Assembly: GCF_014467075.1 (NCBI RefSeq)
Contig: NZ_AP023027.1
Location: 1,801,501-1,865,500 of the forward strand
Direction of reading: 5' to 3'
DNA length: 64,000 bases
Source of the DNA: Anaerostipes caccae L1-92
GTDB lineage: Bacteria > Bacillota > Clostridia > Lachnospirales > Lachnospiraceae
Under the pieces are notes generated by a model, which was given only the letters and a program-made list of their open reading frames with translations, ran no database searches and was not told the origin of the DNA. This document shows, in pieces, positions 1 through 64,000 of the stretch (position 1 is its first letter; every line of letters starts with the position of its first letter). A program made the translations under genes and the position numbers.

Positions 1-1179
1 AATTGCATCAGCCATCGCGTCGATTTCCTCTGACTGGCTGTCATTCAGTGCAGATTTGATCGTGATGGTTGGTTCCAGGACCGTCATTTGTTTCATCCCT
101 GACACCATCTCATTCATCTGCCTGCCGGATGTGGCTGCCCACGTTCCGTTCTGCATGAACGCTACGGTACGTTTCTGAAGATTATGGGCTTTCAGATCAA
201 GCAGCACGGTCTCCATATTCGGAAAAATACCGCCGTTGTATGTCGGGGATGCAAATACCAGATGACTTGCCCGGAATGCTTCGGAAACAACCACAGACGG
301 ATGGGTTACAGACACATCGTACATGGCAATATTTTTAAGACCTTTATCAGCGAGGCGGGAAGCCAGTACATTGGCTGCATTTTCCGTGTTGCCGTATATA
401 GATGCATAAGCGATCATGACACCCTGGTCTTCCGGCTCATAAGTGCTCCATTTCTGATACTTTTCAACGAACCACTCAATATTTTTTCTCCATACCGGAC
501 CGTGGAGCGGACAGATCATCCCGATTTCCACATTGGAAGCCTTCTTTAACAGCGCCTGTACCTGAGCTCCGTATTTTCCTACGATATTCGTATAATATCT
601 TCTGGCGTCATCCAGCCATTTGTGTTCAAATTCAATCTCATCGGCAAACAGATTTCCGTTGATCGCTCCGAATGTTCCGAAAGCATCTGCTGAAAATAAT
701 ATTTTGTCCGTCGTATCATATGTGACCATAACTTCCGGCCAATGTACCATAGGTGCCATAAGGAATGTGAAAGTATGTTTTCCTGTACAAAGGGTATCGT
801 TTTCCTTCACGATGACAGCGTCCGTCTCGATCTTAAAGAACTGTTTGATAATGTCCGCTGTCTTGGCATTGCATACGATCTGAACATCCGGATATCGCAT
901 GATTACTTCTTTGAGCATGGCACAGTGATCAGGCTCCATGTGGTTAATAATCACATAATCCAGTGTGCGTTCTCCGAGCGCATGGACAAGATTTTCAAAA
1001 AACTGTTCACTGACAGCCTTGTCCACCGTATCGAAAAGCACTGTTTTTTCATCTAACAGCACATAAGAATTGTAAGAAACACCGTTTGGCACCGGAAAAA
1101 TGTTTTCAAACAGGGCGAGTCTCCTGTCGTTTCCTCCGATCCAATATAAATCGTCTGTAATATTTTTTGTGCAATACAT
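1..1179 (-). CDS. Flavodiiron protein (FprA-type), 3' end outside window
   Basis: The reading frame is open from the window edge to an ATG at 1179, preceded on the minus strand by AAGGGGATG. The first 393 residues show a metallo-beta-lactamase-like domain with the diiron ligand motif H80-x-E82-x-D84-H85, a later MVHWPEVM histidine, SADAFG and PLHGPVW, followed by a flavodoxin domain starting near ASIYGNTENAAN. This is the order of flavodiiron proteins, which reduce O2 and/or NO with electrons from rubredoxin or similar donors and protect anaerobes from oxygen. Whether a C-terminal rubredoxin domain follows cannot be seen because the gene runs off the left edge. The family call is firm; O2 versus NO preference is not decidable here. 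Confidence 0.93.
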   Translation of the reverse strand, partial: MYCTKNITDDLYWIGGNDRRLALFENIFPVPNGVSYNSYVLLDEKTVLFDTVDKAVSEQFFENLVHALGERTLDYVIINHMEPDHCAMLKEVIMRYPDVQIVCNAKTADIIKQFFKIETDAVIVKENDTLCTGKHTFTFLMAPMVHWPEVMVTYDTTDKILFSADAFGTFGAINGNLFADEIEFEHKWLDDARRYYTNIVGKYGAQVQALLKKASNVEIGMICPLHGPVWRKNIEWFVEKYQKWSTYEPEDQGVMIAYASIYGNTENAANVLASRLADKGLKNIAMYDVSVTHPSVVVSEAFRASHLVFASPTYNGGIFPNMETVLLDLKAHNLQKRTVAFMQNGTWAATSGRQMNEMVSGMKQMTVLEPTITIKSALNDSQSEEIDAMADAI

Positions 1180-1219
1180 GTTTTCATCCCCTTAGCTTAT
1201 TTGATTATTTTTTGTCAAT

Positions 1220-1247
1220 ATTATATCACTACTAGTATAATGTCCAA
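1220..1247 (-). promoter_or_regulatory. Putative sigma-A promoter of the flavodiiron gene
   Basis: On the minus strand TTGGAC (1247-1242) is followed after 16 bases by a perfect TATAAT (1225-1220), about 40 bases before the flavodiiron start codon. It fits a vegetative promoter. No operator could be assigned. Confidence 0.55.
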
Positions 1248-1339
1248 AAAACCATTTTACAAGTCAAAGATACCAACTGAAAAAGATTCTACATAATTCC
1301 CAGCATGATTCTATGATATAATTTCTTTGTTAGTAAAAA

Positions 1340-1368
1340 TTGACACACTATCATTCCTCTTTTATAAT
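1340..1368 (+). promoter_or_regulatory. Consensus sigma-A promoter for the 1429-2998 gene set
   Basis: TTGACA at 1340-1345 and TATAAT at 1363-1368 are separated by exactly 17 bases, a perfect match to the vegetative consensus. Transcription would start near 1375, about 50 bases before the 1429 gene. Confidence 0.8.
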
Positions 1369-1428
1369 GGAGACGGCACATAGAAGGAAAATAAAACAAA
1401 AATTTATATAAGAACAGGAGATAAGACA

Positions 1429-1830
1429 ATGCAGATCAGTAAAAAAAATATGATCGCACTGATCTTTGGGACAGTCGCTGTGATCATTTGCATGGTCATT
1501 GTTGTAATGTTTTCCGGAGGATTTAAAAAGGATAAGGAAGATTCATCGGCAACCGAGACATCCTCGGAAGAGACGACTTTAGAAGACACCGGGTCCTCAG
1601 AAGATCAGCAGACTCAGGAGCGGGGCACAGAAAACACCGGCTCCAATCATCAGAGTACGACCGCAGCCCACAAGAGTACGACGACGCGCAGACAGAAGAA
1701 GACTACGGCCGAACGGCAGAAAACGACGACAGCCACACAGCAGAAGACCGAGGCACCAAAACCTGCCACGACGGAGCAGCCGGCCACAACGGAACAGCAG
1801 CAGGAACAAACCGAAGATGACGGTCAGTAA
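1429..1830 (+). CDS. Small membrane-anchored protein with disordered Thr/Gln/Glu-rich tail
   Basis: The 133-residue product has a short basic N terminus, one hydrophobic segment (about residues 9-27), and then roughly 100 residues of low-complexity sequence rich in Thr, Ser, Gln, Glu and Lys. There is no cysteine suitable for a lipobox, so it is probably an N-terminally anchored extracellular or wall-spanning stalk rather than a lipoprotein. The start is set by AGGAG a few bases upstream. I do not recognise a family. The next gene begins 17 bases after its stop, so the two are probably co-transcribed from the strong promoter at 1340. Confidence 0.75.
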   Translation: MQISKKNMIALIFGTVAVIICMVIVVMFSGGFKKDKEDSSATETSSEETTLEDTGSSEDQQTQERGTENTGSNHQSTTAAHKSTTTRRQKKTTAERQKTTTATQQKTEAPKPATTEQPATTEQQQEQTEDDGQ

Positions 1831-1847
1831 GTAAGGAGTAATGAGAG

Positions 1848-2450
1848 ATGAACGGCAAAAAAAGACATACAGGGCTCTGGTTTCTTCCGGGTATCCTGCC
1901 CGCAGGGTTTTCTCTGTTTTCATACAGAAAGCTGCACGGAAAACAAAAGAGGGCTGCAGCGGATGTGTTCTTCTGTGAGGCGTTAAAAAAGCGGGACGGC
2001 ATTTTGGTCCCGGGAGCACTCGTTAAAAACGGTATCATAGGCGCACAGCTGAAAGACCGTCTGGACGGGGCGCTGAGGCTTTACCGGGCCAGCATCGGAA
2101 AGTTTATTCTGATCTCAGGGACGAGAAAAGAAGTAAAGTTCATGAAAATGTACCTGCTTTTCAGAGGAATTCCACAAGAAAATATATATGAAGACCGGGA
2201 AGGTCTCGATACATTCCGCACAATGAAAAATACATGTTCCGCATTTCCCGGAAAATCATTTTATGTGTGCACGCAGAAACTCTATGTTCCAAGGACGGAT
2301 TATCTGGCAGAAGCCGCAGGACTGAACGCCCATGCGGTGATCTCGGATTCGGTGATCTATCAAAGCAGACACAAAGACAGAATCCGTGAATATTTTGCCG
2401 CGTCCAAGGCACTGCTGGAGGGAGTGGTTTACCAGTGGATCAGGCATTAG
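1848..2450 (+). CDS. YdcF/SanA-like (DUF218) protein
   Basis: The 200-residue protein contains the DUF218 pattern: a strand ending in DGILVPGALVKNG, a run like AQLKDRLDGALRLY, then FILISGTRKEVKFMKMYLLFRGIP, and later SFYVCTQKLYVPRTDYLAEAAGL. Members such as SanA and YdcF are linked to envelope functions; their chemistry is poorly defined. The N terminus has a moderately hydrophobic stretch but no clear membrane segment. The start ATG lies behind AAGGAGTAATGAGAG. Its 3' end overlaps the next gene by 16 bases, indicating translational coupling. Confidence 0.8.
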   Translation: MNGKKRHTGLWFLPGILPAGFSLFSYRKLHGKQKRAAADVFFCEALKKRDGILVPGALVKNGIIGAQLKDRLDGALRLYRASIGKFILISGTRKEVKFMKMYLLFRGIPQENIYEDREGLDTFRTMKNTCSAFPGKSFYVCTQKLYVPRTDYLAEAAGLNAHAVISDSVIYQSRHKDRIREYFAASKALLEGVVYQWIRH

Positions 2451-2998
2451 ACTATGAAGTGATTTACAGCGGCAGAAAGACCCTTGCAGTCACGGTGACT
2501 GCAGACGGTCGGGTGGTCGTCAGGGCTCCCGAACGATTTCCGAAAAGTGAGATCCGCAGATTTATAGAAGATAAGCAGGATTGGATCAGACACCACATGA
2601 AGCTTTCAGCGGAGAGAAAAAGAAATCAGAAAAAAATTCGTATGACTGCTGAAGAACGGGAAAACTATAAAAAGGAAGCAAAGACTGTGATCACACGGCT
2701 CTGCCGGATATATGCAGAACAGATGGGTGTTTCCTGCGGGAAAATAACGATCCGTGAGCAGAAAACCCGCTGGGGCAGCGCGAGCAGCAGAGGAAACTTG
2801 AATTTTAACTGGAAGCTGATCCTGATGCCGCGGAAAGTTCTTGAATATGTAGTGGTGCATGAACTTGCCCACTTAAAAGTCATGAATCATTCCCCGGCAT
2901 TTTATGAGGCGGTCGCACAGTATATGCCGGATTATGAACAGCCGAAAACATGGCTGTCGAAACATGGTGCAGAATATAATATTCATTTGATTTCATAA
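2435..2998 (+). CDS. YgjP-like zinc metallopeptidase (SprT/M48-related)
   Basis: This 187-residue protein has the zinc-peptidase motif H142-E143-L-A-H146 followed by a third probable ligand H152 in NHSPAFYEAVAQYMPDY, which is the YgjP/DUF45 signature. The TRWGSASSRGNLNFNW stretch upstream of the motif is also typical. The family is predicted to hydrolyse proteins, and its members often sit near helicase or restriction genes; physiological substrates are not established. It overlaps the 1848 gene by 16 bases. Confidence 0.88.
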   Translation: MDQALDYEVIYSGRKTLAVTVTADGRVVVRAPERFPKSEIRRFIEDKQDWIRHHMKLSAERKRNQKKIRMTAEERENYKKEAKTVITRLCRIYAEQMGVSCGKITIREQKTRWGSASSRGNLNFNWKLILMPRKVLEYVVVHELAHLKVMNHSPAFYEAVAQYMPDYEQPKTWLSKHGAEYNIHLIS

Positions 2999-3011
2999 AG
3001 GAGGGACCGTG

Positions 3012-3845
3012 ATGAATGCGGTTTACGAAAAATTACAGAGATGCTATGAGAGCATGCAGGAAAAAACAGACTTTAAGCCGCTGATAGCCGTTGTGCTCGG
3101 ATCAGGACTAGGCGGTTTTGCAGAAGATATTCAGATTGAGACGATTGTAGAATATAGGGATCTGCCGGATTTTCCGGTGTCTACAGTGGAAGGCCATAAA
3201 GGAAGATTTATCTTTGGTTATGTAGAAAAGGTGCCTGTTGTGATCATGCAGGGAAGAGTTCATTACTATGAAGGTTATGATATGACAGATGTAGTTCTGC
3301 CGATCCGCCTGATGAAAATGATGGGCGCCAAAGCCTTGATCCTTACCAATGCGGCAGGAGGTGTCAACGACGAATTTGACGCCGGTGATCTCATGATGAT
3401 CACTGACCAGATTTCCACCTTTGTTCCTTCTCCGCTGATTGGACCGAATCTGGAAAAGCTTGGAGAACGTTTCTGTGACATGACAGGCATTTATAATGAC
3501 AGATTTCAGGATATTTTCCGCAGAATCGCCAGGACACTTGAAATTGATTTAAAGGAAGGTGTCTATGTACAGCTCAGCGGACCGAATTTTGAATCTCCCC
3601 AGGAGATCAAGATGTGCAGAATACTGGGAGCGGATGCGGTTGGCATGAGTACAGCCTGCGAAGCCGTAGCCGCAAAGCATATGGGGATGAAAACCTGCGG
3701 TATTTCCTGCATCACCAATCCGGGTGCAGGTATTACAATGAAGCCTTTAAGCCATGAAGAGGTTCAGGAGACTGCCGATAAAGTGGCTCCTGTGTTCAAG
3801 GCACTGCTCAAAGAAGGGATCATAAAGATAGCGGAGCTGCTTTGA
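3012..3845 (+). CDS. punA: Purine nucleoside phosphorylase
   Basis: The protein cleaves purine nucleosides with phosphate to base and ribose-1-phosphate in purine salvage. Family features seen are VVLGSGLGGFAE near the N terminus (phosphate loop), VEGHKGRFIFG, MQGRVHYYEGY, LTNAAGGVN, the substrate region LSGPNFESPQEI and VGMSTACEAVAAKHMG. About 277 residues is the normal length of the trimeric PNP class. GTG at 3009 and ATG at 3012 are both in frame; ATG has the better 7-base spacing from AAAGGAGG. The next gene, a probable SAH/MTA deaminase, fits the same purine and methyl-cycle salvage theme. Confidence 0.95.
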   Translation: MNAVYEKLQRCYESMQEKTDFKPLIAVVLGSGLGGFAEDIQIETIVEYRDLPDFPVSTVEGHKGRFIFGYVEKVPVVIMQGRVHYYEGYDMTDVVLPIRLMKMMGAKALILTNAAGGVNDEFDAGDLMMITDQISTFVPSPLIGPNLEKLGERFCDMTGIYNDRFQDIFRRIARTLEIDLKEGVYVQLSGPNFESPQEIKMCRILGADAVGMSTACEAVAAKHMGMKTCGISCITNPGAGITMKPLSHEEVQETADKVAPVFKALLKEGIIKIAELL

Positions 3846-3883
3846 GAAAAGCAGTTCCGGCGGTATATTTAAGGGAGAGTCCC

Positions 3884-5167
3884 ATGATAAGGATCTACAA
3901 TGCTAAAATTCTTACAATGGAAAACGGCATGCAGCCGTTTGACGGAGAAATTCAAACTGACGGGTCCCGTATTTCATATATCGGTGAAAAACCACCCGCA
4001 GATTCCGGAGATGCCCGGCCGTTTGAAAGAGAGATTGACGCCCGGGGCGGTCTTTTAATGCCGGGCTTTAAAAATGCCCACACTCATTCCGCCATGACCT
4101 TTTTAAGATCCCATGCAGATGACCTGCCGCTGCTCGAATGGCTCAACCGGCAGGTTTTTCCGTGGGAGGCAAAACTCACTCCCGATGATATCTATCATCT
4201 CTCTAAACTGGCTGTCATGGAATATCTGACGAGCGGGATGACAGCTAATTTCGATATGTATTTAACACCCGATACGATTGCTCAGGCCTCCGAAGACTGC
4301 GGATTCAGGACAGTGCTCTGCGGTGCCCTGAACGATTTTTCACAGTCTGCCCAACAGCTGGACGAATGGTATCAAAAATATAACAAAGAAGACAGTCTGA
4401 TCAGCTTTCGGCTTGGATTTCATGCGGAGTATACTACATCCGAAGAGAAGCTTCGCGCTGTAAAAGAGCTGTCGGATCAGTATCATGCCCCGGTTTATAC
4501 TCACAGTTCAGAGGGCCTCCCGGAAGTCATCTCCTGCAGAGAGCGCACCGGGCTGACGCCGACGGCTTACATGGATCGTCTGGGCCTGTTTGAAAATGGA
4601 GGCGGGTGTTTTCACTGTATCCATATGGAACCGGAAGATCTCCGGATTTTGAAAAGACGCCGGGTGTCTGTGATCACCAATCCGGCATCTAATCTGAAGC
4701 TGGCAAGCGGTATTGCACCAATAAAGCAGATGCTGGATATGGGAATCAGCCTGGCCATCGGGACAGACGGTCCCGCAAGCAACAACTGCCTGGATATGTT
4801 CCGGGAAATGTTTTTGGTCACAGGGCTCTCCAAATACCGGGAAAACGACGCCTCGGCCACAGATGCGGACACTGTGCTCAAAATGGCAACTTTAGGCGGC
4901 GCAGCGGCAATGGGGCTTTCTGACTGTGATATTCTCGCAGAAGGGAAGCAGGCGGACTTAATACTGATCGATCTGAACCAGCCCAATATGCGGCCGGTCC
5001 ACAATCTGACAAAAAACTTAGTTTACAGCGGCAGCAAGCAGAATGTCCGGCTCACCATGGTTGCTGGAAAGATCCTCTATGAGGACGGAGAATTCTCCAT
5101 CGGAGAAGAACCAGATTTCGTTTACAGGAAAGCGGAAGAGATTACAGGAAGAATTTTTGGAAATTGA
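3884..5167 (+). CDS. Amidohydrolase, 5'-methylthioadenosine/S-adenosylhomocysteine deaminase type
   Basis: The 427-residue product has the amidohydrolase metal motif H66-T-H68 in [17 protein letters not shown], then [16 protein letters not shown], which is characteristic of MtaD/SAH deaminases. Further conserved runs are [25 protein letters not shown] and [11 protein letters not shown] with the metal-binding Asp. These enzymes deaminate methylthioadenosine or SAH to inosyl compounds in the cytosol. ATG at 3884 follows AAGGGAG; an in-frame TTG at 3842 would overlap punA by 4 bases but lacks a good ribosome site. Exact substrate is inferred from family resemblance and the punA neighbour. Confidence 0.87.
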
Positions 5168-5183
5168 CAGAAAGAGAGAGCAT

Positions 5184-5630
5184 ATGAAATTTGTAATTCA
5201 AAGAGTCAGCCATGCCAAAGTGGATGCGGACCACAAAACGGTCGGAAGCATTGACCGAGGCTTTCTCGTGCTGATTGGTGTCGGTCAGAACGACACGAGA
5301 GAGACAGCGGATAAACTGATCAAAAAAATGGTGGGGTTAAGAATTTTTGATGATGAAAACGGAAAGACGAATCTTGCACTGAAGGATGTGGACGGAAGCC
5401 TTTTGCTCGTCTCCCAGTTTACCCTCTATGCAGACTGCAGAAAGGGCAACCGGCCTTCTTTCATCAATGCAGGAAAACCGGATCTTGCAGAAGAATTGTA
5501 TGAATATATCATATCGGAGTGCAGAAAAAAAGTTCCTAAAGTCGAGACCGGGATCTTCGGTGCGGAGATGGAAGTGACACTCGCAAACGACGGACCGTTT
5601 ACGATTATACTGGACAGTGAGGACAGCTGA
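5184..5630 (+). CDS. dtd: D-aminoacyl-tRNA deacylase
   Basis: DTD removes D-amino acids, and glycine mischarged on tRNA-Ala, from tRNA. The 148-residue frame from MKFVIQRV has both signatures: [17 protein letters not shown] (the SQFTL motif) and NDGPFTI (the Gly-Pro motif that positions the D-substrate). Length matches the family. The open frame extends upstream to 5043, but that extension overlaps the amidohydrolase and the family starts at the ATG at 5184. It lies 16 bases behind the amidohydrolase. Confidence 0.94.
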
Positions 5631-5637
5631 TTTTCAG

Positions 5638-5666
5638 TTGTCCTTTGGTATGGTTTATGCTATAAT
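5638..5666 (+). promoter_or_regulatory. Extended -10 promoter for pyrH-frr
   Basis: TTGTCC (5638-5643), a 17-base gap and TATAAT (5661-5666) preceded by TGC form an extended -10 sigma-A promoter about 40 bases before pyrH. Confidence 0.65.
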
Positions 5667-5709
5667 TCATCAGAGAGAAACAGAAAAATACGATAGATGA
5701 GGTATGTTC

Positions 5710-6426
5710 ATGAAAGATATAAAGGATATGAAACGGATTCTTTTAAAGCTGAGCGGCGAAGCTCTCGCGGGAGATAAAAAGACCGGTTTTGACGAAGCTA
5801 CCTGTATGGATGTGGCAAGACAGGTCAAGGTTTTAGCCGACCGGGGCCTCCAGATTTCCATTGTCATCGGAGGCGGTAATTTCTGGAGAGGACGCACAAG
5901 CGAGAATATGGAACGGACAAAAGCAGACCAGATCGGCATGCTGGCTACGGTGATGAACTGTATTTATGTTGCGGACGCTTTCCGCACCGCAGGGCTTGAG
6001 ACCGAAGTATTCACCCCATTTGTGTGCGGTTCGTTTACAGAACTGTTTTCCAAAGACAAGGCGGTAAAAGCCATGGAAGACGGAAAGATCGCTTTCTTTG
6101 CCGGCGGAACCGGGCATCCGTATTTTTCTACCGATACGGCAACGGCTCTGCGCGCCGTGGAGATCGAGGCAGATGCGATACTGCTCGCAAAGTCTATTGA
6201 CGGTGTATACGACAGCGATCCCGCGGTCAACCCCGATGCAAAAAAATACGATACGATCAGTTTAGATGAAGTATTGGATCAAAAGCTTGCAGTCGTGGAT
6301 CTGACAGCTACGATCATGTGTCTGGAAAACAAGATGCCCCTTGCAGTGTTCGGGCTCAATGAGCCGGACAGCATAGCTGATTTATTAAAAGGAAAATTCA
6401 ATGGTACATATGTTACCGTAAAATAG
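5710..6426 (+). CDS. pyrH: UMP kinase
   Basis: UMP kinase phosphorylates UMP to UDP and belongs to the amino-acid-kinase fold. Visible family features are LLKLSGEAL, IVIGGGNFWRGR, DQIGMLATVMNC, FFAGGTGHPYFSTDTATALRA and GVYDSDP. Three in-frame ATGs (5704, 5710, 5728) occur; 5710 has the best spacing (7 bases) from GAGG. It is followed after 11 bases by frr, the usual pairing. Confidence 0.96.
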   Translation: MKDIKDMKRILLKLSGEALAGDKKTGFDEATCMDVARQVKVLADRGLQISIVIGGGNFWRGRTSENMERTKADQIGMLATVMNCIYVADAFRTAGLETEVFTPFVCGSFTELFSKDKAVKAMEDGKIAFFAGGTGHPYFSTDTATALRAVEIEADAILLAKSIDGVYDSDPAVNPDAKKYDTISLDEVLDQKLAVVDLTATIMCLENKMPLAVFGLNEPDSIADLLKGKFNGTYVTVK

Positions 6427-6437
6427 GAGGAAGAAAA

Positions 6438-6983
6438 ATGTTAAAAAAATTTGAAGATAAGATGCAGAAGTCTTATGAGAACATGACATCAGAATTTATG
6501 GCGATACGTGCAGGACGGGCCAATCCCCATGTTCTGGACAAAGTTACCGTAGACTATTACGGAGTACCGACTCCGATCCAGCAGGTGGGCAATGTCTCTG
6601 TTCCCGAAGCACGCACGATCCTGATCCAGCCATGGGAGCCGAATCTGCTCGGAGAGATCGAGAAAGCGATCATGATGTCTGACATCGGAATCACTCCTAA
6701 CAATGACGGGTCTGCGATCCGCTTGAATTTCCCGGAACTCACGGAAGAACGCAGAAAAGATCTGGCAAAGGATATCAAAAAAAGAGGGGAGACAACAAAA
6801 GTTGCAGTCCGGAATATCCGCAGAGATGCTAATGACGAATTGAAAAAAATGAACAAAGCCAATGAACTGAACGATGACCAGCTAAAAGACCAGGAATCTG
6901 AAGTTCAGAAGCTTACAGATGTATATATTAAAAAAATTGATGATGCGGTGGAAGCAAAGTCAAAAGAGATCATGACGGTATAA
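6438..6983 (+). CDS. frr: Ribosome recycling factor
   Basis: The protein splits post-termination ribosomes with EF-G. The 181-residue sequence is full length with the long-helix hairpin pattern and the conserved N-terminal RAGRANPHVLD, VPEARTILIQPWE, and PELTEERRKDLAK stretches. The start follows AGGAGGAAGAAAA. A rho-independent terminator lies just downstream, closing the pyrH-frr unit. Confidence 0.97.
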   Translation: MLKKFEDKMQKSYENMTSEFMAIRAGRANPHVLDKVTVDYYGVPTPIQQVGNVSVPEARTILIQPWEPNLLGEIEKAIMMSDIGITPNNDGSAIRLNFPELTEERRKDLAKDIKKRGETTKVAVRNIRRDANDELKKMNKANELNDDQLKDQESEVQKLTDVYIKKIDDAVEAKSKEIMTV

Positions 6984-6999
6984 CAATAAAGAAAAGCAG

Positions 7000-7029
7000 C
7001 AGGGCTGGTTTGAGTCAGCCCTGTTTTTT
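7000..7029 (+). terminator. Intrinsic terminator after frr
   Basis: CAGGGCTG (7000-7007) pairs perfectly with CAGCCCTG (7016-7023) around an 8-base loop and is followed by six T. Confidence 0.85.
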
Positions 7030-7052
7030 CGATGATTTGACGGAGGTGTTCT

Positions 7053-7760
7053 ATGGAGTCAATGAGAGTGCCGGAGCATGTTGCGATCATTCTGGACGGC
7101 AACGGCAGATGGGCGAAAAAAAGATTCCTTCCCAGGAATATGGGGCATGCACAGGGCAGCAAGACGGTGGAGAGAATCATTGAGGATGCATTTGACATGG
7201 GCATCAAATACCTGACGGTATACGCATTTTCAACCGAAAACTGGAGACGTCCGAAGGATGAAGTGGATGCTTTGATGAAGCTTTTAAGGGATTACTTAAA
7301 AACATGCATCAAACGGGCAAATAAAAATAATATGCGGGTCCGCGTCATCGGAGACGTGACCGGCCTTTCAGAGGATCTCAGGGAAAAGATCGAACAGCTT
7401 GAAGAAGCATCCAAGGGCAACACAGGAATTAATTTTACGATTGCCCTGAATTACGGAAGCCGCGATGAAATGATCCGCGCCATGAAAAAAATGGCCGGTG
7501 ATCTGCTGGCCGGTACCCTGAAAAAAGAGGATATTACAGAGGATGTATTTGCGGAATATCTGGATACAAAGGGTATTCCAGAACCTGATCTGATGATCCG
7601 CACAAGCGGAGAGCAGCGTCTGTCAAATTTTATGCTCTGGCAGCTGGCCTACACAGAATTTTATTTTACCGATGTGCTCTGGCCGGATTTCAATAAAAAA
7701 GAATTGAAAAAAGCTGTGGAGTACTATAACGGAAGAGAACGGAGATTTGGAGGAATATAG
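7053..7760 (+). CDS. uppS: Isoprenyl (undecaprenyl diphosphate) synthase
   Basis: The enzyme adds isopentenyl units in cis to make the C55 lipid carrier for wall synthesis. The catalytic loop D15-GNGRW is present, followed by GHAQGSKTVE, FSTENWRRP, and the C-terminal IPEPDLMIRTSGEQRLSNF and DVLWPDF motifs. A length of 235 residues is normal. GGAGGTG precedes the ATG. It leads a cluster for isoprenoid and phospholipid synthesis; cdsA follows directly. Confidence 0.95.
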   Translation: MESMRVPEHVAIILDGNGRWAKKRFLPRNMGHAQGSKTVERIIEDAFDMGIKYLTVYAFSTENWRRPKDEVDALMKLLRDYLKTCIKRANKNNMRVRVIGDVTGLSEDLREKIEQLEEASKGNTGINFTIALNYGSRDEMIRAMKKMAGDLLAGTLKKEDITEDVFAEYLDTKGIPEPDLMIRTSGEQRLSNFMLWQLAYTEFYFTDVLWPDFNKKELKKAVEYYNGRERRFGGI

Positions 7761-7764
7761 ACTT

Positions 7765-8580
7765 ATGTTTAAACAGAGACTTATCAGCGGGATTGCTTTA
7801 GTGGCAGTTACCGTCCTTGGCCTTTACCTGGGAGGGATCGTGACTTTACTCTTAACGGCGATCGTTGCCCTGATCGGATACAATGAAATACTGAAGATAT
7901 TCAATATAGAGAAATCATCTCTGGCGGTCCTTGGATACACAGGAACGATTCTTTACTATGCCGCCTTGTTTTTTGACCTGGGCCAGTGGTCCACATCGAT
8001 CATCATTTTGTTTATGATCTTCCTGCTCGGCTGTTATGTGGTCCGATTTCCCAAATATCACATGAACCAGGTCATGGCTTGTTTTTTTGGATTTGTCTAT
8101 GTGAGCGTCATGATTTCCTATATTTATCAGCTGAGGATCGCTCAGAACGGAGGCGAATTTATTGTACTCCTGTTCCTGGCCGCGTGGGGCAATGATACAC
8201 TGGCCTACTGTACGGGCATGCTGATCGGAAAGCACAAAATGACCCCGAAGCTGAGTCCGAAAAAGAGCATAGAAGGACTGATCGGCGGAATCCTTGGGGC
8301 GGTGATCTTAGGAGCAGCATATGGGATCTATTTAAAGACAAGAATCCGGTTTAATTTTAATCCGATGATGATGTTCGGGATCATCTGTGGAATCGGTGCG
8401 GCTATATCCGTGATCGGTGACCTGGCTGCCTCTGCCATCAAGAGAGATTCCAAGATCAAAGATTTCGGGACTCTGATTCCAGGACACGGCGGTATTTTAG
8501 ACCGGTTTGACAGTATCATACTGATTGCTCCGGTTATTTATTATCTCACAATGATGATCTCAGGAGGCACAATGCAGTGA
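7765..8580 (+). CDS. cdsA: Phosphatidate cytidylyltransferase
   Basis: This integral membrane enzyme makes CDP-diacylglycerol from phosphatidate and CTP. The 271-residue sequence has about eight hydrophobic segments and ends with the CdsA signature SAIKRDSKIKDFGTLIPGHG followed by GILDRFDS. ATG at 7765 is used rather than the in-frame TTG at 7747, which is part of the ribosome site itself. The stop overlaps the dxr start by 4 bases. Confidence 0.94.
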   Translation: MFKQRLISGIALVAVTVLGLYLGGIVTLLLTAIVALIGYNEILKIFNIEKSSLAVLGYTGTILYYAALFFDLGQWSTSIIILFMIFLLGCYVVRFPKYHMNQVMACFFGFVYVSVMISYIYQLRIAQNGGEFIVLLFLAAWGNDTLAYCTGMLIGKHKMTPKLSPKKSIEGLIGGILGAVILGAAYGIYLKTRIRFNFNPMMMFGIICGIGAAISVIGDLAASAIKRDSKIKDFGTLIPGHGGILDRFDSIILIAPVIYYLTMMISGGTMQ

Positions 8581-9716
8581 AATACATTTCCATCATCGGC
8601 TCTACCGGTTCCATCGGAACCCAGACACTGGAGCTTGTACGTGCAAATAAAGATCTTGGCGTGACGGCTCTGGCAGCCGGAAGCAATGTGGATCTTTTAG
8701 AACAGCAGATCCGGGAATTTCATCCTCATACAGCAGTTCTCTATGACGAACAAAGAGCAGAGGAACTGCGTCTTCGTGTAAAGGATCTCGAAGTGCAGGT
8801 GCTTTCCGGACCGGAAGGGCTCATCGAGGCAGCTTCTGAGCCGTGCTGTTCGCTGGTCGTCACTGCAGTCGTCGGGATGATCGGCATAAAGCCGACGATG
8901 GCTGCTATAAGGGCAAAGAAAGACATCGCTCTCGCAAATAAGGAGACGCTGGTGACCGCAGGCCACCTGATCATGCCATTGGCAAAAGAATACGGAGTTT
9001 CGATTTATCCGGTGGACAGTGAACACTCCGCTATTTTTCAGTGCCTTCAGGGAGAGTCTGATAGAGATGTGGATTCCCTGATCATCACGGCATCCGGCGG
9101 ACCGTTCCGAACCAAGACAAAAGAAGAACTCAAAACGGTCACATTAAAAGATGCTTTAAAACATCCGAACTGGTCTATGGGCAAAAAGATCACCATAGAT
9201 TCCGCAACGCTGGTCAATAAGGGGCTGGAAGTGATCGAGGCACGCTGGCTCTTTGATATAGATTTTGACCGGATCAAGGTAGTCGTACAGCCGCAGAGTA
9301 TCATTCACTCTATGGTGCAGTTTCAGGACGGCGGGGTAAAGGCCCAGCTGGGAACCCCGGATATGAAGCTGCCGATCCAATACGCCCTCTACTACCCGGA
9401 GCGCAGATTTCTTCCGGGAGACCGTTTAGATTTTGCTGCATTGGGAAGTATCTCTTTTGAAGAGCCGCCTGTCGATGTTCTAAAAGGTCTTTCATATGCA
9501 TATGATGCAGGACGGACCGGAGGATCCATGCCGGCCGTGCTGAACGCAGCCAACGAAAAAGCGGTGGCTCTGTTTTTGCAGGAGAAAATATCTTTTACAG
9601 AGATTTATGATCTGATCGAAGATGCAATGAATGCACATCATGTGATAGAGAATCCATCTCTTACGGAGGTACTGGAAACAGAACAGTGGGTATATGAATT
9701 CATAGAAAGCAGGTAA
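8577..9716 (+). CDS. dxr: 1-deoxy-D-xylulose 5-phosphate reductoisomerase
   Basis: DXR converts DXP to MEP with NADPH, the committed step of the non-mevalonate pathway. The start is GTG at 8577 in a 4-base overlap with cdsA. Features are the Rossmann motif GSTGSIGTQTLELV, IALANKETLVTAG, the metal and substrate region VDSEHSAIFQCLQGE, ITASGGPFR, MGKKITIDSATLVNKGLEVIEA and HPNWSMG. It is full length at 379 residues. With ispG downstream it shows that this organism makes isoprenoids by the MEP route. Confidence 0.96.
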   Translation: MKYISIIGSTGSIGTQTLELVRANKDLGVTALAAGSNVDLLEQQIREFHPHTAVLYDEQRAEELRLRVKDLEVQVLSGPEGLIEAASEPCCSLVVTAVVGMIGIKPTMAAIRAKKDIALANKETLVTAGHLIMPLAKEYGVSIYPVDSEHSAIFQCLQGESDRDVDSLIITASGGPFRTKTKEELKTVTLKDALKHPNWSMGKKITIDSATLVNKGLEVIEARWLFDIDFDRIKVVVQPQSIIHSMVQFQDGGVKAQLGTPDMKLPIQYALYYPERRFLPGDRLDFAALGSISFEEPPVDVLKGLSYAYDAGRTGGSMPAVLNAANEKAVALFLQEKISFTEIYDLIEDAMNAHHVIENPSLTEVLETEQWVYEFIESR

Positions 9717-9720
9717 TTAC

Positions 9721-10752
9721 TTGAACATTATTATTGCAATCTTAATCTTTGGCATTATTATCATCGTACATGAATTGGGACATTTTTCAGTCGCCAAAAA
9801 GAATGGTATCCGTGTGGACGAATTCTGTATAGGTCTTGGTCCGACTCTGTTTGGGAAACAAGTGGGAGAAACTTATTATTCCGTAAAACTCCTTCCATTT
9901 GGCGGAGCCTGTATGATGGGTGAAGACGAAGACCGGCCGGAGGCGGACGCTTTTGGAAATAAATCTGTCTGGGCCAGAATGGCAGTCATTTTTGCCGGAC
10001 CGTTTTTCAATTTTGTTTTTGCCCTGATCCTTGCCTTTATTATGATCGGTATATCAGGCGCTGACCTGCCCGATATCGCCAGAGTGGAGAAAAAGTCTCC
10101 TGCTCAGGAAGCAGGATTGAAAGCCGGGGACCAGGTCTTGAAGATTGATGGAAAAAAGATCTACAATAACCGTGAATTGTCTTATTATTTCCTTCTGGAC
10201 TATAAAGGCGGAGAAGTGCCTATTGTGATAAAGCGGGACGGAACAGAGAAAAGCCTCTCTGTGACCCCGAAGTTTAACCAAGAAGCCAAGCGGTATATGA
10301 TCGGCATCGGCTGGGAACCATATCAAAAATTAAATCCATTAAAAACCATAGAATATGGATTTCATGAGGTGGGATTCCAAATTCGCGTGACGGTAAAGAG
10401 TGTTGTAAAACTGGCCACGGGACAGCTGACGCTGAATGATCTGTCAGGACCTGTAGGCATTGTAAAACAGGTAGGGGATACGTATAACCAGGCAGCCACT
10501 TACGGTTTCACAGTCCTTCTCTCCACAATGCTGAGTATTGCGGTCCTGATCAGTGCAAACCTGGGGGTTATGAACCTTCTGCCGCTTCCCGCACTGGACG
10601 GAGGCAGACTTTGTTTTCTTATCGTGGAAGCGGTCAGAAGAAAGCCTGTTTCAAAAAACGTGGAAGCTGCTGTCCACACGGTCGGCCTGTTTTTACTGCT
10701 GGGGCTTATGATCTTTGTCATGTTCCAGGATATCTATAAGATTATGTTGTAA
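9721..10752 (+). CDS. rseP: Site-2 protease family RIP metalloprotease
   Basis: The membrane protease cuts transmembrane anti-sigma factors and signal peptides. H17-E-L-G-H21 in the first membrane segment is the zinc site, a PDZ domain lies around residues 110-190 (SPAQEAGLKAGDQVLKIDGK), and LLPLPALDGGRL near the C terminus gives the third metal ligand. The start is a TTG at 9721 with only a weak AGCAGG upstream, so coupling to dxr (4-base gap) is likely. It occupies the rasP/rseP position of the usual Firmicute cluster. Confidence 0.93.
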   Translation: MNIIIAILIFGIIIIVHELGHFSVAKKNGIRVDEFCIGLGPTLFGKQVGETYYSVKLLPFGGACMMGEDEDRPEADAFGNKSVWARMAVIFAGPFFNFVFALILAFIMIGISGADLPDIARVEKKSPAQEAGLKAGDQVLKIDGKKIYNNRELSYYFLLDYKGGEVPIVIKRDGTEKSLSVTPKFNQEAKRYMIGIGWEPYQKLNPLKTIEYGFHEVGFQIRVTVKSVVKLATGQLTLNDLSGPVGIVKQVGDTYNQAATYGFTVLLSTMLSIAVLISANLGVMNLLPLPALDGGRLCFLIVEAVRRKPVSKNVEAAVHTVGLFLLLGLMIFVMFQDIYKIML

Positions 10753-10764
10753 AGGAGTCTTAGT

Positions 10765-11841
10765 ATGGTTACTAGAAATAATACAAAAGTCATCCGGATT
10801 GGGGATAAGAAGATTGGCGGCGGCAATCCTGTGCTGATCCAGTCCATGACCAATACAAAGACAGAAGACGTTGAGTCTACCGTATCACAGATATTAAGCC
10901 TTGAGAAAGCCGGATGTGACATCGTAAGATGCACGGTCCCGACTCCGGAAGCAGCGGATGCCCTGGGTGAGATCAAAAAAAGGATTCACATTCCGCTGGT
11001 GGCGGATATACATTTCAACTATAAGCTCGCCATCGCGGCTATGGAGAACGGCGCCGATAAAATTCGCATCAATCCGGGCAATATCGGAGGAGAAGACCGT
11101 ATCCGTGCAGTCATTGAAAAAGCAAAGGAGTACGGCGTTCCGATCCGAGTAGGCGTCAACAGCGGTTCCCTGGAAAAAGAGCTGGTGGAAAAACATCACG
11201 GTGTGACGGCCGAGGGACTGGTGGAGAGTGCCGTTGACAAAGTCCGTATGATCGAGGCATTCGACTATGACAATCTGGTGGTCAGCATCAAATCCTCTGA
11301 TGTTCTCATGTGTGCCAGAGCATATGAACTGGTAGCAGAGCAGATTGATTATCCGCTTCACGTCGGAATCACAGAGGCAGGAACCGTGTACAGCGGGAAT
11401 ATCAAGTCCGCTGTCGGACTGGGCATTATCCTTCACCAGGGGCTCGGAGACACAATCCGCGTCTCACTGACCGGAGATCCTGTCAACGAAATCGCAAGCG
11501 CTAAACTGATCTTAAAGACGTTAGGGCTCAGAAGGGGCGGGATCGAAGTAGTTTCCTGTCCTACATGCGGAAGGACCAACATTGATCTGATCAGTCTTGC
11601 CGGGCAGGTGGAGACGATGGCCGCAGACTTCGAACATTTGAATATCAAGGTCGCCGTCATGGGCTGTGTCGTCAACGGTCCCGGTGAGGCAAAGGAAGCG
11701 GATATCGGGATCGCAGGCGGAATCGGTGAAGGCCTTCTGATGAAAAAAGGACAGGTCATCCGCAAGGTCCCGGAGGAGGATCTTTTAAGTACTCTGCGCT
11801 ATGAATTAGAACATTGGGGTGAATCAGATGCAGACTGCTAA
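10765..11841 (+). CDS. ispG: 4-hydroxy-3-methylbut-2-en-1-yl diphosphate synthase
   Basis: IspG (GcpE) reductively opens MEcPP to HMBPP using a [4Fe-4S] cluster. The protein has IQSMTNTKTEDV near the start, KIRINPGNIGG, and the cluster cysteines in SCPTCGRT and MGCVVNGPGEA. It is 358 residues, typical for the bacterial form. AAAGGAG precedes the ATG by a good distance. The last codons overlap the start of polC. Confidence 0.96.
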   Translation: MVTRNNTKVIRIGDKKIGGGNPVLIQSMTNTKTEDVESTVSQILSLEKAGCDIVRCTVPTPEAADALGEIKKRIHIPLVADIHFNYKLAIAAMENGADKIRINPGNIGGEDRIRAVIEKAKEYGVPIRVGVNSGSLEKELVEKHHGVTAEGLVESAVDKVRMIEAFDYDNLVVSIKSSDVLMCARAYELVAEQIDYPLHVGITEAGTVYSGNIKSAVGLGIILHQGLGDTIRVSLTGDPVNEIASAKLILKTLGLRRGGIEVVSCPTCGRTNIDLISLAGQVETMAADFEHLNIKVAVMGCVVNGPGEAKEADIGIAGGIGEGLLMKKGQVIRKVPEEDLLSTLRYELEHWGESDADC

Positions 11842-14800
11842 AGAGCATACAAAAGAATTTTTTCAGGTATTTCCTGACCTGAAAGTATCCGGGGATGTAA
11901 AAGAACTGTTCCGCACTGTGTGTATCCGTCAGGTCCTGTTCAAGAAATCAAAAAATACACTTTTCATTTCATTTACAAGCGACCATCTGATCCCAAGAAT
12001 CGACACCTGGCGGATGGAACAGCAGATCCGGGAGCAGCTGTTTTCAAAGCGCTATGTTAAAATACGCTTTCAGGAGTATTTCCGGCTTTCAGCCCAATAC
12101 GATCTGGATTATTTATTTGAACACTATATGAAAAGCTTCCTCTTTGAGTTAAAAGGCAAAGGGGAGGTTATTTTTAATGTAGTCAGAAAAGGAGACTATG
12201 CCATTGACGGCGATGTCGTTACCTTTATTTTTGAAAATACGTTTGTCAACAAGAGCAAGGCAGATGAGATCAAAGAATATTTTGAGACAACGCTGAAAGA
12301 CAAATTTGGCATGGAGATCAAAGTTGGCTTTGATTTTTCCAAGACGACAGACCGGTCTTTGAAAAAGGAAAGCCAATATAAGCTTCAAAAAGAGATTGAG
12401 GGGATTGTCGAACAGGCAGACCTGCTCAGCAAAGAACAGGAAGAAGAGAAAAAAGCCAGAAAAAAGAAAAAGGAATCCAACTTTTCTTACGATTCCAAGT
12501 TTAAGAGAAAGCCTAAATTTAAAGACGATCCGACCCTTCTTTACGGCCGAAACTGTGAAGGGGAACTCATTGAAATCAAAGATATTATCGATGAGATCGG
12601 TGAAGTCGTGATCCACGGACAGGTTACAACCCTCGATACGAGAGAAATTCGAAATGAAAAAACAATCATTATTTTTCATATCACGGACTTTACGGATACC
12701 ATCTCCTGTAAAATTTTTGTCAGGAATGAACAGCTCCCGGAGGTTCTAAGCGATCTGAAAAAAGGCGGTTTCTACCGTGTTAAGGCGGTCGCCATGTATG
12801 ATAAATTTGATCATGAGATATCTCTTGGTTCTGTCATGGGCATTAAGGCAGTCTCGGATTTCAGGGAGAAACGCCAGGACACGTCCATGGACAAGAGAGT
12901 AGAACTCCATTTACATACAGTTATGAGCGACAACGACAGCGTTGTTCAGATCAATGACATCGTAAAACGCGCCTACGAGTGGGGACATCCTGCCGTTGCC
13001 ATCACGGATCACGGCGTGCTTCAGGCCTTTCCGATTGCAAGGCACGCTTATGAGGATTTAAGGCTTCCACAAGACGATCCGTTTAAGATTATTTACGGAG
13101 TGGAGGCTTATTTTGTCGATGACCTTGGAGATCTGGCAGTCCGCTCCAGAGGCCAGTCCCTCCGGGGAGATTTTGTGGTATTCGACATTGAGACCACAGG
13201 ATTTAACAGCCAGACAGACCGCATCATAGAAATCGGGGCCGTAAAGGTCATAGATGGTGAGATCACAGAAACCTTCAGTGAATTCATTAATCCGCAGATT
13301 CCGATTCCATTTAAAATCACACAGCTTACGACAATAACAGATGAAATGGTCATGAATGCAGATACGATCGATGCTGTACTTCCAAGATTTCTTGAGTTCT
13401 GCGGGGATTCTGTCTTAGTGGCTCACAATGCCGGGTTCGACACCGGATTTATCCATGAAAATGCGAAACGTCTGGATCTTGATTTTCATCCAACCATTGT
13501 GGATACGCTCGGTCTGTCAAGAAGCCTGATGACCCACCTGGCAAAATTTACACTGGATAATCTGTGCAAAAATTTGAACATCAAACTGGAGACTCATCAT
13601 CGGGCAGTGGATGACGCCACAGCTACGGGGAAAATCTTCATAAAATTTGTTCAGATGCTGGAGGAAAAAGAAATCTTTGACCTGGATCAGGTAAATGAGT
13701 TTGTTGCAGGTTCCGAAGACTTCATTAAAAAAGGCCGTACCTATCACGGGATCATTCTCGTCAAAAATAACACCGGAAGAGTCAACCTAAACCGCCTGGT
13801 GTCGGAATCTCACGTCCGGTACTTTAACCGGCGCCCCAGAATGCCCAAATCCCTGATCAATAAGTACCGGGAAGGGCTGATCATCGGATCAGCATGTGAA
13901 GCCGGCGAACTGTACAGTGCCATCGTGGATCAGCGGTCTGAGGAAGAAATCGCAAAGATTGTTGAATTTTATGATTACCTGGAAATTCAGCCGGAGGGCA
14001 ATAACCAGTTTATGATCGAATCTGCCCGCCATGAGAACGTCAGCTCTTTTGAGGATATCAGAAATTTCAACCGGAAGATTGTGGAGCTGGGCGAAACCTT
14101 CCGCAAACCTGTGGCTGCTACCTGCGATGTGCATTTTTTAGATCCGGATGATTCCATTTACCGGGCGATTCTTATGGCCGGAAAAGGATTTAAAGATGCG
14201 GACAGCCAGCCGCCTCTCTACTTCCGTACAACGGAGGAAATGCTCCATGAATTTGAATATCTGGGAAGCGATAAAGCCAGAGAAGTTGTCATAACAAATC
14301 CGAATAAGATCAGTGACCAGATTGAAAATATCTCTCCGATCCATCCGGATAAATGTCCGCCGGTCATCGAAAACTCAGACCGGGATCTCCGGGATATCTG
14401 CTACAAGAAAGCACACGATATCTATGGTCCGAACCTGCCGGACATCGTAACTACCAGACTTGACAAAGAACTGAATTCCATCATCGGAAACGGCTATGCA
14501 GTTATGTATATCATCGCACAGAAGCTTGTATGGGATTCCCTGGACCATGGTTATCTGGTAGGTTCAAGAGGATCTGTCGGGTCATCTTTTGCGGCGACCA
14601 TGTCCGGGATCACGGAAGTAAATCCTCTGCCTGCCCACTACATCTGTCCGGAGTGTTATTATGTGGATTTTGACTCTCCTGAGGTAAAAAAATATGCCAG
14701 GATGGGTATGTCCGGATGTGATATGCCGGATGCGGTGTGTCCGAAATGCGGTGCAAAATTAAACAAAGAAGGCCACGATATTCCGTTCGAAACATTCCTC

Positions 14801-16255
14801 GGATTTAAAGGGGACAAGGAACCTGATATTGACCTTAATTTTTCAGGGGAATATCAAAGTAAGGCCCACGCATATGTGGAAGTGATCTTTGGCAAAGGAA
14901 AGGCCTACCGCGCGGGGACCATCGGTACGCTGGCGGAAAAGACTGCCTATGGATATGTCCTTAAATATTTAGAAGAAAGAGAAATATCGAAAAGAAAATG
15001 TGAGATCGAACGGCTGGCGAAAGGATGCACCGGAGTTAAGAGAACGACCGGCCAGCACCCCGGCGGCATCATCGTTGTGCCCCATGACAAAGAAATTTAT
15101 GACTTTACTGCCGTTCAGCGTCCGGCCAACGACGTAAGATCACCGATTATTACAACCCATTATGAGTATCATTCCATCGATTCCAACCTGTTAAAGCTGG
15201 ATATCCTGGGTCACGACGATCCCTCCATGATCCGCAGACTGGAAGATCTGACAGGAGTCAACGCCCAGAATATACCCCTGGATGATAAATCTGTCATGTC
15301 TCTGTTTCACGGAACAGAGGTTCTGGGCATCACTCCGGAACAGATCGGAGGCACGAAACTCGGATCTCTCGGGATACCGGAATTCGGAACCGATTTCGTT
15401 ATTCAGATGCTTTTGGACACAAATCCTCAGAGCTTTTCGGATCTGGTCCGTATTTCAGGACTGTCCCACGGTACAGATGTATGGCTCGGCAATGCTCAGA
15501 AACTGATCGAGGAGGGGGATGCTACAATCTCAACTTCCATCTGTACGAGGGATGATATTATGGTCTATCTGATCAATCAGGGTCTGGATGAAGCCTTGTC
15601 ATTTACGATTATGGAGAGCGTCCGGAAGGGAAAAGGCCTGAAACCGGAACAGGAAGAAGCAATGAGGGAAAAAGATGTGCCGGAATGGTATATCTGGTCC
15701 TGTAAACAAATTAAATACATGTTCCCGAAAGCACATGCGGTTGCCTATGTCATGATGGCATGGAGGATTGCCTGGTTTAAGGTTTTTCATCCTCTCGCCT
15801 ACTATGCCGCCTATTTCAGTATCCGCGCAAAAGCATTTTCCTATGAAGACATGTGTATGGGAAAAGAAAAACTGAATAACCGGATGAAGGAGATACAAAA
15901 CACGCCGAAGTTTGAGGTGAAAAATGCAGACCTTGATCTTCTGCGGGAAATGAAGATTGCAGATGAGATGTATGCCCGTGGATTTGAGTTCATGCCTCTG
16001 GATATCTACCGGGCAAAGGCAAAAGACTTTCAGATCATTGACGGAAAGATCATGCCTCCTTACTCAGCCATTGACGGTATGGGAGAAAAAGCTGCCAAGG
16101 AAGCCGCAGAGGCGTCTAAAGGAGAACCATTTACTTCTATGGAAAATTTCCGTGACCGGACAAAGACGCCCAAATCTGTTGTAGATAAGATGAAAGAATT
16201 GGGATTAATGGGAGATCTGGAAGAAAGCGATCAGCTCAGTTTCAATTTCCTTTGA
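11828..16255 (+). CDS. polC: DNA polymerase III alpha subunit, PolC type
   Basis: PolC is the replicative polymerase of low-GC Gram-positives. Order in the 1475-residue protein: N-terminal and OB domains, PHP domain from about residue 357 (VELHLHTVMSDND), an inserted DEDD proofreading exonuclease from about 450 (FDIETTGFNSQ ... HNAGFD), a four-cysteine zinc motif near 939-985, and palm residues in PDIDLNFSGEYQ near 1000. GTG 11819 and ATG 11828 are both possible; ATG has better spacing from GGGGTG. It overlaps ispG by 14 bases. The gene stops at a terminator, whereas rimP, often the next gene in Firmicutes, lies about 26 kb away. Confidence 0.97.
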   Translation: MQTAKEHTKEFFQVFPDLKVSGDVKELFRTVCIRQVLFKKSKNTLFISFTSDHLIPRIDTWRMEQQIREQLFSKRYVKIRFQEYFRLSAQYDLDYLFEHYMKSFLFELKGKGEVIFNVVRKGDYAIDGDVVTFIFENTFVNKSKADEIKEYFETTLKDKFGMEIKVGFDFSKTTDRSLKKESQYKLQKEIEGIVEQADLLSKEQEEEKKARKKKKESNFSYDSKFKRKPKFKDDPTLLYGRNCEGELIEIKDIIDEIGEVVIHGQVTTLDTREIRNEKTIIIFHITDFTDTISCKIFVRNEQLPEVLSDLKKGGFYRVKAVAMYDKFDHEISLGSVMGIKAVSDFREKRQDTSMDKRVELHLHTVMSDNDSVVQINDIVKRAYEWGHPAVAITDHGVLQAFPIARHAYEDLRLPQDDPFKIIYGVEAYFVDDLGDLAVRSRGQSLRGDFVVFDIETTGFNSQTDRIIEIGAVKVIDGEITETFSEFINPQIPIPFKITQLTTITDEMVMNADTIDAVLPRFLEFCGDSVLVAHNAGFDTGFIHENAKRLDLDFHPTIVDTLGLSRSLMTHLAKFTLDNLCKNLNIKLETHHRAVDDATATGKIFIKFVQMLEEKEIFDLDQVNEFVAGSEDFIKKGRTYHGIILVKNNTGRVNLNRLVSESHVRYFNRRPRMPKSLINKYREGLIIGSACEAGELYSAIVDQRSEEEIAKIVEFYDYLEIQPEGNNQFMIESARHENVSSFEDIRNFNRKIVELGETFRKPVAATCDVHFLDPDDSIYRAILMAGKGFKDADSQPPLYFRTTEEMLHEFEYLGSDKAREVVITNPNKISDQIENISPIHPDKCPPVIENSDRDLRDICYKKAHDIYGPNLPDIVTTRLDKELNSIIGNGYAVMYIIAQKLVWDSLDHGYLVGSRGSVGSSFAATMSGITEVNPLPAHYICPECYYVDFDSPEVKKYARMGMSGCDMPDAVCPKCGAKLNKEGHDIPFETFLGFKGDKEPDIDLNFSGEYQSKAHAYVEVIFGKGKAYRAGTIGTLAEKTAYGYVLKYLEEREISKRKCEIERLAKGCTGVKRTTGQHPGGIIVVPHDKEIYDFTAVQRPANDVRSPIITTHYEYHSIDSNLLKLDILGHDDPSMIRRLEDLTGVNAQNIPLDDKSVMSLFHGTEVLGITPEQIGGTKLGSLGIPEFGTDFVIQMLLDTNPQSFSDLVRISGLSHGTDVWLGNAQKLIEEGDATISTSICTRDDIMVYLINQGLDEALSFTIMESVRKGKGLKPEQEEAMREKDVPEWYIWSCKQIKYMFPKAHAVAYVMMAWRIAWFKVFHPLAYYAAYFSIRAKAFSYEDMCMGKEKLNNRMKEIQNTPKFEVKNADLDLLREMKIADEMYARGFEFMPLDIYRAKAKDFQIIDGKIMPPYSAIDGMGEKAAKEAAEASKGEPFTSMENFRDRTKTPKSVVDKMKELGLMGDLEESDQLSFNFL

Positions 16256-16268
16256 TCCCCCGAAATGA

Positions 16269-16309
16269 TAGAACCGAATATGTTTTTTTACATATCCGGT
16301 TCTATTTTT
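16269..16309 (+). terminator. Intrinsic terminator after polC
   Basis: A 14-base stem (16269-16282 with 16291-16304, one mismatch) encloses an 8-base T-rich loop and is followed by five T. It ends the uppS-polC unit. Confidence 0.85.
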
Positions 16310-16403
16310 GGAAAATCTCTCATATAATAATTTTAATGTCTGCCGGAAGGCATCGGCAGGCTTCGGGGGTTTTGTTTTAATAAGGGGGAGACATGGATCG
16401 ATC

Positions 16404-17927
16404 ATGAGCAATTTAAATCACTTTCATCTTGAAAAGACAGGCAAAGAACAATCTGTGGAGGAACTGACAAAGCAGATTGAACATCTTGAATATAACTTGG
16501 AAGAGTGCCGTAAGAAACGGATGCATTACCAGCAGCTGTTTCACAGCGCGCCGGCCGGATATCTTGTATTTGACCAGGAAGGGCGGATCGCAGATGCAAA
16601 TCACCGATTCTGCAGTATGGTATCTGTACCGTTTCAGGACCGGTGCAGCTATAATATCAGAGACTTGACAGACAAAGACACCAGAGAGGAACTGGATATG
16701 ATGATACACGGTCTCTTGAAGAAGGATCAGGTCTTATCAATAGAAGCCAGGATGTTGTGCAGGAACAGTTATATCCCGGTTATCATAACCGGCAACCGAT
16801 ATGGACAGCCCCTCGGCCGTATGGAGAACAAAGCATCCATGCTGTTTGCGGGCATCGTAACAGAAGTGTCGGAATTGAAAAAAGAACAGCAGAAAATAAG
16901 GGAGAAAAGTATTCATGATTCACTGACCGGATTTTATAACCGGATGTTTTACAATGAATATCTTCTGTACTGTGATAAAACGGATGATCTCCCCCTCTCC
17001 GCGGCAATCCTGGATCTGGACCGTTTAAAAATGATCAATGATTCCCTGGGCCATTCCTTCGGGGACAGGGCGATCACTACAGTTGCAAAGATTCTGAAAA
17101 CATACGCAAAGGAAAACTATATCTTTGCCCGGATCGGGGGAGATGAAATCGCTGCCTTTTTCCCGGGGACAGAATTATGCGAAGCTGAATCGTTTCTAAA
17201 AAGAGCAGAGGAGATGATACAGCTGCACAGCCTGTCAGGCATCCGGCTTTCCTTCTCATGGGGCTGCGCAGTAAAAAGCAGTCCGGGAGAAGATATATTG
17301 ACGGTTTTATCCGCCGCAGAAGATATGATGTACCGAAAGAAGTTCAGAAACAACGCCGTGAAAAAATCAGAGACATTAGATGTAATCCTCAATGCACTCT
17401 TTACTAGAAATCCGAAAATCCATCAGCATTCCATGAGAATGTCCCGGCTTTTCGGTCAGTTTTCTTCTTATCTCGGTCTGGAAACCGAACGGGTCAAGTT
17501 TCTCCAGGGCCTCGGCTATGTACATGATATCGGAATGGCTTCCATTTCTGATGAGGTCCTGAACAAGCGGGACCTTCTGTCCTATAACGAAAGGCAGGAA
17601 GTCAAGCGTCATCCGGAAACGGGATACCGGATTCTGAAGTCCGTGCCGGATATGGAAGAAGAAGCACAGATTGTGTTATACCATCATGAAAACTGGGACG
17701 GCAGCGGCTATCCGTATGGTCTGTCAGGCGACAGCATTCCGGTGGAATCGAGAATGCTTTTAATTTTAGATACCTATGACCGGATGAAATATGCACCATT
17801 CGGAAGGTATCGTCATTCTGAAAAAGAAATCATAAAAGAATTAAAACGCTGGTCAGGAAGACAGTTTGACCCGCTTTTAACAAAAAAATTCATCGAGTGG
17901 ATGGAAGGCAGAAAAAAGCAGAGATAA
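16404..17927 (+). CDS. PAS-GGDEF-HD-GYP cyclic-di-GMP signalling protein
   Basis: The 507-residue protein starts with a short coiled coil, then a PAS domain (about 45-155), a GGDEF domain (about 165-320; active-site loop G245-G-D-E-I249) and an HD-GYP phosphodiesterase domain (about 335-500; H374-D375, HPETGYRIL, YHHENWDGS-G435-Y-P437). It could make and degrade c-di-GMP in the cytosol in response to a PAS signal. No membrane segment is visible. ATG at 16404 is the first usable in-frame start. A TATAAT at 16323-16328 may be the -10, with a weak -35. A 6-bp hairpin (16340-16359) lies in the leader; it is too small to be a known c-di-GMP riboswitch. Confidence 0.9.
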   Translation: MSNLNHFHLEKTGKEQSVEELTKQIEHLEYNLEECRKKRMHYQQLFHSAPAGYLVFDQEGRIADANHRFCSMVSVPFQDRCSYNIRDLTDKDTREELDMMIHGLLKKDQVLSIEARMLCRNSYIPVIITGNRYGQPLGRMENKASMLFAGIVTEVSELKKEQQKIREKSIHDSLTGFYNRMFYNEYLLYCDKTDDLPLSAAILDLDRLKMINDSLGHSFGDRAITTVAKILKTYAKENYIFARIGGDEIAAFFPGTELCEAESFLKRAEEMIQLHSLSGIRLSFSWGCAVKSSPGEDILTVLSAAEDMMYRKKFRNNAVKKSETLDVILNALFTRNPKIHQHSMRMSRLFGQFSSYLGLETERVKFLQGLGYVHDIGMASISDEVLNKRDLLSYNERQEVKRHPETGYRILKSVPDMEEEAQIVLYHHENWDGSGYPYGLSGDSIPVESRMLLILDTYDRMKYAPFGRYRHSEKEIIKELKRWSGRQFDPLLTKKFIEWMEGRKKQR

Positions 17928-17940
17928 GCTGCTTTTTTCT
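17910..17940 (+). terminator. Intrinsic terminator overlapping the end of the GGDEF/HD-GYP gene
   Basis: AGAAAAAAGCAG (17910-17921) pairs with CTGCTTTTTTCT (17929-17940) across a 7-base loop that contains the stop codon. The A-run and T-run could make it work in both directions. Confidence 0.75.
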
Positions 17941-18004
17941 GCTTTTCTACGTATAAGGCGATATTATAAGCGGATTGGGAAATACTAATTGAGAAATGTT
18001 ATCG

Positions 18005-18033
18005 TTGACAGAAATTATGGCGGGACCTATAAT
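18005..18033 (+). promoter_or_regulatory. Consensus promoter of the copper operon
   Basis: TTGACA (18005-18010) and TATAAT (18028-18033) are spaced by 17 bases. The GC-rich palindrome immediately downstream suggests repression by CsoR. Confidence 0.8.
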
Positions 18034-18041
18034 ATACCCAT

Positions 18042-18054
18042 ACCCCCAGGGGGT
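18042..18054 (+). promoter_or_regulatory. CsoR-type operator
   Basis: ACCCCC-A-GGGGGT is a perfect palindrome, flanked by TA..TA-like bases, resembling the G-tract operators of CsoR copper repressors. It covers the predicted transcription start, 8 bases after the -10, so bound CsoR would block initiation. Confidence 0.7.
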
Positions 18055-18070
18055 GGTAAGGAGGCGTGTT

Positions 18071-20602
18071 ATGAAACAAAAATTTGATGTGACGGGTATG
18101 ACATGCAGTGCATGCAGTGCCCATGTAGATAAGAGTGTCCGAAAATTAGACGGTGTTGCTGAAGTTAATGTCAATCTGCTTCAAAACACCATGACCGTAG
18201 AGTATGACGAGTCAGAAGTAAACGATGATCAGATTATCCGCGCTGTCATCGGCGGAGGCTACGGTGCCTTTGTCCATGATAAGCAGGAAGAAGCAGGCAG
18301 AAAACGGGATATCGGCGTAGATGATGAGATTACTGGCATGAAAAGAAGACTCTGGGTATCCATCCTGTTTATGATACCGCTTATGTACATTTCCATGGGG
18401 CATATGGTGAATCTTCCGCTCCCGTCCTTTCTGAGCGGAACCCACAACGCGGTTTCTTACGGGCTGACCCAGATGCTCCTGGTTCTCCCGGTCATGTATA
18501 TTAACCGGAAGTTTTATCAGGTGGGATTTAAAACATTGTTTAAGGGCTCTCCAAATATGGATTCCCTGATCGCCATCGGGTCCGGCGCTGCCTTTGTCTA
18601 TGGAGTCTTTGCCATTTACCGCATGGGATACGGCCTCGGTGTGCAGAATCTTCATCTGGTACATCAGTACCACATGGATTTATATTTTGAATCTGCATCT
18701 ATGATCCTGACGCTGATCACGGTCGGAAAATATCTGGAGGCCAGGTCCAAAGGGAAGACTTCGGAGGCTATCAGCAAACTCTTAGATCTGGCTCCGAAGA
18801 CTGCGACTGTAGAAAGAAGCGGGGAAGAGATTGAGATCCCTGTGGAGGAGCTGAATGAGGGTGATACGGTGATCGTGCGCCCCGGAGCCAGTATTCCGGT
18901 TGACGGAGTCATCCTTGAAGGCATGACTTCTGTGGATGAAAGCGCTCTGACCGGGGAAAGCATCCCTGTGGAGAAATCCTCCGGAGACAAAGTCATCAGC
19001 GCATCCATCAATAAAGGGGGATTTATTAAATTTAGGGCTACAAAGGTAGGAAACGACACGACGCTTGCCCAGATCATACAGCTTGTGGAAGATGCCTCCG
19101 GTTCCAAAGCGCCGATCGCAAAGCTTGCGGATAAAATTGCCGGAATTTTTGTTCCCGTAGTGATTGTCATTGCCCTGGCTTCTGGGATCATATGGCTCCT
19201 TTCCGGGCAGACATTTGAGTTCGCGCTGTCTACGTCCATTGCCGTCCTGGTTATTTCCTGCCCGTGTGCACTTGGCCTTGCCACCCCGACCGCAATCATG
19301 GTGGGAACCGGGAAAGGCGCAGAAAACGGCATTCTGATCAAGTCTGCGGAGAGCCTTGAGACGGCACATGAGATAAAAACCGTCGTTCTGGACAAGACCG
19401 GAACTGTCACGGAAGGACGTCCTCAGGTGACAGATATTTTAACCTCCGGCAGCATGAAAGAAAAAGAACTGGTCAAGCTTGCCGCCAGTATGGAGAAACC
19501 TTCAGAGCATCCTCTCGCAGATGCCATTGTCTCTTTTGGCGAAGAGACCAATGCCGGTCTCTATGAAGTATCTGGATTTAAGTCTGTGCCCGGAGAAGGG
19601 ATCGAAGGTTCCATAAAAGGTGATAAGGTTTATGCCGGCAACCTGAAAATGATGGAACGGATAGGAGTTTCTCTTGGAGAACTGGAAGAAAAAAGTACTG
19701 TTTTTGCCTCACAGGGCAAGACTCCTCTTTACTTTGCAAAAGAGGGCACACTGCTTGGACTGATTTCCGTAGCCGATGTGGTAAAACCGACCAGCAGACA
19801 GGCCATTCAGGAATTTGAAAAGATGCATATCGAAGTCGTCATGCTGACCGGAGATAACAAAAAAACAGCAGAGGCAATCCAGAAACAGCTGGGCATCAGC
19901 CGTGTAATCGCAGAAGTGCTTCCACAGGACAAAGAGGCCAAGATCCGGGAAATTCAGAATGAAGGAAAGAAAGTGGCCATGATCGGGGATGGTATCAATG
20001 ACGCTCCGGCCCTTGCCAGAGCCGACGTGGGAATAGCTATTGGAGCCGGCACCGATATTGCCATCGAATCCGCAGATATCGTTCTGATGAAGAGTGATCT
20101 GCTGGACGGAGTGGCGGCAGTCCAGCTCAGCAAAGCGGTGATCAAAAACATCAAGGAAAATCTCTTCTGGGCCTTTTTCTATAATGTAATCGGAATTCCC
20201 CTGGCCGCCGGATGTCTGTATCCGTTTTTCGGATTAAAGCTTAATCCTATGTTCGGTGCCGCAGCCATGAGTTTAAGTTCTGTATTTGTCGTGAGCAATG
20301 CCCTGCGCCTGAAGTTTTTCCGGCCAGGTTTTATAAGAAACAAAGAAACACCGGTGAAAGTACATGAGCCGGGCCAAAGTGAGGAGGAAACAAAGATGAA
20401 AAAGACGATTTCAATCGAAGGAATGATGTGTGAACACTGTGTAAAACACGTGACAGATGCACTCAATAAACTCGACGGGGTGGCCGCAGAGGTCAGCCTT
20501 TCAGATAAAAATGCTGTTGTGAACTTAGAAAAAGAGGTCAGTGAGGAAGTACTGAAACAGGCAGTGGAAGATGCAGGTTATCAAGTGACGGGTATTCAGT
20601 AA
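18071..20602 (+). CDS. copA: Copper-exporting P1B-type ATPase with N- and C-terminal HMA domains
   Basis: This membrane ATPase exports Cu(I). In order: HMA domain with C12-x2-C15 (GMTCSACSAH), membrane helices, actuator TGES, the ion-path motif S-C397-P-C399, phosphorylation site D441-KTGT, HPLADAIV, TGDN and GDGINDAPALARADVG, then last helices, a linker, and a second HMA domain (M776 onward, GMM-C787-E-H-C790). The start at 18071 follows TAAGGAGG; the frame opens earlier at 17996, but that region contains the promoter and operator. The C-terminal HMA domain has its own ribosome site (see 20396-20602). csoR follows 9 bases later. Confidence 0.95.
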   Translation: MKQKFDVTGMTCSACSAHVDKSVRKLDGVAEVNVNLLQNTMTVEYDESEVNDDQIIRAVIGGGYGAFVHDKQEEAGRKRDIGVDDEITGMKRRLWVSILFMIPLMYISMGHMVNLPLPSFLSGTHNAVSYGLTQMLLVLPVMYINRKFYQVGFKTLFKGSPNMDSLIAIGSGAAFVYGVFAIYRMGYGLGVQNLHLVHQYHMDLYFESASMILTLITVGKYLEARSKGKTSEAISKLLDLAPKTATVERSGEEIEIPVEELNEGDTVIVRPGASIPVDGVILEGMTSVDESALTGESIPVEKSSGDKVISASINKGGFIKFRATKVGNDTTLAQIIQLVEDASGSKAPIAKLADKIAGIFVPVVIVIALASGIIWLLSGQTFEFALSTSIAVLVISCPCALGLATPTAIMVGTGKGAENGILIKSAESLETAHEIKTVVLDKTGTVTEGRPQVTDILTSGSMKEKELVKLAASMEKPSEHPLADAIVSFGEETNAGLYEVSGFKSVPGEGIEGSIKGDKVYAGNLKMMERIGVSLGELEEKSTVFASQGKTPLYFAKEGTLLGLISVADVVKPTSRQAIQEFEKMHIEVVMLTGDNKKTAEAIQKQLGISRVIAEVLPQDKEAKIREIQNEGKKVAMIGDGINDAPALARADVGIAIGAGTDIAIESADIVLMKSDLLDGVAAVQLSKAVIKNIKENLFWAFFYNVIGIPLAAGCLYPFFGLKLNPMFGAAAMSLSSVFVVSNALRLKFFRPGFIRNKETPVKVHEPGQSEEETKMKKTISIEGMMCEHCVKHVTDALNKLDGVAAEVSLSDKNAVVNLEKEVSEEVLKQAVEDAGYQVTGIQ
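20396..20602 (+). CDS. Possible internally initiated CopZ-like copper chaperone
   Basis: Inside copA, and in frame with it, GAGGAGG (20381-20387) stands 8 bases before ATG 20396. Translation from there would give a 68-residue HMA protein with the GMMCEHC motif, the size and pattern of the copper chaperone CopZ. The upstream linker is rich in small and charged residues, as expected between domains. The same message could therefore yield both CopA with a tail domain and free CopZ. This is inference from the ribosome-binding site and family size; no independent stop separates the two products. Confidence 0.45.
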   Translation: MKKTISIEGMMCEHCVKHVTDALNKLDGVAAEVSLSDKNAVVNLEKEVSEEVLKQAVEDAGYQVTGIQ

Positions 20603-20611
20603 GGAGGGTCC

Positions 20612-20875
20612 ATGCAGGCAGACAAAACTCAGATCACAAGGCTTCTTAAAACCGCCAGGGGACAGATCGACGGTATCTTAAAGATGGTGGAGGAAGACCG
20701 GTACTGTATGGATATCTCCAATCAGCTCATGGCGACAGAGGCCGTCATACGAAAGACGAATAAAGAAATTCTAAGAGCACACATGAAGGGATGCATATCT
20801 GAAGCACTGGCAGAAGACAACGGTGATGAGAAGATCGATGAACTGATCGAACTCATCGACAAATTCGGAAAATAA
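20612..20875 (+). CDS. csoR: Copper-sensing repressor
   Basis: The 87-residue protein is a CsoR/FrmR-family all-helical regulator. The copper ligands of the CsoR branch are present: C32, H57 and C61 (LRAHMKGC). It opens with the DNA-binding stretch RLLKTARGQIDGILKMVEED. In copper-free form CsoR represses; Cu(I) binding releases the DNA, here most likely the palindrome at 18042. The start follows GGAGGG. It is last in the copA-csoR unit, which ends in a strong terminator. Confidence 0.92.
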   Translation: MQADKTQITRLLKTARGQIDGILKMVEEDRYCMDISNQLMATEAVIRKTNKEILRAHMKGCISEALAEDNGDEKIDELIELIDKFGK

Positions 20876-20924
20876 AAAATATCCTTACAACTGGCAAATA
20901 CAGTCAGTTGTAAGGATATTTTTT
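20874..20924. terminator. Bidirectional terminator between csoR and the convergent regulator gene
   Basis: A perfect 20-bp stem (20874-20893 with 20905-20924) has six A on the left and six T on the right, so it can terminate csoR on the plus strand and the 20945-22945 gene on the minus strand. Confidence 0.9.
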
Positions 20925-20944
20925 GCATTAGAAAAAACGATATT

Positions 20945-22945
20945 TCAGAGTTTTTTTTCCAGTTCATGAATGATCCCATAAACTTCCTCAGGGGTTTTTG
21001 CCTCGTCCAGGTGCTGAAATAAGGTGGGACTGGACGCAACATTAATCACAGACAGTATTTTTTCATCATTTTCGGAAGTATCTGATGCAATAAAAGTAAA
21101 AATATACTTCACAGGATCATTCTGTTCATTTCCGAAGAATACCGGCTGCTTCAGGCGGATCAGACTTGCCGAAAAGGGCATAAATTCCGCACTTGCATTT
21201 GCATGGGCCAAAGCGATATGCGGCCAGAAGACAAAGTAAGGACCGTTGATTTCTATATTTTTTACGATCGAATCAATATATTCCTGAGTCATCAATCCTT
21301 CCTGCATTAATAGACTGCCGCCCAGCTGTACAGCATCTTTCCACGTACCTGCATAAAGATCCAATGCAATCAGATGCGGAGAAATTATGCTGGAAGATTT
21401 AGAGGAGGGCGCCTCCTGAGCCTCTGAAAATCTTGCAGATCGTTTGTTGAGGATATGATTTTCATCCTTCCTGGATTCATACATCTTTTCCTGAAGTTTG
21501 ATCAGATCCTCCGGCGGAAGTCCGGGCGATACGACAACAACAGGAATCGAGATTTCATCGACAGGGTAAAAGGAGACGATCAGATTCGGCGGCGGATTCA
21601 CCCTTGACATGTAATTTTTAAACTCAAAGGATGTAACCGCTTGTACATCATCTACCTTACAGTAATATTTTAATTTATTTGTGACATAGGAGGCAGCGGC
21701 GGCGCCAGTATCACAGATAAGAAGGATCTTAAATTTCTGCCGTTCTGTCAGGATTTTGGAGACAGCAGCGGCAATGTGCATGACCAAAAATGCCGTTTCG
21801 TTTTCACTGTATGTACGGTGAAAGCTCTGTTCCAGAATATATAAATTATTTTTGACCGACTTACATATGGCCGGGTACTCATCTTCCAGCTCTTTATAAA
21901 AACTCTGGTCGAAGGACGTACTTCTCTCTAACAGTGAGAAGAAACTTTTTATATGGGCAGACAGCTGATCGTAGAGCTTAACATCGTTTGCCAGCTTCAG
22001 CTTCAGATCATGAGATACATTGACCAAAAAGGTGTGGATGACGGTGTTTGACGGAATGATCCCCAGCGGAGTCTGAGGAAGGTTTGTAAGACACAGGCCG
22101 TCAATATAGGAGGCAAGGAAATAAAATTCTTCTTCTGGAATCGATGCAGAGATCACCCTCTGAATTCTTAGGTACAGATCTCTTGAGACTGCAACCGTGC
22201 GCCTGTCCGATGCGCAGGGGAATGCATCGAGGTGATTTCCCTGTTTGATTCGTTCAGCAGTCACCACGAGTATCCAGAGCAGCTGGTAAAACTGATAACC
22301 CTCAATATGAATATGATTGTCTTTCTGCCATGTAAGAAGAATCGGAAATACCTGAAGCTTGAATGCATCCAGGTCAAAATGTCTGGAAATCCATAAATCA
22401 ATGCCCGAAAAGGAAGAATGGTCTCCTGCCACATTCAAAAAAGTGTGAAAACTATTAATCAGATAATCCCTTCTGAAAACTTCACTAACATCAATCCGGT
22501 ATCCTTTCGCGGTTGTGATCAGTAAAATATCCTGCTGCTCAAGGTCCTTTGCAACTTGTTTCATATCTGAAAGACAGGTTTTTTTGCTGATATCCAGAGA
22601 ACGTATGATGTCAGACGTAGAAACCAGGTTTTGTCTGCATAAGAGCAATTTGATGATGGATGTGCGCTCTTCTGAAGAAAAATGATATTCATAGAGAGGG
22701 CGGGAATAGTATCGTTTCCGTATCATTCCAAGCTCATTGATGGAGCTGTCCAGTACAAGCGTACTGTCGGGAAGGATTTGGATTTTATGAAATCCATTCT
22801 CATGCAGGAAATCATTGATCTCAGCAATGTAGTTATTAATTGACCGCTTACCGATATGCAGCATTTCTTCTAGTTCTTTGTATGTATATTTCTTCTTTTC
22901 AGAAGATGTAAAAAGAGTAACGAGCTGATATTGTTTCTGATTCAT
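20945..22945 (-). CDS. PRD-containing, PTS-regulated transcription activator (MtlR/LicR class)
   Basis: The 666-residue protein has two N-terminal helix-turn-helix domains (about 1-65 and 85-150), two PTS regulation domains (about 170-280 and 295-405; the second keeps histidines in LSAHIKSFF and VMHIAAAV), an EIIB-like domain (about 410-495, LLICDTGAAAA with its cysteine) and an EIIA type-2 domain to the end (HIALAHANA). Such proteins are switched by phosphorylation from HPr and a cognate EIIB. ATG at 22945 follows AGGAGATTGCT; an upstream in-frame start at 22972 has no ribosome site. It is divergent from the catabolic operon starting at 23172 and is its likely regulator. Confidence 0.88.
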   Translation of the reverse strand: MNQKQYQLVTLFTSSEKKKYTYKELEEMLHIGKRSINNYIAEINDFLHENGFHKIQILPDSTLVLDSSINELGMIRKRYYSRPLYEYHFSSEERTSIIKLLLCRQNLVSTSDIIRSLDISKKTCLSDMKQVAKDLEQQDILLITTAKGYRIDVSEVFRRDYLINSFHTFLNVAGDHSSFSGIDLWISRHFDLDAFKLQVFPILLTWQKDNHIHIEGYQFYQLLWILVVTAERIKQGNHLDAFPCASDRRTVAVSRDLYLRIQRVISASIPEEEFYFLASYIDGLCLTNLPQTPLGIIPSNTVIHTFLVNVSHDLKLKLANDVKLYDQLSAHIKSFFSLLERSTSFDQSFYKELEDEYPAICKSVKNNLYILEQSFHRTYSENETAFLVMHIAAAVSKILTERQKFKILLICDTGAAAASYVTNKLKYYCKVDDVQAVTSFEFKNYMSRVNPPPNLIVSFYPVDEISIPVVVVSPGLPPEDLIKLQEKMYESRKDENHILNKRSARFSEAQEAPSSKSSSIISPHLIALDLYAGTWKDAVQLGGSLLMQEGLMTQEYIDSIVKNIEINGPYFVFWPHIALAHANASAEFMPFSASLIRLKQPVFFGNEQNDPVKYIFTFIASDTSENDEKILSVINVASSPTLFQHLDEAKTPEEVYGIIHELEKKL

Positions 22946-23085
22946 AGCAATCTCCTGATTTATCGTTGGCAATACATGTTAATTTTCTTATTCTAAAGTA
23001 AATCTTAATAAAAAAAGATAAAAAAGGCAAGAAAAAGTGTTCAGAATGACGGAAGCAAATGTTACCAAAAATCATGAAAAGCAAA

Positions 23086-23114
23086 TTGTACGTGATTTTG
23101 TACATTGCTATAAT
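23086..23114 (+). promoter_or_regulatory. Operon promoter with an inverted repeat across the -35/spacer
   Basis: TTGTAC (23086-23091), a 17-base spacer and TATAAT (23109-23114) with an upstream TGC make an extended -10 promoter. TGTAC (23087-23091) and GTACA (23100-23104) form a 5-8-5 inverted repeat inside it, a candidate regulator site. The promoter lies within the upstream part of the open frame, which helps to fix the E1-alpha start downstream. Confidence 0.65.
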
Positions 23115-23171
23115 TGCCGTAGAAACATGGAAATGACGCAGAAAGCTGCGCAGTGTACGAAAGGAGAACTT

Positions 23172-24188
23172 TTGACTACCATGAGAAATAATGCCATATC
23201 AAAAGAACAATTATTGGAATTCTACCGGAAAATGATACGGATCCGTGAGTTTGAGAATGAGGCCATTGAACTGGCCAAGATGAATCTGACCCGCGCAGCC
23301 GTCCATACATACAATGGAGAAGAAGCCATAGCCGTCGGTGTCTGTGCCCATCTTAACGATCAGGATTACATCACCTCTACCCACAGAGGGCATGGACACT
23401 GTATCGCAAAAGGCGCCGATATGAAGCTGATGTTTGCGGAACTGATGGCCAGGGAGTCCGGTTACTGTAAAGGAAAAGGGGGCTCCATGCACATTGCCGA
23501 TATGTCGATCGGTATGCTGGGTGCCAACGGTATCGTGGGAGGAGGTCTTCCGATCTCTGTGGGTGCCGCATTTGCGCTGAAATATACGTCCAGCAAAAAT
23601 ATTGCCGTATGTTTCTTCGGCGATGGTGCCTCCAACCAGGGTTCTTTTCATGAAGCGGTGAATCTGGCATCCGTCATGAAACTCCCAGTCATCTTTGTGT
23701 GTGAAAACAACCAGTGGGCGATCTCCACCAGCCAGAAAAAATCATCCAACATAGAGAATCTCAGTGACAGAGCCGTCGGATACGGAATCGAGGGCATCAC
23801 GGTAGACGGAAACGATATTGAGGCGGTCTACAGCGAGTTCGGCAGGGCGTGTGAGAAAGTAAGGGGCGGCAGCGGCCCGATCTTAATGGAAATGAAGACA
23901 TACCGCATCGCCGGACATTATTACGGAGACAACGAAAATTACAGATCCAGGGAAGAAGTCACGGAGTGGAAAGAAAAGTGTCCGATCCGGCATGTGGAAA
24001 AACTTCTGGCAGAGGAGTACGGCTTTAAAGAAGAGGATTTTAAAAAGATACAGAAAGAAGAACTCGCAGTCGTTCTTGAGGCCAGCGAAAGCGCAAAAAA
24101 TGAAAAAGAGCCCTCCCCGGAAGACTTAAGAAATGATTTATATGACACTTCATTTGCAGAGATACAGTGGAACAGGTTCGTGAAATAA
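23172..24188 (+). CDS. TPP-dependent dehydrogenase E1 component, alpha subunit (AcoA/PdhA type)
   Basis: This subunit binds thiamine diphosphate and decarboxylates or cleaves a 2-oxoacid or acetoin-like substrate. The TPP motif begins at G150-D-G-A and ends in ENN after about 27 residues; GEEAIAVGV, THRGHGHCIAKGAD, GKGGSMHIAD and RIAGHYYGDN match AcoA-type E1-alpha. TTG 23172 stands 5 bases behind AAGGAG; ATG 23181 is the alternative. The open frame continues upstream to 23037, but the promoter at 23086-23114 lies inside that extension. It is the first gene of a 14-gene operon. Pyruvate versus acetoin or another substrate cannot be told from sequence. Confidence 0.9.
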   Translation: MTTMRNNAISKEQLLEFYRKMIRIREFENEAIELAKMNLTRAAVHTYNGEEAIAVGVCAHLNDQDYITSTHRGHGHCIAKGADMKLMFAELMARESGYCKGKGGSMHIADMSIGMLGANGIVGGGLPISVGAAFALKYTSSKNIAVCFFGDGASNQGSFHEAVNLASVMKLPVIFVCENNQWAISTSQKKSSNIENLSDRAVGYGIEGITVDGNDIEAVYSEFGRACEKVRGGSGPILMEMKTYRIAGHYYGDNENYRSREEVTEWKEKCPIRHVEKLLAEEYGFKEEDFKKIQKEELAVVLEASESAKNEKEPSPEDLRNDLYDTSFAEIQWNRFVK

Positions 24189-24206
24189 GGAAAGGAAGAA
24201 GACGAT

Positions 24207-25175
24207 ATGAGAAAGATTTCTATGCGGGAAGCCATCAATGAAGCGCTTCACACGGCATTTAACAGTGACCCGTCCGTATTTTCCATCGGGGAAGATATAG
24301 CGGTTTACGGAGGGCAGCTCCGCTGTTCTTATGACTTGATTCAGAACTTCGGAGAGAAACGGATCATGGACACCCCGATTTCCGAAGCCGCCATTATAGG
24401 AACAGCCATTGGCTCTTCTATGCTCGGCTTGCGCCCTGTAGTGGAAATTTCATATATTGATTTTATCGGCACCTGCTTTGACCAAATCATGAATCAGGCG
24501 GCAAAATTACGATATATGTACGGAGGACGCGTCAGTCTGCCCCTTGTCATCCGCACCCAGGGCGGCGCAGGGTTAGGAAACGGGGCGCAGCATTCCCAGT
24601 CATTGGAGGCAATCTTTGCACATATTCCGGGAATCCGGGTCGTGATTCCGTCCAACGCCTACGACGCCAAAGGCCTGCTCCTGCACGCGATCAGAGATAA
24701 CAACCCGGTTGTGTTTATAGAGCACAAAGGTTTATACAAAAAGAAATGCGAAGTGCCTGAGGAACCATACGAATGCGGATATAACTGTGATATCAAGCGG
24801 GAGGGAAGTGACATTACAATCGTTGCATATTCTTCTATGGTGGATCAGAGTCTCAGGGCGGCCAAAGAGCTTGAAAAAGAGGGAATACAGGCCGAAGTGA
24901 TTGACGTCCGTTCTTTAGAACCATTCGATGCCGATACCATCATCTCTTCTGTCAGCAAGACAGGACACGCAGTCATCGCACACGAAGCCTGTGTCAAAGG
25001 CGGGTTCGGAGCGGAAATTGCGGCGGTGATTCAGGAAAAGGCATTCGACAAGCTCAAAGAACCTGTAAAGCGGGTGGGTGCTCCGAACGTACCGGTTCCA
25101 TTTGCGCCGGTACTTGAAAAGGCATACCTTCCTGATTATAAAGACATTCTGGATGCCGCCCATTCTTGTCTGTAA
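24207..25175 (+). CDS. TPP-dependent dehydrogenase E1 component, beta subunit
   Basis: The 322-residue protein is the partner of the upstream alpha subunit and completes the TPP site at the heterotetramer interface. Family runs visible are MREAINEALHTAF, GEDIAVYGG, DTPISEAAIIGTAIGS, EISYIDFIG, RTQGGAGLGNGAQHSQSLEA and IFAHIPGIRVVIPSN. It starts 18 bases after the alpha subunit with GGAAAGGAAG upstream. Length is normal. Confidence 0.93.
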   Translation: MRKISMREAINEALHTAFNSDPSVFSIGEDIAVYGGQLRCSYDLIQNFGEKRIMDTPISEAAIIGTAIGSSMLGLRPVVEISYIDFIGTCFDQIMNQAAKLRYMYGGRVSLPLVIRTQGGAGLGNGAQHSQSLEAIFAHIPGIRVVIPSNAYDAKGLLLHAIRDNNPVVFIEHKGLYKKKCEVPEEPYECGYNCDIKREGSDITIVAYSSMVDQSLRAAKELEKEGIQAEVIDVRSLEPFDADTIISSVSKTGHAVIAHEACVKGGFGAEIAAVIQEKAFDKLKEPVKRVGAPNVPVPFAPVLEKAYLPDYKDILDAAHSCL

Positions 25176-25189
25176 CAGAAAGGAGAACT

Positions 25190-26557
25190 ATGGATATCTT
25201 AGATTTGATTGTGATCGGAGGAGGCCCCGCAGGCTACCTGGCTGCCCAGAGAGCTGCAGAGTCCGGGATGAAGGTCCTGCTGTTTGAGAAAAAGAAACTC
25301 GGGGGCGTGTGCTTAAACGAGGGATGTGTTCCTACAAAAACCCTGCTGAATTCGGCCAAGATCTTTGATCACGCTAAAAACGGCCAGGCGTATGGCGTCA
25401 TGGCCCGCGGCGTGACCATGGATACCAAGACCGTCCTTCAAAGAAAAAATAAGGTGATACAGATGCTGGTCTCCGGCGTCGGTATGACCATGAAGAAAAA
25501 TAAGATAAAGGTCGTCTATGAGAGAGCAGAAGTCATAGAAAAAACAAAAGAAGGATTTCTCGTGGAGGCGGGAGCAGAGAGATATACCGCAAAATATATT
25601 TTGGCAGCCCCGGGATCAGAGACTCTGATTCCGCCGATCCCGGGGGTGGCAAAGGCCCTGGAAAGCGGGCTGGCCATAACCAGCAGAGAACTGTTAGAGT
25701 TGGAAGAACTCCCCGGACATCTGGCTGTCATCGGGGCCGGTGTCATCGGATTGGAGATGGCGGCTTACTGCTGTACGGCAGGTGTAAAGGTGACCGTGGT
25801 CGAGATGCTTGATAAGGTTGCTGGAAGTATGGATGCCAGACTGTCAAAGATTCTCCAGAAGGAATTGGAGAAAAAGGGGGTATCTTTCCTGATGGGACAC
25901 AAGGTCACGGAAGTAAACAGTCATGGCCTTGTGTGTGAAAAAAACGGAGAGACAAAGCTCGCAGAAGCCGATAAAATTCTTCTCTCCATAGGCAGAAAGC
26001 CCGTCATGGAAGGATGCGGCCTGGAACATATAGGAGTCGCTGCAAAACATGGGAGGGTCGTGACAGATCAGCATCTTTGTACCTCCGCAGAGGGAATATA
26101 CGCCGCCGGGGATGTCAACGGAAAAATGATGCTGGCCCACACTGCTTATCGGGAAAGTGAGGTCGCAGTCCATCATATGCTGGGCATAGAAGATGAGATC
26201 AACTATCAGACAATTCCTTCCGTCATCTACACGTTCCCGGAATTTGCGGGAATCGGGGAAACCGAAGAATCTGCGAGAGAAAAAGGCCTTGCGGTTAAAA
26301 CTGCAGAGCTTCCGATGGCCTATTCCGGCCGTTATGTGGCAGAAAATGCAGATGGAAACGGGCTGTGCAGGCTGATCATGGATCAGGAGACAGGGTGTCT
26401 TGTGGGCGCGCATCTTCTGGGGCCCTATGTATCAGAAATGATATGGGGCATCGCAGCCCTGATAGATCAGAAGGTATCTGTGGAAGAACTCAAAAAAAGT
26501 GTGTTCCCCCATCCGTCTGTCAGCGAAATTATCAGAGAAACCATATTTAAATTATAA
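25190..26557 (+). CDS. Dihydrolipoamide dehydrogenase (E3)
   Basis: E3 reoxidises dihydrolipoyl groups and passes electrons through FAD to NAD+. The 455-residue protein has an FAD-binding GGGPAGYLAAQRAAESG, the redox-active pair in GGVCLNEGCVPTK, a second NAD-binding GAGVIGLEMA, AAGDVNGK, and the catalytic FPHPSVSE near the C terminus. No lipoyl domain is fused to it, unlike some Firmicute E3 proteins. ATG 25190 follows AAAGGAG; the open frame begins at TTG 25166 inside the E1-beta gene. Confidence 0.94.
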   Translation: MDILDLIVIGGGPAGYLAAQRAAESGMKVLLFEKKKLGGVCLNEGCVPTKTLLNSAKIFDHAKNGQAYGVMARGVTMDTKTVLQRKNKVIQMLVSGVGMTMKKNKIKVVYERAEVIEKTKEGFLVEAGAERYTAKYILAAPGSETLIPPIPGVAKALESGLAITSRELLELEELPGHLAVIGAGVIGLEMAAYCCTAGVKVTVVEMLDKVAGSMDARLSKILQKELEKKGVSFLMGHKVTEVNSHGLVCEKNGETKLAEADKILLSIGRKPVMEGCGLEHIGVAAKHGRVVTDQHLCTSAEGIYAAGDVNGKMMLAHTAYRESEVAVHHMLGIEDEINYQTIPSVIYTFPEFAGIGETEESAREKGLAVKTAELPMAYSGRYVAENADGNGLCRLIMDQETGCLVGAHLLGPYVSEMIWGIAALIDQKVSVEELKKSVFPHPSVSEIIRETIFKL

Positions 26558-26583
26558 ACCCAATGAGTGAAAGGAGAAGCAGT

Positions 26584-26826
26584 ATGAGAAAAGAAGTCAT
26601 TATGCCGAAAATTGGATTGGACATGGAGGAGGGTACAATTCTTGAATGGAAAAAGAAAGCAGGTGATACTGTTTCAAAAGGCGAAGTCCTTTTGGAGATC
26701 GAGACAGACAAAGCAGTGACCGAGGTAGAATCAGCGCTTGACGGTACGTTGGCTGAAATTGTAGCTGACGAGGGCGATACCGTTGAGATCACAAAAACGA
26801 TTGCCTGGGTAGAAGTCGATGATTGA
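26584..26826 (+). CDS. Stand-alone lipoyl (biotinyl/lipoyl) carrier domain
   Basis: This 80-residue protein is only a lipoyl domain: IMPKIGLDMEEG at the start and the lipoylation site K43 in ETDKAVTEVES at the hairpin tip. In most 2-oxoacid dehydrogenases this domain is the N terminus of E2. Here it is a separate gene that overlaps the next one, the E2 catalytic domain, by 8 bases. The start is ATG 26584 after AAAGGAG; ATG 26563 is in frame but poorly placed. It is the probable target of the operon's lipoate ligase (33123). Confidence 0.9.
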   Translation: MRKEVIMPKIGLDMEEGTILEWKKKAGDTVSKGEVLLEIETDKAVTEVESALDGTLAEIVADEGDTVEITKTIAWVEVDD

Positions 26827-27472
26827 AAAGAAACTTTCGCCTTTAGCCAAAAGTATGGGAAAGCAGATGGTAAAAAGCTGGGAAGCTCCACAATTTACAC
26901 ATTTTTCAGTGATAAATTGTGAGCAGATGATCGCATACCGAAAAAGTTTACCGTTCAAAGTCTCATACACAACTATTTTAATCAAAGCGGTGGCAGATAC
27001 AATCGCCGAGTTTCCCATTATGAATTGTTCCTGGGATGACGGAACCAAGATCATCCAGAACGAAAATATCAATATGGGCGTCGCCGTAGATACAAAACGT
27101 GGTTTATTAGTCCCTGTTATCAGAGATGCAGACAAACTGCCTCTGGAAGAGATTCACCGATGTATGGGAGATATCAAAAATAAATCAGGGAAAGGAAACT
27201 TTAACATGAATGATTTAAGCGGGGGAACTTTTGTCGTGAGCAATCTGGGAATGTTTAATATCCACGCATTTTCTGCAATCGTCAGCTCTCCCAACTCTGC
27301 CATCATCTCTGCTGGAAAGATGGAAGAAGTCCCCCTGGTAAAAGACGGGGAGATCGTCATAGGCAAAACCATGACCATAGCTCTTAACATGGACCACCGT
27401 GTTATTGACGGAGCCACAGGAGCCAAATTTCTGACAGCCCTCGCAGAGCGGCTGGAAACTTTAAATGAATAA
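26819..27472 (+). CDS. E2 acyltransferase catalytic domain without lipoyl or E3-binding domain
   Basis: The 217-residue protein is a bare 2-oxoacid dehydrogenase acyltransferase core. It begins with LSPLAKSMGKQMVKSWEAP, equivalent to the start of the catalytic domain, contains NMNDLSGGTFVVSNLGMFN, and ends with the active-site motif DHRVIDGATGAKFL. It moves the acyl group from lipoamide to CoA. A peripheral subunit-binding domain, which usually tethers E1 or E3, is absent here and in the lipoyl protein. Its start overlaps the lipoyl gene in the ATGATTGA context. Even if the two were joined by a frameshift, the subunit-binding domain would still be missing. Confidence 0.88.
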   Translation: MIEKKLSPLAKSMGKQMVKSWEAPQFTHFSVINCEQMIAYRKSLPFKVSYTTILIKAVADTIAEFPIMNCSWDDGTKIIQNENINMGVAVDTKRGLLVPVIRDADKLPLEEIHRCMGDIKNKSGKGNFNMNDLSGGTFVVSNLGMFNIHAFSAIVSSPNSAIISAGKMEEVPLVKDGEIVIGKTMTIALNMDHRVIDGATGAKFLTALAERLETLNE

Positions 27473-27490
27473 GGAAAGGAAGATGTACTT

Positions 27491-28531
27491 ATGAAAGCTG
27501 CTGTACTATACGGAGCAAATGATCTGCGCTATGAAACTGTTGATACTCCGATGTGTCCGGAAAAAGGAATTCTCCTGAAAGTCATTGCCTGCGGTATCTG
27601 CGGCTCCGACCTGCGCACCTACGGGGGAGGCTCTTCCAGGGCACAGTACCCGTCTGTTTCCGGTCATGAGATTGCCGGAGAGATTGTGGAGAGTCAGAAT
27701 CTGAACTTCCCTGTGGGAGCGAAACTGTCTGTGGCCCCGGTCATCGCATGCGGCCATTGCTGGTACTGTAAAAACGGTATTCAGAACCAATGTGACAATA
27801 TGAAGATGATCGGTACTGCGGAAGGGATTCCGGGAGGTTTTGCCGAGTATGTTTCATTCACAGAAGACATGCTGGAAAATGGTTGTTTTAATATCATTCC
27901 TGAAGGGATAGACCCGGTCGATACCGTAATTGCAGAGACGGCTTCTTCCGTGCTGAATGCACAGATCAATACAAACATTGTCATGGAAGATCTCGTAGTC
28001 ATCATCGGGGCCGGTACCATCGGATGTCTTCACAGCGAGATTGCATCGATCCGGGGAACCAAAGAAACGGTCATCGCCGAGATGAACACAGAGAAGGCTG
28101 AACTGGCCAGAAAACAAGGGTTTCAAAATGTTTATAACATGGGTAGCGGCGACCCGGAACTAAAAGAATTCATCATGGAAAAAACCAACGGCCGCGGCGC
28201 CGATACCGTCATATGCGCGTGTCCGGCAGGACAGGCACAGGCGGATGCTGTCGGATTGGTGAGAAAAAGAGGAAAGATCATTTTCTTTGGAGGGATTTCT
28301 GCAGACAGTGCTGCAGTCATTGACACTAATGCTATCCACTACAAAGAAATTACGGTTCACGGAGCGTCAGCCTATTCGCCTGAGGTTAACCGTAAGGCAC
28401 TGGATCTTGTCTTAAGCGGTCAGCTTGACGCATCAAAATTCATCACACACCGCTATGAATTAAAAGATCTGGCACAGGGATATGAGGATATGAGTCATGG
28501 AAAAATGATCAAGGGAGTCGTAGTCTTTTAA
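27491..28531 (+). CDS. Zinc-dependent medium-chain alcohol/polyol dehydrogenase
   Basis: The 346-residue protein has catalytic zinc ligands C37 (CGICGSD) and H59-E60, four structural-zinc cysteines C87, C90, C93 and C101, and a nucleotide-binding GAGTIGCLHSEIA. It resembles the sorbitol, galactitol-1-phosphate and threonine dehydrogenase branch. Beside a galactitol-family PTS, the simplest role is NAD-dependent oxidation of an imported polyol phosphate, or of an intermediate, to a ketone; that is inference. It follows the E2 gene by 18 bases. A 6-bp hairpin sits in the gap to the PTS genes. Confidence 0.88.
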   Translation: MKAAVLYGANDLRYETVDTPMCPEKGILLKVIACGICGSDLRTYGGGSSRAQYPSVSGHEIAGEIVESQNLNFPVGAKLSVAPVIACGHCWYCKNGIQNQCDNMKMIGTAEGIPGGFAEYVSFTEDMLENGCFNIIPEGIDPVDTVIAETASSVLNAQINTNIVMEDLVVIIGAGTIGCLHSEIASIRGTKETVIAEMNTEKAELARKQGFQNVYNMGSGDPELKEFIMEKTNGRGADTVICACPAGQAQADAVGLVRKRGKIIFFGGISADSAAVIDTNAIHYKEITVHGASAYSPEVNRKALDLVLSGQLDASKFITHRYELKDLAQGYEDMSHGKMIKGVVVF

Positions 28532-28583
28532 CGAAATATATGCCGCAGACAAGGCATAGGAAATTAAATCAGAGGTGATCATT

Positions 28584-28877
28584 ATGGAGAATAAAACAAT
28601 TTTGGTATTATGCGGTGCAGGCTTTGCAACTTCCACGGTAGGAGCAAAACTGTGTGAAGATGTGTGTAAAGAATTGGGGATGAAAGGAAACGTACAGAAA
28701 AGGCCCGCAACCCAGGGTAAGACAGCCATCAAACAGCTGGAACCGGATGCTATCTTATTGATGGCAAAGATCACACTGGATTTTGGAGACATTCCTGTCG
28801 TAAACGGAATTCCGCTGATTACAGGGAGAGGCAAAGATGAAGTAAGGCAGAATCTCAAAGAAGTACTGATGAAATAG
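28584..28877 (+). CDS. PTS galactitol-family EIIB component
   Basis: The 97-residue protein carries the phosphocysteine C10 in LVLCGAGFATSTV, the EIIB-Gat pattern. It receives phosphate from EIIA and passes it to sugar bound to EIIC. ATG 28584 is 7 bases behind AGAGGTG; the in-frame GTG at 28575 is part of that site. EIIA and EIIC follow directly, giving a complete permease. Confidence 0.9.
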   Translation: MENKTILVLCGAGFATSTVGAKLCEDVCKELGMKGNVQKRPATQGKTAIKQLEPDAILLMAKITLDFGDIPVVNGIPLITGRGKDEVRQNLKEVLMK

Positions 28878-28911
28878 CAGACCGGGAAACGGCATAATAA
28901 GGTATCGGGAG

Positions 28912-29391
28912 GTGAGCAAGATCGACATTCAAACAGTTATGCCTCAGATCATGGGGTATCAGATAACAGGAACAGAGCGGGATGATGTCCTTACAGAGAT
29001 GGCAGATTTCCTTGCATCCATGGGGATGGTCAAACCGACTTACGCAAAGGCCGTTATTGACCGGGAAAACATTTATCCTACAGGAATCTGTACAGAGCCT
29101 TACCCTGTGGCGATTCCCCACTGCGAGAGAGACGGTGTCTTAAAAACCGCCATCCTGGTGGGTCAGACAAGGAACAATGGAATCACATTCCAGCGTATCG
29201 ATGACACAGATCTGAATGTAGATGCAAAAGTGATTTTTATGCTGGCGGTAGATACAAATCAAGGACAGTTGGAGGTGATATCAAAACTAATGGACGTGAT
29301 TCAGGACGAGAAAGTAGTGGAAGAAATTGTACATGCGAAGACGTGCGAAATGATAAAAGAAATTGTAACAAATGCCTTTATGAATGGGTAA
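28912..29391 (+). CDS. PTS EIIA component (type-2/galactitol-like)
   Basis: The protein has the EIIA active site histidine (H70 when counted from GTG 28912) in VAIPHCERDGVLKTAI. It accepts phosphate from HPr and donates it to EIIB. The start is uncertain: GTG 28912 overlaps the only good ribosome site (GGGAGGTGA), and the next ATG at 28939 would trim the first family helix and lies too far away; ATC 28921 or ATT 28927 would be non-canonical options. Length, about 159 residues, is normal. Confidence 0.87.
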   Translation: MSKIDIQTVMPQIMGYQITGTERDDVLTEMADFLASMGMVKPTYAKAVIDRENIYPTGICTEPYPVAIPHCERDGVLKTAILVGQTRNNGITFQRIDDTDLNVDAKVIFMLAVDTNQGQLEVISKLMDVIQDEKVVEEIVHAKTCEMIKEIVTNAFMNG

Positions 29392-29416
29392 ATCACAGAG
29401 ATGAAAGGAGATTTAT

Positions 29417-30685
29417 ATGGAAGCTTTTTTTAATGGATTGTCCTCCGCTTTATCAAGTCTTGGGGCCAACGGTATCCTGCCCATCGGCCTGTTTATTCTG
29501 GCTCTGGTCTTCCGGCTGAAAATTGGGGAAGCCCTCCGGGCAGCGCTGACCGGTGCCGTAGGAATGGTTGGAATGAATCTTACCACAGATATGCTGGTTG
29601 CCCAAATGACACCGGCAACCCAGTCTATGGTGGAACGTCTTGGCTGGCACTTAGATATTGTAGACACCGGCTGGTCGCTGATGTCATATGCGTGGGGGTC
29701 TCCTGTTTCAGGAATTCTCATTATCCTTGGAATCGCGCTGAACTTGTTTTTGCTGGTAACGAACTTTACCAAAACTCTAATGATCGACTTTTGGAACTAC
29801 TGGAGCTTCTTAGCCTGCGGGGCTTTGATTTACGGAGCCACAGAAAGTGTCTTATGGTCCGTTGCAGCCACAGGTATTTACATGATCGTTGCATGGAAAT
29901 GGTCTGACCACGTTGCCCCGATTTTTCAGGAAGCAAGCGGTATGGAGGCCTGCACCTGGCCGACAGGCGCAATTATAGCTCCGGCTATGATCGGCTTTCC
30001 TGTGATTAAATTATGCCAGAAGATCCCTGTCATTAAAGATATCAAAGCAGACCCGGAACATCTTCAGAACAAGTTGGGTGTTTTCGGTGAAACCATGGTC
30101 GTCGGTTTTTTCATCGGCATCATCATCGGAATTCTGGCAGCCTTTGATGTGATTAAATGCTTCCTGCTCGGTGTCAATATGGGAGCAGTCATGATCTTGC
30201 TCCCACGAATGATATCTATCATGATGGAAGGAATTCTGCCGATTGCCAACGCTGCCCAGGAATTTTGCGAAAAACATCTGCACGGCAAAAAAATCTGGAT
30301 CGGCATTGACGCATCCACCCTTATGGGGAATCCATGTAATATGACGAGCATTATGATCATGACACCGATTGTAACTGCCATGTCGATTATTCCGGGAAAC
30401 CGTATGCTTGCTGTTGCCAGTCTTGTGGCAGTTCCCTGGTTTATCATTCCGCTGGCCTACTACGCAAAGGATAATATTCTGCATACCTGTATTGCAGCAT
30501 TTGCAGTATTTTGCGTTTACTTCCTGTGCGCCACGGCTCTCGCAGGGGCACACACCAACATTGCCCACATATGCGGTTCCCTGGCAAACGGAAACACGCT
30601 TACCAGCTGTCTGTCTGAGGGAGGAAATCCGATCACATGGATCATCTATAAACTCCTGCAGATTTTCGGGCAGACAGTAATCTAA
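29417..30685 (+). CDS. PTS galactitol-family EIIC permease
   Basis: A 422-residue integral membrane protein with about ten hydrophobic segments. The GatC-type features are the start with a short amphipathic helix, ANGILPIGLFILALVF, NLTTDMLVAQMTP, and the central GNPCNMTSIMIMTPI region. It carries and phosphorylates the substrate during uptake. In galactitol operons the neighbours include tagatose-bisphosphate aldolase genes; none is present here, so the substrate is probably a different polyol or sugar. AAAGGAG precedes the ATG. Confidence 0.9.
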   Translation: MEAFFNGLSSALSSLGANGILPIGLFILALVFRLKIGEALRAALTGAVGMVGMNLTTDMLVAQMTPATQSMVERLGWHLDIVDTGWSLMSYAWGSPVSGILIILGIALNLFLLVTNFTKTLMIDFWNYWSFLACGALIYGATESVLWSVAATGIYMIVAWKWSDHVAPIFQEASGMEACTWPTGAIIAPAMIGFPVIKLCQKIPVIKDIKADPEHLQNKLGVFGETMVVGFFIGIIIGILAAFDVIKCFLLGVNMGAVMILLPRMISIMMEGILPIANAAQEFCEKHLHGKKIWIGIDASTLMGNPCNMTSIMIMTPIVTAMSIIPGNRMLAVASLVAVPWFIIPLAYYAKDNILHTCIAAFAVFCVYFLCATALAGAHTNIAHICGSLANGNTLTSCLSEGGNPITWIIYKLLQIFGQTVI

Positions 30686-30696
30686 AGGAGCTTATC

Positions 30697-30960
30697 ATGG
30701 TGAAAAGAAAAGTCACAGTCACAAATGCATCGGGGCTTCATGCCAGGCCGGCATCTATGTTTGTGAAAGAAGCAAAAAAATATAAGAGCAGCCTGACCAT
30801 AAAAACAAAAGGCAAAGAAAAAGATGGGAAATCTATTATGGGAATCTTGTCCTGCGCTATCTGCCAAAATACGGAGATTGAGCTGATATTCGAAGGTGAA
30901 GATGAAGATTTGGCAGCAGATGCGTTGGCAGAGTTAGTCGAGTCCGGATTCGGAGAATAG
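30697..30960 (+). CDS. HPr-family phosphocarrier
   Basis: The 87-residue protein has the phosphorylated histidine in GLH15ARPA and the regulatory serine context K45-S46-IMGILS used by HPr kinase in Firmicutes. It starts 11 bases after the EIIC gene with AAAGGAGC upstream. It may be a second, operon-specific HPr; the general ptsH is normally located with ptsI elsewhere. Keeping Ser46 means it could still take part in carbon catabolite signalling. Confidence 0.9.
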   Translation: MVKRKVTVTNASGLHARPASMFVKEAKKYKSSLTIKTKGKEKDGKSIMGILSCAICQNTEIELIFEGEDEDLAADALAELVESGFGE

Positions 30961-30975
30961 AAAGAAGGTGTTTCT

Positions 30976-31074
30976 ATGTATTATTTATTGTTCCTGGTTG
31001 TTGGCGGAGCTGTATGGACGCTGGTACTTCGGAACCGGCGTGAAAAACGGAAACGGATACATCATAAAAACTAG
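30976..31074 (+). CDS. 32-residue single-span membrane peptide
   Basis: This short frame lies between the HPr and RuBisCO-like genes. It starts at an ATG behind GAAGGTG and ends in TAG. The product has one hydrophobic segment of about 17 residues (YYLLFLVVGGAVWTLVL) followed by a strongly basic tail (RNRREKRKRIHHK), giving an N-out/C-in small membrane protein by the positive-inside rule. It fills almost all of the gap, is spaced like the other operon genes, and has its own ribosome site, so it is probably translated. I know no family; a role in binding the PTS permease is speculation. Confidence 0.6.
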   Translation: MYYLLFLVVGGAVWTLVLRNRREKRKRIHHKN

Positions 31075-31097
31075 TCAGACAATGGAGGAAATTTATT

Positions 31098-32342
31098 ATG
31101 AAGTTTGAAACGATGAAGCTGCCGGAAAGTGTGAATGAAGATTTCCTGACTGCTGTATATTATATGAATTCTGCAAGAGAGCCGGATCTCTATGACTGGG
31201 TGAAGCTTGTGGCTGCCGATCAAAGTGCGGGAACGTGGACTCATGTGGAAGGAGAGACACCGGAAGTCATAGAGAAATATGGCGGAAAAGTCATCGGCAT
31301 TTATCCAATGGCAGAGGAACACGCATGTATTGCACGCATTGCATTTCCTACGGCAAACTTTCCTGCCTACCTTCCGATGATCCTGAGTACTGTGGCCGGA
31401 AATGTACTGGGACAGGATGGGATCAAGCTTATGGATATTGAATTTCCGGAAAAAATCCTAAGGGAAATCCCAGGTCCCCTGATGGGAGTCGAAGGGATTC
31501 GTGAACGGATCGGTGTGCCAGACAGGCCTCTTGTAGGTGCTATTTTAAAACCCTGCATCGGAGTGCCGCCAGAAATCAGCGCAAACGGAGCACGCCAGGC
31601 CGCCCTTGGCGGGGCAGATGTCATCAAGGATGATGAGCTCTTATCTTATCCGGAATATTCTCCTATGGAGAAACGTGTGGCCGCTGTCATGGAACAGATC
31701 CGGGACATTGGGAAGGAGAAGACTTGTCTGTATGCGGTCAATATCACAGGAGAAAATCTATTTGACCGGGCAAGACGGGCTATTGATGCCGGAGCCAATG
31801 CGCTGATGGTAAATTACCAGGCAATGGGCTGGGGAGCTGTGGAAGATTTTATCCGTGCAATGAAGCGTGAAAAGCTTATTTATCCGATTTTCGGACATTG
31901 TGCGGGTATGGGTGCCTATTACCGTTCGAAGACAAATGGAATCTCAACGGCACTTTCCATGGGAAAACTGGCCAGACTTTCCGGCATGGATATGCCTTTA
32001 GTGTACCCGGACAGCGGCCGTTTCGGCCTTAGTACCAATGAATTTGTGGAGACCCATGCACAGTGTATCGCCCCGATGAAACATATAAAAAGAGCATTCA
32101 TGACCGTAGCAGGCGGTGTACAGCCTGGAGCTGTAGAGTATCTGATGGATCTGCTGGGAAATGACTGTATTCTGATGGCCGGAGGAGGTATTTACGGACA
32201 TCCGATGGGAGCAGAAGCAGGGGCAAAGGCAATCCTCTCCGCCATCAATGCCAAAATGAAGGGTAAAACAATCCTTGAGGCGGCTTCGGAATGTGCGGAA
32301 CTTCAGGCGGCTATTGATGTATGGGGAACAAAAGGACATTGA
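31098..32342 (+). CDS. RuBisCO-like protein (form IV-type)
   Basis: The 414-residue protein has the RuBisCO large-subunit fold signatures but not a carboxylase site. Aligned by eye to spinach numbering: K151 matches K175, C153 replaces K177, K177/D179/E180 match the carbamylated K201 and metal ligands D203/E204 (VIKDDELLSYPEYSP), H267 matches H294, and AGGGIYGHPMG matches the phosphate-binding strand. The loop-6 lysine (K334) is replaced by PDSGRFGLS and the S379 region reads TVAGGV. It should enolise a phosphorylated ketone, isomerise, cleave or decarboxylate it; known relatives act in methionine salvage and apionate degradation. The operon context is neither of those. Confidence 0.9.
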   Translation: MKFETMKLPESVNEDFLTAVYYMNSAREPDLYDWVKLVAADQSAGTWTHVEGETPEVIEKYGGKVIGIYPMAEEHACIARIAFPTANFPAYLPMILSTVAGNVLGQDGIKLMDIEFPEKILREIPGPLMGVEGIRERIGVPDRPLVGAILKPCIGVPPEISANGARQAALGGADVIKDDELLSYPEYSPMEKRVAAVMEQIRDIGKEKTCLYAVNITGENLFDRARRAIDAGANALMVNYQAMGWGAVEDFIRAMKREKLIYPIFGHCAGMGAYYRSKTNGISTALSMGKLARLSGMDMPLVYPDSGRFGLSTNEFVETHAQCIAPMKHIKRAFMTVAGGVQPGAVEYLMDLLGNDCILMAGGGIYGHPMGAEAGAKAILSAINAKMKGKTILEAASECAELQAAIDVWGTKGH

Positions 32343-33154
32343 GAACCTGTGAGATCTATTTCATAGGAAATGCGGGTGTATTGATTTCCGCAGACGATAC
32401 CTCAGTTCTCATAGACGGACTATATAGTTCCAGAGGCGGGGAATTTCCAGTCAGTCCTATCCCTGGAGATGTCCTGAACGAGCTTTACAGCAGACGGGGA
32501 CCGCTGCCTGAACCGGATTATCTGGTCTTTTCTCATCCTCACTATGACCATCTGTCGGAAAAGCTGCTCGATTCTTATCTGGATACTCACCCTTCCGGCT
32601 CCGTCTATCTGCCGGAAGGGACATCATCTGCATATGTACGTTCATTATATAATATGAAGCAGAGGGGAAACACATACGAGATCATCACCGGGAAAGAGCG
32701 GCAGTACCGGCCGGGAAAAGATCTTGAGATTTCTTTCTATAAAACAAGACATCTGGGAAAGAACTTCAAACAGACTCTGCACTATTGTATCCTGATTACA
32801 ATTTCTTCATGCCGGCTGCTTTTTACCGCAGATGTAGATTTCTTTTCAGAATCTCTTAGTCAATTCAGTCAAGTTCCCCTGAATGCTGCATTTGTAAATC
32901 CGTTTCTTTACCATAATGAGGAAGGACAAAAAATTCTTAGGAACACTCTGCAGGCAGAACATACTTATATTTATCATGTTCCCTTCGAGGAAAATGATAA
33001 ATATCATATCCGGCATATGATAAACAAAGATCTTTACAGATACCGAAAGACCACACCTGCCGTTCTGCTCTGTACCCCGCGGCAGAATGAAAAACTGACG
33101 CTGAAGGAAGGAGAACAGACATATGATGTACTATATCGAAAGTCCCAGCAGTGA
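32321..33154 (+). CDS. Metallo-beta-lactamase-fold hydrolase
   Basis: The 277-residue protein has the metal motif H72-x-H74-x-D76-H77 (FSHPHYDHLS), a later TRHLG histidine and LLFTADVDFF aspartate, so a two-metal MBL fold. Substrate is unknown; lactonase (UlaG-like), phosphodiesterase or thioester hydrolase roles are all possible. The ATG at 32321 overlaps the RLP gene by 22 bases with only a weak ribosome site; TTG 32339 is an alternative. Its 3' end overlaps the lipoate ligase gene by 32 bases, so it is an integral part of the operon. Confidence 0.8.
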   Translation: MGNKRTLRTCEIYFIGNAGVLISADDTSVLIDGLYSSRGGEFPVSPIPGDVLNELYSRRGPLPEPDYLVFSHPHYDHLSEKLLDSYLDTHPSGSVYLPEGTSSAYVRSLYNMKQRGNTYEIITGKERQYRPGKDLEISFYKTRHLGKNFKQTLHYCILITISSCRLLFTADVDFFSESLSQFSQVPLNAAFVNPFLYHNEEGQKILRNTLQAEHTYIYHVPFEENDKYHIRHMINKDLYRYRKTTPAVLLCTPRQNEKLTLKEGEQTYDVLYRKSQQ

Positions 33155-34112
33155 TCCATATTTTAATCTGGCACTGGAGCAGTATGTATTTGACTGTCTG
33201 GACCGGAGCCACAGCTACTTTATGCTGTGGCAGAATGATAATGCGGTGATCGTGGGAAAGCATCAAAATACCATCGCGGAGATCAATGAAACTTTTGTCA
33301 GAGATCACGGCATAAAAGTGGTAAGACGCCTCTCTGGAGGAGGAGCTGTTTATCATGATATGGGGAATATCAATTTTACTTTCATTGTAGACAGAGACGA
33401 TGGTCTTTTTGATTTTTCAAAGTTCTGCCTGCCATTGGTTCGTGCACTGGAAAGCGTGGGTGTGGCTGCCGAGATCAATGGACGCAATGATATAACTATC
33501 GATAGAAAAAAATTTTCCGGAAATTCACAATATTCCAAAGAAGGCCGTACCATGCATCATGGGACGGTCATGTATGACAGTGATTTAAATACCGTAGAAA
33601 ATGTTCTGAAGGTTTCAAATGATAAAATAGAGTCAAAAGGGTGTAAATCTGTCATAAGCAGGGTGACAAATGTACGTCCTTATGTCCGTACAGATATGAA
33701 TACAAAACAATTCTTTGGTACCCTCAGAGATTTTATGATGAAAGAAAATAAACTGATCCCTTATCATCTTACCGAGCAGGACTATCTGGCGGTGCATCAA
33801 TTAAAAAATACCCGATACAGTACATGGGAGTGGAACTATGGTTTTTCCCCTAAGTATGCGGTTGAAAAAAAACGGCGGGTAGAGGGATGCGGCTGCATCG
33901 AAGTACATATGAACGTGGAAAAGGGGATCATCACTGGGATTGCATTTACAGGTGACTATTTCTCTGACGCGGACAGTTCTTCCCTTGCACGTCTCTTAAC
34001 GGGCTGCAGACTCTGTATGCCTGATTTATCAGAAAAACTGAAATCTGTTTGCATTGGAGATTATTTTCATAACCTTACCAGCAATAAATTTATAAAACTG
34101 CTCCTTGAGTAA
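33123..34112 (+). CDS. Lipoate-protein ligase A type
   Basis: LplA activates lipoate with ATP and attaches it to a lysine of lipoyl domains. The 329-residue protein has RRLSGGGAVYHDMGNINFTF, KFSGNSQY and a C-terminal accessory domain, matching full-length LplA. It starts at ATG 33123 behind AAGGAG, inside the MBL gene, and closes the operon before a terminator. Its natural client is the operon's lipoyl protein (K43), so the operon carries the means to activate its own dehydrogenase complex when lipoate can be scavenged. Confidence 0.92.
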   Translation: MMYYIESPSSDPYFNLALEQYVFDCLDRSHSYFMLWQNDNAVIVGKHQNTIAEINETFVRDHGIKVVRRLSGGGAVYHDMGNINFTFIVDRDDGLFDFSKFCLPLVRALESVGVAAEINGRNDITIDRKKFSGNSQYSKEGRTMHHGTVMYDSDLNTVENVLKVSNDKIESKGCKSVISRVTNVRPYVRTDMNTKQFFGTLRDFMMKENKLIPYHLTEQDYLAVHQLKNTRYSTWEWNYGFSPKYAVEKKRRVEGCGCIEVHMNVEKGIITGIAFTGDYFSDADSSSLARLLTGCRLCMPDLSEKLKSVCIGDYFHNLTSNKFIKLLLE

Positions 34113-34120
34113 AAATAAAG

Positions 34121-34164
34121 AGGACGGGAAACATACATGCAGTGGTATGCTCCCTGTCCTTTTT
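34121..34164 (+). terminator. Terminator of the RLP operon
   Basis: AGGACGGGAAACATAC (34121-34136) pairs imperfectly with GTATGCTCCCTGTCCT (34145-34160) and runs into five T (34160-34164). Confidence 0.75.
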
Positions 34165-34175
34165 ACAGTGATCTT

Positions 34176-34604
34176 TTATCTCAAAAAACATTTCCTCTTT
34201 ATAAAATAAGCCGCAGCCACGAGCATTCCCAGCACGGAACAGATCAAAAAAAATCCATTGCTGGATATTGATTCTGTGATGAGAAAGAAACTGTCTTTGC
34301 TGAAAAATATGAGATATATCTGACTGACAAAAGCTGCAATGCTCCCGATGCCAACGGCTCCGGCCAGAACGGTCCAGACTGGATCGCTTAGGTCAAAGGC
34401 TCCTTTTATAATCATTTCCAAAAAAATCAAAGTAAAAGCAGCGACAATAATAAAGGTATTATCCCATATTCCGTCAATCAGAATATAGCTCCTTGTTCTC
34501 AAATAAGTATCCGCAAGCAAAAGCACAGACATTAAGAGAATCCCGTGCAGCAGCGCATTTTGGCGCGCTTTCAGCTGTTTTATTGTAGATGTATCCTGAC
34601 TCAT
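34176..34604 (-). CDS. Small integral membrane protein, unknown function
   Basis: The 142-residue product has a charged N terminus (KQLKARQ) and four hydrophobic segments of about 20 residues each, with a short basic C terminus. I do not recognise a characterised family. ATG at 34604 is preceded by AAAGGGGAATGAG; the open frame starts at 34682 but lacks a ribosome site there and would extend into the upstream promoter zone. It is convergent with the RLP operon and divergent from the metal transporter. Confidence 0.7.
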   Translation of the reverse strand: MSQDTSTIKQLKARQNALLHGILLMSVLLLADTYLRTRSYILIDGIWDNTFIIVAAFTLIFLEMIIKGAFDLSDPVWTVLAGAVGIGSIAAFVSQIYLIFFSKDSFFLITESISSNGFFLICSVLGMLVAAAYFIKRKCFLR

Positions 34605-34684
34605 AAACTCATTCCCCTTTCTCCTATGAAGTATAAGTATATGATAATTCGACAAAAGATTCAACCACGTGAAAATTTCCATAT

Positions 34685-34713
34685 TTGCAATTCAAATTTT
34701 TTCCTGCTATTAT
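34685..34713 (+). promoter_or_regulatory. Promoter of the metal ABC transporter operon
   Basis: TTGCAA (34685-34690), 17 bases, TATTAT (34708-34713) preceded by TGC (extended -10). No clear Zur or MntR box could be identified in the AT-rich surroundings. Confidence 0.55.
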
Positions 34714-34742
34714 ATTCAATTAGATAATATAGAGAAAGGAAC

Positions 34743-35696
34743 ATGCCTGTGAAACGATGGATTGTCTTTCTGCTGTGTCTTACTGTCTGCATGTCCGTGT
34801 TAACCGGATGCAGCACTGGTAAAGATGCCGACAGCAGTTCAAAAAAACCGAATGTTGTTACCACCATTTTTCCTTACTATGATTTTGTACGGCAAATTGG
34901 GAAAGATAAAGTAAACCTCAAAATGATCGTCACTGCGGGCAAAGACAGTCATACATTTGAACCGACTCCGGCCGATCTGATCAGCATACAGAAGGCCGAT
35001 ATTTTTTTCTATAACGGCGGAGCAATGGAATATTGGGTCCAAAAAATACAGAAATCCCAGGAAAACAACGGACAAGTTTCTTATGCCTTTATGGACTCGG
35101 TTCATCCAGTAGAAGAAGAGGTAACAGAGGGGATGAGCCTTCCCAGGGAAGAAGAAGGGGAAACAGAATATGACGAACACATTTGGACATCCCCTGTGAA
35201 CGCACAAATTATTGTTAAAAAAATATGTGCTGTCTTATCTAAGGAAGATCCAGAAAACGCCCATTTTTATGAGAAGAATACAAAGGATTATTTAAAAAAG
35301 CTCAAAAAACTGGACCGGGACTTCAGAGAGACAGTAAAACATGGGAAACGTAAGCTTATGGTTTTCGGAGATAAATTCCCGATGCGCTATTTCACCGAAG
35401 AATACGGCCTCTCTTACAGGGCGGCATTCCCGGGATGCAGCGAGGAATCGGAGCCTAGTTCCAGGACGCTTTCTTATCTGATTGATCTGGTAAAGAAAGA
35501 AAAAATACCAGTCATCTATCATATGGACTTTGGAAGCAGTAAGATCGCGGATGTGATCTGTGAAGCATCCGGTGCTGAGAATATACCGTTTTATTCCTGC
35601 CATACTGTGACAAAACGTCAGTTTGACCAGGGCGTCACATACCTGGATCTGATGGAGAAAAATGTGAAAAATCTGGAGAAAGGACTGAGAGAATGA
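34743..35696 (+). CDS. Zinc/manganese-type ABC transporter substrate-binding lipoprotein
   Basis: The protein begins with a signal peptide and lipobox ending in VLTGC (Cys at residue 23 from ATG 34743), so it is a lipid-anchored surface protein. Cluster A-I metal ligands are recognisable: His in DSHTFEPTPADL, His in DEHIWTSP, Glu in the EESEPSSRT region and Asp in HMDFGSSK. The loop before the second histidine is acidic rather than His-rich, so zinc versus manganese cannot be decided. GTG 34749 has better ribosome-site spacing (8 bases) than ATG 34743. ATPase and permease genes follow in overlap. Confidence 0.9.
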   Translation: MPVKRWIVFLLCLTVCMSVLTGCSTGKDADSSSKKPNVVTTIFPYYDFVRQIGKDKVNLKMIVTAGKDSHTFEPTPADLISIQKADIFFYNGGAMEYWVQKIQKSQENNGQVSYAFMDSVHPVEEEVTEGMSLPREEEGETEYDEHIWTSPVNAQIIVKKICAVLSKEDPENAHFYEKNTKDYLKKLKKLDRDFRETVKHGKRKLMVFGDKFPMRYFTEEYGLSYRAAFPGCSEESEPSSRTLSYLIDLVKKEKIPVIYHMDFGSSKIADVICEASGAENIPFYSCHTVTKRQFDQGVTYLDLMEKNVKNLEKGLRE

Positions 35697-36406
35697 CTTC
35701 CATTATTACGTGCAGTCATGTAGATCTTGGATATGACGGACATGTCATCGTAAAAGACTTAAATATGAAAATAGAACAGGGGGCTTATGTCTCTGTCATC
35801 GGACAAAATGGCTCCGGTAAGAGCACGTTTATCAAGACGCTGCTGGGTCTTGTGCGCCCTGTCTCCGGGAAAATTCAGCGCAGTCTTTCGGGAAAAGGCA
35901 TCGGATATCTCCCACAGCAGACGGAAATGCAGAAAAATTTTCCGGCAACTGCCCTGGAAGTGGTTCTGTCAGGGTTTTTAAGCCGAAAACAGCGAAGGCC
36001 TTTTTATACGAAAAAAGAAAAATCCACCGCCATGGAGCAGTTAGAGAAGCTTGGTATTCCGGAGCTTTTCAAAACATGCTATCGGGAGCTTTCCGGCGGC
36101 CAGCAGCAGAGAGTCCTGTTGGCAAGAGCCTTATGCGCAACCGATCAGCTGCTGGTCCTGGACGAGCCGGTGACAGGTCTGGACCCGGGTGCCGCAAAAG
36201 AACTCTATCTCTTGCTGAAGGAACTCAACAAAAATGAGGGCATCGCAATTCTGATGGTCTCCCACGACTTGTCCAATGCCTTAAAAGATGCGGATGAAAT
36301 CCTCCACATCCGGCATGAGGATTACTTCTTCGGCAGTGTTTCAGAATACTGCCGTTCTGAACATTTTCGTGAAATGAATGGAGGTGCTGTTCATGGAATT
36401 GTTTAA
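35693..36406 (+). CDS. Metal ABC transporter ATP-binding protein
   Basis: The 237-residue ATPase has Walker A GQNGSGKST, signature LSGGQQQR, Walker B LLVLDEP and switch SHDL, all intact. It overlaps the binding-protein gene in an ATGA junction. It powers uptake of the metal delivered by the 34743 lipoprotein through the 36393 permease. Confidence 0.94.
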   Translation: MTSIITCSHVDLGYDGHVIVKDLNMKIEQGAYVSVIGQNGSGKSTFIKTLLGLVRPVSGKIQRSLSGKGIGYLPQQTEMQKNFPATALEVVLSGFLSRKQRRPFYTKKEKSTAMEQLEKLGIPELFKTCYRELSGGQQQRVLLARALCATDQLLVLDEPVTGLDPGAAKELYLLLKELNKNEGIAILMVSHDLSNALKDADEILHIRHEDYFFGSVSEYCRSEHFREMNGGAVHGIV

Positions 36407-37214
36407 AGAAATGATTTCTTATCCTTTTATTATCCGTGCTTTCATCGTGGGAATTTTGATTTCCCTCTGTGCAGCCCTGCTCGGTGTAAGCCTTGTGCTG
36501 AAAAAATTCTCTATGATCGGAGACGGACTGTCTCATGTGTCCTTCGGAGCGCTTTCCATCGCAGTCGCTTTCGGGATTGCTCCTTTGAAACTCTCGATTC
36601 CGGTCGTTGTCATTGCCGCATTTTTTCTCCTGAAGCTGACTGAGAGCAGCCGGATCAGCAGCGATGCGGCCATCGCTGTCATGTCGGCATCGGCTTTGGC
36701 TGCCGGAGTCCTGGTGACTTCCTTCACTACCGGCATGAATATGGATGTATATAGTTATATGTTTGGAAGCATTCTGGCTATGAGCAGAGAAGATGTACGG
36801 CTGAGTGTTCTGCTGAGTGTAGCAGTCCTCATTTTGTTTCTTTTTTGTTATCATAAGATCTTTGCTGTCACCTTTGATGAAAGTTTTGCGCGGGCATCAG
36901 GAGTGGATGTCTCCTTTTATAATTCGCTGCTTGCAATCCTGACCGCCGTCACGATTGTTATCGGCATGAGAATGATGGGGGCTATGCTCATTTCCAGCCT
37001 GGTCATCTTTCCTGCGCTGACGGCCATGCAGATGTTTAAAAGCTTCCGGGGAGTTGTGATCTGTTCCGGTTTCCTCTCTGTCATATGTTTTTGTATCGGT
37101 CTGTCGGCATCATATTTCTTTTCTGCACCGGCCGGTGCGAGCATCGTCATTGCAAACCTCTTGGGATTTCTCTTATTCCGACTGCTGCGTATGGTTTACA
37201 GACAGAATGTTTGA
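36393..37214 (+). CDS. Metal ABC transporter permease (ZnuB/AdcB type)
   Basis: The 273-residue protein has seven to eight membrane segments with family runs LGVSLVLKKFSMIGDGLSH and MMGAMLISSLVIFPALTAMQ. Of three close ATGs, 36393 is the one 7 bases behind GGAGGT. It overlaps the ATPase gene by 14 bases. Its last codons lie in an 11-bp perfect inverted repeat. Confidence 0.93.
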   Translation: MELFKEMISYPFIIRAFIVGILISLCAALLGVSLVLKKFSMIGDGLSHVSFGALSIAVAFGIAPLKLSIPVVVIAAFFLLKLTESSRISSDAAIAVMSASALAAGVLVTSFTTGMNMDVYSYMFGSILAMSREDVRLSVLLSVAVLILFLFCYHKIFAVTFDESFARASGVDVSFYNSLLAILTAVTIVIGMRMMGAMLISSLVIFPALTAMQMFKSFRGVVICSGFLSVICFCIGLSASYFFSAPAGASIVIANLLGFLLFRLLRMVYRQNV

Positions 37215-37231
37215 TTTCCAAAACATTCTGT
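37202..37231. repeat. Perfect 11-bp inverted repeat at the end of the permease gene
   Basis: ACAGAATGTTT (37202-37212) and AAACATTCTGT (37221-37231) surround 8 bases. No T-run follows, so it is not a classic terminator. It overlaps the -35 and spacer of the next promoter (37211-37239) and could be an operator or an mRNA-end hairpin. Confidence 0.6.
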
Positions 37232-37239
37232 GATAGAAT
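37211..37239 (+). promoter_or_regulatory. Putative promoter of the 37270 gene
   Basis: TTGATT (37211-37216), 17 bases, TAGAAT (37234-37239). It overlaps the inverted repeat at 37202-37231. Confidence 0.5.
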
Positions 37240-37269
37240 AATTTCATTATTACAAGTTAGGAGAAACAT

Positions 37270-37665
37270 ATGAATAAAAAGAGAAATGTGATGCTGACGA
37301 TCATGAGCATCATTCTGCTGTTAGCCGGAATCTTAAACCTTGTGACCAATGTCACCCTGATGACAAGCGGCAATCTGATGAAGATGGCTATGGAGCAGGT
37401 CAAGCTAAGCGGCGGGATTTTAACCGTGTACCTCATAGTCTGCATTATCTTCGGGATGCTTGAAATCGTTTGCGGAGTTTACGGTTTAAAAGCAGCCAAA
37501 CATTTTGAATTTGGAGAAACCTGCTTTCAGCTTGCCATTGCGCTCGTAGCCGCCGCTGTATTCATTTTTATTTTTAATTTCTTTGTCAATGGATTTACAG
37601 CTACAAGCCTGGGAGGCTTCGTCTTCCCTTTGCTTTATCTTTATTCCATCAGATTCTGCAAATAA
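37270..37665 (+). CDS. Small four-helix membrane protein, unknown function
   Basis: The 131-residue product has four predicted membrane segments (about residues 8-30, 47-70, 82-105, 108-127) and no recognised motif. It starts behind TTAGGAG and ends at a terminator, so it is probably a single-gene unit with its own promoter. Confidence 0.72.
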   Translation: MNKKRNVMLTIMSIILLLAGILNLVTNVTLMTSGNLMKMAMEQVKLSGGILTVYLIVCIIFGMLEIVCGVYGLKAAKHFEFGETCFQLAIALVAAAVFIFIFNFFVNGFTATSLGGFVFPLLYLYSIRFCK

Positions 37666-37686
37666 TTTCATAATCAGTCACTAGAA

Positions 37687-37718
37687 ACAGATAATCAGCA
37701 GATTGTCTGTTTTGTTCT
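37687..37718 (+). terminator. Intrinsic terminator after the 37270 gene
   Basis: ACAGATAATC (37687-37696) pairs with GATTGTCTGT (37701-37710), one G-T wobble, loop AGCA, then a T-rich tail. Confidence 0.7.
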
Positions 37719-37733
37719 TACATAGAAAAGAAT

Positions 37734-37753
37734 GTTTTATGTCAGGATAAAAC
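37734..37753. promoter_or_regulatory. Candidate operator before the PHP-helicase gene
   Basis: GTTTTAT (37734-37740) and ATAAAAC (37747-37753) form a perfect inverted repeat with a 6-base gap, 22 bases before the start codon. It does not match the GAAC-N4-GTTC LexA box of many Firmicutes. Confidence 0.35.
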
Positions 37754-37775
37754 ACTACGAAAGAAGGAGAATACG

Positions 37776-40700
37776 ATGTACATTGCAGATTTACATATCC
37801 ACTCCAGATATTCCAGGGCAACAAGCAAAGAGTGTGATCCGGAACATCTGGATCTCTGGGCCAGAAAAAAAGGGATTCATATTGTAGGAACCGGTGATTT
37901 TACTCATCAGGCGTGGAGGGACGAGTTACGGGAAAAATTAGAACCTGCGGAAGAAGGATTATACATCCTTAAAGAAGAGTTCCGAATAAAAGACGGGATC
38001 GCTCCGGACAGCCAGAGTCCGCGCTTTGTCGTTACCGGGGAGATCAGTTCTATCTATAAAAAGAACGGAAAGACAAGGAAAGTCCACAACCTGATCCTTC
38101 TTCCGGGACTCGAAACCGCAGATAAGATTTCTGCAAAACTTGAGACCATCGGCAATATCCATTCCGACGGCAGGCCGATCCTTGGTCTGGACAGCCGGGA
38201 TCTCTTAGAGATTCTTCTGGACATTTCTCCAAATGCAGTACTGGTGCCTGCCCATATATGGACTCCTCATTTCTCACTGTTCGGAGCCTTTTCGGGGTTT
38301 GATACGATCGAGGAATGTTTTGAAGACTTAACGCCCCATATCCATGCGTTAGAGACAGGCCTGTCCTCCGATCCTCCTATGAACTGGAGGCTTTCAGCGC
38401 TGGACTCCTTCCAGCTGATCTCAAATTCAGATGCCCACTCTCCGGCAAAGCTTGGGCGGGAAGCCAATCTCATGGACATTGAACTTTCTTATCCGGAACT
38501 CACGAAAGCCATCCAGACCGGACAGGGCCTTTACGGAACGATCGAGTTTTTCCCGGAAGAAGGAAAATATCACTTTGACGGACACCGAAAATGCGGTCTT
38601 GTGCTGACTCCGTCAGAGACAAAGGAATATGGTGGGATCTGTCCGGTCTGCGGGAAAAAAATCACCATCGGAGTCCAGCACCGGGTAGAACAGCTGGCGG
38701 ACAGGCCCGAAGATTATCTCCGCCCTGACGCAAAGCCCTTTGAAAGCCTCGTACCACTTCCGGAAGTCATTGCCGCATCTACGGGAATGTCGGCCGGCGG
38801 GAAAAAGGTGAATGCGCAGTTTGAAAAAATGCTCTCAGAGCTTGGACCGGAGTTTTCTATTTTAAGAGAAGTACCTTTTGAGGATATAAGACACAGTGCG
38901 GGAGCCTGTGTAGAGGAAGGAATCCGGCGTTTAAGACGGGGAGAAGTCCGGCGCGACCCCGGATATGACGGAGAATACGGAAAAATCCATCTCATCGAAA
39001 AGGACGAGATGGATATCATTAACGGCCAGATGACACTTTTTGATTCTCTTGGTATTGCCGCCGCAGCCGAGCCCGGGAAAAAGAAGAAAAAAATCAGACC
39101 TGTGAAAAAAGAAACCGTCATGGAAACAGACGGCCCTAAAGGAAAAGATACAGGGATCAACAAAGAACAGCAGGAGGCGGTCACCGCCGAGAACAGGGCT
39201 GTTGCGGTCATCGCGGGACCTGGAACAGGAAAAACGAAAACCCTGGTAGACAAGATAGCTTATCTTGTGAAGGAGAGGAACGTATCTCCGTCTCAGGTCA
39301 CAGCCGTTACCTTTACAAACCAGGCGGCAGCGGAGATGAGAGAGCGGCTTGCCAAAAGGCTTGGAGGAAAACGGGCTGTCAAAGATATGACCATCGGCAC
39401 CTTTCATTCTATCTGCCTTCAGCTTCTGAAACAGCAGGGTGAGGACATTATCCTCGCCGATGAAGCGGAACTTCTTGAAACTGCCAAAGAAGCCCTGAAC
39501 CGTTTAGATTCAGATAAGAAGCCAAAGGACTTTTTAAAACAGATATCCAATTTTAAAAACAATGTGCCGATGGAAGAACGTCTGACGAATGATGAAGCAG
39601 ACTGTTTTCAGGAAATCATGAGTGAGATGGGTCTTACAGATTTTGATGACCTGCTTCTTCGTGTGCTTTCACAAGCAGAATCCCCGGTTTTACAAACCTC
39701 TCAGTTTTCTTATCTTCTCGTAGATGAATTTCAGGATATCAACGACATACAATTCCGTCTGGTACTCTCCTGGAACCAAAACGGAAAAGAATTATTTGTC
39801 ATCGGAGATCCGGACCAGTCGATTTATGGCTTCCGTGGTTCTGATTCCAGATGTTTTGCACGGCTGAAAGAAGAAATTCCGGATCTGTATGAAATTTATC
39901 TGAAGAAAAATTACCGTTCAACACCTGAAATTGTGGAATCTGCCCTTCAGGTAATCAGCCGGAATCCGGGAAACAAACGCTGTCTTTCTGCCGTCCGTGA
40001 ACCCGGGAAACCAGTCCGACTGGTTACTGCCTCCAATGACTGGTCCGAGGCAATTTTTATTGCAAAGGAAATCAACAGGCTCACCGGCGGCATGGATATG
40101 ATGGATGCCCAGAATTATGCCTTAAAAACGGAACATCCCAGAGGTTTTGGAGAAATTGCCGTATTATACAGAACCCACCATCAGGCCAGAGCCATAGAAA
40201 AATGTTTAAGACAGGAGAGTATTCCATGCGTCATCACAGGACAGGATAGTTTCCTTGAGGAAGAAAAGGTAAAAGGTACAACTTCATTTTTTCGGTTTCT
40301 TCTCGATGAAAAGGATACGAAGGCTCTTCAGATCGCACTGAACGCTTTTCCTGACTGCGGAACCTTAGAAAAAGAATTCAAACAGCTTTTGAAAAAAGAG
40401 TCTCCAGGAGAGGTTTTAAAGCTCTGGATGGAAAAGAACGGTCTTTTGGATGATGAATCCCTTCTCAGTCTGTACAAGATGACTCTGTTTCATAAAGATA
40501 TGGCATCCTTTTTGTCCAATCTTTTGCTGGGAACAGAAGGGGATATAAAAAGAAGCGGTGAAAAGGAATATACGTCAGATGCTGTCACCCTGATGACTCT
40601 CCACGGGTCCAAAGGACTGGAATTTCCGGTTGTGTTCATCGCCGGAACAAAACAGGGCAGTATACCGCTGGAATCACCTGCTCACCATGCAGATAAGGAA

Positions 40701-40874
40701 GAGGAGAGACGTCTGTTCTATGTAGGCATGACCAGGGCAAAAGAAGAACTGATCCTTCTTACAAGAAAAGAATCTTCCGAATTTCTCGCGGACCTGCCGC
40801 AGAAATATACGGCAAAAGAGACTGCAGGAAAAAAAGAGCCGGAGATTACTCAGCTGTCACTGTTTGATCTGTGA
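37776..40874 (+). CDS. EndoQ-like PHP nuclease fused to a UvrD/Rep-type helicase
   Basis: The 1032-residue protein has two parts. Residues 1 to about 430 are a PHP-domain nuclease (DLHIHSRYS, GTGDFTH, NSDAHSP) with a Cys cluster C273, C289-x2-C292, matching endonuclease Q, which nicks DNA 5' of deaminated bases such as uracil and hypoxanthine. After a basic linker, residues about 455-1032 are a superfamily-1 helicase: Walker A GPGTGKTKT near 480, LLVDEFQDIND, GDPDQSIYGFRGSD, LHGSKGLEFPVVFIAG and RRLFYVGMTRAKEEL. Nuclease and unwinding in one chain suggest a self-contained repair machine. Substrate is inferred from the EndoQ resemblance. AAGGAG precedes the ATG. Confidence 0.88.
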   Translation: MYIADLHIHSRYSRATSKECDPEHLDLWARKKGIHIVGTGDFTHQAWRDELREKLEPAEEGLYILKEEFRIKDGIAPDSQSPRFVVTGEISSIYKKNGKTRKVHNLILLPGLETADKISAKLETIGNIHSDGRPILGLDSRDLLEILLDISPNAVLVPAHIWTPHFSLFGAFSGFDTIEECFEDLTPHIHALETGLSSDPPMNWRLSALDSFQLISNSDAHSPAKLGREANLMDIELSYPELTKAIQTGQGLYGTIEFFPEEGKYHFDGHRKCGLVLTPSETKEYGGICPVCGKKITIGVQHRVEQLADRPEDYLRPDAKPFESLVPLPEVIAASTGMSAGGKKVNAQFEKMLSELGPEFSILREVPFEDIRHSAGACVEEGIRRLRRGEVRRDPGYDGEYGKIHLIEKDEMDIINGQMTLFDSLGIAAAAEPGKKKKKIRPVKKETVMETDGPKGKDTGINKEQQEAVTAENRAVAVIAGPGTGKTKTLVDKIAYLVKERNVSPSQVTAVTFTNQAAAEMRERLAKRLGGKRAVKDMTIGTFHSICLQLLKQQGEDIILADEAELLETAKEALNRLDSDKKPKDFLKQISNFKNNVPMEERLTNDEADCFQEIMSEMGLTDFDDLLLRVLSQAESPVLQTSQFSYLLVDEFQDINDIQFRLVLSWNQNGKELFVIGDPDQSIYGFRGSDSRCFARLKEEIPDLYEIYLKKNYRSTPEIVESALQVISRNPGNKRCLSAVREPGKPVRLVTASNDWSEAIFIAKEINRLTGGMDMMDAQNYALKTEHPRGFGEIAVLYRTHHQARAIEKCLRQESIPCVITGQDSFLEEEKVKGTTSFFRFLLDEKDTKALQIALNAFPDCGTLEKEFKQLLKKESPGEVLKLWMEKNGLLDDESLLSLYKMTLFHKDMASFLSNLLLGTEGDIKRSGEKEYTSDAVTLMTLHGSKGLEFPVVFIAGTKQGSIPLESPAHHADKEEERRLFYVGMTRAKEELILLTRKESSEFLADLPQKYTAKETAGKKEPEITQLSLFDL

Positions 40875-41004
40875 TATCATAATTAGTAATCTCTAAACAG
40901 GATGCTTGAAATTTTGTAATCTAACTTGCCCACATTTCCCATCTTCACCATAGTATATTCTTTTTGTAACTGTTAATATTCAGCATAGAAAAAAGGAGAA
41001 AATT

Positions 41005-42063
41005 ATGAATATGTGGGAAAATACAGTATTGACGGACAAAGGTACAGCACTGCAGTCGAAGCTGCTTAAAGGGCAGCCCTTAAAAATTACAAATGTAAAA
41101 ACTGGTGGAGAAAAGGTACCCATAGTAAATCTGAGACAGCAGACAACACTGGCTGGAGTTGAACGTAAAATCACACTGCAGCCAGCTAGAACTGAAGACA
41201 CAACAACTATTATTCCGGTATTACTGGATAATATAAATTTAAAAGAAAGCTACGAATTATGGCAGGTTGGATTTTATGCAGAGGACCCGGATGAGGGAGA
41301 AATATTATTTTGTCTTTCACAGTCATCTGTTGGAAAAATCATTCCATCTGAAGATGAAAATCCCGGATTTACAATTACATGGGATTTCTATTTTAATATA
41401 TCAAATTCTACCCCCATTGAAGTGGTTCTAAACTCCAATGGCCTTGTTAATATAGAACAACATCAAATTCATTCCAATAAGATTAATACTATAACCAACA
41501 AACTGGATGATTTGAGCAGCAACTTGTTTTTATTAACGCACCCTGTTGGTATAGTACTTGAGTTTGGAAAAAACGTAGACCCAAATGACTACGGTGGATC
41601 TTGGGAAAGATTCGGCAATGGGAGAACAACCGTTGGTGTAGACGAATCAGATAACAGTAACAATTTTAATATTGTAAATAAAAAGGGTGGAAATAAAGAT
41701 CTGCAGGCACATACTCATGGTTTAAATAACCATACACATTCTATTAATCTTAATTCTGGTATACAAAGTGCCGGACATACACATGGCACAGGAAATTCCA
41801 CCTATCGCTATTGGCCAATCGCCTCAGTTGAGCCGGGTGGTGACAGCGGTGATGTTGGCGGCGCAACCTATAAATATCCCAGAATCAGCAGCAATGGAAG
41901 CTGGAGCAGAATTACATCAACCGGCACACAGTCTGCTAATCATACACATAATATCAGTGGAACTTCCGGAGGTAACAGCGGTAATACTTCAAGTTCAGGA
42001 AGTGGAGATTCACAAAATTTACAGCCGTATATTACTGTATACCGCTGGATCAGAGTACTTTAA
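41005..42063 (+). CDS. Orphan phage tail-fibre/collar-like protein
   Basis: The 352-residue product resembles phage tail-collar or baseplate fibres. The N terminus (WENTVLTDKGTALQSKLLKG) looks like a tail-attachment segment, and the C-terminal half is Gly/Ser/Asn/Thr-rich with repeated H-x-H pairs (AHTHGLNNHTH, GHTHGTG, NHTHN), which bind metal in trimeric fibres, ending with LQPYITVYRWIRVL as in many tail proteins. No other phage gene is beside it; it stands alone between a repair gene and rimP. Its base composition is more AT-rich than its neighbours, suggesting transfer. It starts behind AAAAGGAG. Confidence 0.75.
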   Translation: MNMWENTVLTDKGTALQSKLLKGQPLKITNVKTGGEKVPIVNLRQQTTLAGVERKITLQPARTEDTTTIIPVLLDNINLKESYELWQVGFYAEDPDEGEILFCLSQSSVGKIIPSEDENPGFTITWDFYFNISNSTPIEVVLNSNGLVNIEQHQIHSNKINTITNKLDDLSSNLFLLTHPVGIVLEFGKNVDPNDYGGSWERFGNGRTTVGVDESDNSNNFNIVNKKGGNKDLQAHTHGLNNHTHSINLNSGIQSAGHTHGTGNSTYRYWPIASVEPGGDSGDVGGATYKYPRISSNGSWSRITSTGTQSANHTHNISGTSGGNSGNTSSSGSGDSQNLQPYITVYRWIRVL

Positions 42064-42111
42064 TCATCCAATCCATAATATCGGTTTCCATAAGAAATTA
42101 CAGGCAAACCC

Positions 42112-42140
42112 TTGTATTATGTAATTCTAAGTGTTATAAT
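42112..42140 (+). promoter_or_regulatory. Extended -10 promoter of the rimP-ribF operon
   Basis: TTGTAT (42112-42117), 17 bases, TATAAT (42135-42140) with TG at -15/-14. It would drive the nine-gene translation block. Confidence 0.75.
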
Positions 42141-42166
42141 AACCAATAACATAAAGCATTAACTTA

Positions 42167-42190
42167 AAGAGTGGACGCAAGTCCACTCTT
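42167..42190 (+). promoter_or_regulatory. rimP leader hairpin with GNRA tetraloop
   Basis: AAGAGTGGAC (42167-42176) pairs perfectly with GTCCACTCTT (42181-42190) around GCAA, a GNRA tetraloop. A short T-rich stretch follows but not a strong T-run. It lies in the 5' leader 31 bases before the rimP start and may be a weak attenuator or an mRNA-stabilising element. Confidence 0.6.
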
Positions 42191-42221
42191 ATTGTTTGCG
42201 CAGAAAAGGAGGCAGGGCAAC

Positions 42222-42686
42222 TTGGCAGGAAAAGCAGAGATTGAACAGAAAACAGAAGAACTTGTGACACCGATCATCGATGAAAACCACTTTGAACTTG
42301 TTGATGTGGAGTATGTAAAAGAGGGTGCCAACTGGTATCTGCGGATTTACGCGGATAAAGATGGGGGCATCAGTATCGATGACTGTGTGCTGATCAGCCG
42401 GGCACTGGAGGCCAAATTGGACGCCGATGATTTTATCAAAGACGCATATATTCTGGAAGTCAGCTCCCCGGGTCTCGGAAGACCTTTAAAAAAGGAAAAA
42501 GACTATCAGAGAAGTATCGGACAGTCTGTGGACATTAAATTATATAAGGCCATTGACAAACAAAAAGAGTTTACCGGTATATTAAAAGAATATTCAAAGG
42601 AAAGAATCATACTCTCGATCGGCGGAACCGATCAGGAATTTGAAACAAAAAGTGTGGCATCCGCCCGTTTATCATTAGATTTTTAA
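42222..42686 (+). CDS. rimP: Ribosome maturation factor
   Basis: RimP assists 30S subunit maturation. The frame from TTG 42222 (behind AAAGGAGGC) encodes 154 residues with the family runs ELVDVEYVKEGANWYLRIYADK, GISIDDCVLISRALEAKLD and LEVSSPGLGRPLKK. The open frame extends upstream into the leader hairpin, which argues for the TTG. nusA follows by 18 bases, the standard order. Confidence 0.93.
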   Translation: MAGKAEIEQKTEELVTPIIDENHFELVDVEYVKEGANWYLRIYADKDGGISIDDCVLISRALEAKLDADDFIKDAYILEVSSPGLGRPLKKEKDYQRSIGQSVDIKLYKAIDKQKEFTGILKEYSKERIILSIGGTDQEFETKSVASARLSLDF

Positions 42687-42704
42687 AGGAGGACAACAGA
42701 AAAA

Positions 42705-43880
42705 ATGAGTGAATTAATTGATGCATTAAACCAGTTAGAAAAAGAAAAACATATTGATAAAGACGTCATTATGGAAGCGATTGAAAATTCCCTGGTTGCT
42801 GCATGCAAAAGAGACTTTGGAAATGCAGACAATGTGGTGGTCAATATGGACCGTGAGACCGGAGATATTGTCGTATATGCAGAAAAAGAAGTCGTGGAAA
42901 CCGCAGACGGGGAAGATTTTGACCCGGCGCTCCAGATCAGTCTTGCCAAAGCAAAAGCAATGGACCCTAAATATGAGCTGGGTGATATTGTCCGCGTGGA
43001 GATAACACCGAAAGATTTTGGAAGAATTGCTGCTATGCACGCCAGAAGTGTCATTGTACAGAAGATCAAAGAAGAAGAAAGAAGAGTTGTCTTTGATCAT
43101 TTTTACTGCAAGGAAAAAGACATTGTCACAGGCGTGGTACAGCGCTATGTCGGCGAAAACGTCAGTGTCAGCCTGGATGACAAGACAGATGCACTTCTGA
43201 TGAAGTCCGAACAGATCAGAGGCGAAGTATTCCAGCCCACGGAACGGATCAAACTTTACATTGTAGAAGTAAAAGACACCAACCGCGGACCCCGGATCTT
43301 AGTGTCCCGTACACATCCGGATCTTGTAAAGCGTCTTTTTGAAAAAGAGGTAGCCGAGATCCAGGACGGCATCGTAGAGATTAAGAACATCGTCCGCGAA
43401 GCCGGTTCCAGAACAAAGCTTGCCGTCTGGTCCAATGATCCTAACGTAGATCCTGTCGGTGCCTGTGTCGGCATGAACGGTGCCAGAGTCAACGCGATCG
43501 TCAATGACTTAAAAGGTGAAAAGATCGATATCATCAACTGGAATGAAGATCCTTGTGTCTATATCGAAAATGCGCTGAGTCCGTCTAAGGTTGTATCTGT
43601 ATCCGTAGACGTGGAGGAAAAAAGTGCTCAGGTTGTCGTTCCGGATTATCAGTTATCACTGGCTATCGGAAAAGAGGGGCAGAACGCAAGACTCGCTGCA
43701 AGGCTGACCGGCTATAAAATCGATATCAAAAGTGAATCTCAGGCTGAGGAAGAAGAGGAACTCCAAGGTTATGAAGATTACGAATCCGAAGAAATGGCAG
43801 ATGAATCCATGGCTTACGATGATGAAAATGCCGTGGAAGATGAGCTCCTTTCCGAAGAATCTGAATATATTGACGAATAA
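42705..43880 (+). CDS. nusA: Transcription termination/antitermination factor
   Basis: NusA binds RNA polymerase and modulates pausing, termination and antitermination. The 391-residue protein has the N-terminal polymerase-binding domain, an S1 domain (about 130-200, GVVQRYVGENVSVSLDDK), and two KH domains (VGACVGMNGARVNAIVNDLKG and LSLAIGKEGQNARLAARLTG). The C-terminal 40 residues are highly acidic. It lacks the extra C-terminal repeats of enterobacterial NusA, as usual in Firmicutes. Confidence 0.96.
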   Translation: MSELIDALNQLEKEKHIDKDVIMEAIENSLVAACKRDFGNADNVVVNMDRETGDIVVYAEKEVVETADGEDFDPALQISLAKAKAMDPKYELGDIVRVEITPKDFGRIAAMHARSVIVQKIKEEERRVVFDHFYCKEKDIVTGVVQRYVGENVSVSLDDKTDALLMKSEQIRGEVFQPTERIKLYIVEVKDTNRGPRILVSRTHPDLVKRLFEKEVAEIQDGIVEIKNIVREAGSRTKLAVWSNDPNVDPVGACVGMNGARVNAIVNDLKGEKIDIINWNEDPCVYIENALSPSKVVSVSVDVEEKSAQVVVPDYQLSLAIGKEGQNARLAARLTGYKIDIKSESQAEEEEELQGYEDYESEEMADESMAYDDENAVEDELLSEESEYIDE

Positions 43881-43900
43881 AATTTAGGATGTGATCGTAT

Positions 43901-44170
43901 ATGAACAAGAAAACTCCGATGAGAAAATGCATTGGATGTCAGGAATCAAAAGCGAAAAAAGACCTTGTTAGAGTGGTAAAACCCAAGGATGGAGATATCT
44001 TCATCGATCCCACCGGCAAGTCCAACGGACGCGGCGCTTATATCTGCCGTTCTCTCTCCTGCCTGAAAAAAGCGAGAAAGTCAAAAGGTCTTGACCGTTC
44101 TTTTAAGACATCGATTTCCGAGGAAGTCTATGACGCGCTGGAAAAGGAGATGATGGATCTTGAATCATAA
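43901..44170 (+). CDS. rnpM: RnpM/YlxR-family RNA-binding protein
   Basis: The 89-residue protein has the YlxR (DUF448) signature: MRKCIGCQESKAKKDLVRVV and GRGAYICRSLSCLKKARK. In Bacillus the family member binds and modulates RNase P RNA. It overlaps the following ylxQ gene by 11 bases and keeps the usual nusA-rnpM-ylxQ-infB order. Confidence 0.92.
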   Translation: MNKKTPMRKCIGCQESKAKKDLVRVVKPKDGDIFIDPTGKSNGRGAYICRSLSCLKKARKSKGLDRSFKTSISEEVYDALEKEMMDLES

Positions 44171-44474
44171 AATTCTGTCTCTTCTCGGATTAGCAGCCCG
44201 ATCGAGAAATTTGGTAAGCGGAGAATTTGCGGTAGAAAAATCCGTAAAATCCGGCCATGCATACATGGTCCTTGCGGCCAATGATGCTTCCGAAAATACG
44301 AAAAAGATGTACCGGAATATGTGCGAATACTATCATGTGCCGCTGTATTTTTTCAGCGACAGAAGCGAACTTGGCCACGCCATCGGAAAAGAATTCCGTG
44401 CGGCGGTAGCTGTGGAAGATCAGGGATTTGCAAAGGCCATTCGCGGGAAACTCGAAAATAGTAAAATTGAATAA
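44160..44474 (+). CDS. YlxQ-like L7Ae-family ribosomal/RNA-binding protein
   Basis: The 104-residue protein has the L7Ae/L30e-type start [17 protein letters not shown] and the central [15 protein letters not shown]. The fold binds kink-turn RNAs. The start is TTG 44160, inside the end of rnpM; no alternative gives the conserved N terminus. Its gene ends at the base where the infB ribosome site begins. Confidence 0.88.
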
Positions 44475-44488
44475 TGGAGGTGCAATCT

Positions 44489-46840
44489 ATGGCAAAAACT
44501 AGAGTCCATGAGATAGCAAAGAAATATAATAAACAGAGCAAAGAAATCATTGAAATATTGAAAAAAAATAATATCGAAGTAAAAAATCATATGAGTACGG
44601 TGGAAGACTCCCAGATCGCGGTCATTGACAAGGCCCTTGGAGTAAAAAAGGAAGAAAAACCGGTGAAAAAAGAGAATAAACCGGAGAACCGCCAGGAAAA
44701 GCCAAGGAATCAGCAGGGCCGAGACCAGCAGCGCGGCAGCAGGGGTCAGCATCAGCAGGGACAGCAGAGGCCTCAGAATACTCAGAATCAGAACCGTACG
44801 GGCAAAAAGCCTGAGAGGCAGCCGAAGGAAAAAGATTCGGGCCAGAATCAGGGAACTCAGAAGAAAGTGCTGAAGAAAGAAAATCCGCAGAATTCTCAGA
44901 AATTTTCCAATAATAACGGACAGAATGGGAAGAATAATAAAAACAATAGGTTTAACAAGAACAACAAAAAGAACAGAAACAATAAGTTCAACAATAAAAA
45001 TCAAAATACCCAGAAGAAGAAAAAGACGGGACCGGGAGCTTTCATCAAGCCGGATCCGGTAAAGAAGCCAGAATATGATCCAAGTGAACCGGTAAAAATT
45101 CCTGAGATCCTCACCTTAAAAGAGTTTGCGGAAGCGATCCACATCCCTGCAAATGACATCATCAAAAAACTTCTGATCTCCGGAGGCGGACTTGTGAACC
45201 TCAACACAGAATTGGATTTTGAACGTGCAGAAGAGATCGCTTTAGAGTATGACCGCATCGTTGAGTTAGAAGAGACCGTAGACGTCATCGAAGAGCTGTT
45301 AAAAGATGAAGACGAAGAAGATACAAAGGATCTTGTGACCAGACCGCCGGTTGTGTGCGTTATGGGACACGTTGATCACGGTAAAACCTCTCTTCTGGAT
45401 GCGATTCGATCCGCCCGTGTCACTGCCGGTGAGGCCGGAGGGATCACCCAGCATATCGGTGCCTATACGGTACAGACAGAGAGCGGAACAATCACATTCC
45501 TGGATACACCGGGACACGAAGCCTTCACATCCATGCGTATGCGCGGTGCTCAGTCTACTGATATCGCAATCCTTGTAGTAGCCGCAGATGACGGTGTCAT
45601 GCCGCAGACAATCGAGGCAATCAACCATGCCAAAGCTGCCGGTGTTGAGATCATCGTTGCCATCAACAAGATCGATAAGGAAAGTGCAAATATTGAGCGT
45701 GTAAAACAGGAACTTACAGAGTATGAACTGATTCCGGAAGACTGGGGCGGTACGACAATCTTTTGTCCTGTATCCGCACACAGCAAAGAGGGAATCGACG
45801 ATCTTCTTGATATGATCTCGCTCACAGCCGAAGTTCTGGAGCTGAAAGCAAATCCGAAGCGTAAGGCAAGAGGTATTGTCATCGAGGCAGAACTCGACAA
45901 AGGACGCGGTCCGGTCGCTACCGTACTTGTTCAGAAAGGAACTCTCCATGTGGGAGATGCCATCGCAGTCGGAAGTGCTCACGGAAAAGTCCGTGCTATG
46001 ATTGATGACAAAGGAAAACGTGTTAAAACTGCCGGACCGTCAACTCCGGTTGAGATTCTCGGGCTCAGCGAAGTTCCGTTTGCAGGAGAAGTCTGCATGG
46101 CCATGGACAATGAAAAAGAAGCCCGTTCAACGGCAGAGAAATTCATTGCATACGGCAGAGAAAAAATGCTCTCAGAGACAAAATCACAGCTTTCTCTGGA
46201 TGATCTCTTTGACCAGATCCAGGCAGGAAGCGTAAAAGATTTAAATATCATCGTCAAAGCAGACGTTCAGGGATCGGTGGAGGCTGTAAAGCAGAGTCTT
46301 TCCAAGCTCTCTAACGATGAAGTAGCCGTCAAAGTCATCCACGGAGGAGTCGGCGCGATCACGGAATCTGACGTTATGCTTGCATCTGCATCCAACGCCA
46401 TCATCATCGGATTTAACGTCCGTCCGGACCCAACCGCTAAAGATGCTGCCGAGAGAGACAAAGTCGATCTGAGACTGTACCGTGTCATTTATAACGCTAT
46501 CGAAGATATCGAAGCGGCCATGAAGGGTATGCTGGAGCCGGAGTATGTGGAGAAAGTCATCGGCCACGCCGAAGTACGCCAGACATTCAAGGCATCCGGA
46601 GTCGGAACCATCGCAGGATCCTATATCCTCGACGGTATCATTCAGAGAGGCAGCACTGCCAGACTGATCCGTGACGGTATCGTCGTACACGAAGGCGGAT
46701 TCGCGTCTATCAAGCGTTTTAATGACGACGTAAAAGAAGTCAAGACCGGCTTTGAGTGCGGCCTTGTGCTTGAAAATTATAATGATATTAAAGAAGGCGA
46801 TCAGATTGAAGCCTATATAATGGAAGAGATCCCTAGATAA
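44489..46840 (+). CDS. infB: Translation initiation factor IF-2
   Basis: IF-2 is the GTPase that places fMet-tRNA on the 30S subunit. The 783-residue protein has an N-terminal IF2_N helix module ([23 protein letters not shown]), a long low-complexity linker (about 55-190) rich in Asn, Gln, Lys and Arg, a second IF2_N ([22 protein letters not shown]), and the GTPase core ([30 protein letters not shown]) followed by domains II-IV. ATG 44489 is preceded by GGAGGTG; ATG 44474 is in frame but upstream of that site. Confidence 0.96.
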
Positions 46841-46863
46841 GCCTTCTTTACAGGAGGAAAACC

Positions 46864-47214
46864 ATGAGAAAGAACAGCATTAAGAATACTAGAATCAACG
46901 GGGAGGTACAGCGGGAACTGAGCCGTATCATCAGTCGGGAAATTAAAGATCCCCGCATCGCTCCTATGACATCTGTTGTGGATGCGGTTGTGACCTCGGA
47001 CTTAAAACAGTGTAAGGCTTATATCAGTGTCCTTGGAGACCAGAAAGCCAAAGAGGATACCCTTAACGGCCTCAGAAGTGCGGTTGGCTATATCCGCAGG
47101 GAGCTGGCACATTCCATTAATCTTAGGAATACCCCGGAAATCACTTTTATTTTGGATGATTCCATTGAATATGGTGTTGAAATGTCAAAAAAAATTGACG
47201 AGCTGAACAAATAG
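46864..47214 (+). CDS. rbfA: 30S ribosome-binding factor A
   Basis: RbfA acts in late 16S rRNA maturation through a KH-like fold. The 116-residue protein shows RINGEVQRELSRIISREIKDPRI, VTSDLKQCKAYISVLGD and GYIRRELAHSINLRNTPEITF. It starts behind AGGAGGAAAACC after infB. The small ylxP gene found between infB and rbfA in Bacillus is absent. Confidence 0.95.
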   Translation: MRKNSIKNTRINGEVQRELSRIISREIKDPRIAPMTSVVDAVVTSDLKQCKAYISVLGDQKAKEDTLNGLRSAVGYIRRELAHSINLRNTPEITFILDDSIEYGVEMSKKIDELNK

Positions 47215-47224
47215 GAGAAGCACT

Positions 47225-48169
47225 ATGAATGAATTCATATCATCCATCGAAGCCGCAGACACCATTGCAGTCACCGGCCATATCCATCCGGACGGTGACT
47301 GCATCGGGAGCTGCCTGGGGCTTCGGCAGTACATTTTGGATAATTATCCCGGGAAATCTGTCACAGTTTACCTTGAGTCCATTGCTCCGGAGTTTCTCTT
47401 TCTTTCCGGGGCTGATTCAGTGAAACAGGAGACCGAGTCTAAATCCTATGATTTGTTCTTTGTCCTGGACTGCAGTTCTCTGGACAGAATCGAACCGTAT
47501 CTGTCCATGTATGAACGCGCGGCAAAGACGTTCTGTATCGACCACCACATCAGCAGCAAAGGAATCGGTCAGGAGTATATTTTAAAACCCCAGGCCAGTG
47601 CCACCTGTGAAGTGCTGTATGAATTATTTGAAACGGACCGTATTTCCTTATCCTGTGCCTATTGTCTGTATACCGGCATCGTCCATGACACCGGTGTGTT
47701 CAAACATTCCAATACGACGAAACAAACAATGGAATATGCAGGTGATCTGATCTCAAAAGGAATCAACACTTCCAAAGTGATCGATGAAACCTTTTACCAG
47801 AAAACTTTTGTTCAAAACCGTGTCATGGGACAGGCTTTAGTAAACAGCAGGCTATATGAAGACGGTCAGATCATCCTTTCTTATCTGAACAAAGATGAAA
47901 TGCAGGCTCTCGGCGCAGATTCCGGAGACACCAACGGCATCATCGATCAGATGAGAGTGACGAAAGGTGTCGAAGCCGCAGTGTTTCTTTACGCTTTGGA
48001 TAAAGATACTTATAAGGTCAGCATGCGTTCCAACGGCAGAGTCAATGTGGCTGCAATCTCAGAAGAATTCAGCGGCGGAGGGCATGTCCGTGCTGCCGGC
48101 TTCAGTATGAAAGCCGGACTTGAAGAAGTGACCGGCATTGTCCTTTCAAAAATCCGAGAACAATTATAG
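47225..48169 (+). CDS. DHH-family oligoribonuclease/pAp phosphatase (NrnA-like)
   Basis: The 314-residue protein has the DHH phosphoesterase motifs: GHIHPDGDCIGSCLG, FVLDCSSLDR, FCIDHHIS and the DHHA1 element near the C terminus (FSGGGHVRAAGF). NrnA-type enzymes degrade nano-RNA and dephosphorylate pAp. Its place between rbfA and truB matches many Clostridia. ATG follows TAGGAG. Confidence 0.92.
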   Translation: MNEFISSIEAADTIAVTGHIHPDGDCIGSCLGLRQYILDNYPGKSVTVYLESIAPEFLFLSGADSVKQETESKSYDLFFVLDCSSLDRIEPYLSMYERAAKTFCIDHHISSKGIGQEYILKPQASATCEVLYELFETDRISLSCAYCLYTGIVHDTGVFKHSNTTKQTMEYAGDLISKGINTSKVIDETFYQKTFVQNRVMGQALVNSRLYEDGQIILSYLNKDEMQALGADSGDTNGIIDQMRVTKGVEAAVFLYALDKDTYKVSMRSNGRVNVAAISEEFSGGGHVRAAGFSMKAGLEEVTGIVLSKIREQL

Positions 48170-48177
48170 AGGTGCTT

Positions 48178-49068
48178 ATGATACACGGTATCTTAAATAT
48201 TTACAAAGAAGCCGGCTTTACCTCTCATGATGTAGTGGCAAAGCTCCGGGGAATCATAAAACAAAAGAAAATCGGACACACCGGCACCCTGGACCCCCAG
48301 GCCACCGGTGTGCTTCCTGTCTGTCTTGGAAAGGCTACCAAGCTGTGCGATATGCTCACGGATACGAAAAAGGAATACAGGGCAGTCTTCCGTCTCGGCC
48401 TCACAACTGATACGGAAGATATCTGGGGAGAGACTTTGAGAGAATCAGACATTTCTGTCTCCGAGGACGAGGTGCGAAAAACCATCTGTTCTTTTAAAGG
48501 AAGCTATGATCAGATTCCTCCCATGTATTCTGCCTTGAAAGTAAATGGCAAAAAACTGTACGAACTTGCAAGAGAGGGTAAAGTAATTGAGCGAAAAGCA
48601 AGACCCGTTACGATCTATGAAATCAAAAATTTAGAGATTTGTCTCCCTGAGTTTTCCATGACCGTTGTCTGCAGCAAAGGCACCTATATACGGAGCCTTG
48701 GACGCGACATCGGCGAAAAACTGGGGTGCGGTGCCTGTATGACCAGTTTGGAGCGCACTGCGGCCAGCGGATTTCACAAAAAAGACAGCCATACTCTGGA
48801 TGAGGTTGAGAAGCTGGTCAAGGAAAATCGGCTTATGGAGGCTGTCATTCCTCCGGATCAGGTGTTTATGAGCCTTCCCTGTCAAACGGTAAAAAAACAA
48901 TATGAAAAAATCCTCTATAATGGCAACCCCTTAAAATCAGAGTGTTTTACATCCTCCTGCGGCGATGAACAGCGGCTGAGGATTTATGATGAGGATGGCT
49001 GTTTTATCGGGGTGTATGATTGGAAAGATCAGAAAAAAATGTACTTTCCGGATAAATTATTTTACTGA
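48178..49068 (+). CDS. truB: tRNA pseudouridine-55 synthase
   Basis: TruB makes pseudouridine at position 55 of tRNAs. The catalytic D39 sits in KIGHTGTLDPQATGVLPV; FKGSYDQIPPMYSALKVNGKKLYE, and CSKGTYIRSLGRDIGEKLGCGA are further signatures. The start at ATG 48178 is preferred over the in-frame GTG 48172, which is part of the GAGGTG ribosome site. It is full length at 296 residues. Confidence 0.95.
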   Translation: MIHGILNIYKEAGFTSHDVVAKLRGIIKQKKIGHTGTLDPQATGVLPVCLGKATKLCDMLTDTKKEYRAVFRLGLTTDTEDIWGETLRESDISVSEDEVRKTICSFKGSYDQIPPMYSALKVNGKKLYELAREGKVIERKARPVTIYEIKNLEICLPEFSMTVVCSKGTYIRSLGRDIGEKLGCGACMTSLERTAASGFHKKDSHTLDEVEKLVKENRLMEAVIPPDQVFMSLPCQTVKKQYEKILYNGNPLKSECFTSSCGDEQRLRIYDEDGCFIGVYDWKDQKKMYFPDKLFY

Positions 49069-49078
49069 AAGGAGCACT

Positions 49079-50011
49079 ATGGAATACATACATCAAACGG
49101 AGAACTTTCAATTTCATAACTCTGCGGTAGCGCTTGGTAAATTTGACGGACTGCACAGGGGCCATCAGCTTATTTTTGACCAGCTGCTGGAATACAAAAA
49201 ACAGCGATACCAGACTGTTGTATTTTCTTTTGACCGTCCTCCGGTCAATACCCTGAAATCCGAAAATTATCACATGATCTATTCTAAAGAAGAAAAGGAG
49301 CGCTTATTGGCAAAAAAGGGGATGGACGTCTTAATTGAGCATCCTTTTACCAAAGAATTCTCTAAGCTCTCTCCGAGGGATTTCGTGACAGAAGTCCTGA
49401 TCAAAAAGGTCGGAATGAAAATTCTTGTGGTGGGAGACGACTGCGGCTTCGGATACAAGCGTCAGGGAAATGTAGAACTCTTGAAGGAGATGCAGAAAGA
49501 ATACGATTTTAAACTGATCGTAATTCCAAAACTTGAATTGAACGGAGGAATTGTCTCAAGCAGCCGCATCCGCAGCCTGCTCAGAGAGGCAAGGATCGAG
49601 GAGGCCAACAGCCTGCTCTCATCCCCTTTTTTGGTTTATGGACCCGTCGTGCAGGGCAATCATATGGGAAAAGATATCTTAGGAGTTCCCACTGCCAATC
49701 AAATTCCAAATCCTGAAAAGCTGCTTCCCCCTAACGGAGTTTATGTATCCAGGATTACGATCAAAAATCAGGTATATTACGGAATCAGCAATATAGGCGT
49801 CAAACCCACGATCGAAGGAAAAAAACATATGGGGGTTGAAACGTATATTTTAGATTTTGATAAGAATATATATCATAAACCAATATCTGTTGAACTTCTT
49901 TGTTTTAAACGCCCGGAAATGAAGTTTGAATCCCTTGACTGCCTTTCCAGGCAAATGAAGGAAGACGCGCTATTTGCAAGAGATTGGGTAATAGAACAAG
50001 GGCTCATTTAA
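49079..50011 (+). CDS. ribF: Bifunctional riboflavin kinase/FAD synthetase
   Basis: RibF makes FMN from riboflavin and then FAD. The N-terminal adenylyltransferase domain has LGKFDGLHRGHQ and GDDCGFGYKRQG; SSSRIRSLLREARIEEA links to the C-terminal kinase domain with LGVPTANQIP, PPNGVYVSRI and NIGVKPT. The frame from ATG 49079 gives 310 residues, the usual size. It ends the rimP operon before a hairpin and T-run. Confidence 0.95.
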   Translation: MEYIHQTENFQFHNSAVALGKFDGLHRGHQLIFDQLLEYKKQRYQTVVFSFDRPPVNTLKSENYHMIYSKEEKERLLAKKGMDVLIEHPFTKEFSKLSPRDFVTEVLIKKVGMKILVVGDDCGFGYKRQGNVELLKEMQKEYDFKLIVIPKLELNGGIVSSSRIRSLLREARIEEANSLLSSPFLVYGPVVQGNHMGKDILGVPTANQIPNPEKLLPPNGVYVSRITIKNQVYYGISNIGVKPTIEGKKHMGVETYILDFDKNIYHKPISVELLCFKRPEMKFESLDCLSRQMKEDALFARDWVIEQGLI

Positions 50012-50042
50012 ATACCTGTGTGCCCTGCGGGTATACTTTTTT
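50012..50042 (+). terminator. Terminator after ribF
   Basis: ATACCTGT (50012-50019) can pair with GCGGGTAT (50027-50034), including G-T pairs, followed by AC and six T. Confidence 0.6.
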
Positions 50043-50105
50043 GCCGAGATGCGTTATAATAAAGATAACTTAAACGAAGTTACTGAAAAGAAGGGAGCGG
50101 TTCAT

Positions 50106-50726
50106 ATGGCTACAAAAACGATTATTACGATTGAAAGACAGTATGGAAGCGGCGGGCACCTGATCGGGAAAAAGCTTGCCGAAGATCTTGGTATTCCTTT
50201 TTATGACGGAGAATTATTAAAAGTCGCAGCAAAGGAGAGCGGAATCTGTGAGGAAATCTTTGAAAGCTTTGATGAGAAACCGACCACAAGCTTTTTATAC
50301 TCCCTGGTTATGGACCCCTATTCTCTGGGATATAACGCCAATTCCTTTGATCTTCCGCTGAACCACAAAGTATTTCTGGCTGCCTTTGACACCATTAAAG
50401 ACATTGCCAGCAAAGGTCCCTGCATTTTCGTCGGCAGATGCGCTGATTATGCCCTGGAAGACTTTGATAACTGCCTGAGCATTTTTATCCACGCTCCTTT
50501 TGAAGACCGTATCAAACGGATTGAAGAAGTATATGAGATCCCCAAGGCGAAAAGCAAGGAAGCGCTTCTGAAAAAGGATAAGCAGCGGGCTAGCTATTAT
50601 AACTATTACAGCTCTAATAAGTGGGGCGATGCAAAGGCCTATGACTTCTGTATCAACAGCAGCCTTCTGGGCATTGACCAGACCGTAGAACTGATCAAGC
50701 AGGTTATTGAAGAAAAAGAGAAGTAA
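50106..50726 (+). CDS. Cytidylate kinase-like family protein
   Basis: The 206-residue protein has an N-terminal ITIERQYGSGGHLIGKKLAEDLGIPFYD, a phosphate-binding region typical of the cytidylate kinase-like family rather than true Cmk, plus CIFVGRCADYAL and a lid-like basic region. It probably phosphorylates a nucleotide or acts as a sensor; the substrate is unknown. The frame extends upstream to 50049 but the ATG behind AAGGGAG at 50106 restores the family start. A TATAAT lies at 50055-50060 without a good -35. Confidence 0.85.
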   Translation: MATKTIITIERQYGSGGHLIGKKLAEDLGIPFYDGELLKVAAKESGICEEIFESFDEKPTTSFLYSLVMDPYSLGYNANSFDLPLNHKVFLAAFDTIKDIASKGPCIFVGRCADYALEDFDNCLSIFIHAPFEDRIKRIEEVYEIPKAKSKEALLKKDKQRASYYNYYSSNKWGDAKAYDFCINSSLLGIDQTVELIKQVIEEKEK

Positions 50727-50750
50727 AAACAGTACATGAGAATATAATTA

Positions 50751-50790
50751 TCAAGCCCCTCACTCTTTGAGGGGCTTGATGTATTTGCGC
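50751..50790 (+). terminator. Hairpin terminator after the cytidylate kinase-like gene
   Basis: TCAAGCCCCTCA (50751-50762) and TGAGGGGCTTGA (50768-50779) form a perfect 12-bp stem with a 5-base loop; the following tail (TGTATTTG) is only moderately T-rich. Confidence 0.7.
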
Positions 50791-50831
50791 GCCGAATGAC
50801 ACTGCCGGAGAAAGGAGAGACATCTTAGATT

Positions 50832-51245
50832 ATGAAATTGATTGTTTGTCTGGACAATAAAAACGGACTTTGTTTCAATAAAAGAAGACAGAGCCAGGAC
50901 CGAAGATTAAGAGATTTTATCAAAGCTATGACAAAAGATTCAAAGCTGTATATGAATTTCTACACCTATGAACTATATAAAGACTTTAAAAATGCAGTTG
51001 TCAGTGAAGATTTTTTATCCCGGGCAAAAGCAGATGACTATTGTCTCTTGGAAACCTGCTCTGTGAAAGAGGATGAAGAGAAGATCCGGGAACTTTTCAT
51101 ATTCCGCTGGAACAAAGTTTATCCGGCAGACACGTATTTTGATCTGGACTTATCGCTCTGGAATCTCGCAGAGCTTGAAGAGCTGGAGGGATCCTCTCAC
51201 AGCATCACAAAAGAAAGATATATAAAAGGAGATTACGAAATATGA
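50832..51245 (+). CDS. Conserved 137-residue protein of unknown function
   Basis: The product is soluble, with an N-terminal KLIVCLDNKNGLCFNKRRQS motif and acidic C-terminal half. I have the impression of similar proteins in other Lachnospiraceae beside a nuclease gene but can assign no function. Its stop overlaps the nuclease start in an ATGA junction, so the two proteins are made together. Regulatory partner, inhibitor or unrelated co-expressed protein are all possible. Confidence 0.75.
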   Translation: MKLIVCLDNKNGLCFNKRRQSQDRRLRDFIKAMTKDSKLYMNFYTYELYKDFKNAVVSEDFLSRAKADDYCLLETCSVKEDEEKIRELFIFRWNKVYPADTYFDLDLSLWNLAELEELEGSSHSITKERYIKGDYEI

Positions 51246-52204
51246 AATTAAGGAACAGAATTTCTGTCTTACTTTTCGCACTGTTCATGGCCTTTGGCCT
51301 GACAGCATGCCAGGACAGTTCGAAAGAAAAACAGCCGGGCAGCCACACAGCGGAAACCGAGGTTCAGACCGCCTCCAATTCCTCACAAAAGAACATATCC
51401 GTAAACAATATCCCTGATTATTCGGGAAAGATGTATGTGGAACTCAACGGCAGCCGGCCTGACTTTCAATCCAGGGAATTAAAGACTAAATCTTACGAGT
51501 CATACAGCAAACTGGATTCTCTCGGAAGATGCGGCACTGCCCAGGCAAACATAGGAAAAGATATCATGCCCACGAAAAAAAGAGGCGCCATCGGAATGGT
51601 CAAACCTACCGGATGGCATACCGTCAAATACAGCAATGTGGACGGAAAATACCTCTATAACCGCTGTCATTTGATCGGCTATCAGCTCACCGGCGAAAAT
51701 GCAAACGAAAAGAACCTGATTACCGGAACCCGTGCGATGAATGTAGACGGAATGCTGCCATTTGAAGATATGGTAGCCGACTATGTCAAAGAGACCGGAA
51801 ATCACGTTTTGTACCGGGTCACTCCTGTTTATGAGGAAGAAGACCTGGTCGCAAAAGGCGTTCAGATGGAAGCTATGTCTGTGGAAGACAGAGGAAAGGA
51901 TATTGAATTTAATGTCTTCGTATATAACGTACAGCCTGGAGTCTCCATTGACTATAAAACAGGGAAAAGCAAAAAAGCACAGAATACAGAGACTCAGACA
52001 GCCGCTTCAAAGAAAAGACGACATGCCGAAAGCGGCCAGAGCCATCACAATGAATCCGTCTATATCTGCGGCAACTCAAGATCTAAGGTTTATCACTGCC
52101 CAGGACAGAGGGATTATGAAAAAATGAAAACCTCAAAATATCTTGTGAAGTTTAAAAGCGAGAAGGAAGCACAGGCTGCGGGATATCGCAGAGCAAAACG
52201 GTAA
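51242..52204 (+). CDS. DNA/RNA non-specific endonuclease lipoprotein
   Basis: The 320-residue protein has a signal peptide with lipobox GLTAC (Cys 23), so it should be anchored outside the membrane. The nuclease core has YNRCHLIGYQLTGENANEKN, where the family DRGH becomes NRCH, and ITGTRAMNVDGMLPFE, a pattern common in Firmicute members related to competence nucleases. A C-terminal module (HHNESVYICGNS ... YHCPG ... AAGYRRAKR) resembles a small metal-binding add-on. Roles may include nutrient recovery from extracellular nucleic acid or DNA entry. It is coupled to the 50832 gene. Confidence 0.88.
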   Translation: MKLRNRISVLLFALFMAFGLTACQDSSKEKQPGSHTAETEVQTASNSSQKNISVNNIPDYSGKMYVELNGSRPDFQSRELKTKSYESYSKLDSLGRCGTAQANIGKDIMPTKKRGAIGMVKPTGWHTVKYSNVDGKYLYNRCHLIGYQLTGENANEKNLITGTRAMNVDGMLPFEDMVADYVKETGNHVLYRVTPVYEEEDLVAKGVQMEAMSVEDRGKDIEFNVFVYNVQPGVSIDYKTGKSKKAQNTETQTAASKKRRHAESGQSHHNESVYICGNSRSKVYHCPGQRDYEKMKTSKYLVKFKSEKEAQAAGYRRAKR

Positions 52205-52232
52205 TATCGGCAATCAAAGATTGGAGGATCAT

Positions 52233-53249
52233 ATGAAATATGAAGAAATTTTGAAGACGGCCAGAAACTGTATGGGACCATACTGCAAGGCCTGTTCAGT
52301 ATGCAATGGCAGGGCCTGCAGAAATCAGATACCGGGGCCCGGAGCAAAAGGAAGCGGTGATACAGCCATCCGCAATTATCAAAAATGGCAGGAAATTCGT
52401 GTCAACATGGATACCCTGTGCGAAAACCTGCCCGCTGATACCAGCCTTGAACTGTTCGGAAAAACTTTTCGCTATCCGTTCTTTGCAGGTCCGGCAGGGG
52501 CTGTGAATCTCCATTACAGCGAAAAATACACTGATGTCACATACAATGAAGTATTGGTCTCTTCCTGTGCCGATGCGGGAATTGCAGCTTTTACCGGTGA
52601 CGGAACCAATCCGGAAGTGATGTGCGCCGCAACAGAAGCAATCAGGAAAACCGGCGGACTGGGTGTCCCTACCGTCAAGCCGTGGAATCTTCAGACGATC
52701 CGGGAAAAGTTCGCACAGGTACACAGCTGCGGTGCTTTTGCTGTGGCTATGGATGTGGATGCGGCAGGCCTTCCTTTTCTTAAAAATATGACGCCGCCTG
52801 CCGGACGAAAGTCAGAGCAAGAATTAGCTGAAATCATGAAAGAGACCAATCTTCCTTTCATCGTCAAAGGTGTGATGACTGTGAGAGGTGCCTTAAAAGC
52901 GAAAGAGGCAGGTGCCAAAGCCATCGTAGTCTCCAATCACGGGGGACGTGTGCTGGATCAGTGTCCTTCTACCGCAGAAGTACTGAAAGAGATTTCGGAT
53001 GCAGTAGACGGATCCATGAAAATTCTGGTAGACGGCGGAATCCGTTCCGGCGCTGACGTGTTTAAAGCCCTGGCCCTGGGAGCAGACGGTGTTCTCATAT
53101 GCCGGCCGTTCGTGACTGCCGTATATGGAGGGGGTTCTGAAGGTGTCAGGACCTACATAGATAAAATAGGAAGTGAATTGGAAGACACTATGGTGATGTG
53201 CGGTGCAGATTCTTTGAAAAAGATCACAAGGGAAATGATTCGCTTCTAA
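52233..53249 (+). CDS. FMN-dependent alpha-hydroxy-acid dehydrogenase with N-terminal cysteine cluster
   Basis: The 338-residue TIM-barrel protein has the FMN alpha-hydroxy-acid oxidase features VKGVMTVRGALKAKEAGA, the catalytic SNHGGRVLDQ and DGGIRSGADVFKALALGADGV. Before the barrel it carries C13, C18, C21, C24 and C29, a CxxCxxC-like cluster that could hold an iron-sulfur centre or zinc. In an anaerobe it is more likely a dehydrogenase than an oxygen-using oxidase. The substrate (lactate, glycolate or other) cannot be read. ATG 52233 follows TTGGAGG. Confidence 0.85.
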   Translation: MKYEEILKTARNCMGPYCKACSVCNGRACRNQIPGPGAKGSGDTAIRNYQKWQEIRVNMDTLCENLPADTSLELFGKTFRYPFFAGPAGAVNLHYSEKYTDVTYNEVLVSSCADAGIAAFTGDGTNPEVMCAATEAIRKTGGLGVPTVKPWNLQTIREKFAQVHSCGAFAVAMDVDAAGLPFLKNMTPPAGRKSEQELAEIMKETNLPFIVKGVMTVRGALKAKEAGAKAIVVSNHGGRVLDQCPSTAEVLKEISDAVDGSMKILVDGGIRSGADVFKALALGADGVLICRPFVTAVYGGGSEGVRTYIDKIGSELEDTMVMCGADSLKKITREMIRF

Positions 53250-53529
53250 AAACAGTTGACAGCCTGGTCAATATATCATGACATTTTCCACATGATTTCC
53301 GTTCGGCTCTTAGAATGCCTCACTCCAATCATATGGAAAATGGACGTAATGTCTGTTGGAGAAAGGTCTCTGTCAAAAAAAGGTGCCACTTTTCGAAAGT
53401 TATTTACCCCTATTGAAGGAGGGCATTTCAAAAGCGCGACGGAAATAGTGGTGAATGACTCATCTTTTCTGACCCAAGTATAGTGTGATTGACTGTACTT
53501 GGGCCTTTTGGTTTGCACTGAAGCGAAGA
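53250..53529. other. 280-base intergenic region with an imperfect inverted repeat
   Basis: No convincing gene is present. ATTTTCCACATGAT (53283-53296) and ATCATATGGAAAAT (53328-53341) form a 14-bp inverted repeat with one mismatch. Two antiparallel open frames of about 75 residues (53256-53483 plus, 53276-53518 minus) have no ribosome sites or recognised motifs. It might be a degenerate mobile or gene remnant or a structured RNA. Confidence 0.4.
53473..53515 (+). terminator. Weak terminator-like hairpin
   Basis: CCCAAGTA (53473-53480) pairs with TACTTGGG (53496-53503) across 15 bases and is followed by CCTTTTGGTTT. It could end transcription from the left, and its minus-strand form lies downstream of the convergent regulator gene. 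Confidence 0.5.
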
Positions 53530-55002
53530 TTACCCTTCGTTTGCAGAAAGAAGAAAGCTGATCGATGATGACAGCCTCAGTTCATTCTGCTGAAAGCCAT
53601 GTCTGATCAGATACTTTTCAGCAAATATAAACTGCTTAGAGACAAATTGCTTTATAAGGGCAGCACACTGGTCAATATCGTCTGTCTCCAGTGCTTGTAT
53701 CAGTTCTTCCGTAAACATCCTGTACATCCGCTTGTTATCCGGTTCCGTCTCATGGGATGGTTTCAAAGAATAGCCCCACAGAAACAGTCCATAAATGTTT
53801 CCATAGATCTCTCTGATTCCCTGAAGAGGACTGCCCACCGCAACTGTCAGCAGAAGTCGCCAGAGAGAAATTTCACAGCAGCCCAATGCCAAATATTTTC
53901 TCAGCTGTTCCTTCAGCTGTTTTTTTTCTTCCGGGCTTATTGCCGAGAAAGTGATATGCAGAGCTTCCTCACAGGAGTACATAATAATTTCAAATGCCTG
54001 AAAGAAGAAAGCCATGTTGCGCCGGATCGGAGCAATGGAAAGATCCGGCATCCCATCGCCTTCCCTGATCCTGCAAATACGGGTACCCTTCCCGTTTACC
54101 GGCTGAACAGCACCCAGATGATGAAGCACATATACGGTCCTGCGCATGGTGCTGACCGATACATTGTACTTGACTGACATCTTTTCGTAGGATGGGAGAT
54201 ATTCAGCTTCGCTGTATTCACCCATACACATCTCATGAAGAAGACGCACTGAGAGACTGTAGCAGATCTGAGGATGCTCTCTGTAGATCCTCCACTTAAA
54301 TGGAATCTGTTCTGAATCAGGCGCAGGAGAAATATGTTTTTGTACATATCTCTTTACCTCCTCAAAAGTCTGTTTTTGGAAGGTGAAAAGTACCTTATAT
54401 GTTTCAGTCCAGTTCCGCTCCGCCGCATATCCCGCCACGGCTTTCAAATAATCTCTGATTGTCTGATCACTGTATAGGCTGATGCCGGCATTTTTCTGAG
54501 CCAGCAGAAATCCTTCAAACATTGCTGTCTCCCAAAAAAGGTTCATGATCAGCGGATTATCTAACTTCTGGAGAACAAAACAATAGAAATGCAGTAAATT
54601 GTCGGTTGTTGGCTGTTCAGACAACTGAAAGATACCGGAAATCTCGTCGTCGTTCATCCGGCACAGACCCTCCATTATTAATGGAATATAAATGAGTAAT
54701 CCCGTTTCATTGAGATCAGCAAATGCTTTATACCGTTTTGAATAATAGTCCGTAATAAAGTCTGAAAGATCTTCTCCGGTCTGGCGGAAAATCACGGTTG
54801 TAGGTCTGCCGTTATGCATTGAAATATAACCTTCTGAACGCAGACGCCTGAGAGCAGATTTAACAGTCTGTGAGGATACACTGAACTCATCGCACAGCGT
54901 ATCAATGGACGGCAGTGTATCCCCGCACTCGTAATATTGAAACCGAATCCGGAGAAAAAAATATTCATAGATTAAATTAGAAAAGTGTTGTTTATTATGC
55001 AA
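53530..55002 (-). CDS. Regulator with two GntR-type winged-helix domains
   Basis: The 490-residue protein starts with a GntR-type winged helix (about 8-72; LPSIDTLCDEFSVSSQTVKS, LRRLRSEGYI) and has a second one near 247-310 (LPSYEKMSVKYNVSVSTMRR, VLHHLGAVQPVNGKGTRI). Between and after them are all-helical regions of unknown type, not the usual UTRA or FCD effector domains. Having two such DNA-binding domains in one chain is unusual. The start is TTG at 55002 behind GGAGGTG. It is divergent from the hybrid kinase gene at 55180, a possible target. Confidence 0.85.
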   Translation of the reverse strand: MHNKQHFSNLIYEYFFLRIRFQYYECGDTLPSIDTLCDEFSVSSQTVKSALRRLRSEGYISMHNGRPTTVIFRQTGEDLSDFITDYYSKRYKAFADLNETGLLIYIPLIMEGLCRMNDDEISGIFQLSEQPTTDNLLHFYCFVLQKLDNPLIMNLFWETAMFEGFLLAQKNAGISLYSDQTIRDYLKAVAGYAAERNWTETYKVLFTFQKQTFEEVKRYVQKHISPAPDSEQIPFKWRIYREHPQICYSLSVRLLHEMCMGEYSEAEYLPSYEKMSVKYNVSVSTMRRTVYVLHHLGAVQPVNGKGTRICRIREGDGMPDLSIAPIRRNMAFFFQAFEIIMYSCEEALHITFSAISPEEKKQLKEQLRKYLALGCCEISLWRLLLTVAVGSPLQGIREIYGNIYGLFLWGYSLKPSHETEPDNKRMYRMFTEELIQALETDDIDQCAALIKQFVSKQFIFAEKYLIRHGFQQNELRLSSSISFLLSANEG

Positions 55003-55063
55003 TGATCGGCCACCTCCACAGATGTCATTTTAGCATTTTATCATATTACTTTCCATAGATGAG

Positions 55064-55091
55064 TTGAGTTTTTTCATTTTTGCGGTATAAT
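55064..55091 (+). promoter_or_regulatory. Promoter of the hybrid kinase gene
   Basis: TTGAGT (55064-55069), 16 bases, TATAAT (55086-55091), leaving a leader of about 80 bases. Confidence 0.6.
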
Positions 55092-55179
55092 ATAAAAGAA
55101 GTGGTTATGAACAAGGTTAGAGTTCTTTCACGTTTAGCAGAAACTACATGAGAGAACATAGTTTCGGAGGAATGCAGAT

Positions 55180-57615
55180 ATGGAAGAACATGAAAAAGAA
55201 TGCACTGTGCCGGACAATTATGAAATGTCTGCCGGTTATGAATATGATACGTTAATGCGTCTGCTGGGCGTCAGTGTAAGTAAGCATCTGCTGGATGACC
55301 GCTTTACTCTGATCTGGGCAAATGATTTTTATTATGAACTGATCGGATGGCCTAAAGATGAGTATGAAGCGGCATTCCACAACCGTCCCGATCTGTATTA
55401 CCAATACCATGACAGCCAAAAAGAATGGGAAGAACTTTCTGAAACCGTGTTAAATGCAGTCAGTTCCGGACAAAACGGATATCATATGGTTTCCCGGATC
55501 AGGCGGAAAGACGGAAATTATGTCTGGGTGCAATTTTCGGCTCAGTTTTCTGATGAGTATATTAATGGACATCAGGTAGCATATTCAGTTCTCACAAATA
55601 TTGATGATTTAATCAGAGCACAAAAGGAACAATCCGTTACCTATGAAAATATTCCGGGATTTGTGGCAAAGTACCGGATTGATCAGGAATTTAATTTCCA
55701 GGCGCTGGAGGGAAACGACCGCTTCATGGAGTATTTCGGAAATGATGCGGTGGGCAGCGGCAGCAGCCTGAGTCAGAGGAATATACACAGCAATATGGAT
55801 ACACTGCTTGAGCAAAAAGACAGGATACTGGAGGGAAAACCGCTGCATTTTCTGATGAATGTAAAAAGCCTTAAAGAACAAACCTTATGGCTTCAAGTGA
55901 ATGCTTCATGCATAGAATGGCAGGACGGATGTCCCGTTTATCTGGCAGTTTTTACTGATATTACGGACGTAACGGAACTTCGGGAGATTCAGAGAAAACT
56001 GACGGAACAGGCCGCGGCATTAAAAGATGCCCTGACCGTTGCCGAACAGGCCAACAAGGCAAAAACGGAATTTCTATCTAGAATGAGCCACGAAATCCGC
56101 ACTCCCATGAATGCGATTATTGGTATGACAACCATCGCAGCAGCATACATAGATGATCGTCAGCGTGTCTCAGACTGCCTTGAAAAGATCGGCTACTCCT
56201 CCAAACATCTGATGACGCTGATCAATGATATATTGGATATGTCTAAAATTTCAGAAGGAAAAATGAAGATTGCTCATGAACCGTTTCAGCTTGAAACTGT
56301 GGTGGAGTCTGTATCTTCCATTGTATATCCCCAGGCTTCTGACAAAGGTCTTGTCTTTACAGTACCGCTGGCAGATCTGACGGATACATCCTTGGTAGGA
56401 GATTCCCTTCGGCTGAACCAGATTCTTTTAAATCTTTTATCCAATGCACTGAAGTTTACTCCTGAGGGCGGAAGTATCCGGATGGAAATCCGGCAGATCA
56501 AAAAAAATTCCGATACTGTCTGCCTGCGTTTTACTGTCAGTGATACCGGCATCGGAATGGCTGATGAATTTATATCAAACTTATTTCATCCTTTTGAGCA
56601 GGAAGACGCTTCAACGAGTCAGAAGTACGGAGGCACCGGACTTGGCATGTCCATCACCAAAAATCTCGTAACACTGATGGGCGGAACAATCTCTGTCAAA
56701 AGCAAGCCCGGAAAAGGAACAACATTCACAGTGGAACTTGAGTTTGATAAGCCGGCAGACCAGAGATCCGTAATTCCAAAAAAACAGCATATGATAGAAT
56801 CGCTGAAGGTACTCATAGCAGATGATGACCGGGACAGCTGCATCCATACATCTCTATTGCTGAAAAATATGGGGATTATATCAGACTGGGTGCTGAGCGG
56901 AAACGACTGTGTGAGAAAGGTTCAGGATGCACACAACAGAGAGCAGGACTACGACGTCTGTCTGATCGATTGGAAATTGCCGGATATCAACGGTATAGAG
57001 GTGACAAAACGTGTGAGAAATATCGCAGGCCCTGATACAACAATCATCATTATAACTGCGTATGACTGGATGTCCATTGAAGAAAGTGCGCTTAATACAG
57101 GAGCAGACTCTTTTCTGGCAAAACCTGTTTTTGCGTCTTCCTTATATAATTCTCTTCTCTCTGTAACGGGCATCGGGAAAACGGTGCGCACGCCGGGTGA
57201 AATGACACAGCACCCTGAATTAGCCGGATGCCGGGTCCTGCTTGCAGAGGATAATGAACTCAACCGTGAGATTGCAGTAGAACTCCTTCGTATGGCAGGT
57301 ATCACGGCAGACTGTGCAAAAAACGGGGAAGAAGCAGTAAAAAAATTCTTAGAAAACGGGGAAGCCTATGACCTTATCCTGATGGATGTACAGATGCCGG
57401 TCATGGATGGCTATCAGGCCACAGAGATCATACGGAATTCCGGCCAAAAGCACGGAAAAACCATCCCTATCATTGCTATGACTGCCAATGCATTCCGCGA
57501 GGACGTCATGAAGTCAGATGAGGCCGGTATGAACAGACACCTTGCTAAGCCCATCGATCCTGAACTTCTCTATCAGACTCTGGCAGAAGAAGCAGCAAAA
57601 AAGAGGCATTCCTGA
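55180..57615 (+). CDS. Hybrid sensor histidine kinase with two receiver domains
   Basis: The 811-residue cytosolic protein has two PAS-like domains (about 25-145 and 150-265), a coiled coil, a HisKA domain with H304 in MSHEIRTPMNAIIG, the ATPase domain (LSNALKFTPEGGS, DTGIGM, GGTGLGMSI), and two receiver domains. Their likely phosphorylated residues are D597 (CLIDWKLP) and D736 (LMDVQMPVMDG). No HPt domain, output domain or membrane segment is seen, so phosphate must pass to a partner elsewhere. It starts behind GGAGGAATGCAGAT. Confidence 0.93.
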   Translation: MEEHEKECTVPDNYEMSAGYEYDTLMRLLGVSVSKHLLDDRFTLIWANDFYYELIGWPKDEYEAAFHNRPDLYYQYHDSQKEWEELSETVLNAVSSGQNGYHMVSRIRRKDGNYVWVQFSAQFSDEYINGHQVAYSVLTNIDDLIRAQKEQSVTYENIPGFVAKYRIDQEFNFQALEGNDRFMEYFGNDAVGSGSSLSQRNIHSNMDTLLEQKDRILEGKPLHFLMNVKSLKEQTLWLQVNASCIEWQDGCPVYLAVFTDITDVTELREIQRKLTEQAAALKDALTVAEQANKAKTEFLSRMSHEIRTPMNAIIGMTTIAAAYIDDRQRVSDCLEKIGYSSKHLMTLINDILDMSKISEGKMKIAHEPFQLETVVESVSSIVYPQASDKGLVFTVPLADLTDTSLVGDSLRLNQILLNLLSNALKFTPEGGSIRMEIRQIKKNSDTVCLRFTVSDTGIGMADEFISNLFHPFEQEDASTSQKYGGTGLGMSITKNLVTLMGGTISVKSKPGKGTTFTVELEFDKPADQRSVIPKKQHMIESLKVLIADDDRDSCIHTSLLLKNMGIISDWVLSGNDCVRKVQDAHNREQDYDVCLIDWKLPDINGIEVTKRVRNIAGPDTTIIIITAYDWMSIEESALNTGADSFLAKPVFASSLYNSLLSVTGIGKTVRTPGEMTQHPELAGCRVLLAEDNELNREIAVELLRMAGITADCAKNGEEAVKKFLENGEAYDLILMDVQMPVMDGYQATEIIRNSGQKHGKTIPIIAMTANAFREDVMKSDEAGMNRHLAKPIDPELLYQTLAEEAAKKRHS

Positions 57616-57619
57616 AAAT

Positions 57620-58675
57620 TTATTTCTCTCTGAGAGTCACTTTTTTTGCTGCCTGTCTCCGCTTTGTATCAGACATGGCAGAATAGTGTTTTCTCGTTGT
57701 ATTTACATCGTTATGGCCCAGAACTTCCGCAACCAGATAAATATCATCTGTCTCCTCGTAAAGAGCAGTTCCATAAGTACTCCGCAGCTTATGCGGAGTA
57801 ATTTTTTTCAGCGGAGTTACTTGTCTGGCATATTTCTTCACCAGATTCTGAACTGCCTGAACTCCGATTCGTTTTCTCTGCATGGAATAAAAGAGGGCAT
57901 TCTCATGTCCTTCCCGCGGGATGATTTTGCTCCTGGAACCTTCTATGTACTGGAGCAGGGCATCGGATACCTCATCACCGAAATAGACCGTCATTTCTTT
58001 CCGGCCTTTCCGGATCAGGTGAAGACCATTATTTTTAAAATCCACGTCATTCATATCAAGGCCCACCAGTTCCGACACACGGATCCCTGTGCCTAAAAGA
58101 AGAGTAATGATGGCCAGATCCCTCTCTTTAGTTTTCTCATAATACATTCGTTTCTGTCCGGTTAAATTATCTCCGCCCTTCTCGATAAAATCCAGCAGTG
58201 AGGCGACTTCATCGGCTTCCAGCCGAATGATCTCTTTTTCATGAATCCTCGGCATATCGACGAGCAGAGTCGGATTAGTTTTTATGAGCTGACGCTTATA
58301 ATAGTATGCATAAAATGTCCGCAGGGAAGACATCTTGCGGAAGATTCCCCTTTCTGTGTTCTGCATCCGTTTATCATCGGAGACATAAGTCTTTAAATAT
58401 TCCATATATTCTTCCAGGTCTACAGACTCAATCCGGTCAAGATCCGCCGGTTTAAAATCTATAACAGTATAATTCTTATACACCGGATTCTCATCCATTA
58501 AAAAATGAAAAAAGACTCTTAAGTCATATGCATATGCGATCCGTGTGCGCACCTGAGTCGTCGTATCTATGGCGCGGAAAAATTCTTTTGCAAAAGGCGG
58601 CAGAGTCCGGATCAATTCTCTTAATTTCAATGTCTGCTGCATGCTCAGTTCATCATAGTAAGATTGAGGTTTCAT
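57620..58675 (-). CDS. Xer-type tyrosine recombinase (XerS-like)
   Basis: The 351-residue recombinase has all catalytic residues: R199, K223, H295-x2-R298, H321 and Y331. Length and the extended N-terminal SAM-like domain resemble XerS, the single-protein dimer-resolution recombinase of streptococci, more than XerC or XerD. No phage or integrative-element genes or repeat ends are next to it, so a chromosomal Xer role is more likely than an integrase. No dif-like site was found nearby. It is convergent with the hybrid kinase gene, 4 bases apart. Confidence 0.85.
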   Translation of the reverse strand: MKPQSYYDELSMQQTLKLRELIRTLPPFAKEFFRAIDTTTQVRTRIAYAYDLRVFFHFLMDENPVYKNYTVIDFKPADLDRIESVDLEEYMEYLKTYVSDDKRMQNTERGIFRKMSSLRTFYAYYYKRQLIKTNPTLLVDMPRIHEKEIIRLEADEVASLLDFIEKGGDNLTGQKRMYYEKTKERDLAIITLLLGTGIRVSELVGLDMNDVDFKNNGLHLIRKGRKEMTVYFGDEVSDALLQYIEGSRSKIIPREGHENALFYSMQRKRIGVQAVQNLVKKYARQVTPLKKITPHKLRSTYGTALYEETDDIYLVAEVLGHNDVNTTRKHYSAMSDTKRRQAAKKVTLREK

Positions 58676-58799
58676 TCTGTAAAATGGCTCCTTTCCGTAT
58701 CAGCTTTCTGGAGTCCATTATATCATAAACTGTCTTCTGCCTAAAGCCTTACAAATTTATGGCAGTATGTTAAAATAAAAGCGGAAGGAGAGATACTGT

Positions 58800-59360
58800 A
58801 TGACAATCCGTAAAAAAGAACTCTTTACAATACCAAACCTGATGGGATACTTTCGTATTCTGCTGATCCCGATTTTTATGTATATTTATTTAAATGCGCA
58901 GTCTGTGACAGATACCTGCCGTGCATTGTTCATACTTATTTTATCCGGCATCACCGACTTTTTTGACGGGATCGCAGCGAGGAAGCTTCATCAGGTGACC
59001 CAGCTGGGAAAAGCCCTGGATCCTGTTGCGGATAAACTCACGCTCGGTGCCGTGATCTTCTGCTTGATTCGAACAATTCCGGGAATCCAATACCTGTTTG
59101 CTGTATTTGCGGTAAAAGAACTGTATATGCTGGCAGGAAATCTTATCTCCATGCGATTTCATGGCAAAAAGCTTGACGGTGCCGCCTTTATCGGAAAAGC
59201 ATCTACTATGATCACTTACTGGTGCCTGGCCTTTTTCCTTTTGTTCCCTCATATGCCCAGGCTCCTGCAGCTAATTCTGATGATGCTGTGCGGAGGCATG
59301 ATGATCGCCGCAGGGCTTTATTATCTGCCAACATTTTACCATTTTATCAAGGGAGACTAG
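58800..59360 (+). CDS. pgsA: CDP-diacylglycerol-glycerol-3-phosphate phosphatidyltransferase
   Basis: PgsA makes phosphatidylglycerol phosphate from CDP-diacylglycerol in the membrane. The CDP-alcohol phosphotransferase motif is complete: D53-x2-D56-G-x2-A60-R61-x8-G70-x3-D74-x3-D78. Four to six hydrophobic helices are visible in 186 residues. It uses the CDP-diacylglycerol made by CdsA (7765). ATG lies behind AAGGAGAG. Confidence 0.92.
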   Translation: MTIRKKELFTIPNLMGYFRILLIPIFMYIYLNAQSVTDTCRALFILILSGITDFFDGIAARKLHQVTQLGKALDPVADKLTLGAVIFCLIRTIPGIQYLFAVFAVKELYMLAGNLISMRFHGKKLDGAAFIGKASTMITYWCLAFFLLFPHMPRLLQLILMMLCGGMMIAAGLYYLPTFYHFIKGD

Positions 59361-59383
59361 GAAGGATTTACCGTAAAATAAAA

Positions 59384-59467
59384 ATGTTTCGCATTGCACT
59401 CATCACCGATATGAAAGAACTTTCAGACAGCATTGAAGAAGAAGTACTGCCAAATCCGGAAATGTGA
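59384..59467 (+). CDS. Doubtful 27-residue reading frame
   Basis: A short frame (MFRIALITDMKELSDSIEEE onward) occupies most of the gap between pgsA and the OLD gene. The nearest purine stretch (GAAGGA) is 17 bases upstream, too far for a normal start. It may be a gene remnant or chance. Confidence 0.2.
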   Translation: MFRIALITDMKELSDSIEEEVLPNPEM

Positions 59468-59505
59468 TAAAATAGTATATATCTATATGATCGGAGAAGC
59501 TTTCA

Positions 59506-61362
59506 ATGCAGATAACCAGCCTTTATATTCATAACTTTAAATCCATCAAGACTATGCATTTGACTGATGTTGAAAATGCTCTGATTCTCGTGGGTAAAAA
59601 TAATGCCGGCAAAAGTTCTGTTTTAGATGCAGTCAGAGCAGTGGGAGGACAGTATCAAATCACCGAAGACGATTTTCATCCATCCGGACAAAATATCGAG
59701 ATAGGGATCACACTCTCCATTACCCGGGAAGATTTGAAAGTCCTCCATTCCGAGGGCATTGTGAGCCAATATAAGCGCTACGATGTCTGGGAAAAAAGAT
59801 TTAAAGAACGGCTTCCTTCGTTTCAGGACGGGTGCCTTACGTTCTCTTTTATCGCCAACAGAAACGGCAGGATCTTATATCAGGACGGATTTCAGAAAAA
59901 TAATCCCTATATTCCAAAGGTGTTTCCCAAAATTTATTATATTGACACGGAACGGGATATTTCCCAGATCCAGGAGGATCTGTTTATCAGCCAGGAAGAC
60001 CGGCTGCTGACTCAGATGCGCTCCGACTGCTGCCTCTTTGACAGGAAAAAAAAGTGCACCCACTGTTTTCAGTGCATCGGCCTGATCAATCAAAAAATGC
60101 CGGAAGAATTGAATGCCTTTGAGGCTTCCAAATTATTCGAATATAAACTGTACCACCTGAACCTGGATCGTTTTGTGGAAAAGGTCAACACAAGCTTTCG
60201 CAAAAACGGCGGAGTGGGCGACGTATTTTACTATATGAATTATGATATGAATTCTCTGCTGAAGGTTCATTCTATGATTTACAGTCCCGAACATCAGGCC
60301 TCCAGAACCGTAGAGCAGCAGGGAAAAGGCATCCGCAGCATCTATATTTTGTCCCTTCTGGAGGCCTATGTGGAAGAGTCCGCGAGTATTCCATGTATCA
60401 TCATGATGGAGGTTCCTGAAATCTATCTGCATCCGGAACTCCAGAAAACGGCAGGAGATCTGCTGTATAAACTTTCGGAAAAGAATCAGGTCATGTTTAC
60501 CACCCATGCACCGCACCTGATCTTTAACTTTAACAGCCGGCAGATTCGGCAGATCCAGCTGGACAAAAATGCGTATTCCATTGTGCGGGATAAGACAGAT
60601 ATCGGCGGAATCTTAAATGACCTTGGCTATACAGCGGCAGACTTGATGGATGTGAATTTTGTTTTTATCGTGGAGGGAAAACAGGACAAAAGCCGTCTTC
60701 CTCTTTTGCTTGAACGGTATTATTCGGAAGTCTGTGATGAAGATGGCCGTTTAAAGCGGATCGCCATCATTACCACCAACAGCTGTACGAATATTAAGAC
60801 TTATGCCAACTTAAAGTATATGAATCAGATATATCTGAAGAACCAGTTCCTGATGATACGGGACAGCGACGGAAAGGACCCGGATATCCTCGGAAAACAG
60901 CTCTGCAGGTACTATGATGAGCGGAGTTTCTCCGATGCGGACCCTCTGCCGAAGGTCACCAGAAAAAACGTCCTGATCCTAAAGTATTATTCCTTTGAAA
61001 ACTATTTCCTGAACCCAAAGGTTATGGTAAAATTAAACCTTCTAAAGACAGAGGAAGAGTTCTATGAGATTTTGTTTGACAAATGGCAGGAATATCTTCA
61101 TCGCCTGCAGAGCGGCAGGCATTTGACAGAAATACTCGGAAGAACTTTGACATCATCTGAGGATATCAGGCAGCATATGGAACAGATCAAAATTTATCTG
61201 AGGGGCCATAATCTTTTTGATATTTTTTACGGCCCCTATAAGAAAAATGAACGGGAGCTTCTGAAAAAATATATAGAATTGGCTCCGAGAGAAGACTTTC
61301 AGGATATCCTCGGTGCAATCGATGATTTTATCTACTTCAAGAGCAAAAGAACACAGGAATAG
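59506..61362 (+). CDS. OLD-family ATPase with TOPRIM nuclease domain and cysteine insert
   Basis: The 618-residue protein has an SMC-like ATPase start (LYIHNFKSIKTM, Walker A GKNNAGKSS), a MMEVPEIYLHPELQ Walker B/D-loop region and FTTHAPHLI, then a TOPRIM domain (FIVEGKQDKSRLP, RDSDGKDPD). This is the overcoming-lysogenization-defect architecture, found in DNA repair and phage defence. Between the ATPase lobes it carries C175, C176, C184, C187 and C190 (a CxxCxxC core), a likely metal or Fe-S site. No GajB-like helicase gene is adjacent, so it is not a Gabija pair. Downstream genes look unrelated. Confidence 0.87.
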   Translation: MQITSLYIHNFKSIKTMHLTDVENALILVGKNNAGKSSVLDAVRAVGGQYQITEDDFHPSGQNIEIGITLSITREDLKVLHSEGIVSQYKRYDVWEKRFKERLPSFQDGCLTFSFIANRNGRILYQDGFQKNNPYIPKVFPKIYYIDTERDISQIQEDLFISQEDRLLTQMRSDCCLFDRKKKCTHCFQCIGLINQKMPEELNAFEASKLFEYKLYHLNLDRFVEKVNTSFRKNGGVGDVFYYMNYDMNSLLKVHSMIYSPEHQASRTVEQQGKGIRSIYILSLLEAYVEESASIPCIIMMEVPEIYLHPELQKTAGDLLYKLSEKNQVMFTTHAPHLIFNFNSRQIRQIQLDKNAYSIVRDKTDIGGILNDLGYTAADLMDVNFVFIVEGKQDKSRLPLLLERYYSEVCDEDGRLKRIAIITTNSCTNIKTYANLKYMNQIYLKNQFLMIRDSDGKDPDILGKQLCRYYDERSFSDADPLPKVTRKNVLILKYYSFENYFLNPKVMVKLNLLKTEEEFYEILFDKWQEYLHRLQSGRHLTEILGRTLTSSEDIRQHMEQIKIYLRGHNLFDIFYGPYKKNERELLKKYIELAPREDFQDILGAIDDFIYFKSKRTQE

Positions 61363-61374
61363 GAGGAAAAAACT

Positions 61375-61734
61375 ATGGGCTGTTTTGGAAATATATTATG
61401 GTTTATCTGCGGAGGCTTTGTAAGCGGACTGGGCTGGTGCGCTGCCGGCTGCCTCTGGTGCATTACGATAGTGGGAATACCGGTAGGACTTCAGTGTTTT
61501 AAATTCGCTTCCCTAAGCTTCTGGCCCTTCGGAAAAGAAGTACGTTACGGCGGCGGCGCCGGTTCCATGCTTCTGAATATTATCTGGCTGATCGTCACGG
61601 GACTTCCCATGGCCGCAGGCTCTGCCCTTATGGGAGCCTTATTGTGTGTAACCATTGTAGGCATTCCTTTCGGGCTTCAGCATTTTAAGATCGCAAAACT
61701 GGCTCTGATGCCGTTTGGCTCTGAGATTTTTTAA
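61375..61734 (+). CDS. YccF-family membrane protein
   Basis: The 119-residue protein has two copies of the YccF repeat, each with a membrane helix followed by ITIVGIPVGLQCFKFASLSFWPFG or VTIVGIPFGLQHFKIAKLALMPFG like sequence (given here in part). The function of the family is unknown. It follows the OLD gene by 12 bases with GGAGGAAAAAAC. Confidence 0.88.
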   Translation: MGCFGNILWFICGGFVSGLGWCAAGCLWCITIVGIPVGLQCFKFASLSFWPFGKEVRYGGGAGSMLLNIIWLIVTGLPMAAGSALMGALLCVTIVGIPFGLQHFKIAKLALMPFGSEIF

Positions 61735-61749
61735 AACACAGGAGAAATC

Positions 61750-63462
61750 ATGAACGTTATACTTACTGCAATTAATGCAAAATACATCCACTCCAATCTG
61801 GCAGTGTACTGCCTGAGAGCTTTTGCAAAACCCTATCAGGACGAAATCACTGTCGCAGAATATACGATCAACCAGCAGACAGACGATATTTTAATGGATC
61901 TGTACAAACAAAAACCGGATCTTCTTTGTTTCTCCTGTTATATTTGGAATATCGAATATGTGGAACGAATCCTCCGCGAGATAAAAAAACTGTTCCCCTC
62001 CCTGCCCATCTGGCTGGGAGGGCCGGAAGTCTCTTATGATGCAGAACAAGTTCTCCTGACATTTCCCGAGGTTACAGGAATCATGAGGGGAGAAGGAGAA
62101 GAAACATTTTTGGAGCTGCTTGACCATTATCACGGCAAGACAGAAGATCTCTCTCAGATTCAAGGCATTACTTACCGACATCGGGATCAGATTACAGAAA
62201 ATCCATGGCGGCCTGTCATGGATTTAAGCATGGTCCCCTTTGTCTACCACCATCTGGAAGATTTTCAGAATAAGATCATTTACTATGAATCCAGCCGGGG
62301 CTGTCCTTTTTCCTGCAGCTACTGCCTTTCATCCATTGACAAGTGCCTGCGTTTTAGGGATCTGTCTCTCGTAACAGAAGAACTGCAGTTTTTTCTTAAC
62401 CACAGGGTTCCCCAGGTAAAATTCGTAGACAGGACGTTCAACTGTAACCACAGACATGCCGCGGCCATATGGAATTATATAAAGGATCACGACAACGGCA
62501 TCACCAATTTCCACTTTGAGGTGGCCGCCGATCTTTTATCAGAGGAAGAATTAGATCTGATATCCGGCATGCGTCCCGGCCTGATCCAGCTGGAAATCGG
62601 AGTTCAGTCCACCAATCCGAAAACGATATCCGAGATCTGCAGGAAAATGGATTTTGCCAAAGTATCCGCCATTGCAGAGAGGATCAACCATGGACAAAAT
62701 ATCCATCAGCACCTGGACCTGATCGCGGGTCTTCCGTTTGAAGATCTCAAAAGTTTCAGGGATTCTTTTAACGACGTATACAGAGTAAGGCCGGAACAGC
62801 TGCAGCTTGGATTTTTAAAAGTGCTGAAAGGATCTTTTATGGAGCAGCAGAAGGATTCCTATGGACTTGTATATAAGAGCACTCCTCCCTATGAGGTTCT
62901 CTATACAAAATGGCTCTCTTACGAAGACGTTCTTACGCTGAAGTCTGTTGAGAGTATGGTGGAAACTTACTATAACAGCGGTCAGTTCACTTATACGATG
63001 AGACAGCTGGAACACGAATTTTCCACACCTTTTGATATGTACCAAAGTCTCGGGGAATTCTATTTACAAAACGGCTATCACAAGAGAAAGCATTCCCGTA
63101 TTTCCAGATATGAAATTTTGGATGAATTTATTTCAGGACTGCCCGGCATCAAAGAAAAAAAATCTTTTTATAAGGAATACTTAACCTTTGATCTGTACTT
63201 GCGGGAAAATGTGAAAAACCGGCCCGGATTTGCCGGGGATTATTCTGTGGGGAAAGAGGAGCTGTATGATCTCTATGATGAAGTACTGTCCAAAAATCCA
63301 TCTTTATCCGCGTATGCGAAAAAGAATATGCGCAAGATGGCCCACATTGAGAAATTCCGGTATGATGTTTATGGCAGCGGATGCAGGAAAGACACACTCC
63401 TTCTCTTTGATTATCAAAAAAGAAATCCTCTCAATCAACAGGCCTGTGTAATACAGCTTTGA
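61750..63462 (+). CDS. B12-binding-domain radical SAM protein
   Basis: The 570-residue enzyme has an N-terminal cobalamin-binding-like domain (about 1-135), then a radical SAM domain with the cluster motif C185-x3-C189-x2-C192 (GCPFSCSYC) and a C-terminal DUF4080-like region. Similar proteins occur widely in Clostridia without a known substrate. The N-terminal domain lacks an obvious DxHxxG cobalamin motif, so B12 may not be bound. It starts behind ACAGGAG 16 bases after the YccF gene. Confidence 0.87.
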   Translation: MNVILTAINAKYIHSNLAVYCLRAFAKPYQDEITVAEYTINQQTDDILMDLYKQKPDLLCFSCYIWNIEYVERILREIKKLFPSLPIWLGGPEVSYDAEQVLLTFPEVTGIMRGEGEETFLELLDHYHGKTEDLSQIQGITYRHRDQITENPWRPVMDLSMVPFVYHHLEDFQNKIIYYESSRGCPFSCSYCLSSIDKCLRFRDLSLVTEELQFFLNHRVPQVKFVDRTFNCNHRHAAAIWNYIKDHDNGITNFHFEVAADLLSEEELDLISGMRPGLIQLEIGVQSTNPKTISEICRKMDFAKVSAIAERINHGQNIHQHLDLIAGLPFEDLKSFRDSFNDVYRVRPEQLQLGFLKVLKGSFMEQQKDSYGLVYKSTPPYEVLYTKWLSYEDVLTLKSVESMVETYYNSGQFTYTMRQLEHEFSTPFDMYQSLGEFYLQNGYHKRKHSRISRYEILDEFISGLPGIKEKKSFYKEYLTFDLYLRENVKNRPGFAGDYSVGKEELYDLYDEVLSKNPSLSAYAKKNMRKMAHIEKFRYDVYGSGCRKDTLLLFDYQKRNPLNQQACVIQL

Positions 63463-63479
63463 ATACAAAGGAGAAAACC

Positions 63480-64000
63480 ATGCTTTCAAGAAAAGAAATG
63501 AAGCAGCTGGGCAGACAGTCATTAAAAAAGCATTATATCATGTTTCTTGCCGTCTGCCTGATTGCCGCATTTTTTGGGACCGAGTTCACCGGCTCTCTTA
63601 AGTTTGTCAAAACCTATTCTCCCACTTCAGAACAAGTTTCCCCATCCGGTACCGTAACAGTGCAAAAAGGGATCATCGATGTTACAGAAGACTTGTTTAC
63701 AGGCGGTACAAAAAAGGCAAGAAAGAAATCAGAAAAAATAAAAAAAGAAGAAGTAAAGGCTGCCAAACACGGAAATCCGGCATTTGGCCGGAGCCGGGGT
63801 GTTTTTGCCGAGGCATTTAACGCTGTAACTTCCGGATCCATTGTTGTAACCTTAGTTTCCGGGTTAAATTCCTTCCTTGGCTCTACAGACGCTGCACTGG
63901 CAGTCCTTTTGATCCTCAGTATCCTCATCGTGTGTTTCTTCTGGGTATTTATCGTAAATACATATTCCGTCATATCCAGAAGAATCTTTCTGGAGGGGCG
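63480..64000 (+). CDS. Membrane protein, DUF975-like, 3' end outside window
   Basis: The frame begins at an ATG behind AAAGGAG and runs off the right edge. The visible 173 residues start with SRKEMKQLGRQSLKKHY, a membrane helix (residues 20-36), an extracellular or loop region rich in Lys and Glu, and a second strong hydrophobic segment near 140-165. The start resembles DUF975 proteins, but the missing end prevents a firm call. Confidence 0.6.
   Translation, partial: MLSRKEMKQLGRQSLKKHYIMFLAVCLIAAFFGTEFTGSLKFVKTYSPTSEQVSPSGTVTVQKGIIDVTEDLFTGGTKKARKKSEKIKKEEVKAAKHGNPAFGRSRGVFAEAFNAVTSGSIVVTLVSGLNSFLGSTDAALAVLLILSILIVCFFWVFIVNTYSVISRRIFLEG

Follow-up and report, generated by a model that had tools for sequence, protein, structure and literature searches.

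A RuBisCO-like protein (RLP) of a distinct clade recurs in several bacterial genera together with a thiamine- and lipoyl-dependent dehydrogenase complex, and in Anaerostipes caccae L1-92 both are encoded in an operon that may, as a tentative but favored reading, suffice on its own to ferment a polyol or deoxy-polyol. All reactions of this pathway, and its substrate, are what we infer from gene content and comparison. No description of a module of RLP and complex was found in the open-access literature searched, which is weak evidence of absence as subscription journals mostly fell outside that search. RuBisCO-like proteins have few known jobs, and the combination of a distinct RLP clade with a constant partner makes a function testable.

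The window, the whole stretch of 64,000 nucleotides that was analyzed, carries 14 co-directional genes spanning 23181-34112 with intergenic distances of -32 to +43 bases, alongside a divergent gene for a PRD/EIIA activator:

20945-22972, minus strand: divergent regulator, HTH/Mga-like region with PRD and EIIA domains (PF00874, PF00359)
23181-24188, plus strand: E1-alpha of a thiamine-dependent dehydrogenase complex, motif R38-A39-A40-V41-H42
24207-25175, plus strand: E1-beta
25166-26557, plus strand: E3, dihydrolipoyl dehydrogenase (451 bits, cut-off 409)
26563-26826, plus strand: free-standing lipoyl domain protein (PF00364)
26819-27472, plus strand: E2 catalytic core (PF00198 only)
27491-28531, plus strand: zinc-dependent medium-chain dehydrogenase (Zn-ADH)
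28575-28877, plus strand: PTS EIIB, galactitol-like
28912-29391, plus strand: PTS EIIA, galactitol/fructose-like
29417-30685, plus strand: PTS EIIC, GAT family
30697-30960, plus strand: HPr-family phosphocarrier
30976-31074, plus strand: 32-residue membrane peptide
31098-32342, plus strand: RLP
32321-33154, plus strand: metallo-beta-lactamase-fold (MBL) protein, HPHYDH motif
33123-34112, plus strand: lipoate-protein ligase LplA
34116-34165, plus strand: terminator-like hairpin (-22.5 kcal/mol) followed by a T-run

The presence and strands of the 14 genes and the regulator are as an earlier, sequence-only reading had claimed, and its family assignments held for E1-alpha, E1-beta, E3, the lipoyl protein, the E2 core, Zn-ADH, the GAT-type IIB, IIA and IIC, HPr, the RLP, the MBL-fold protein, LplA and the PRD/EIIA regulator. 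Two claims did not fare as well. The operon had been taken to start at 23086, but E1-alpha most likely begins at the ATG at 23181, with AAGGAG directly 5' of the start codon. The single promoter was not shown, as positions 20500-34800 hold 25 sigma-70-like matches against a shuffle mean of 23.5 and the match within the divergent gap scores 9/12.

The search for the same neighborhood in other genomes, proposed as a check by that reading, recovered the pairing of RLP and E1 at 15 of the 16 RLP loci (L003-L018) from a species-level genome scan, and this repetition indicates linkage beyond chance. These 15 loci hold E1-alpha, E1-beta and the lipoyl protein, with E2 also present at 14, and their hosts are Anaerostipes, Lachnoclostridium, Christensenella, Enterococcus and unclassified Clostridia. 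Distances among the RLPs and among the E1-beta proteins correlate at 0.91, a value reached by 0 of 2000 permutations. Wider sampling yielded no new close relatives except in genome G1133, the match of which has a contig number, coordinates and E-value identical to those of G768, the genome of L007.

The conserved core consists of the RLP and E1/E2 only, while transporter and dehydrogenase are exchanged between loci. In other loci the place of the PTS and Zn-ADH is taken either by an FGGY kinase, an ABC transporter and a protein of the 2-hydroxyacid-dehydrogenase family or by a different PTS with a protein of that dehydrogenase family; the pathway is thus not defined by its galactitol-type PTS. 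The window PTS itself scores below all galactitol cut-offs (IIC 318 of 542, IIB 45 of 95 and IIA 85 of 139 bits), and gene content bears out the statement that the operon lacks an aldolase and a sugar kinase. A galactitol or tagatose route, already considered unlikely in the sequence-only reading, was rejected based on these PTS scores and the missing aldolase.

The RLP fold is clear by sequence, with 2oek (MtnW) as the best match among solved structures (228 bits). The window RLP retains K151, K177-D178-D179-E180 and H267 (own numbering), and the enolization residues K175, K201, D203, E204 and H294 (RuBisCO numbering) are kept. Conversely, RuBisCO positions K177, R295, H327, K334 and S379 are occupied by C, C, L, R and A, five catalytic substitutions on which RuBisCO activity was rejected. 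In the RLP-clade set (64 sequences, 62 distinct), the carbamate/Mg site K201-D203-E204 and K175 are present in 64/64, and the K334 position (R308 in the window RLP) is Arg in 64/64 compared to Lys in 58/58 sister sequences; at the latter position the clade is distinct from sister RLPs.

Among RLPs with a known job, MtnW (2,3-diketo-5-methylthiopentyl-1-phosphate enolase) provides the best structural match, but the window RLP is below the cut-offs of both MtnW models (299.6 of 409 and 254.6 of 513.6 bits). The position of MtnW Lys98, which we take to be the catalytic general base, is Asn in 63/64 clade sequences, including the window RLP, and Ser in 1/64. With no mtn genes in the operon, methionine salvage was rejected on these combined grounds.

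The window complex has the E1, lipoyl domain, E2 catalytic domain and E3 of a 2-oxoacid dehydrogenase-type complex, though its E2 is split, the lipoyl and catalytic parts being separate genes in different frames; the same split occurs in 14/14 loci having both genes, L017 being confirmed by eye as well. No match to a subunit-binding domain was found in the window proteins, nor to a lipoyl domain in the E2 core. The window E1-alpha has Ala where human PDH has Phe61, a residue listed among those of the catalytic site in PMC6168537. Of the 120 nearest E1-alpha homologues, 119 have R-A-A-[IV]-H and one has R-A-S-V-H. It should be noted that the basic residue two positions before the Phe61 site is unspecific, being Arg in human PDH as well, and that E1-beta Lys178 was dropped as a diagnostic because basic residues occur nearby in the Bacillus stearothermophilus and Thermus thermophilus rows.

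The operon complex is the sole lipoate-dependent system found in the complete A. caccae L1-92 genome, in which no further E1 (>50 bits), E2, LplA or GcvH was detected and no match to the lipoate synthase LipA exceeded the cut-off.

Related E1 complexes without an RLP adjoin PTS or ABC uptake genes, sugar kinases and, in rhizobia, DXR-II (a deoxyxylulose-phosphate enzyme), which lies beside related E1 genes in 32/34 plasmid records, many of them near-identical. At L133, an E1/E2 set is accompanied by an FGGY kinase and an ABC transporter, with no further enzyme recognized in the gene run. The rhizobial clusters resemble the window operon in combining PTS or ABC uptake with an E1 complex and a DXP enzyme (E1-alpha 46-50% identical), but there DXR-II stands where the window operon has the RLP and dehydrogenase, and E2 is a single chain; no published function for them was found in the open-access literature. 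A C. difficile cluster likewise includes E1-E1-E2-E3, PTS IIA-IIB-IIC and LplA, there with a SorC-type regulator, but has a class II aldolase and neither RLP nor Zn-ADH within the stretch. The association of related complexes with uptake and kinase genes or DXR-II, in the absence of an RLP, makes the E1 complex the likelier cleaving step, and the earlier suggestion that the RLP might itself cleave a C-C bond found no support.

In the polyol pathway, the polyol would enter and be phosphorylated through the GAT-type PTS, which has an HPr of its own, and Zn-ADH would oxidize one hydroxyl of the polyol phosphate, forming a ketone. Using Mg2+ bound at a carbamylated lysine, the RLP would enolize the ketose phosphate and shift the carbonyl through a 1,2- or 1,3-proton transfer, so that the resulting 2-ketose phosphate carries an acyloin group at the non-phosphorylated end. 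The thiamine diphosphate of E1 would then attack the acyloin carbonyl and release an aldose phosphate, the acyl group passing to the free lipoyl protein and, through the E2 core, to acyl-CoA, with the electrons passing from E3 to NAD+; LplA would attach scavenged lipoate to the lipoyl protein. In the most economical case, the RLP would convert 5-deoxypentulose 1-phosphate to 1-deoxyxylulose 5-phosphate (DXP), and the complex would split DXP into glyceraldehyde 3-phosphate and acetyl-CoA, in formal terms a reversal of DXP synthase combined with an oxidation. The sequence-only reading had proposed the order of uptake as a phosphate, oxidation, RLP step and CoA-dependent cleavage; this order agrees with the comparative evidence, but the PTS and Zn-ADH that begin it lie outside the conserved core.

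The RLP step is modeled by analogy to Rhodospirillum rubrum-type RLPs, which treat the methylthio analogue likewise. According to PMC5893883, Rhodopseudomonas palustris RLP1 converts methylthioribulose 1-phosphate to methylthioxylulose 5-phosphate, a 1-substituted 2-pentulose 5-phosphate en route to DXP and thus a product of the kind proposed here. This DeepYkr enzyme of R. rubrum and R. palustris (5-methylthioribulose-1-phosphate 1,3-isomerase) is also a RuBisCO-like protein, but it works alongside MtnP/MtnA and a cupin in methionine salvage, and it is compared here by the kind of product formed.

The polyol pathway is supported by the 15/16 pairing, the distance correlation, the lone lipoate system, the residues kept and lost in the RLP and the E1-alpha motif, as well as by the DXR-II-adjacent E1 genes, the L133 gene set and the R. 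palustris RLP1 reaction. Counted against it are the E1 tree, which fails to tie RLP-linked to DXR-II-linked E1 (support of 0.72 for the node between the two groups), and the unspecific basic residue before the Phe61 site. So are the DXR-II stretches of Listeria, L. salivarius and E. raffinosus, which have no E1 genes in the portions examined and indicate that DXR-II can do without a complex of this type. A broader proposal is possible but rather doubtful, namely that a new RLP isomerase feeds DXP or a homologous 1-deoxyketulose phosphate to the lipoyl complex, whose oxidative cleavage of it yields acetyl-CoA along with a phosphate of a triose or tetrose, and that the complex belongs to a wider unrecognized family of sugar-phosphate-cleaving E1/E2/E3 that includes the rhizobial DXR-II-linked clusters. 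Should the complex cleave its substrate as the polyol pathway proposes, fermenting gut bacteria would have a further way from deoxy- or branched sugars to acetyl-CoA, growth on the substrate would be tied to outside lipoate, and a function could be assigned to E1/E2/E3 clusters now annotated as pyruvate or acetoin dehydrogenases.

An acid-sugar substrate is the unlikely alternative that best survives. The RLP would act like OiaX (3-oxo-isoapionate-4-phosphate decarboxylase), another RLP serving carbohydrate catabolism: an oxo acid formed by Zn-ADH or by the 2-hydroxyacid dehydrogenase would be decarboxylated on the RLP, and the complex would cleave the resulting ketol phosphate. A 2-hydroxyacid-dehydrogenase-family gene replaces the type-A Zn-ADH within the core of 6/15 loci (L006, L008, L009, L010, L013 and L014), a swap that suits an acid more than a polyol. 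RpiB, TIM, aldolases or acid-sugar genes neighbor some of the sister RLPs (RpiB and TIM in L139, L144 and L146; DUF1537-like and PdxA-like genes, named by eye, in L149), which fits a decarboxylase. Both observations count against the polyol pathway. For the RLPs of A. radiobacter and X. autotrophicus, PMC6302742 cites decarboxylation or transcarboxylation of 3-oxo-isoapionate-4-phosphate. However, the window RLP reaches 175.6 bits on the OiaX model (cut-off 700) and lacks R295 and K334, both present in the single OiaX compared, while a GAT PTS and Zn-ADH suit polyols. Furthermore, ordinary 3-oxo aldonates decarboxylate to ketoses, from which we infer that an acyl-CoA-forming complex should be unneeded.

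A further reading, quite improbable, sees in the complex an ordinary acetoin dehydrogenase (AcoABCL) and in Zn-ADH a butanediol dehydrogenase, with the PTS and RLP joined by chance. The E1-alpha/E1-beta, E2 and E3 composition is shared, the top model for the lipoyl protein is acetoin dehydrogenase E2 (89.5 bits), and E1-alpha is 48% identical to that of acetoin-type clusters on Enterococcus plasmids, which include a sigma-54 regulator. Yet three pocket positions are Arg, Ala (Val in L003) and Ile in 16 RLP-linked E1-alpha rows versus Pro, Phe and Glu in the four acetoin-type rows compared, and the split E2, the other neighbors and the RLP as constant partner differ from an acetoin system, which needs no PTS uptake.

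Breakdown of a 2,3-diketone in phosphorylated form, for instance phospho-AI-2, with the RLP enolizing as MtnW does and the complex releasing acetyl-CoA, is highly improbable. The Lsr route likewise ends in acetyl-CoA, and type-B loci carry an FGGY kinase, with Rbs-like ABC genes in 3/4. The MtnW substrate is a 2,3-diketone 1-phosphate (PMC6302742). Against this, the L006 FGGY kinase reaches 176 bits with the AI-2 kinase model (cut-off 528) but 293 with XylB, the L006 binding protein gets 33 bits with LsrB (cut-off 384), and the window RLP has Asn in place of the MtnW base. That the complex is the host pyruvate dehydrogenase within a general fermentation cluster is scarcely credible: although no other E1/E2 was found in the genome and the best E1 models are PDH models, with E1-beta passing PRK09212 (359 of 321 bits), E1-alpha falls short of the two PDH cut-offs (362 of 394 and 268 of 411 bits), Phe61 is lost, the RLP link is constant, and the Enterococcus and Christensenella hosts of RLP loci have additional E1 genes.

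Two components of the operon are left unaccounted for by the polyol pathway, which was counted against it. Matches to the MBL-fold protein among L003-L018 are confined to the three Anaerostipes loci. The 32-residue membrane peptide has no family match, and short peptides resembling it (WTL[VI].R..R) sit 5' of the RLP gene in L003, L004, L005 and L007.

The genome is complete in one contig of 3,590,719 bases, and the operon comprises 14 genes on the + strand (23181-34112) with intergenic gaps of -32 to +43 bases. Promoter-like matches across the operon region were about as numerous as in shuffled sequence. The features at its borders are:

23181, + strand: ATG, the likely start of E1-alpha, with AAGGAG just 5' of it
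34116-34165, + strand: terminator-like hairpin with a T-run, 3' of LplA, -22.5 kcal/mol
divergent to the operon: regulator with PRD and EIIA domains

A small membrane peptide (30976-31074) carries the motif WTL[VI].R..R, and similar short peptides lie 5' of the RLP gene in L003, L004, L005 and L007. Metal ABC transporter genes 3' of the operon (34743-37214; binding protein, ATPase and permease, named by eye) were judged unrelated to it.

A survey of one genome per species provided 16 loci with an RLP relative (L003-L018). By RLP, the closest belong to metagenome-assembled genomes of Anaerostipes (86-89% identical), which points to that genus as the host. Of the 16 loci, 15 have E1-alpha, E1-beta and the lipoyl protein adjoining RLP, and 14 also have E2; in L010 the lipoyl gene is present with no E2 detected, and L018 (37% identity, 5 kb contig) has none of the four. 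The 15 loci represent 13 assemblies, with two loci each from E. pallens and E. florum. Three layouts can be distinguished. Type A (the window and nine loci) has a GAT-type PTS and a Zn-dependent alcohol dehydrogenase (Zn-ADH; ADH in 8/9); in L004 no ADH was matched and E2 is cut short at its end. Type B (four loci) has an FGGY kinase and a 2-hydroxyacid-dehydrogenase family gene; three of the four also carry Rbs-like ABC transporter genes and, further away in divergent orientation, a Zn-ADH. In type C, seen in two Enterococcus loci, a 2-hydroxyacid-dehydrogenase gene accompanies a different GAT-like PTS, its IIC 26% identical to that of the window. Because the layouts differ in their transporter, dehydrogenase and kinase genes, RLP with E1/E2 is the core, around which the entry steps vary. 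RLP and E1-beta distances correlate at 0.91 across 16 members (0 of 2000 permutations as high), a value to which common descent of the hosts contributes. A LevR/DagR-like sigma-54 regulator replaces the PRD/EIIA activator in the Enterococcus type A loci L011, L012, L015, L016 and L017. In L007 (11290-16327), genes for HPr, enzyme I and a LevR-like regulator lie 3' of RLP, so that general PTS proteins are encoded within this locus itself.

E1-alpha (remaining PF00676 matches <50 bits), E2 and LplA each occur once in the window genome, while searches of it recovered no LipA above cut-off (25 of 310 bits) and no GcvH. By these searches, the operon constitutes the lipoate metabolism of the genome, and lipoate has to be supplied from outside. 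The E2 is split: in the window, as in each of the 14 loci having both, the catalytic core and the lipoyl protein are encoded apart, by genes that differ in reading frame (L017 was read by eye, its lipoyl start having been misread by the script). No window protein matched the subunit-binding domain. The lipoyl and E2 queries match a single reading frame in six plasmid loci belonging to other types.

Of 120 homologues listed, 119 carry R-A-A-[IV]-H in the E1-alpha pocket and the remaining one R-A-S-V-H; the central residue of the motif is Ala in 15 of 16 locus rows and Val in L003. The corresponding motif is P-G-F-[VI]-H in four acetoin-type rows, G-G-F-C-H in the PDH row, H-G-T-[MT]-H in the C. 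difficile row and in nine rows linked to the deoxyxylulose-phosphate enzyme DXR-II (Priestia included), and P-G-F-V-H and A-G-N-I-H in two rows beside TRAP transporters. The motif Phe is human Phe61, placed by standing two before His63; both are named among the catalytic-site residues (PMC6168537). Since the motif rows read Ala/Val or Thr rather than Phe, RLP-linked and DXR-II-linked E1 both differ from human PDH in having a smaller residue at this place. Both also have a basic residue two positions before it, but so does human PDH. The E1 tree leaves the nearest outgroup of RLP-linked E1 undecided (support 0.72).

RLP falls below the NCBIfam cut-off for all six families matched, including MtnW (299.6 of 409 and 254.6 of 513.6), type III RuBisCO (253 of 497) and OiaX (175.6 of 700). 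The 64 operon-type members (62 distinct), picked beforehand by rank in the homologue list, form one clade with support 0.857 and a long stem of 0.52 in a 129-sequence tree. Positions are given in RuBisCO numbering, with the residue roles of that enzyme, and were placed via alignment to a form I protein. All 64 retain K175, K201, D203, E204, H294, G381 and G403 and have Cys for K177 and Arg for K334, the latter against Lys in 58/58 sister sequences (39-46% identical); the position of the MtnW base is Asn in 63/64. RLP thus keeps the enolisation residues and lacks five that RuBisCO uses on its bisphosphate and CO2. In samples of genomes taken at each rank, the close RLP family was found in the window genome only among 387 (family), 392 (order) and 391 (class) genomes, with further matches in the class sample at most 42% identical, and in 2/398 of the phylum sample; the single same-genus genome listed in the family sample has no close RLP. 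This rarity within ranks, combined with a scatter over distant genera, suggests horizontal transfer. Sister RLPs (L134-L150, 35-40% in blastp matches) occupy very diverse catabolic neighbourhoods, among them RpiB and TIM, GlpA-like dehydrogenase with FGGY kinase, aminotransferase, PTS with class II aldolase, and DUF1537-like with PdxA-like genes. In L142 (3017-10627) a PTS-Gut and DXR-II cluster lies ~3 kb from the sister RLP gene.

Acetoin dehydrogenase, a thiamine enzyme, cleaves the acyloin acetoin, and 1-deoxyxylulose 5-phosphate (DXP), also an acyloin, would be a cleavable substrate type for thiamine enzymes of the E1 class. According to PMC5893883, RLP1 of R. palustris and the RLP of R. 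rubrum relocate the carbonyl within a pentulose phosphate, and the product is the 1-methylthio analogue of DXP. Joining the two reactions, RLP would shift the carbonyl of a pentulose phosphate and the thiamine complex would then cleave the acyloin. In general form (a phosphorylated polyol is oxidised, RLP shifts the carbonyl and the complex cleaves the ketol phosphate to acyl-CoA), this scheme is tentative, with chances slightly short of even; its DXP-type version, yielding acetyl-CoA and a triose or tetrose phosphate, is rather unlikely. The 2-hydroxyacid-dehydrogenase gene in 6/15 loci counts against the carbonyl-shift route. So do the neighbourhoods of some sister RLPs, where RpiB with TIM, acid-sugar genes, aminotransferases and GlpA-like dehydrogenases are found, and these favour the rival, a decarboxylase, for at least some of them. 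Every protein family in the operon is already known. No description of the pairing of RLP with a lipoyl complex, the RLP clade or the split E2 was found in a mostly open-access literature with few subscription papers, and no open-access paper was found on RuBisCO-like proteins together with acetoin dehydrogenase.

Among plasmid-borne genes, those closest to E1-alpha include members of Rhizobium and Sinorhizobium clusters with an oxidoreductase matching Brucella DXR-II (PDB 3upl, 721 bits), an enzyme that converts DXP to MEP (PMC3847144). DXR-II is at most 170 bases away in 32 of 34 plasmid records with E1-alpha at least 53.9% identical to that of Rhizobium (taken from the best 60 of 710), and a Rhizobium-like E1 adjoins DXR-II in 32 of 39 records with DXR-II at least 43.9% identical (taken from the best 60 of 111); six Rhizobium plasmids among them are near-identical. 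Six of the other seven had no Rhizobium-like E1 among the rows used; in Priestia, 8.4 kb separates DXR-II and E1. Glucitol-type PTS genes accompany some of these clusters and an ABC transporter with sugar kinase others. Those with DXR-II directly 5' of E1-alpha/E1-beta/E2 and either transport set (L064, L067, L073, L074, L075, L077 and L088, rhizobial and related plasmids) are possibly 2-C-methylerythritol catabolic operons, and we infer that DXR-II would run backwards on the imported compound, for which no description was found in open-access literature. In Listeria, L. salivarius and E. raffinosus (L079, L080, L078), DXR-II clusters with glucitol-type PTS and SorC-type sugar-binding regulator genes, with no E1 in the stretches fetched.

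Further E1/E2 sets, their genes named by best match to a reference set, occur with FGGY kinase and ABC transporter in Lachnoclostridium An131 (L133; no further enzyme recognised in that run), with E3, kinase and SorC-like regulator in Christensenella (L122), and with PTS, short-chain dehydrogenase and a 100-residue protein matching no known family in Enterococcus (L128-L130). These layouts are consistent with complexes acting directly on a sugar phosphate. The Christensenella genome (G770) holds seven further E1-type clusters (L121-L127, L122 among them), six adjoining ABC transporter or sugar kinase genes. In C. difficile, a cluster of sugar-binding regulator, E1-alpha, E1-beta, E2, E3, sigma-54 regulator, PTS IIA-IIB-IIC, class II aldolase and LplA (L086, 825-14830) adjoins ispD-ispF.
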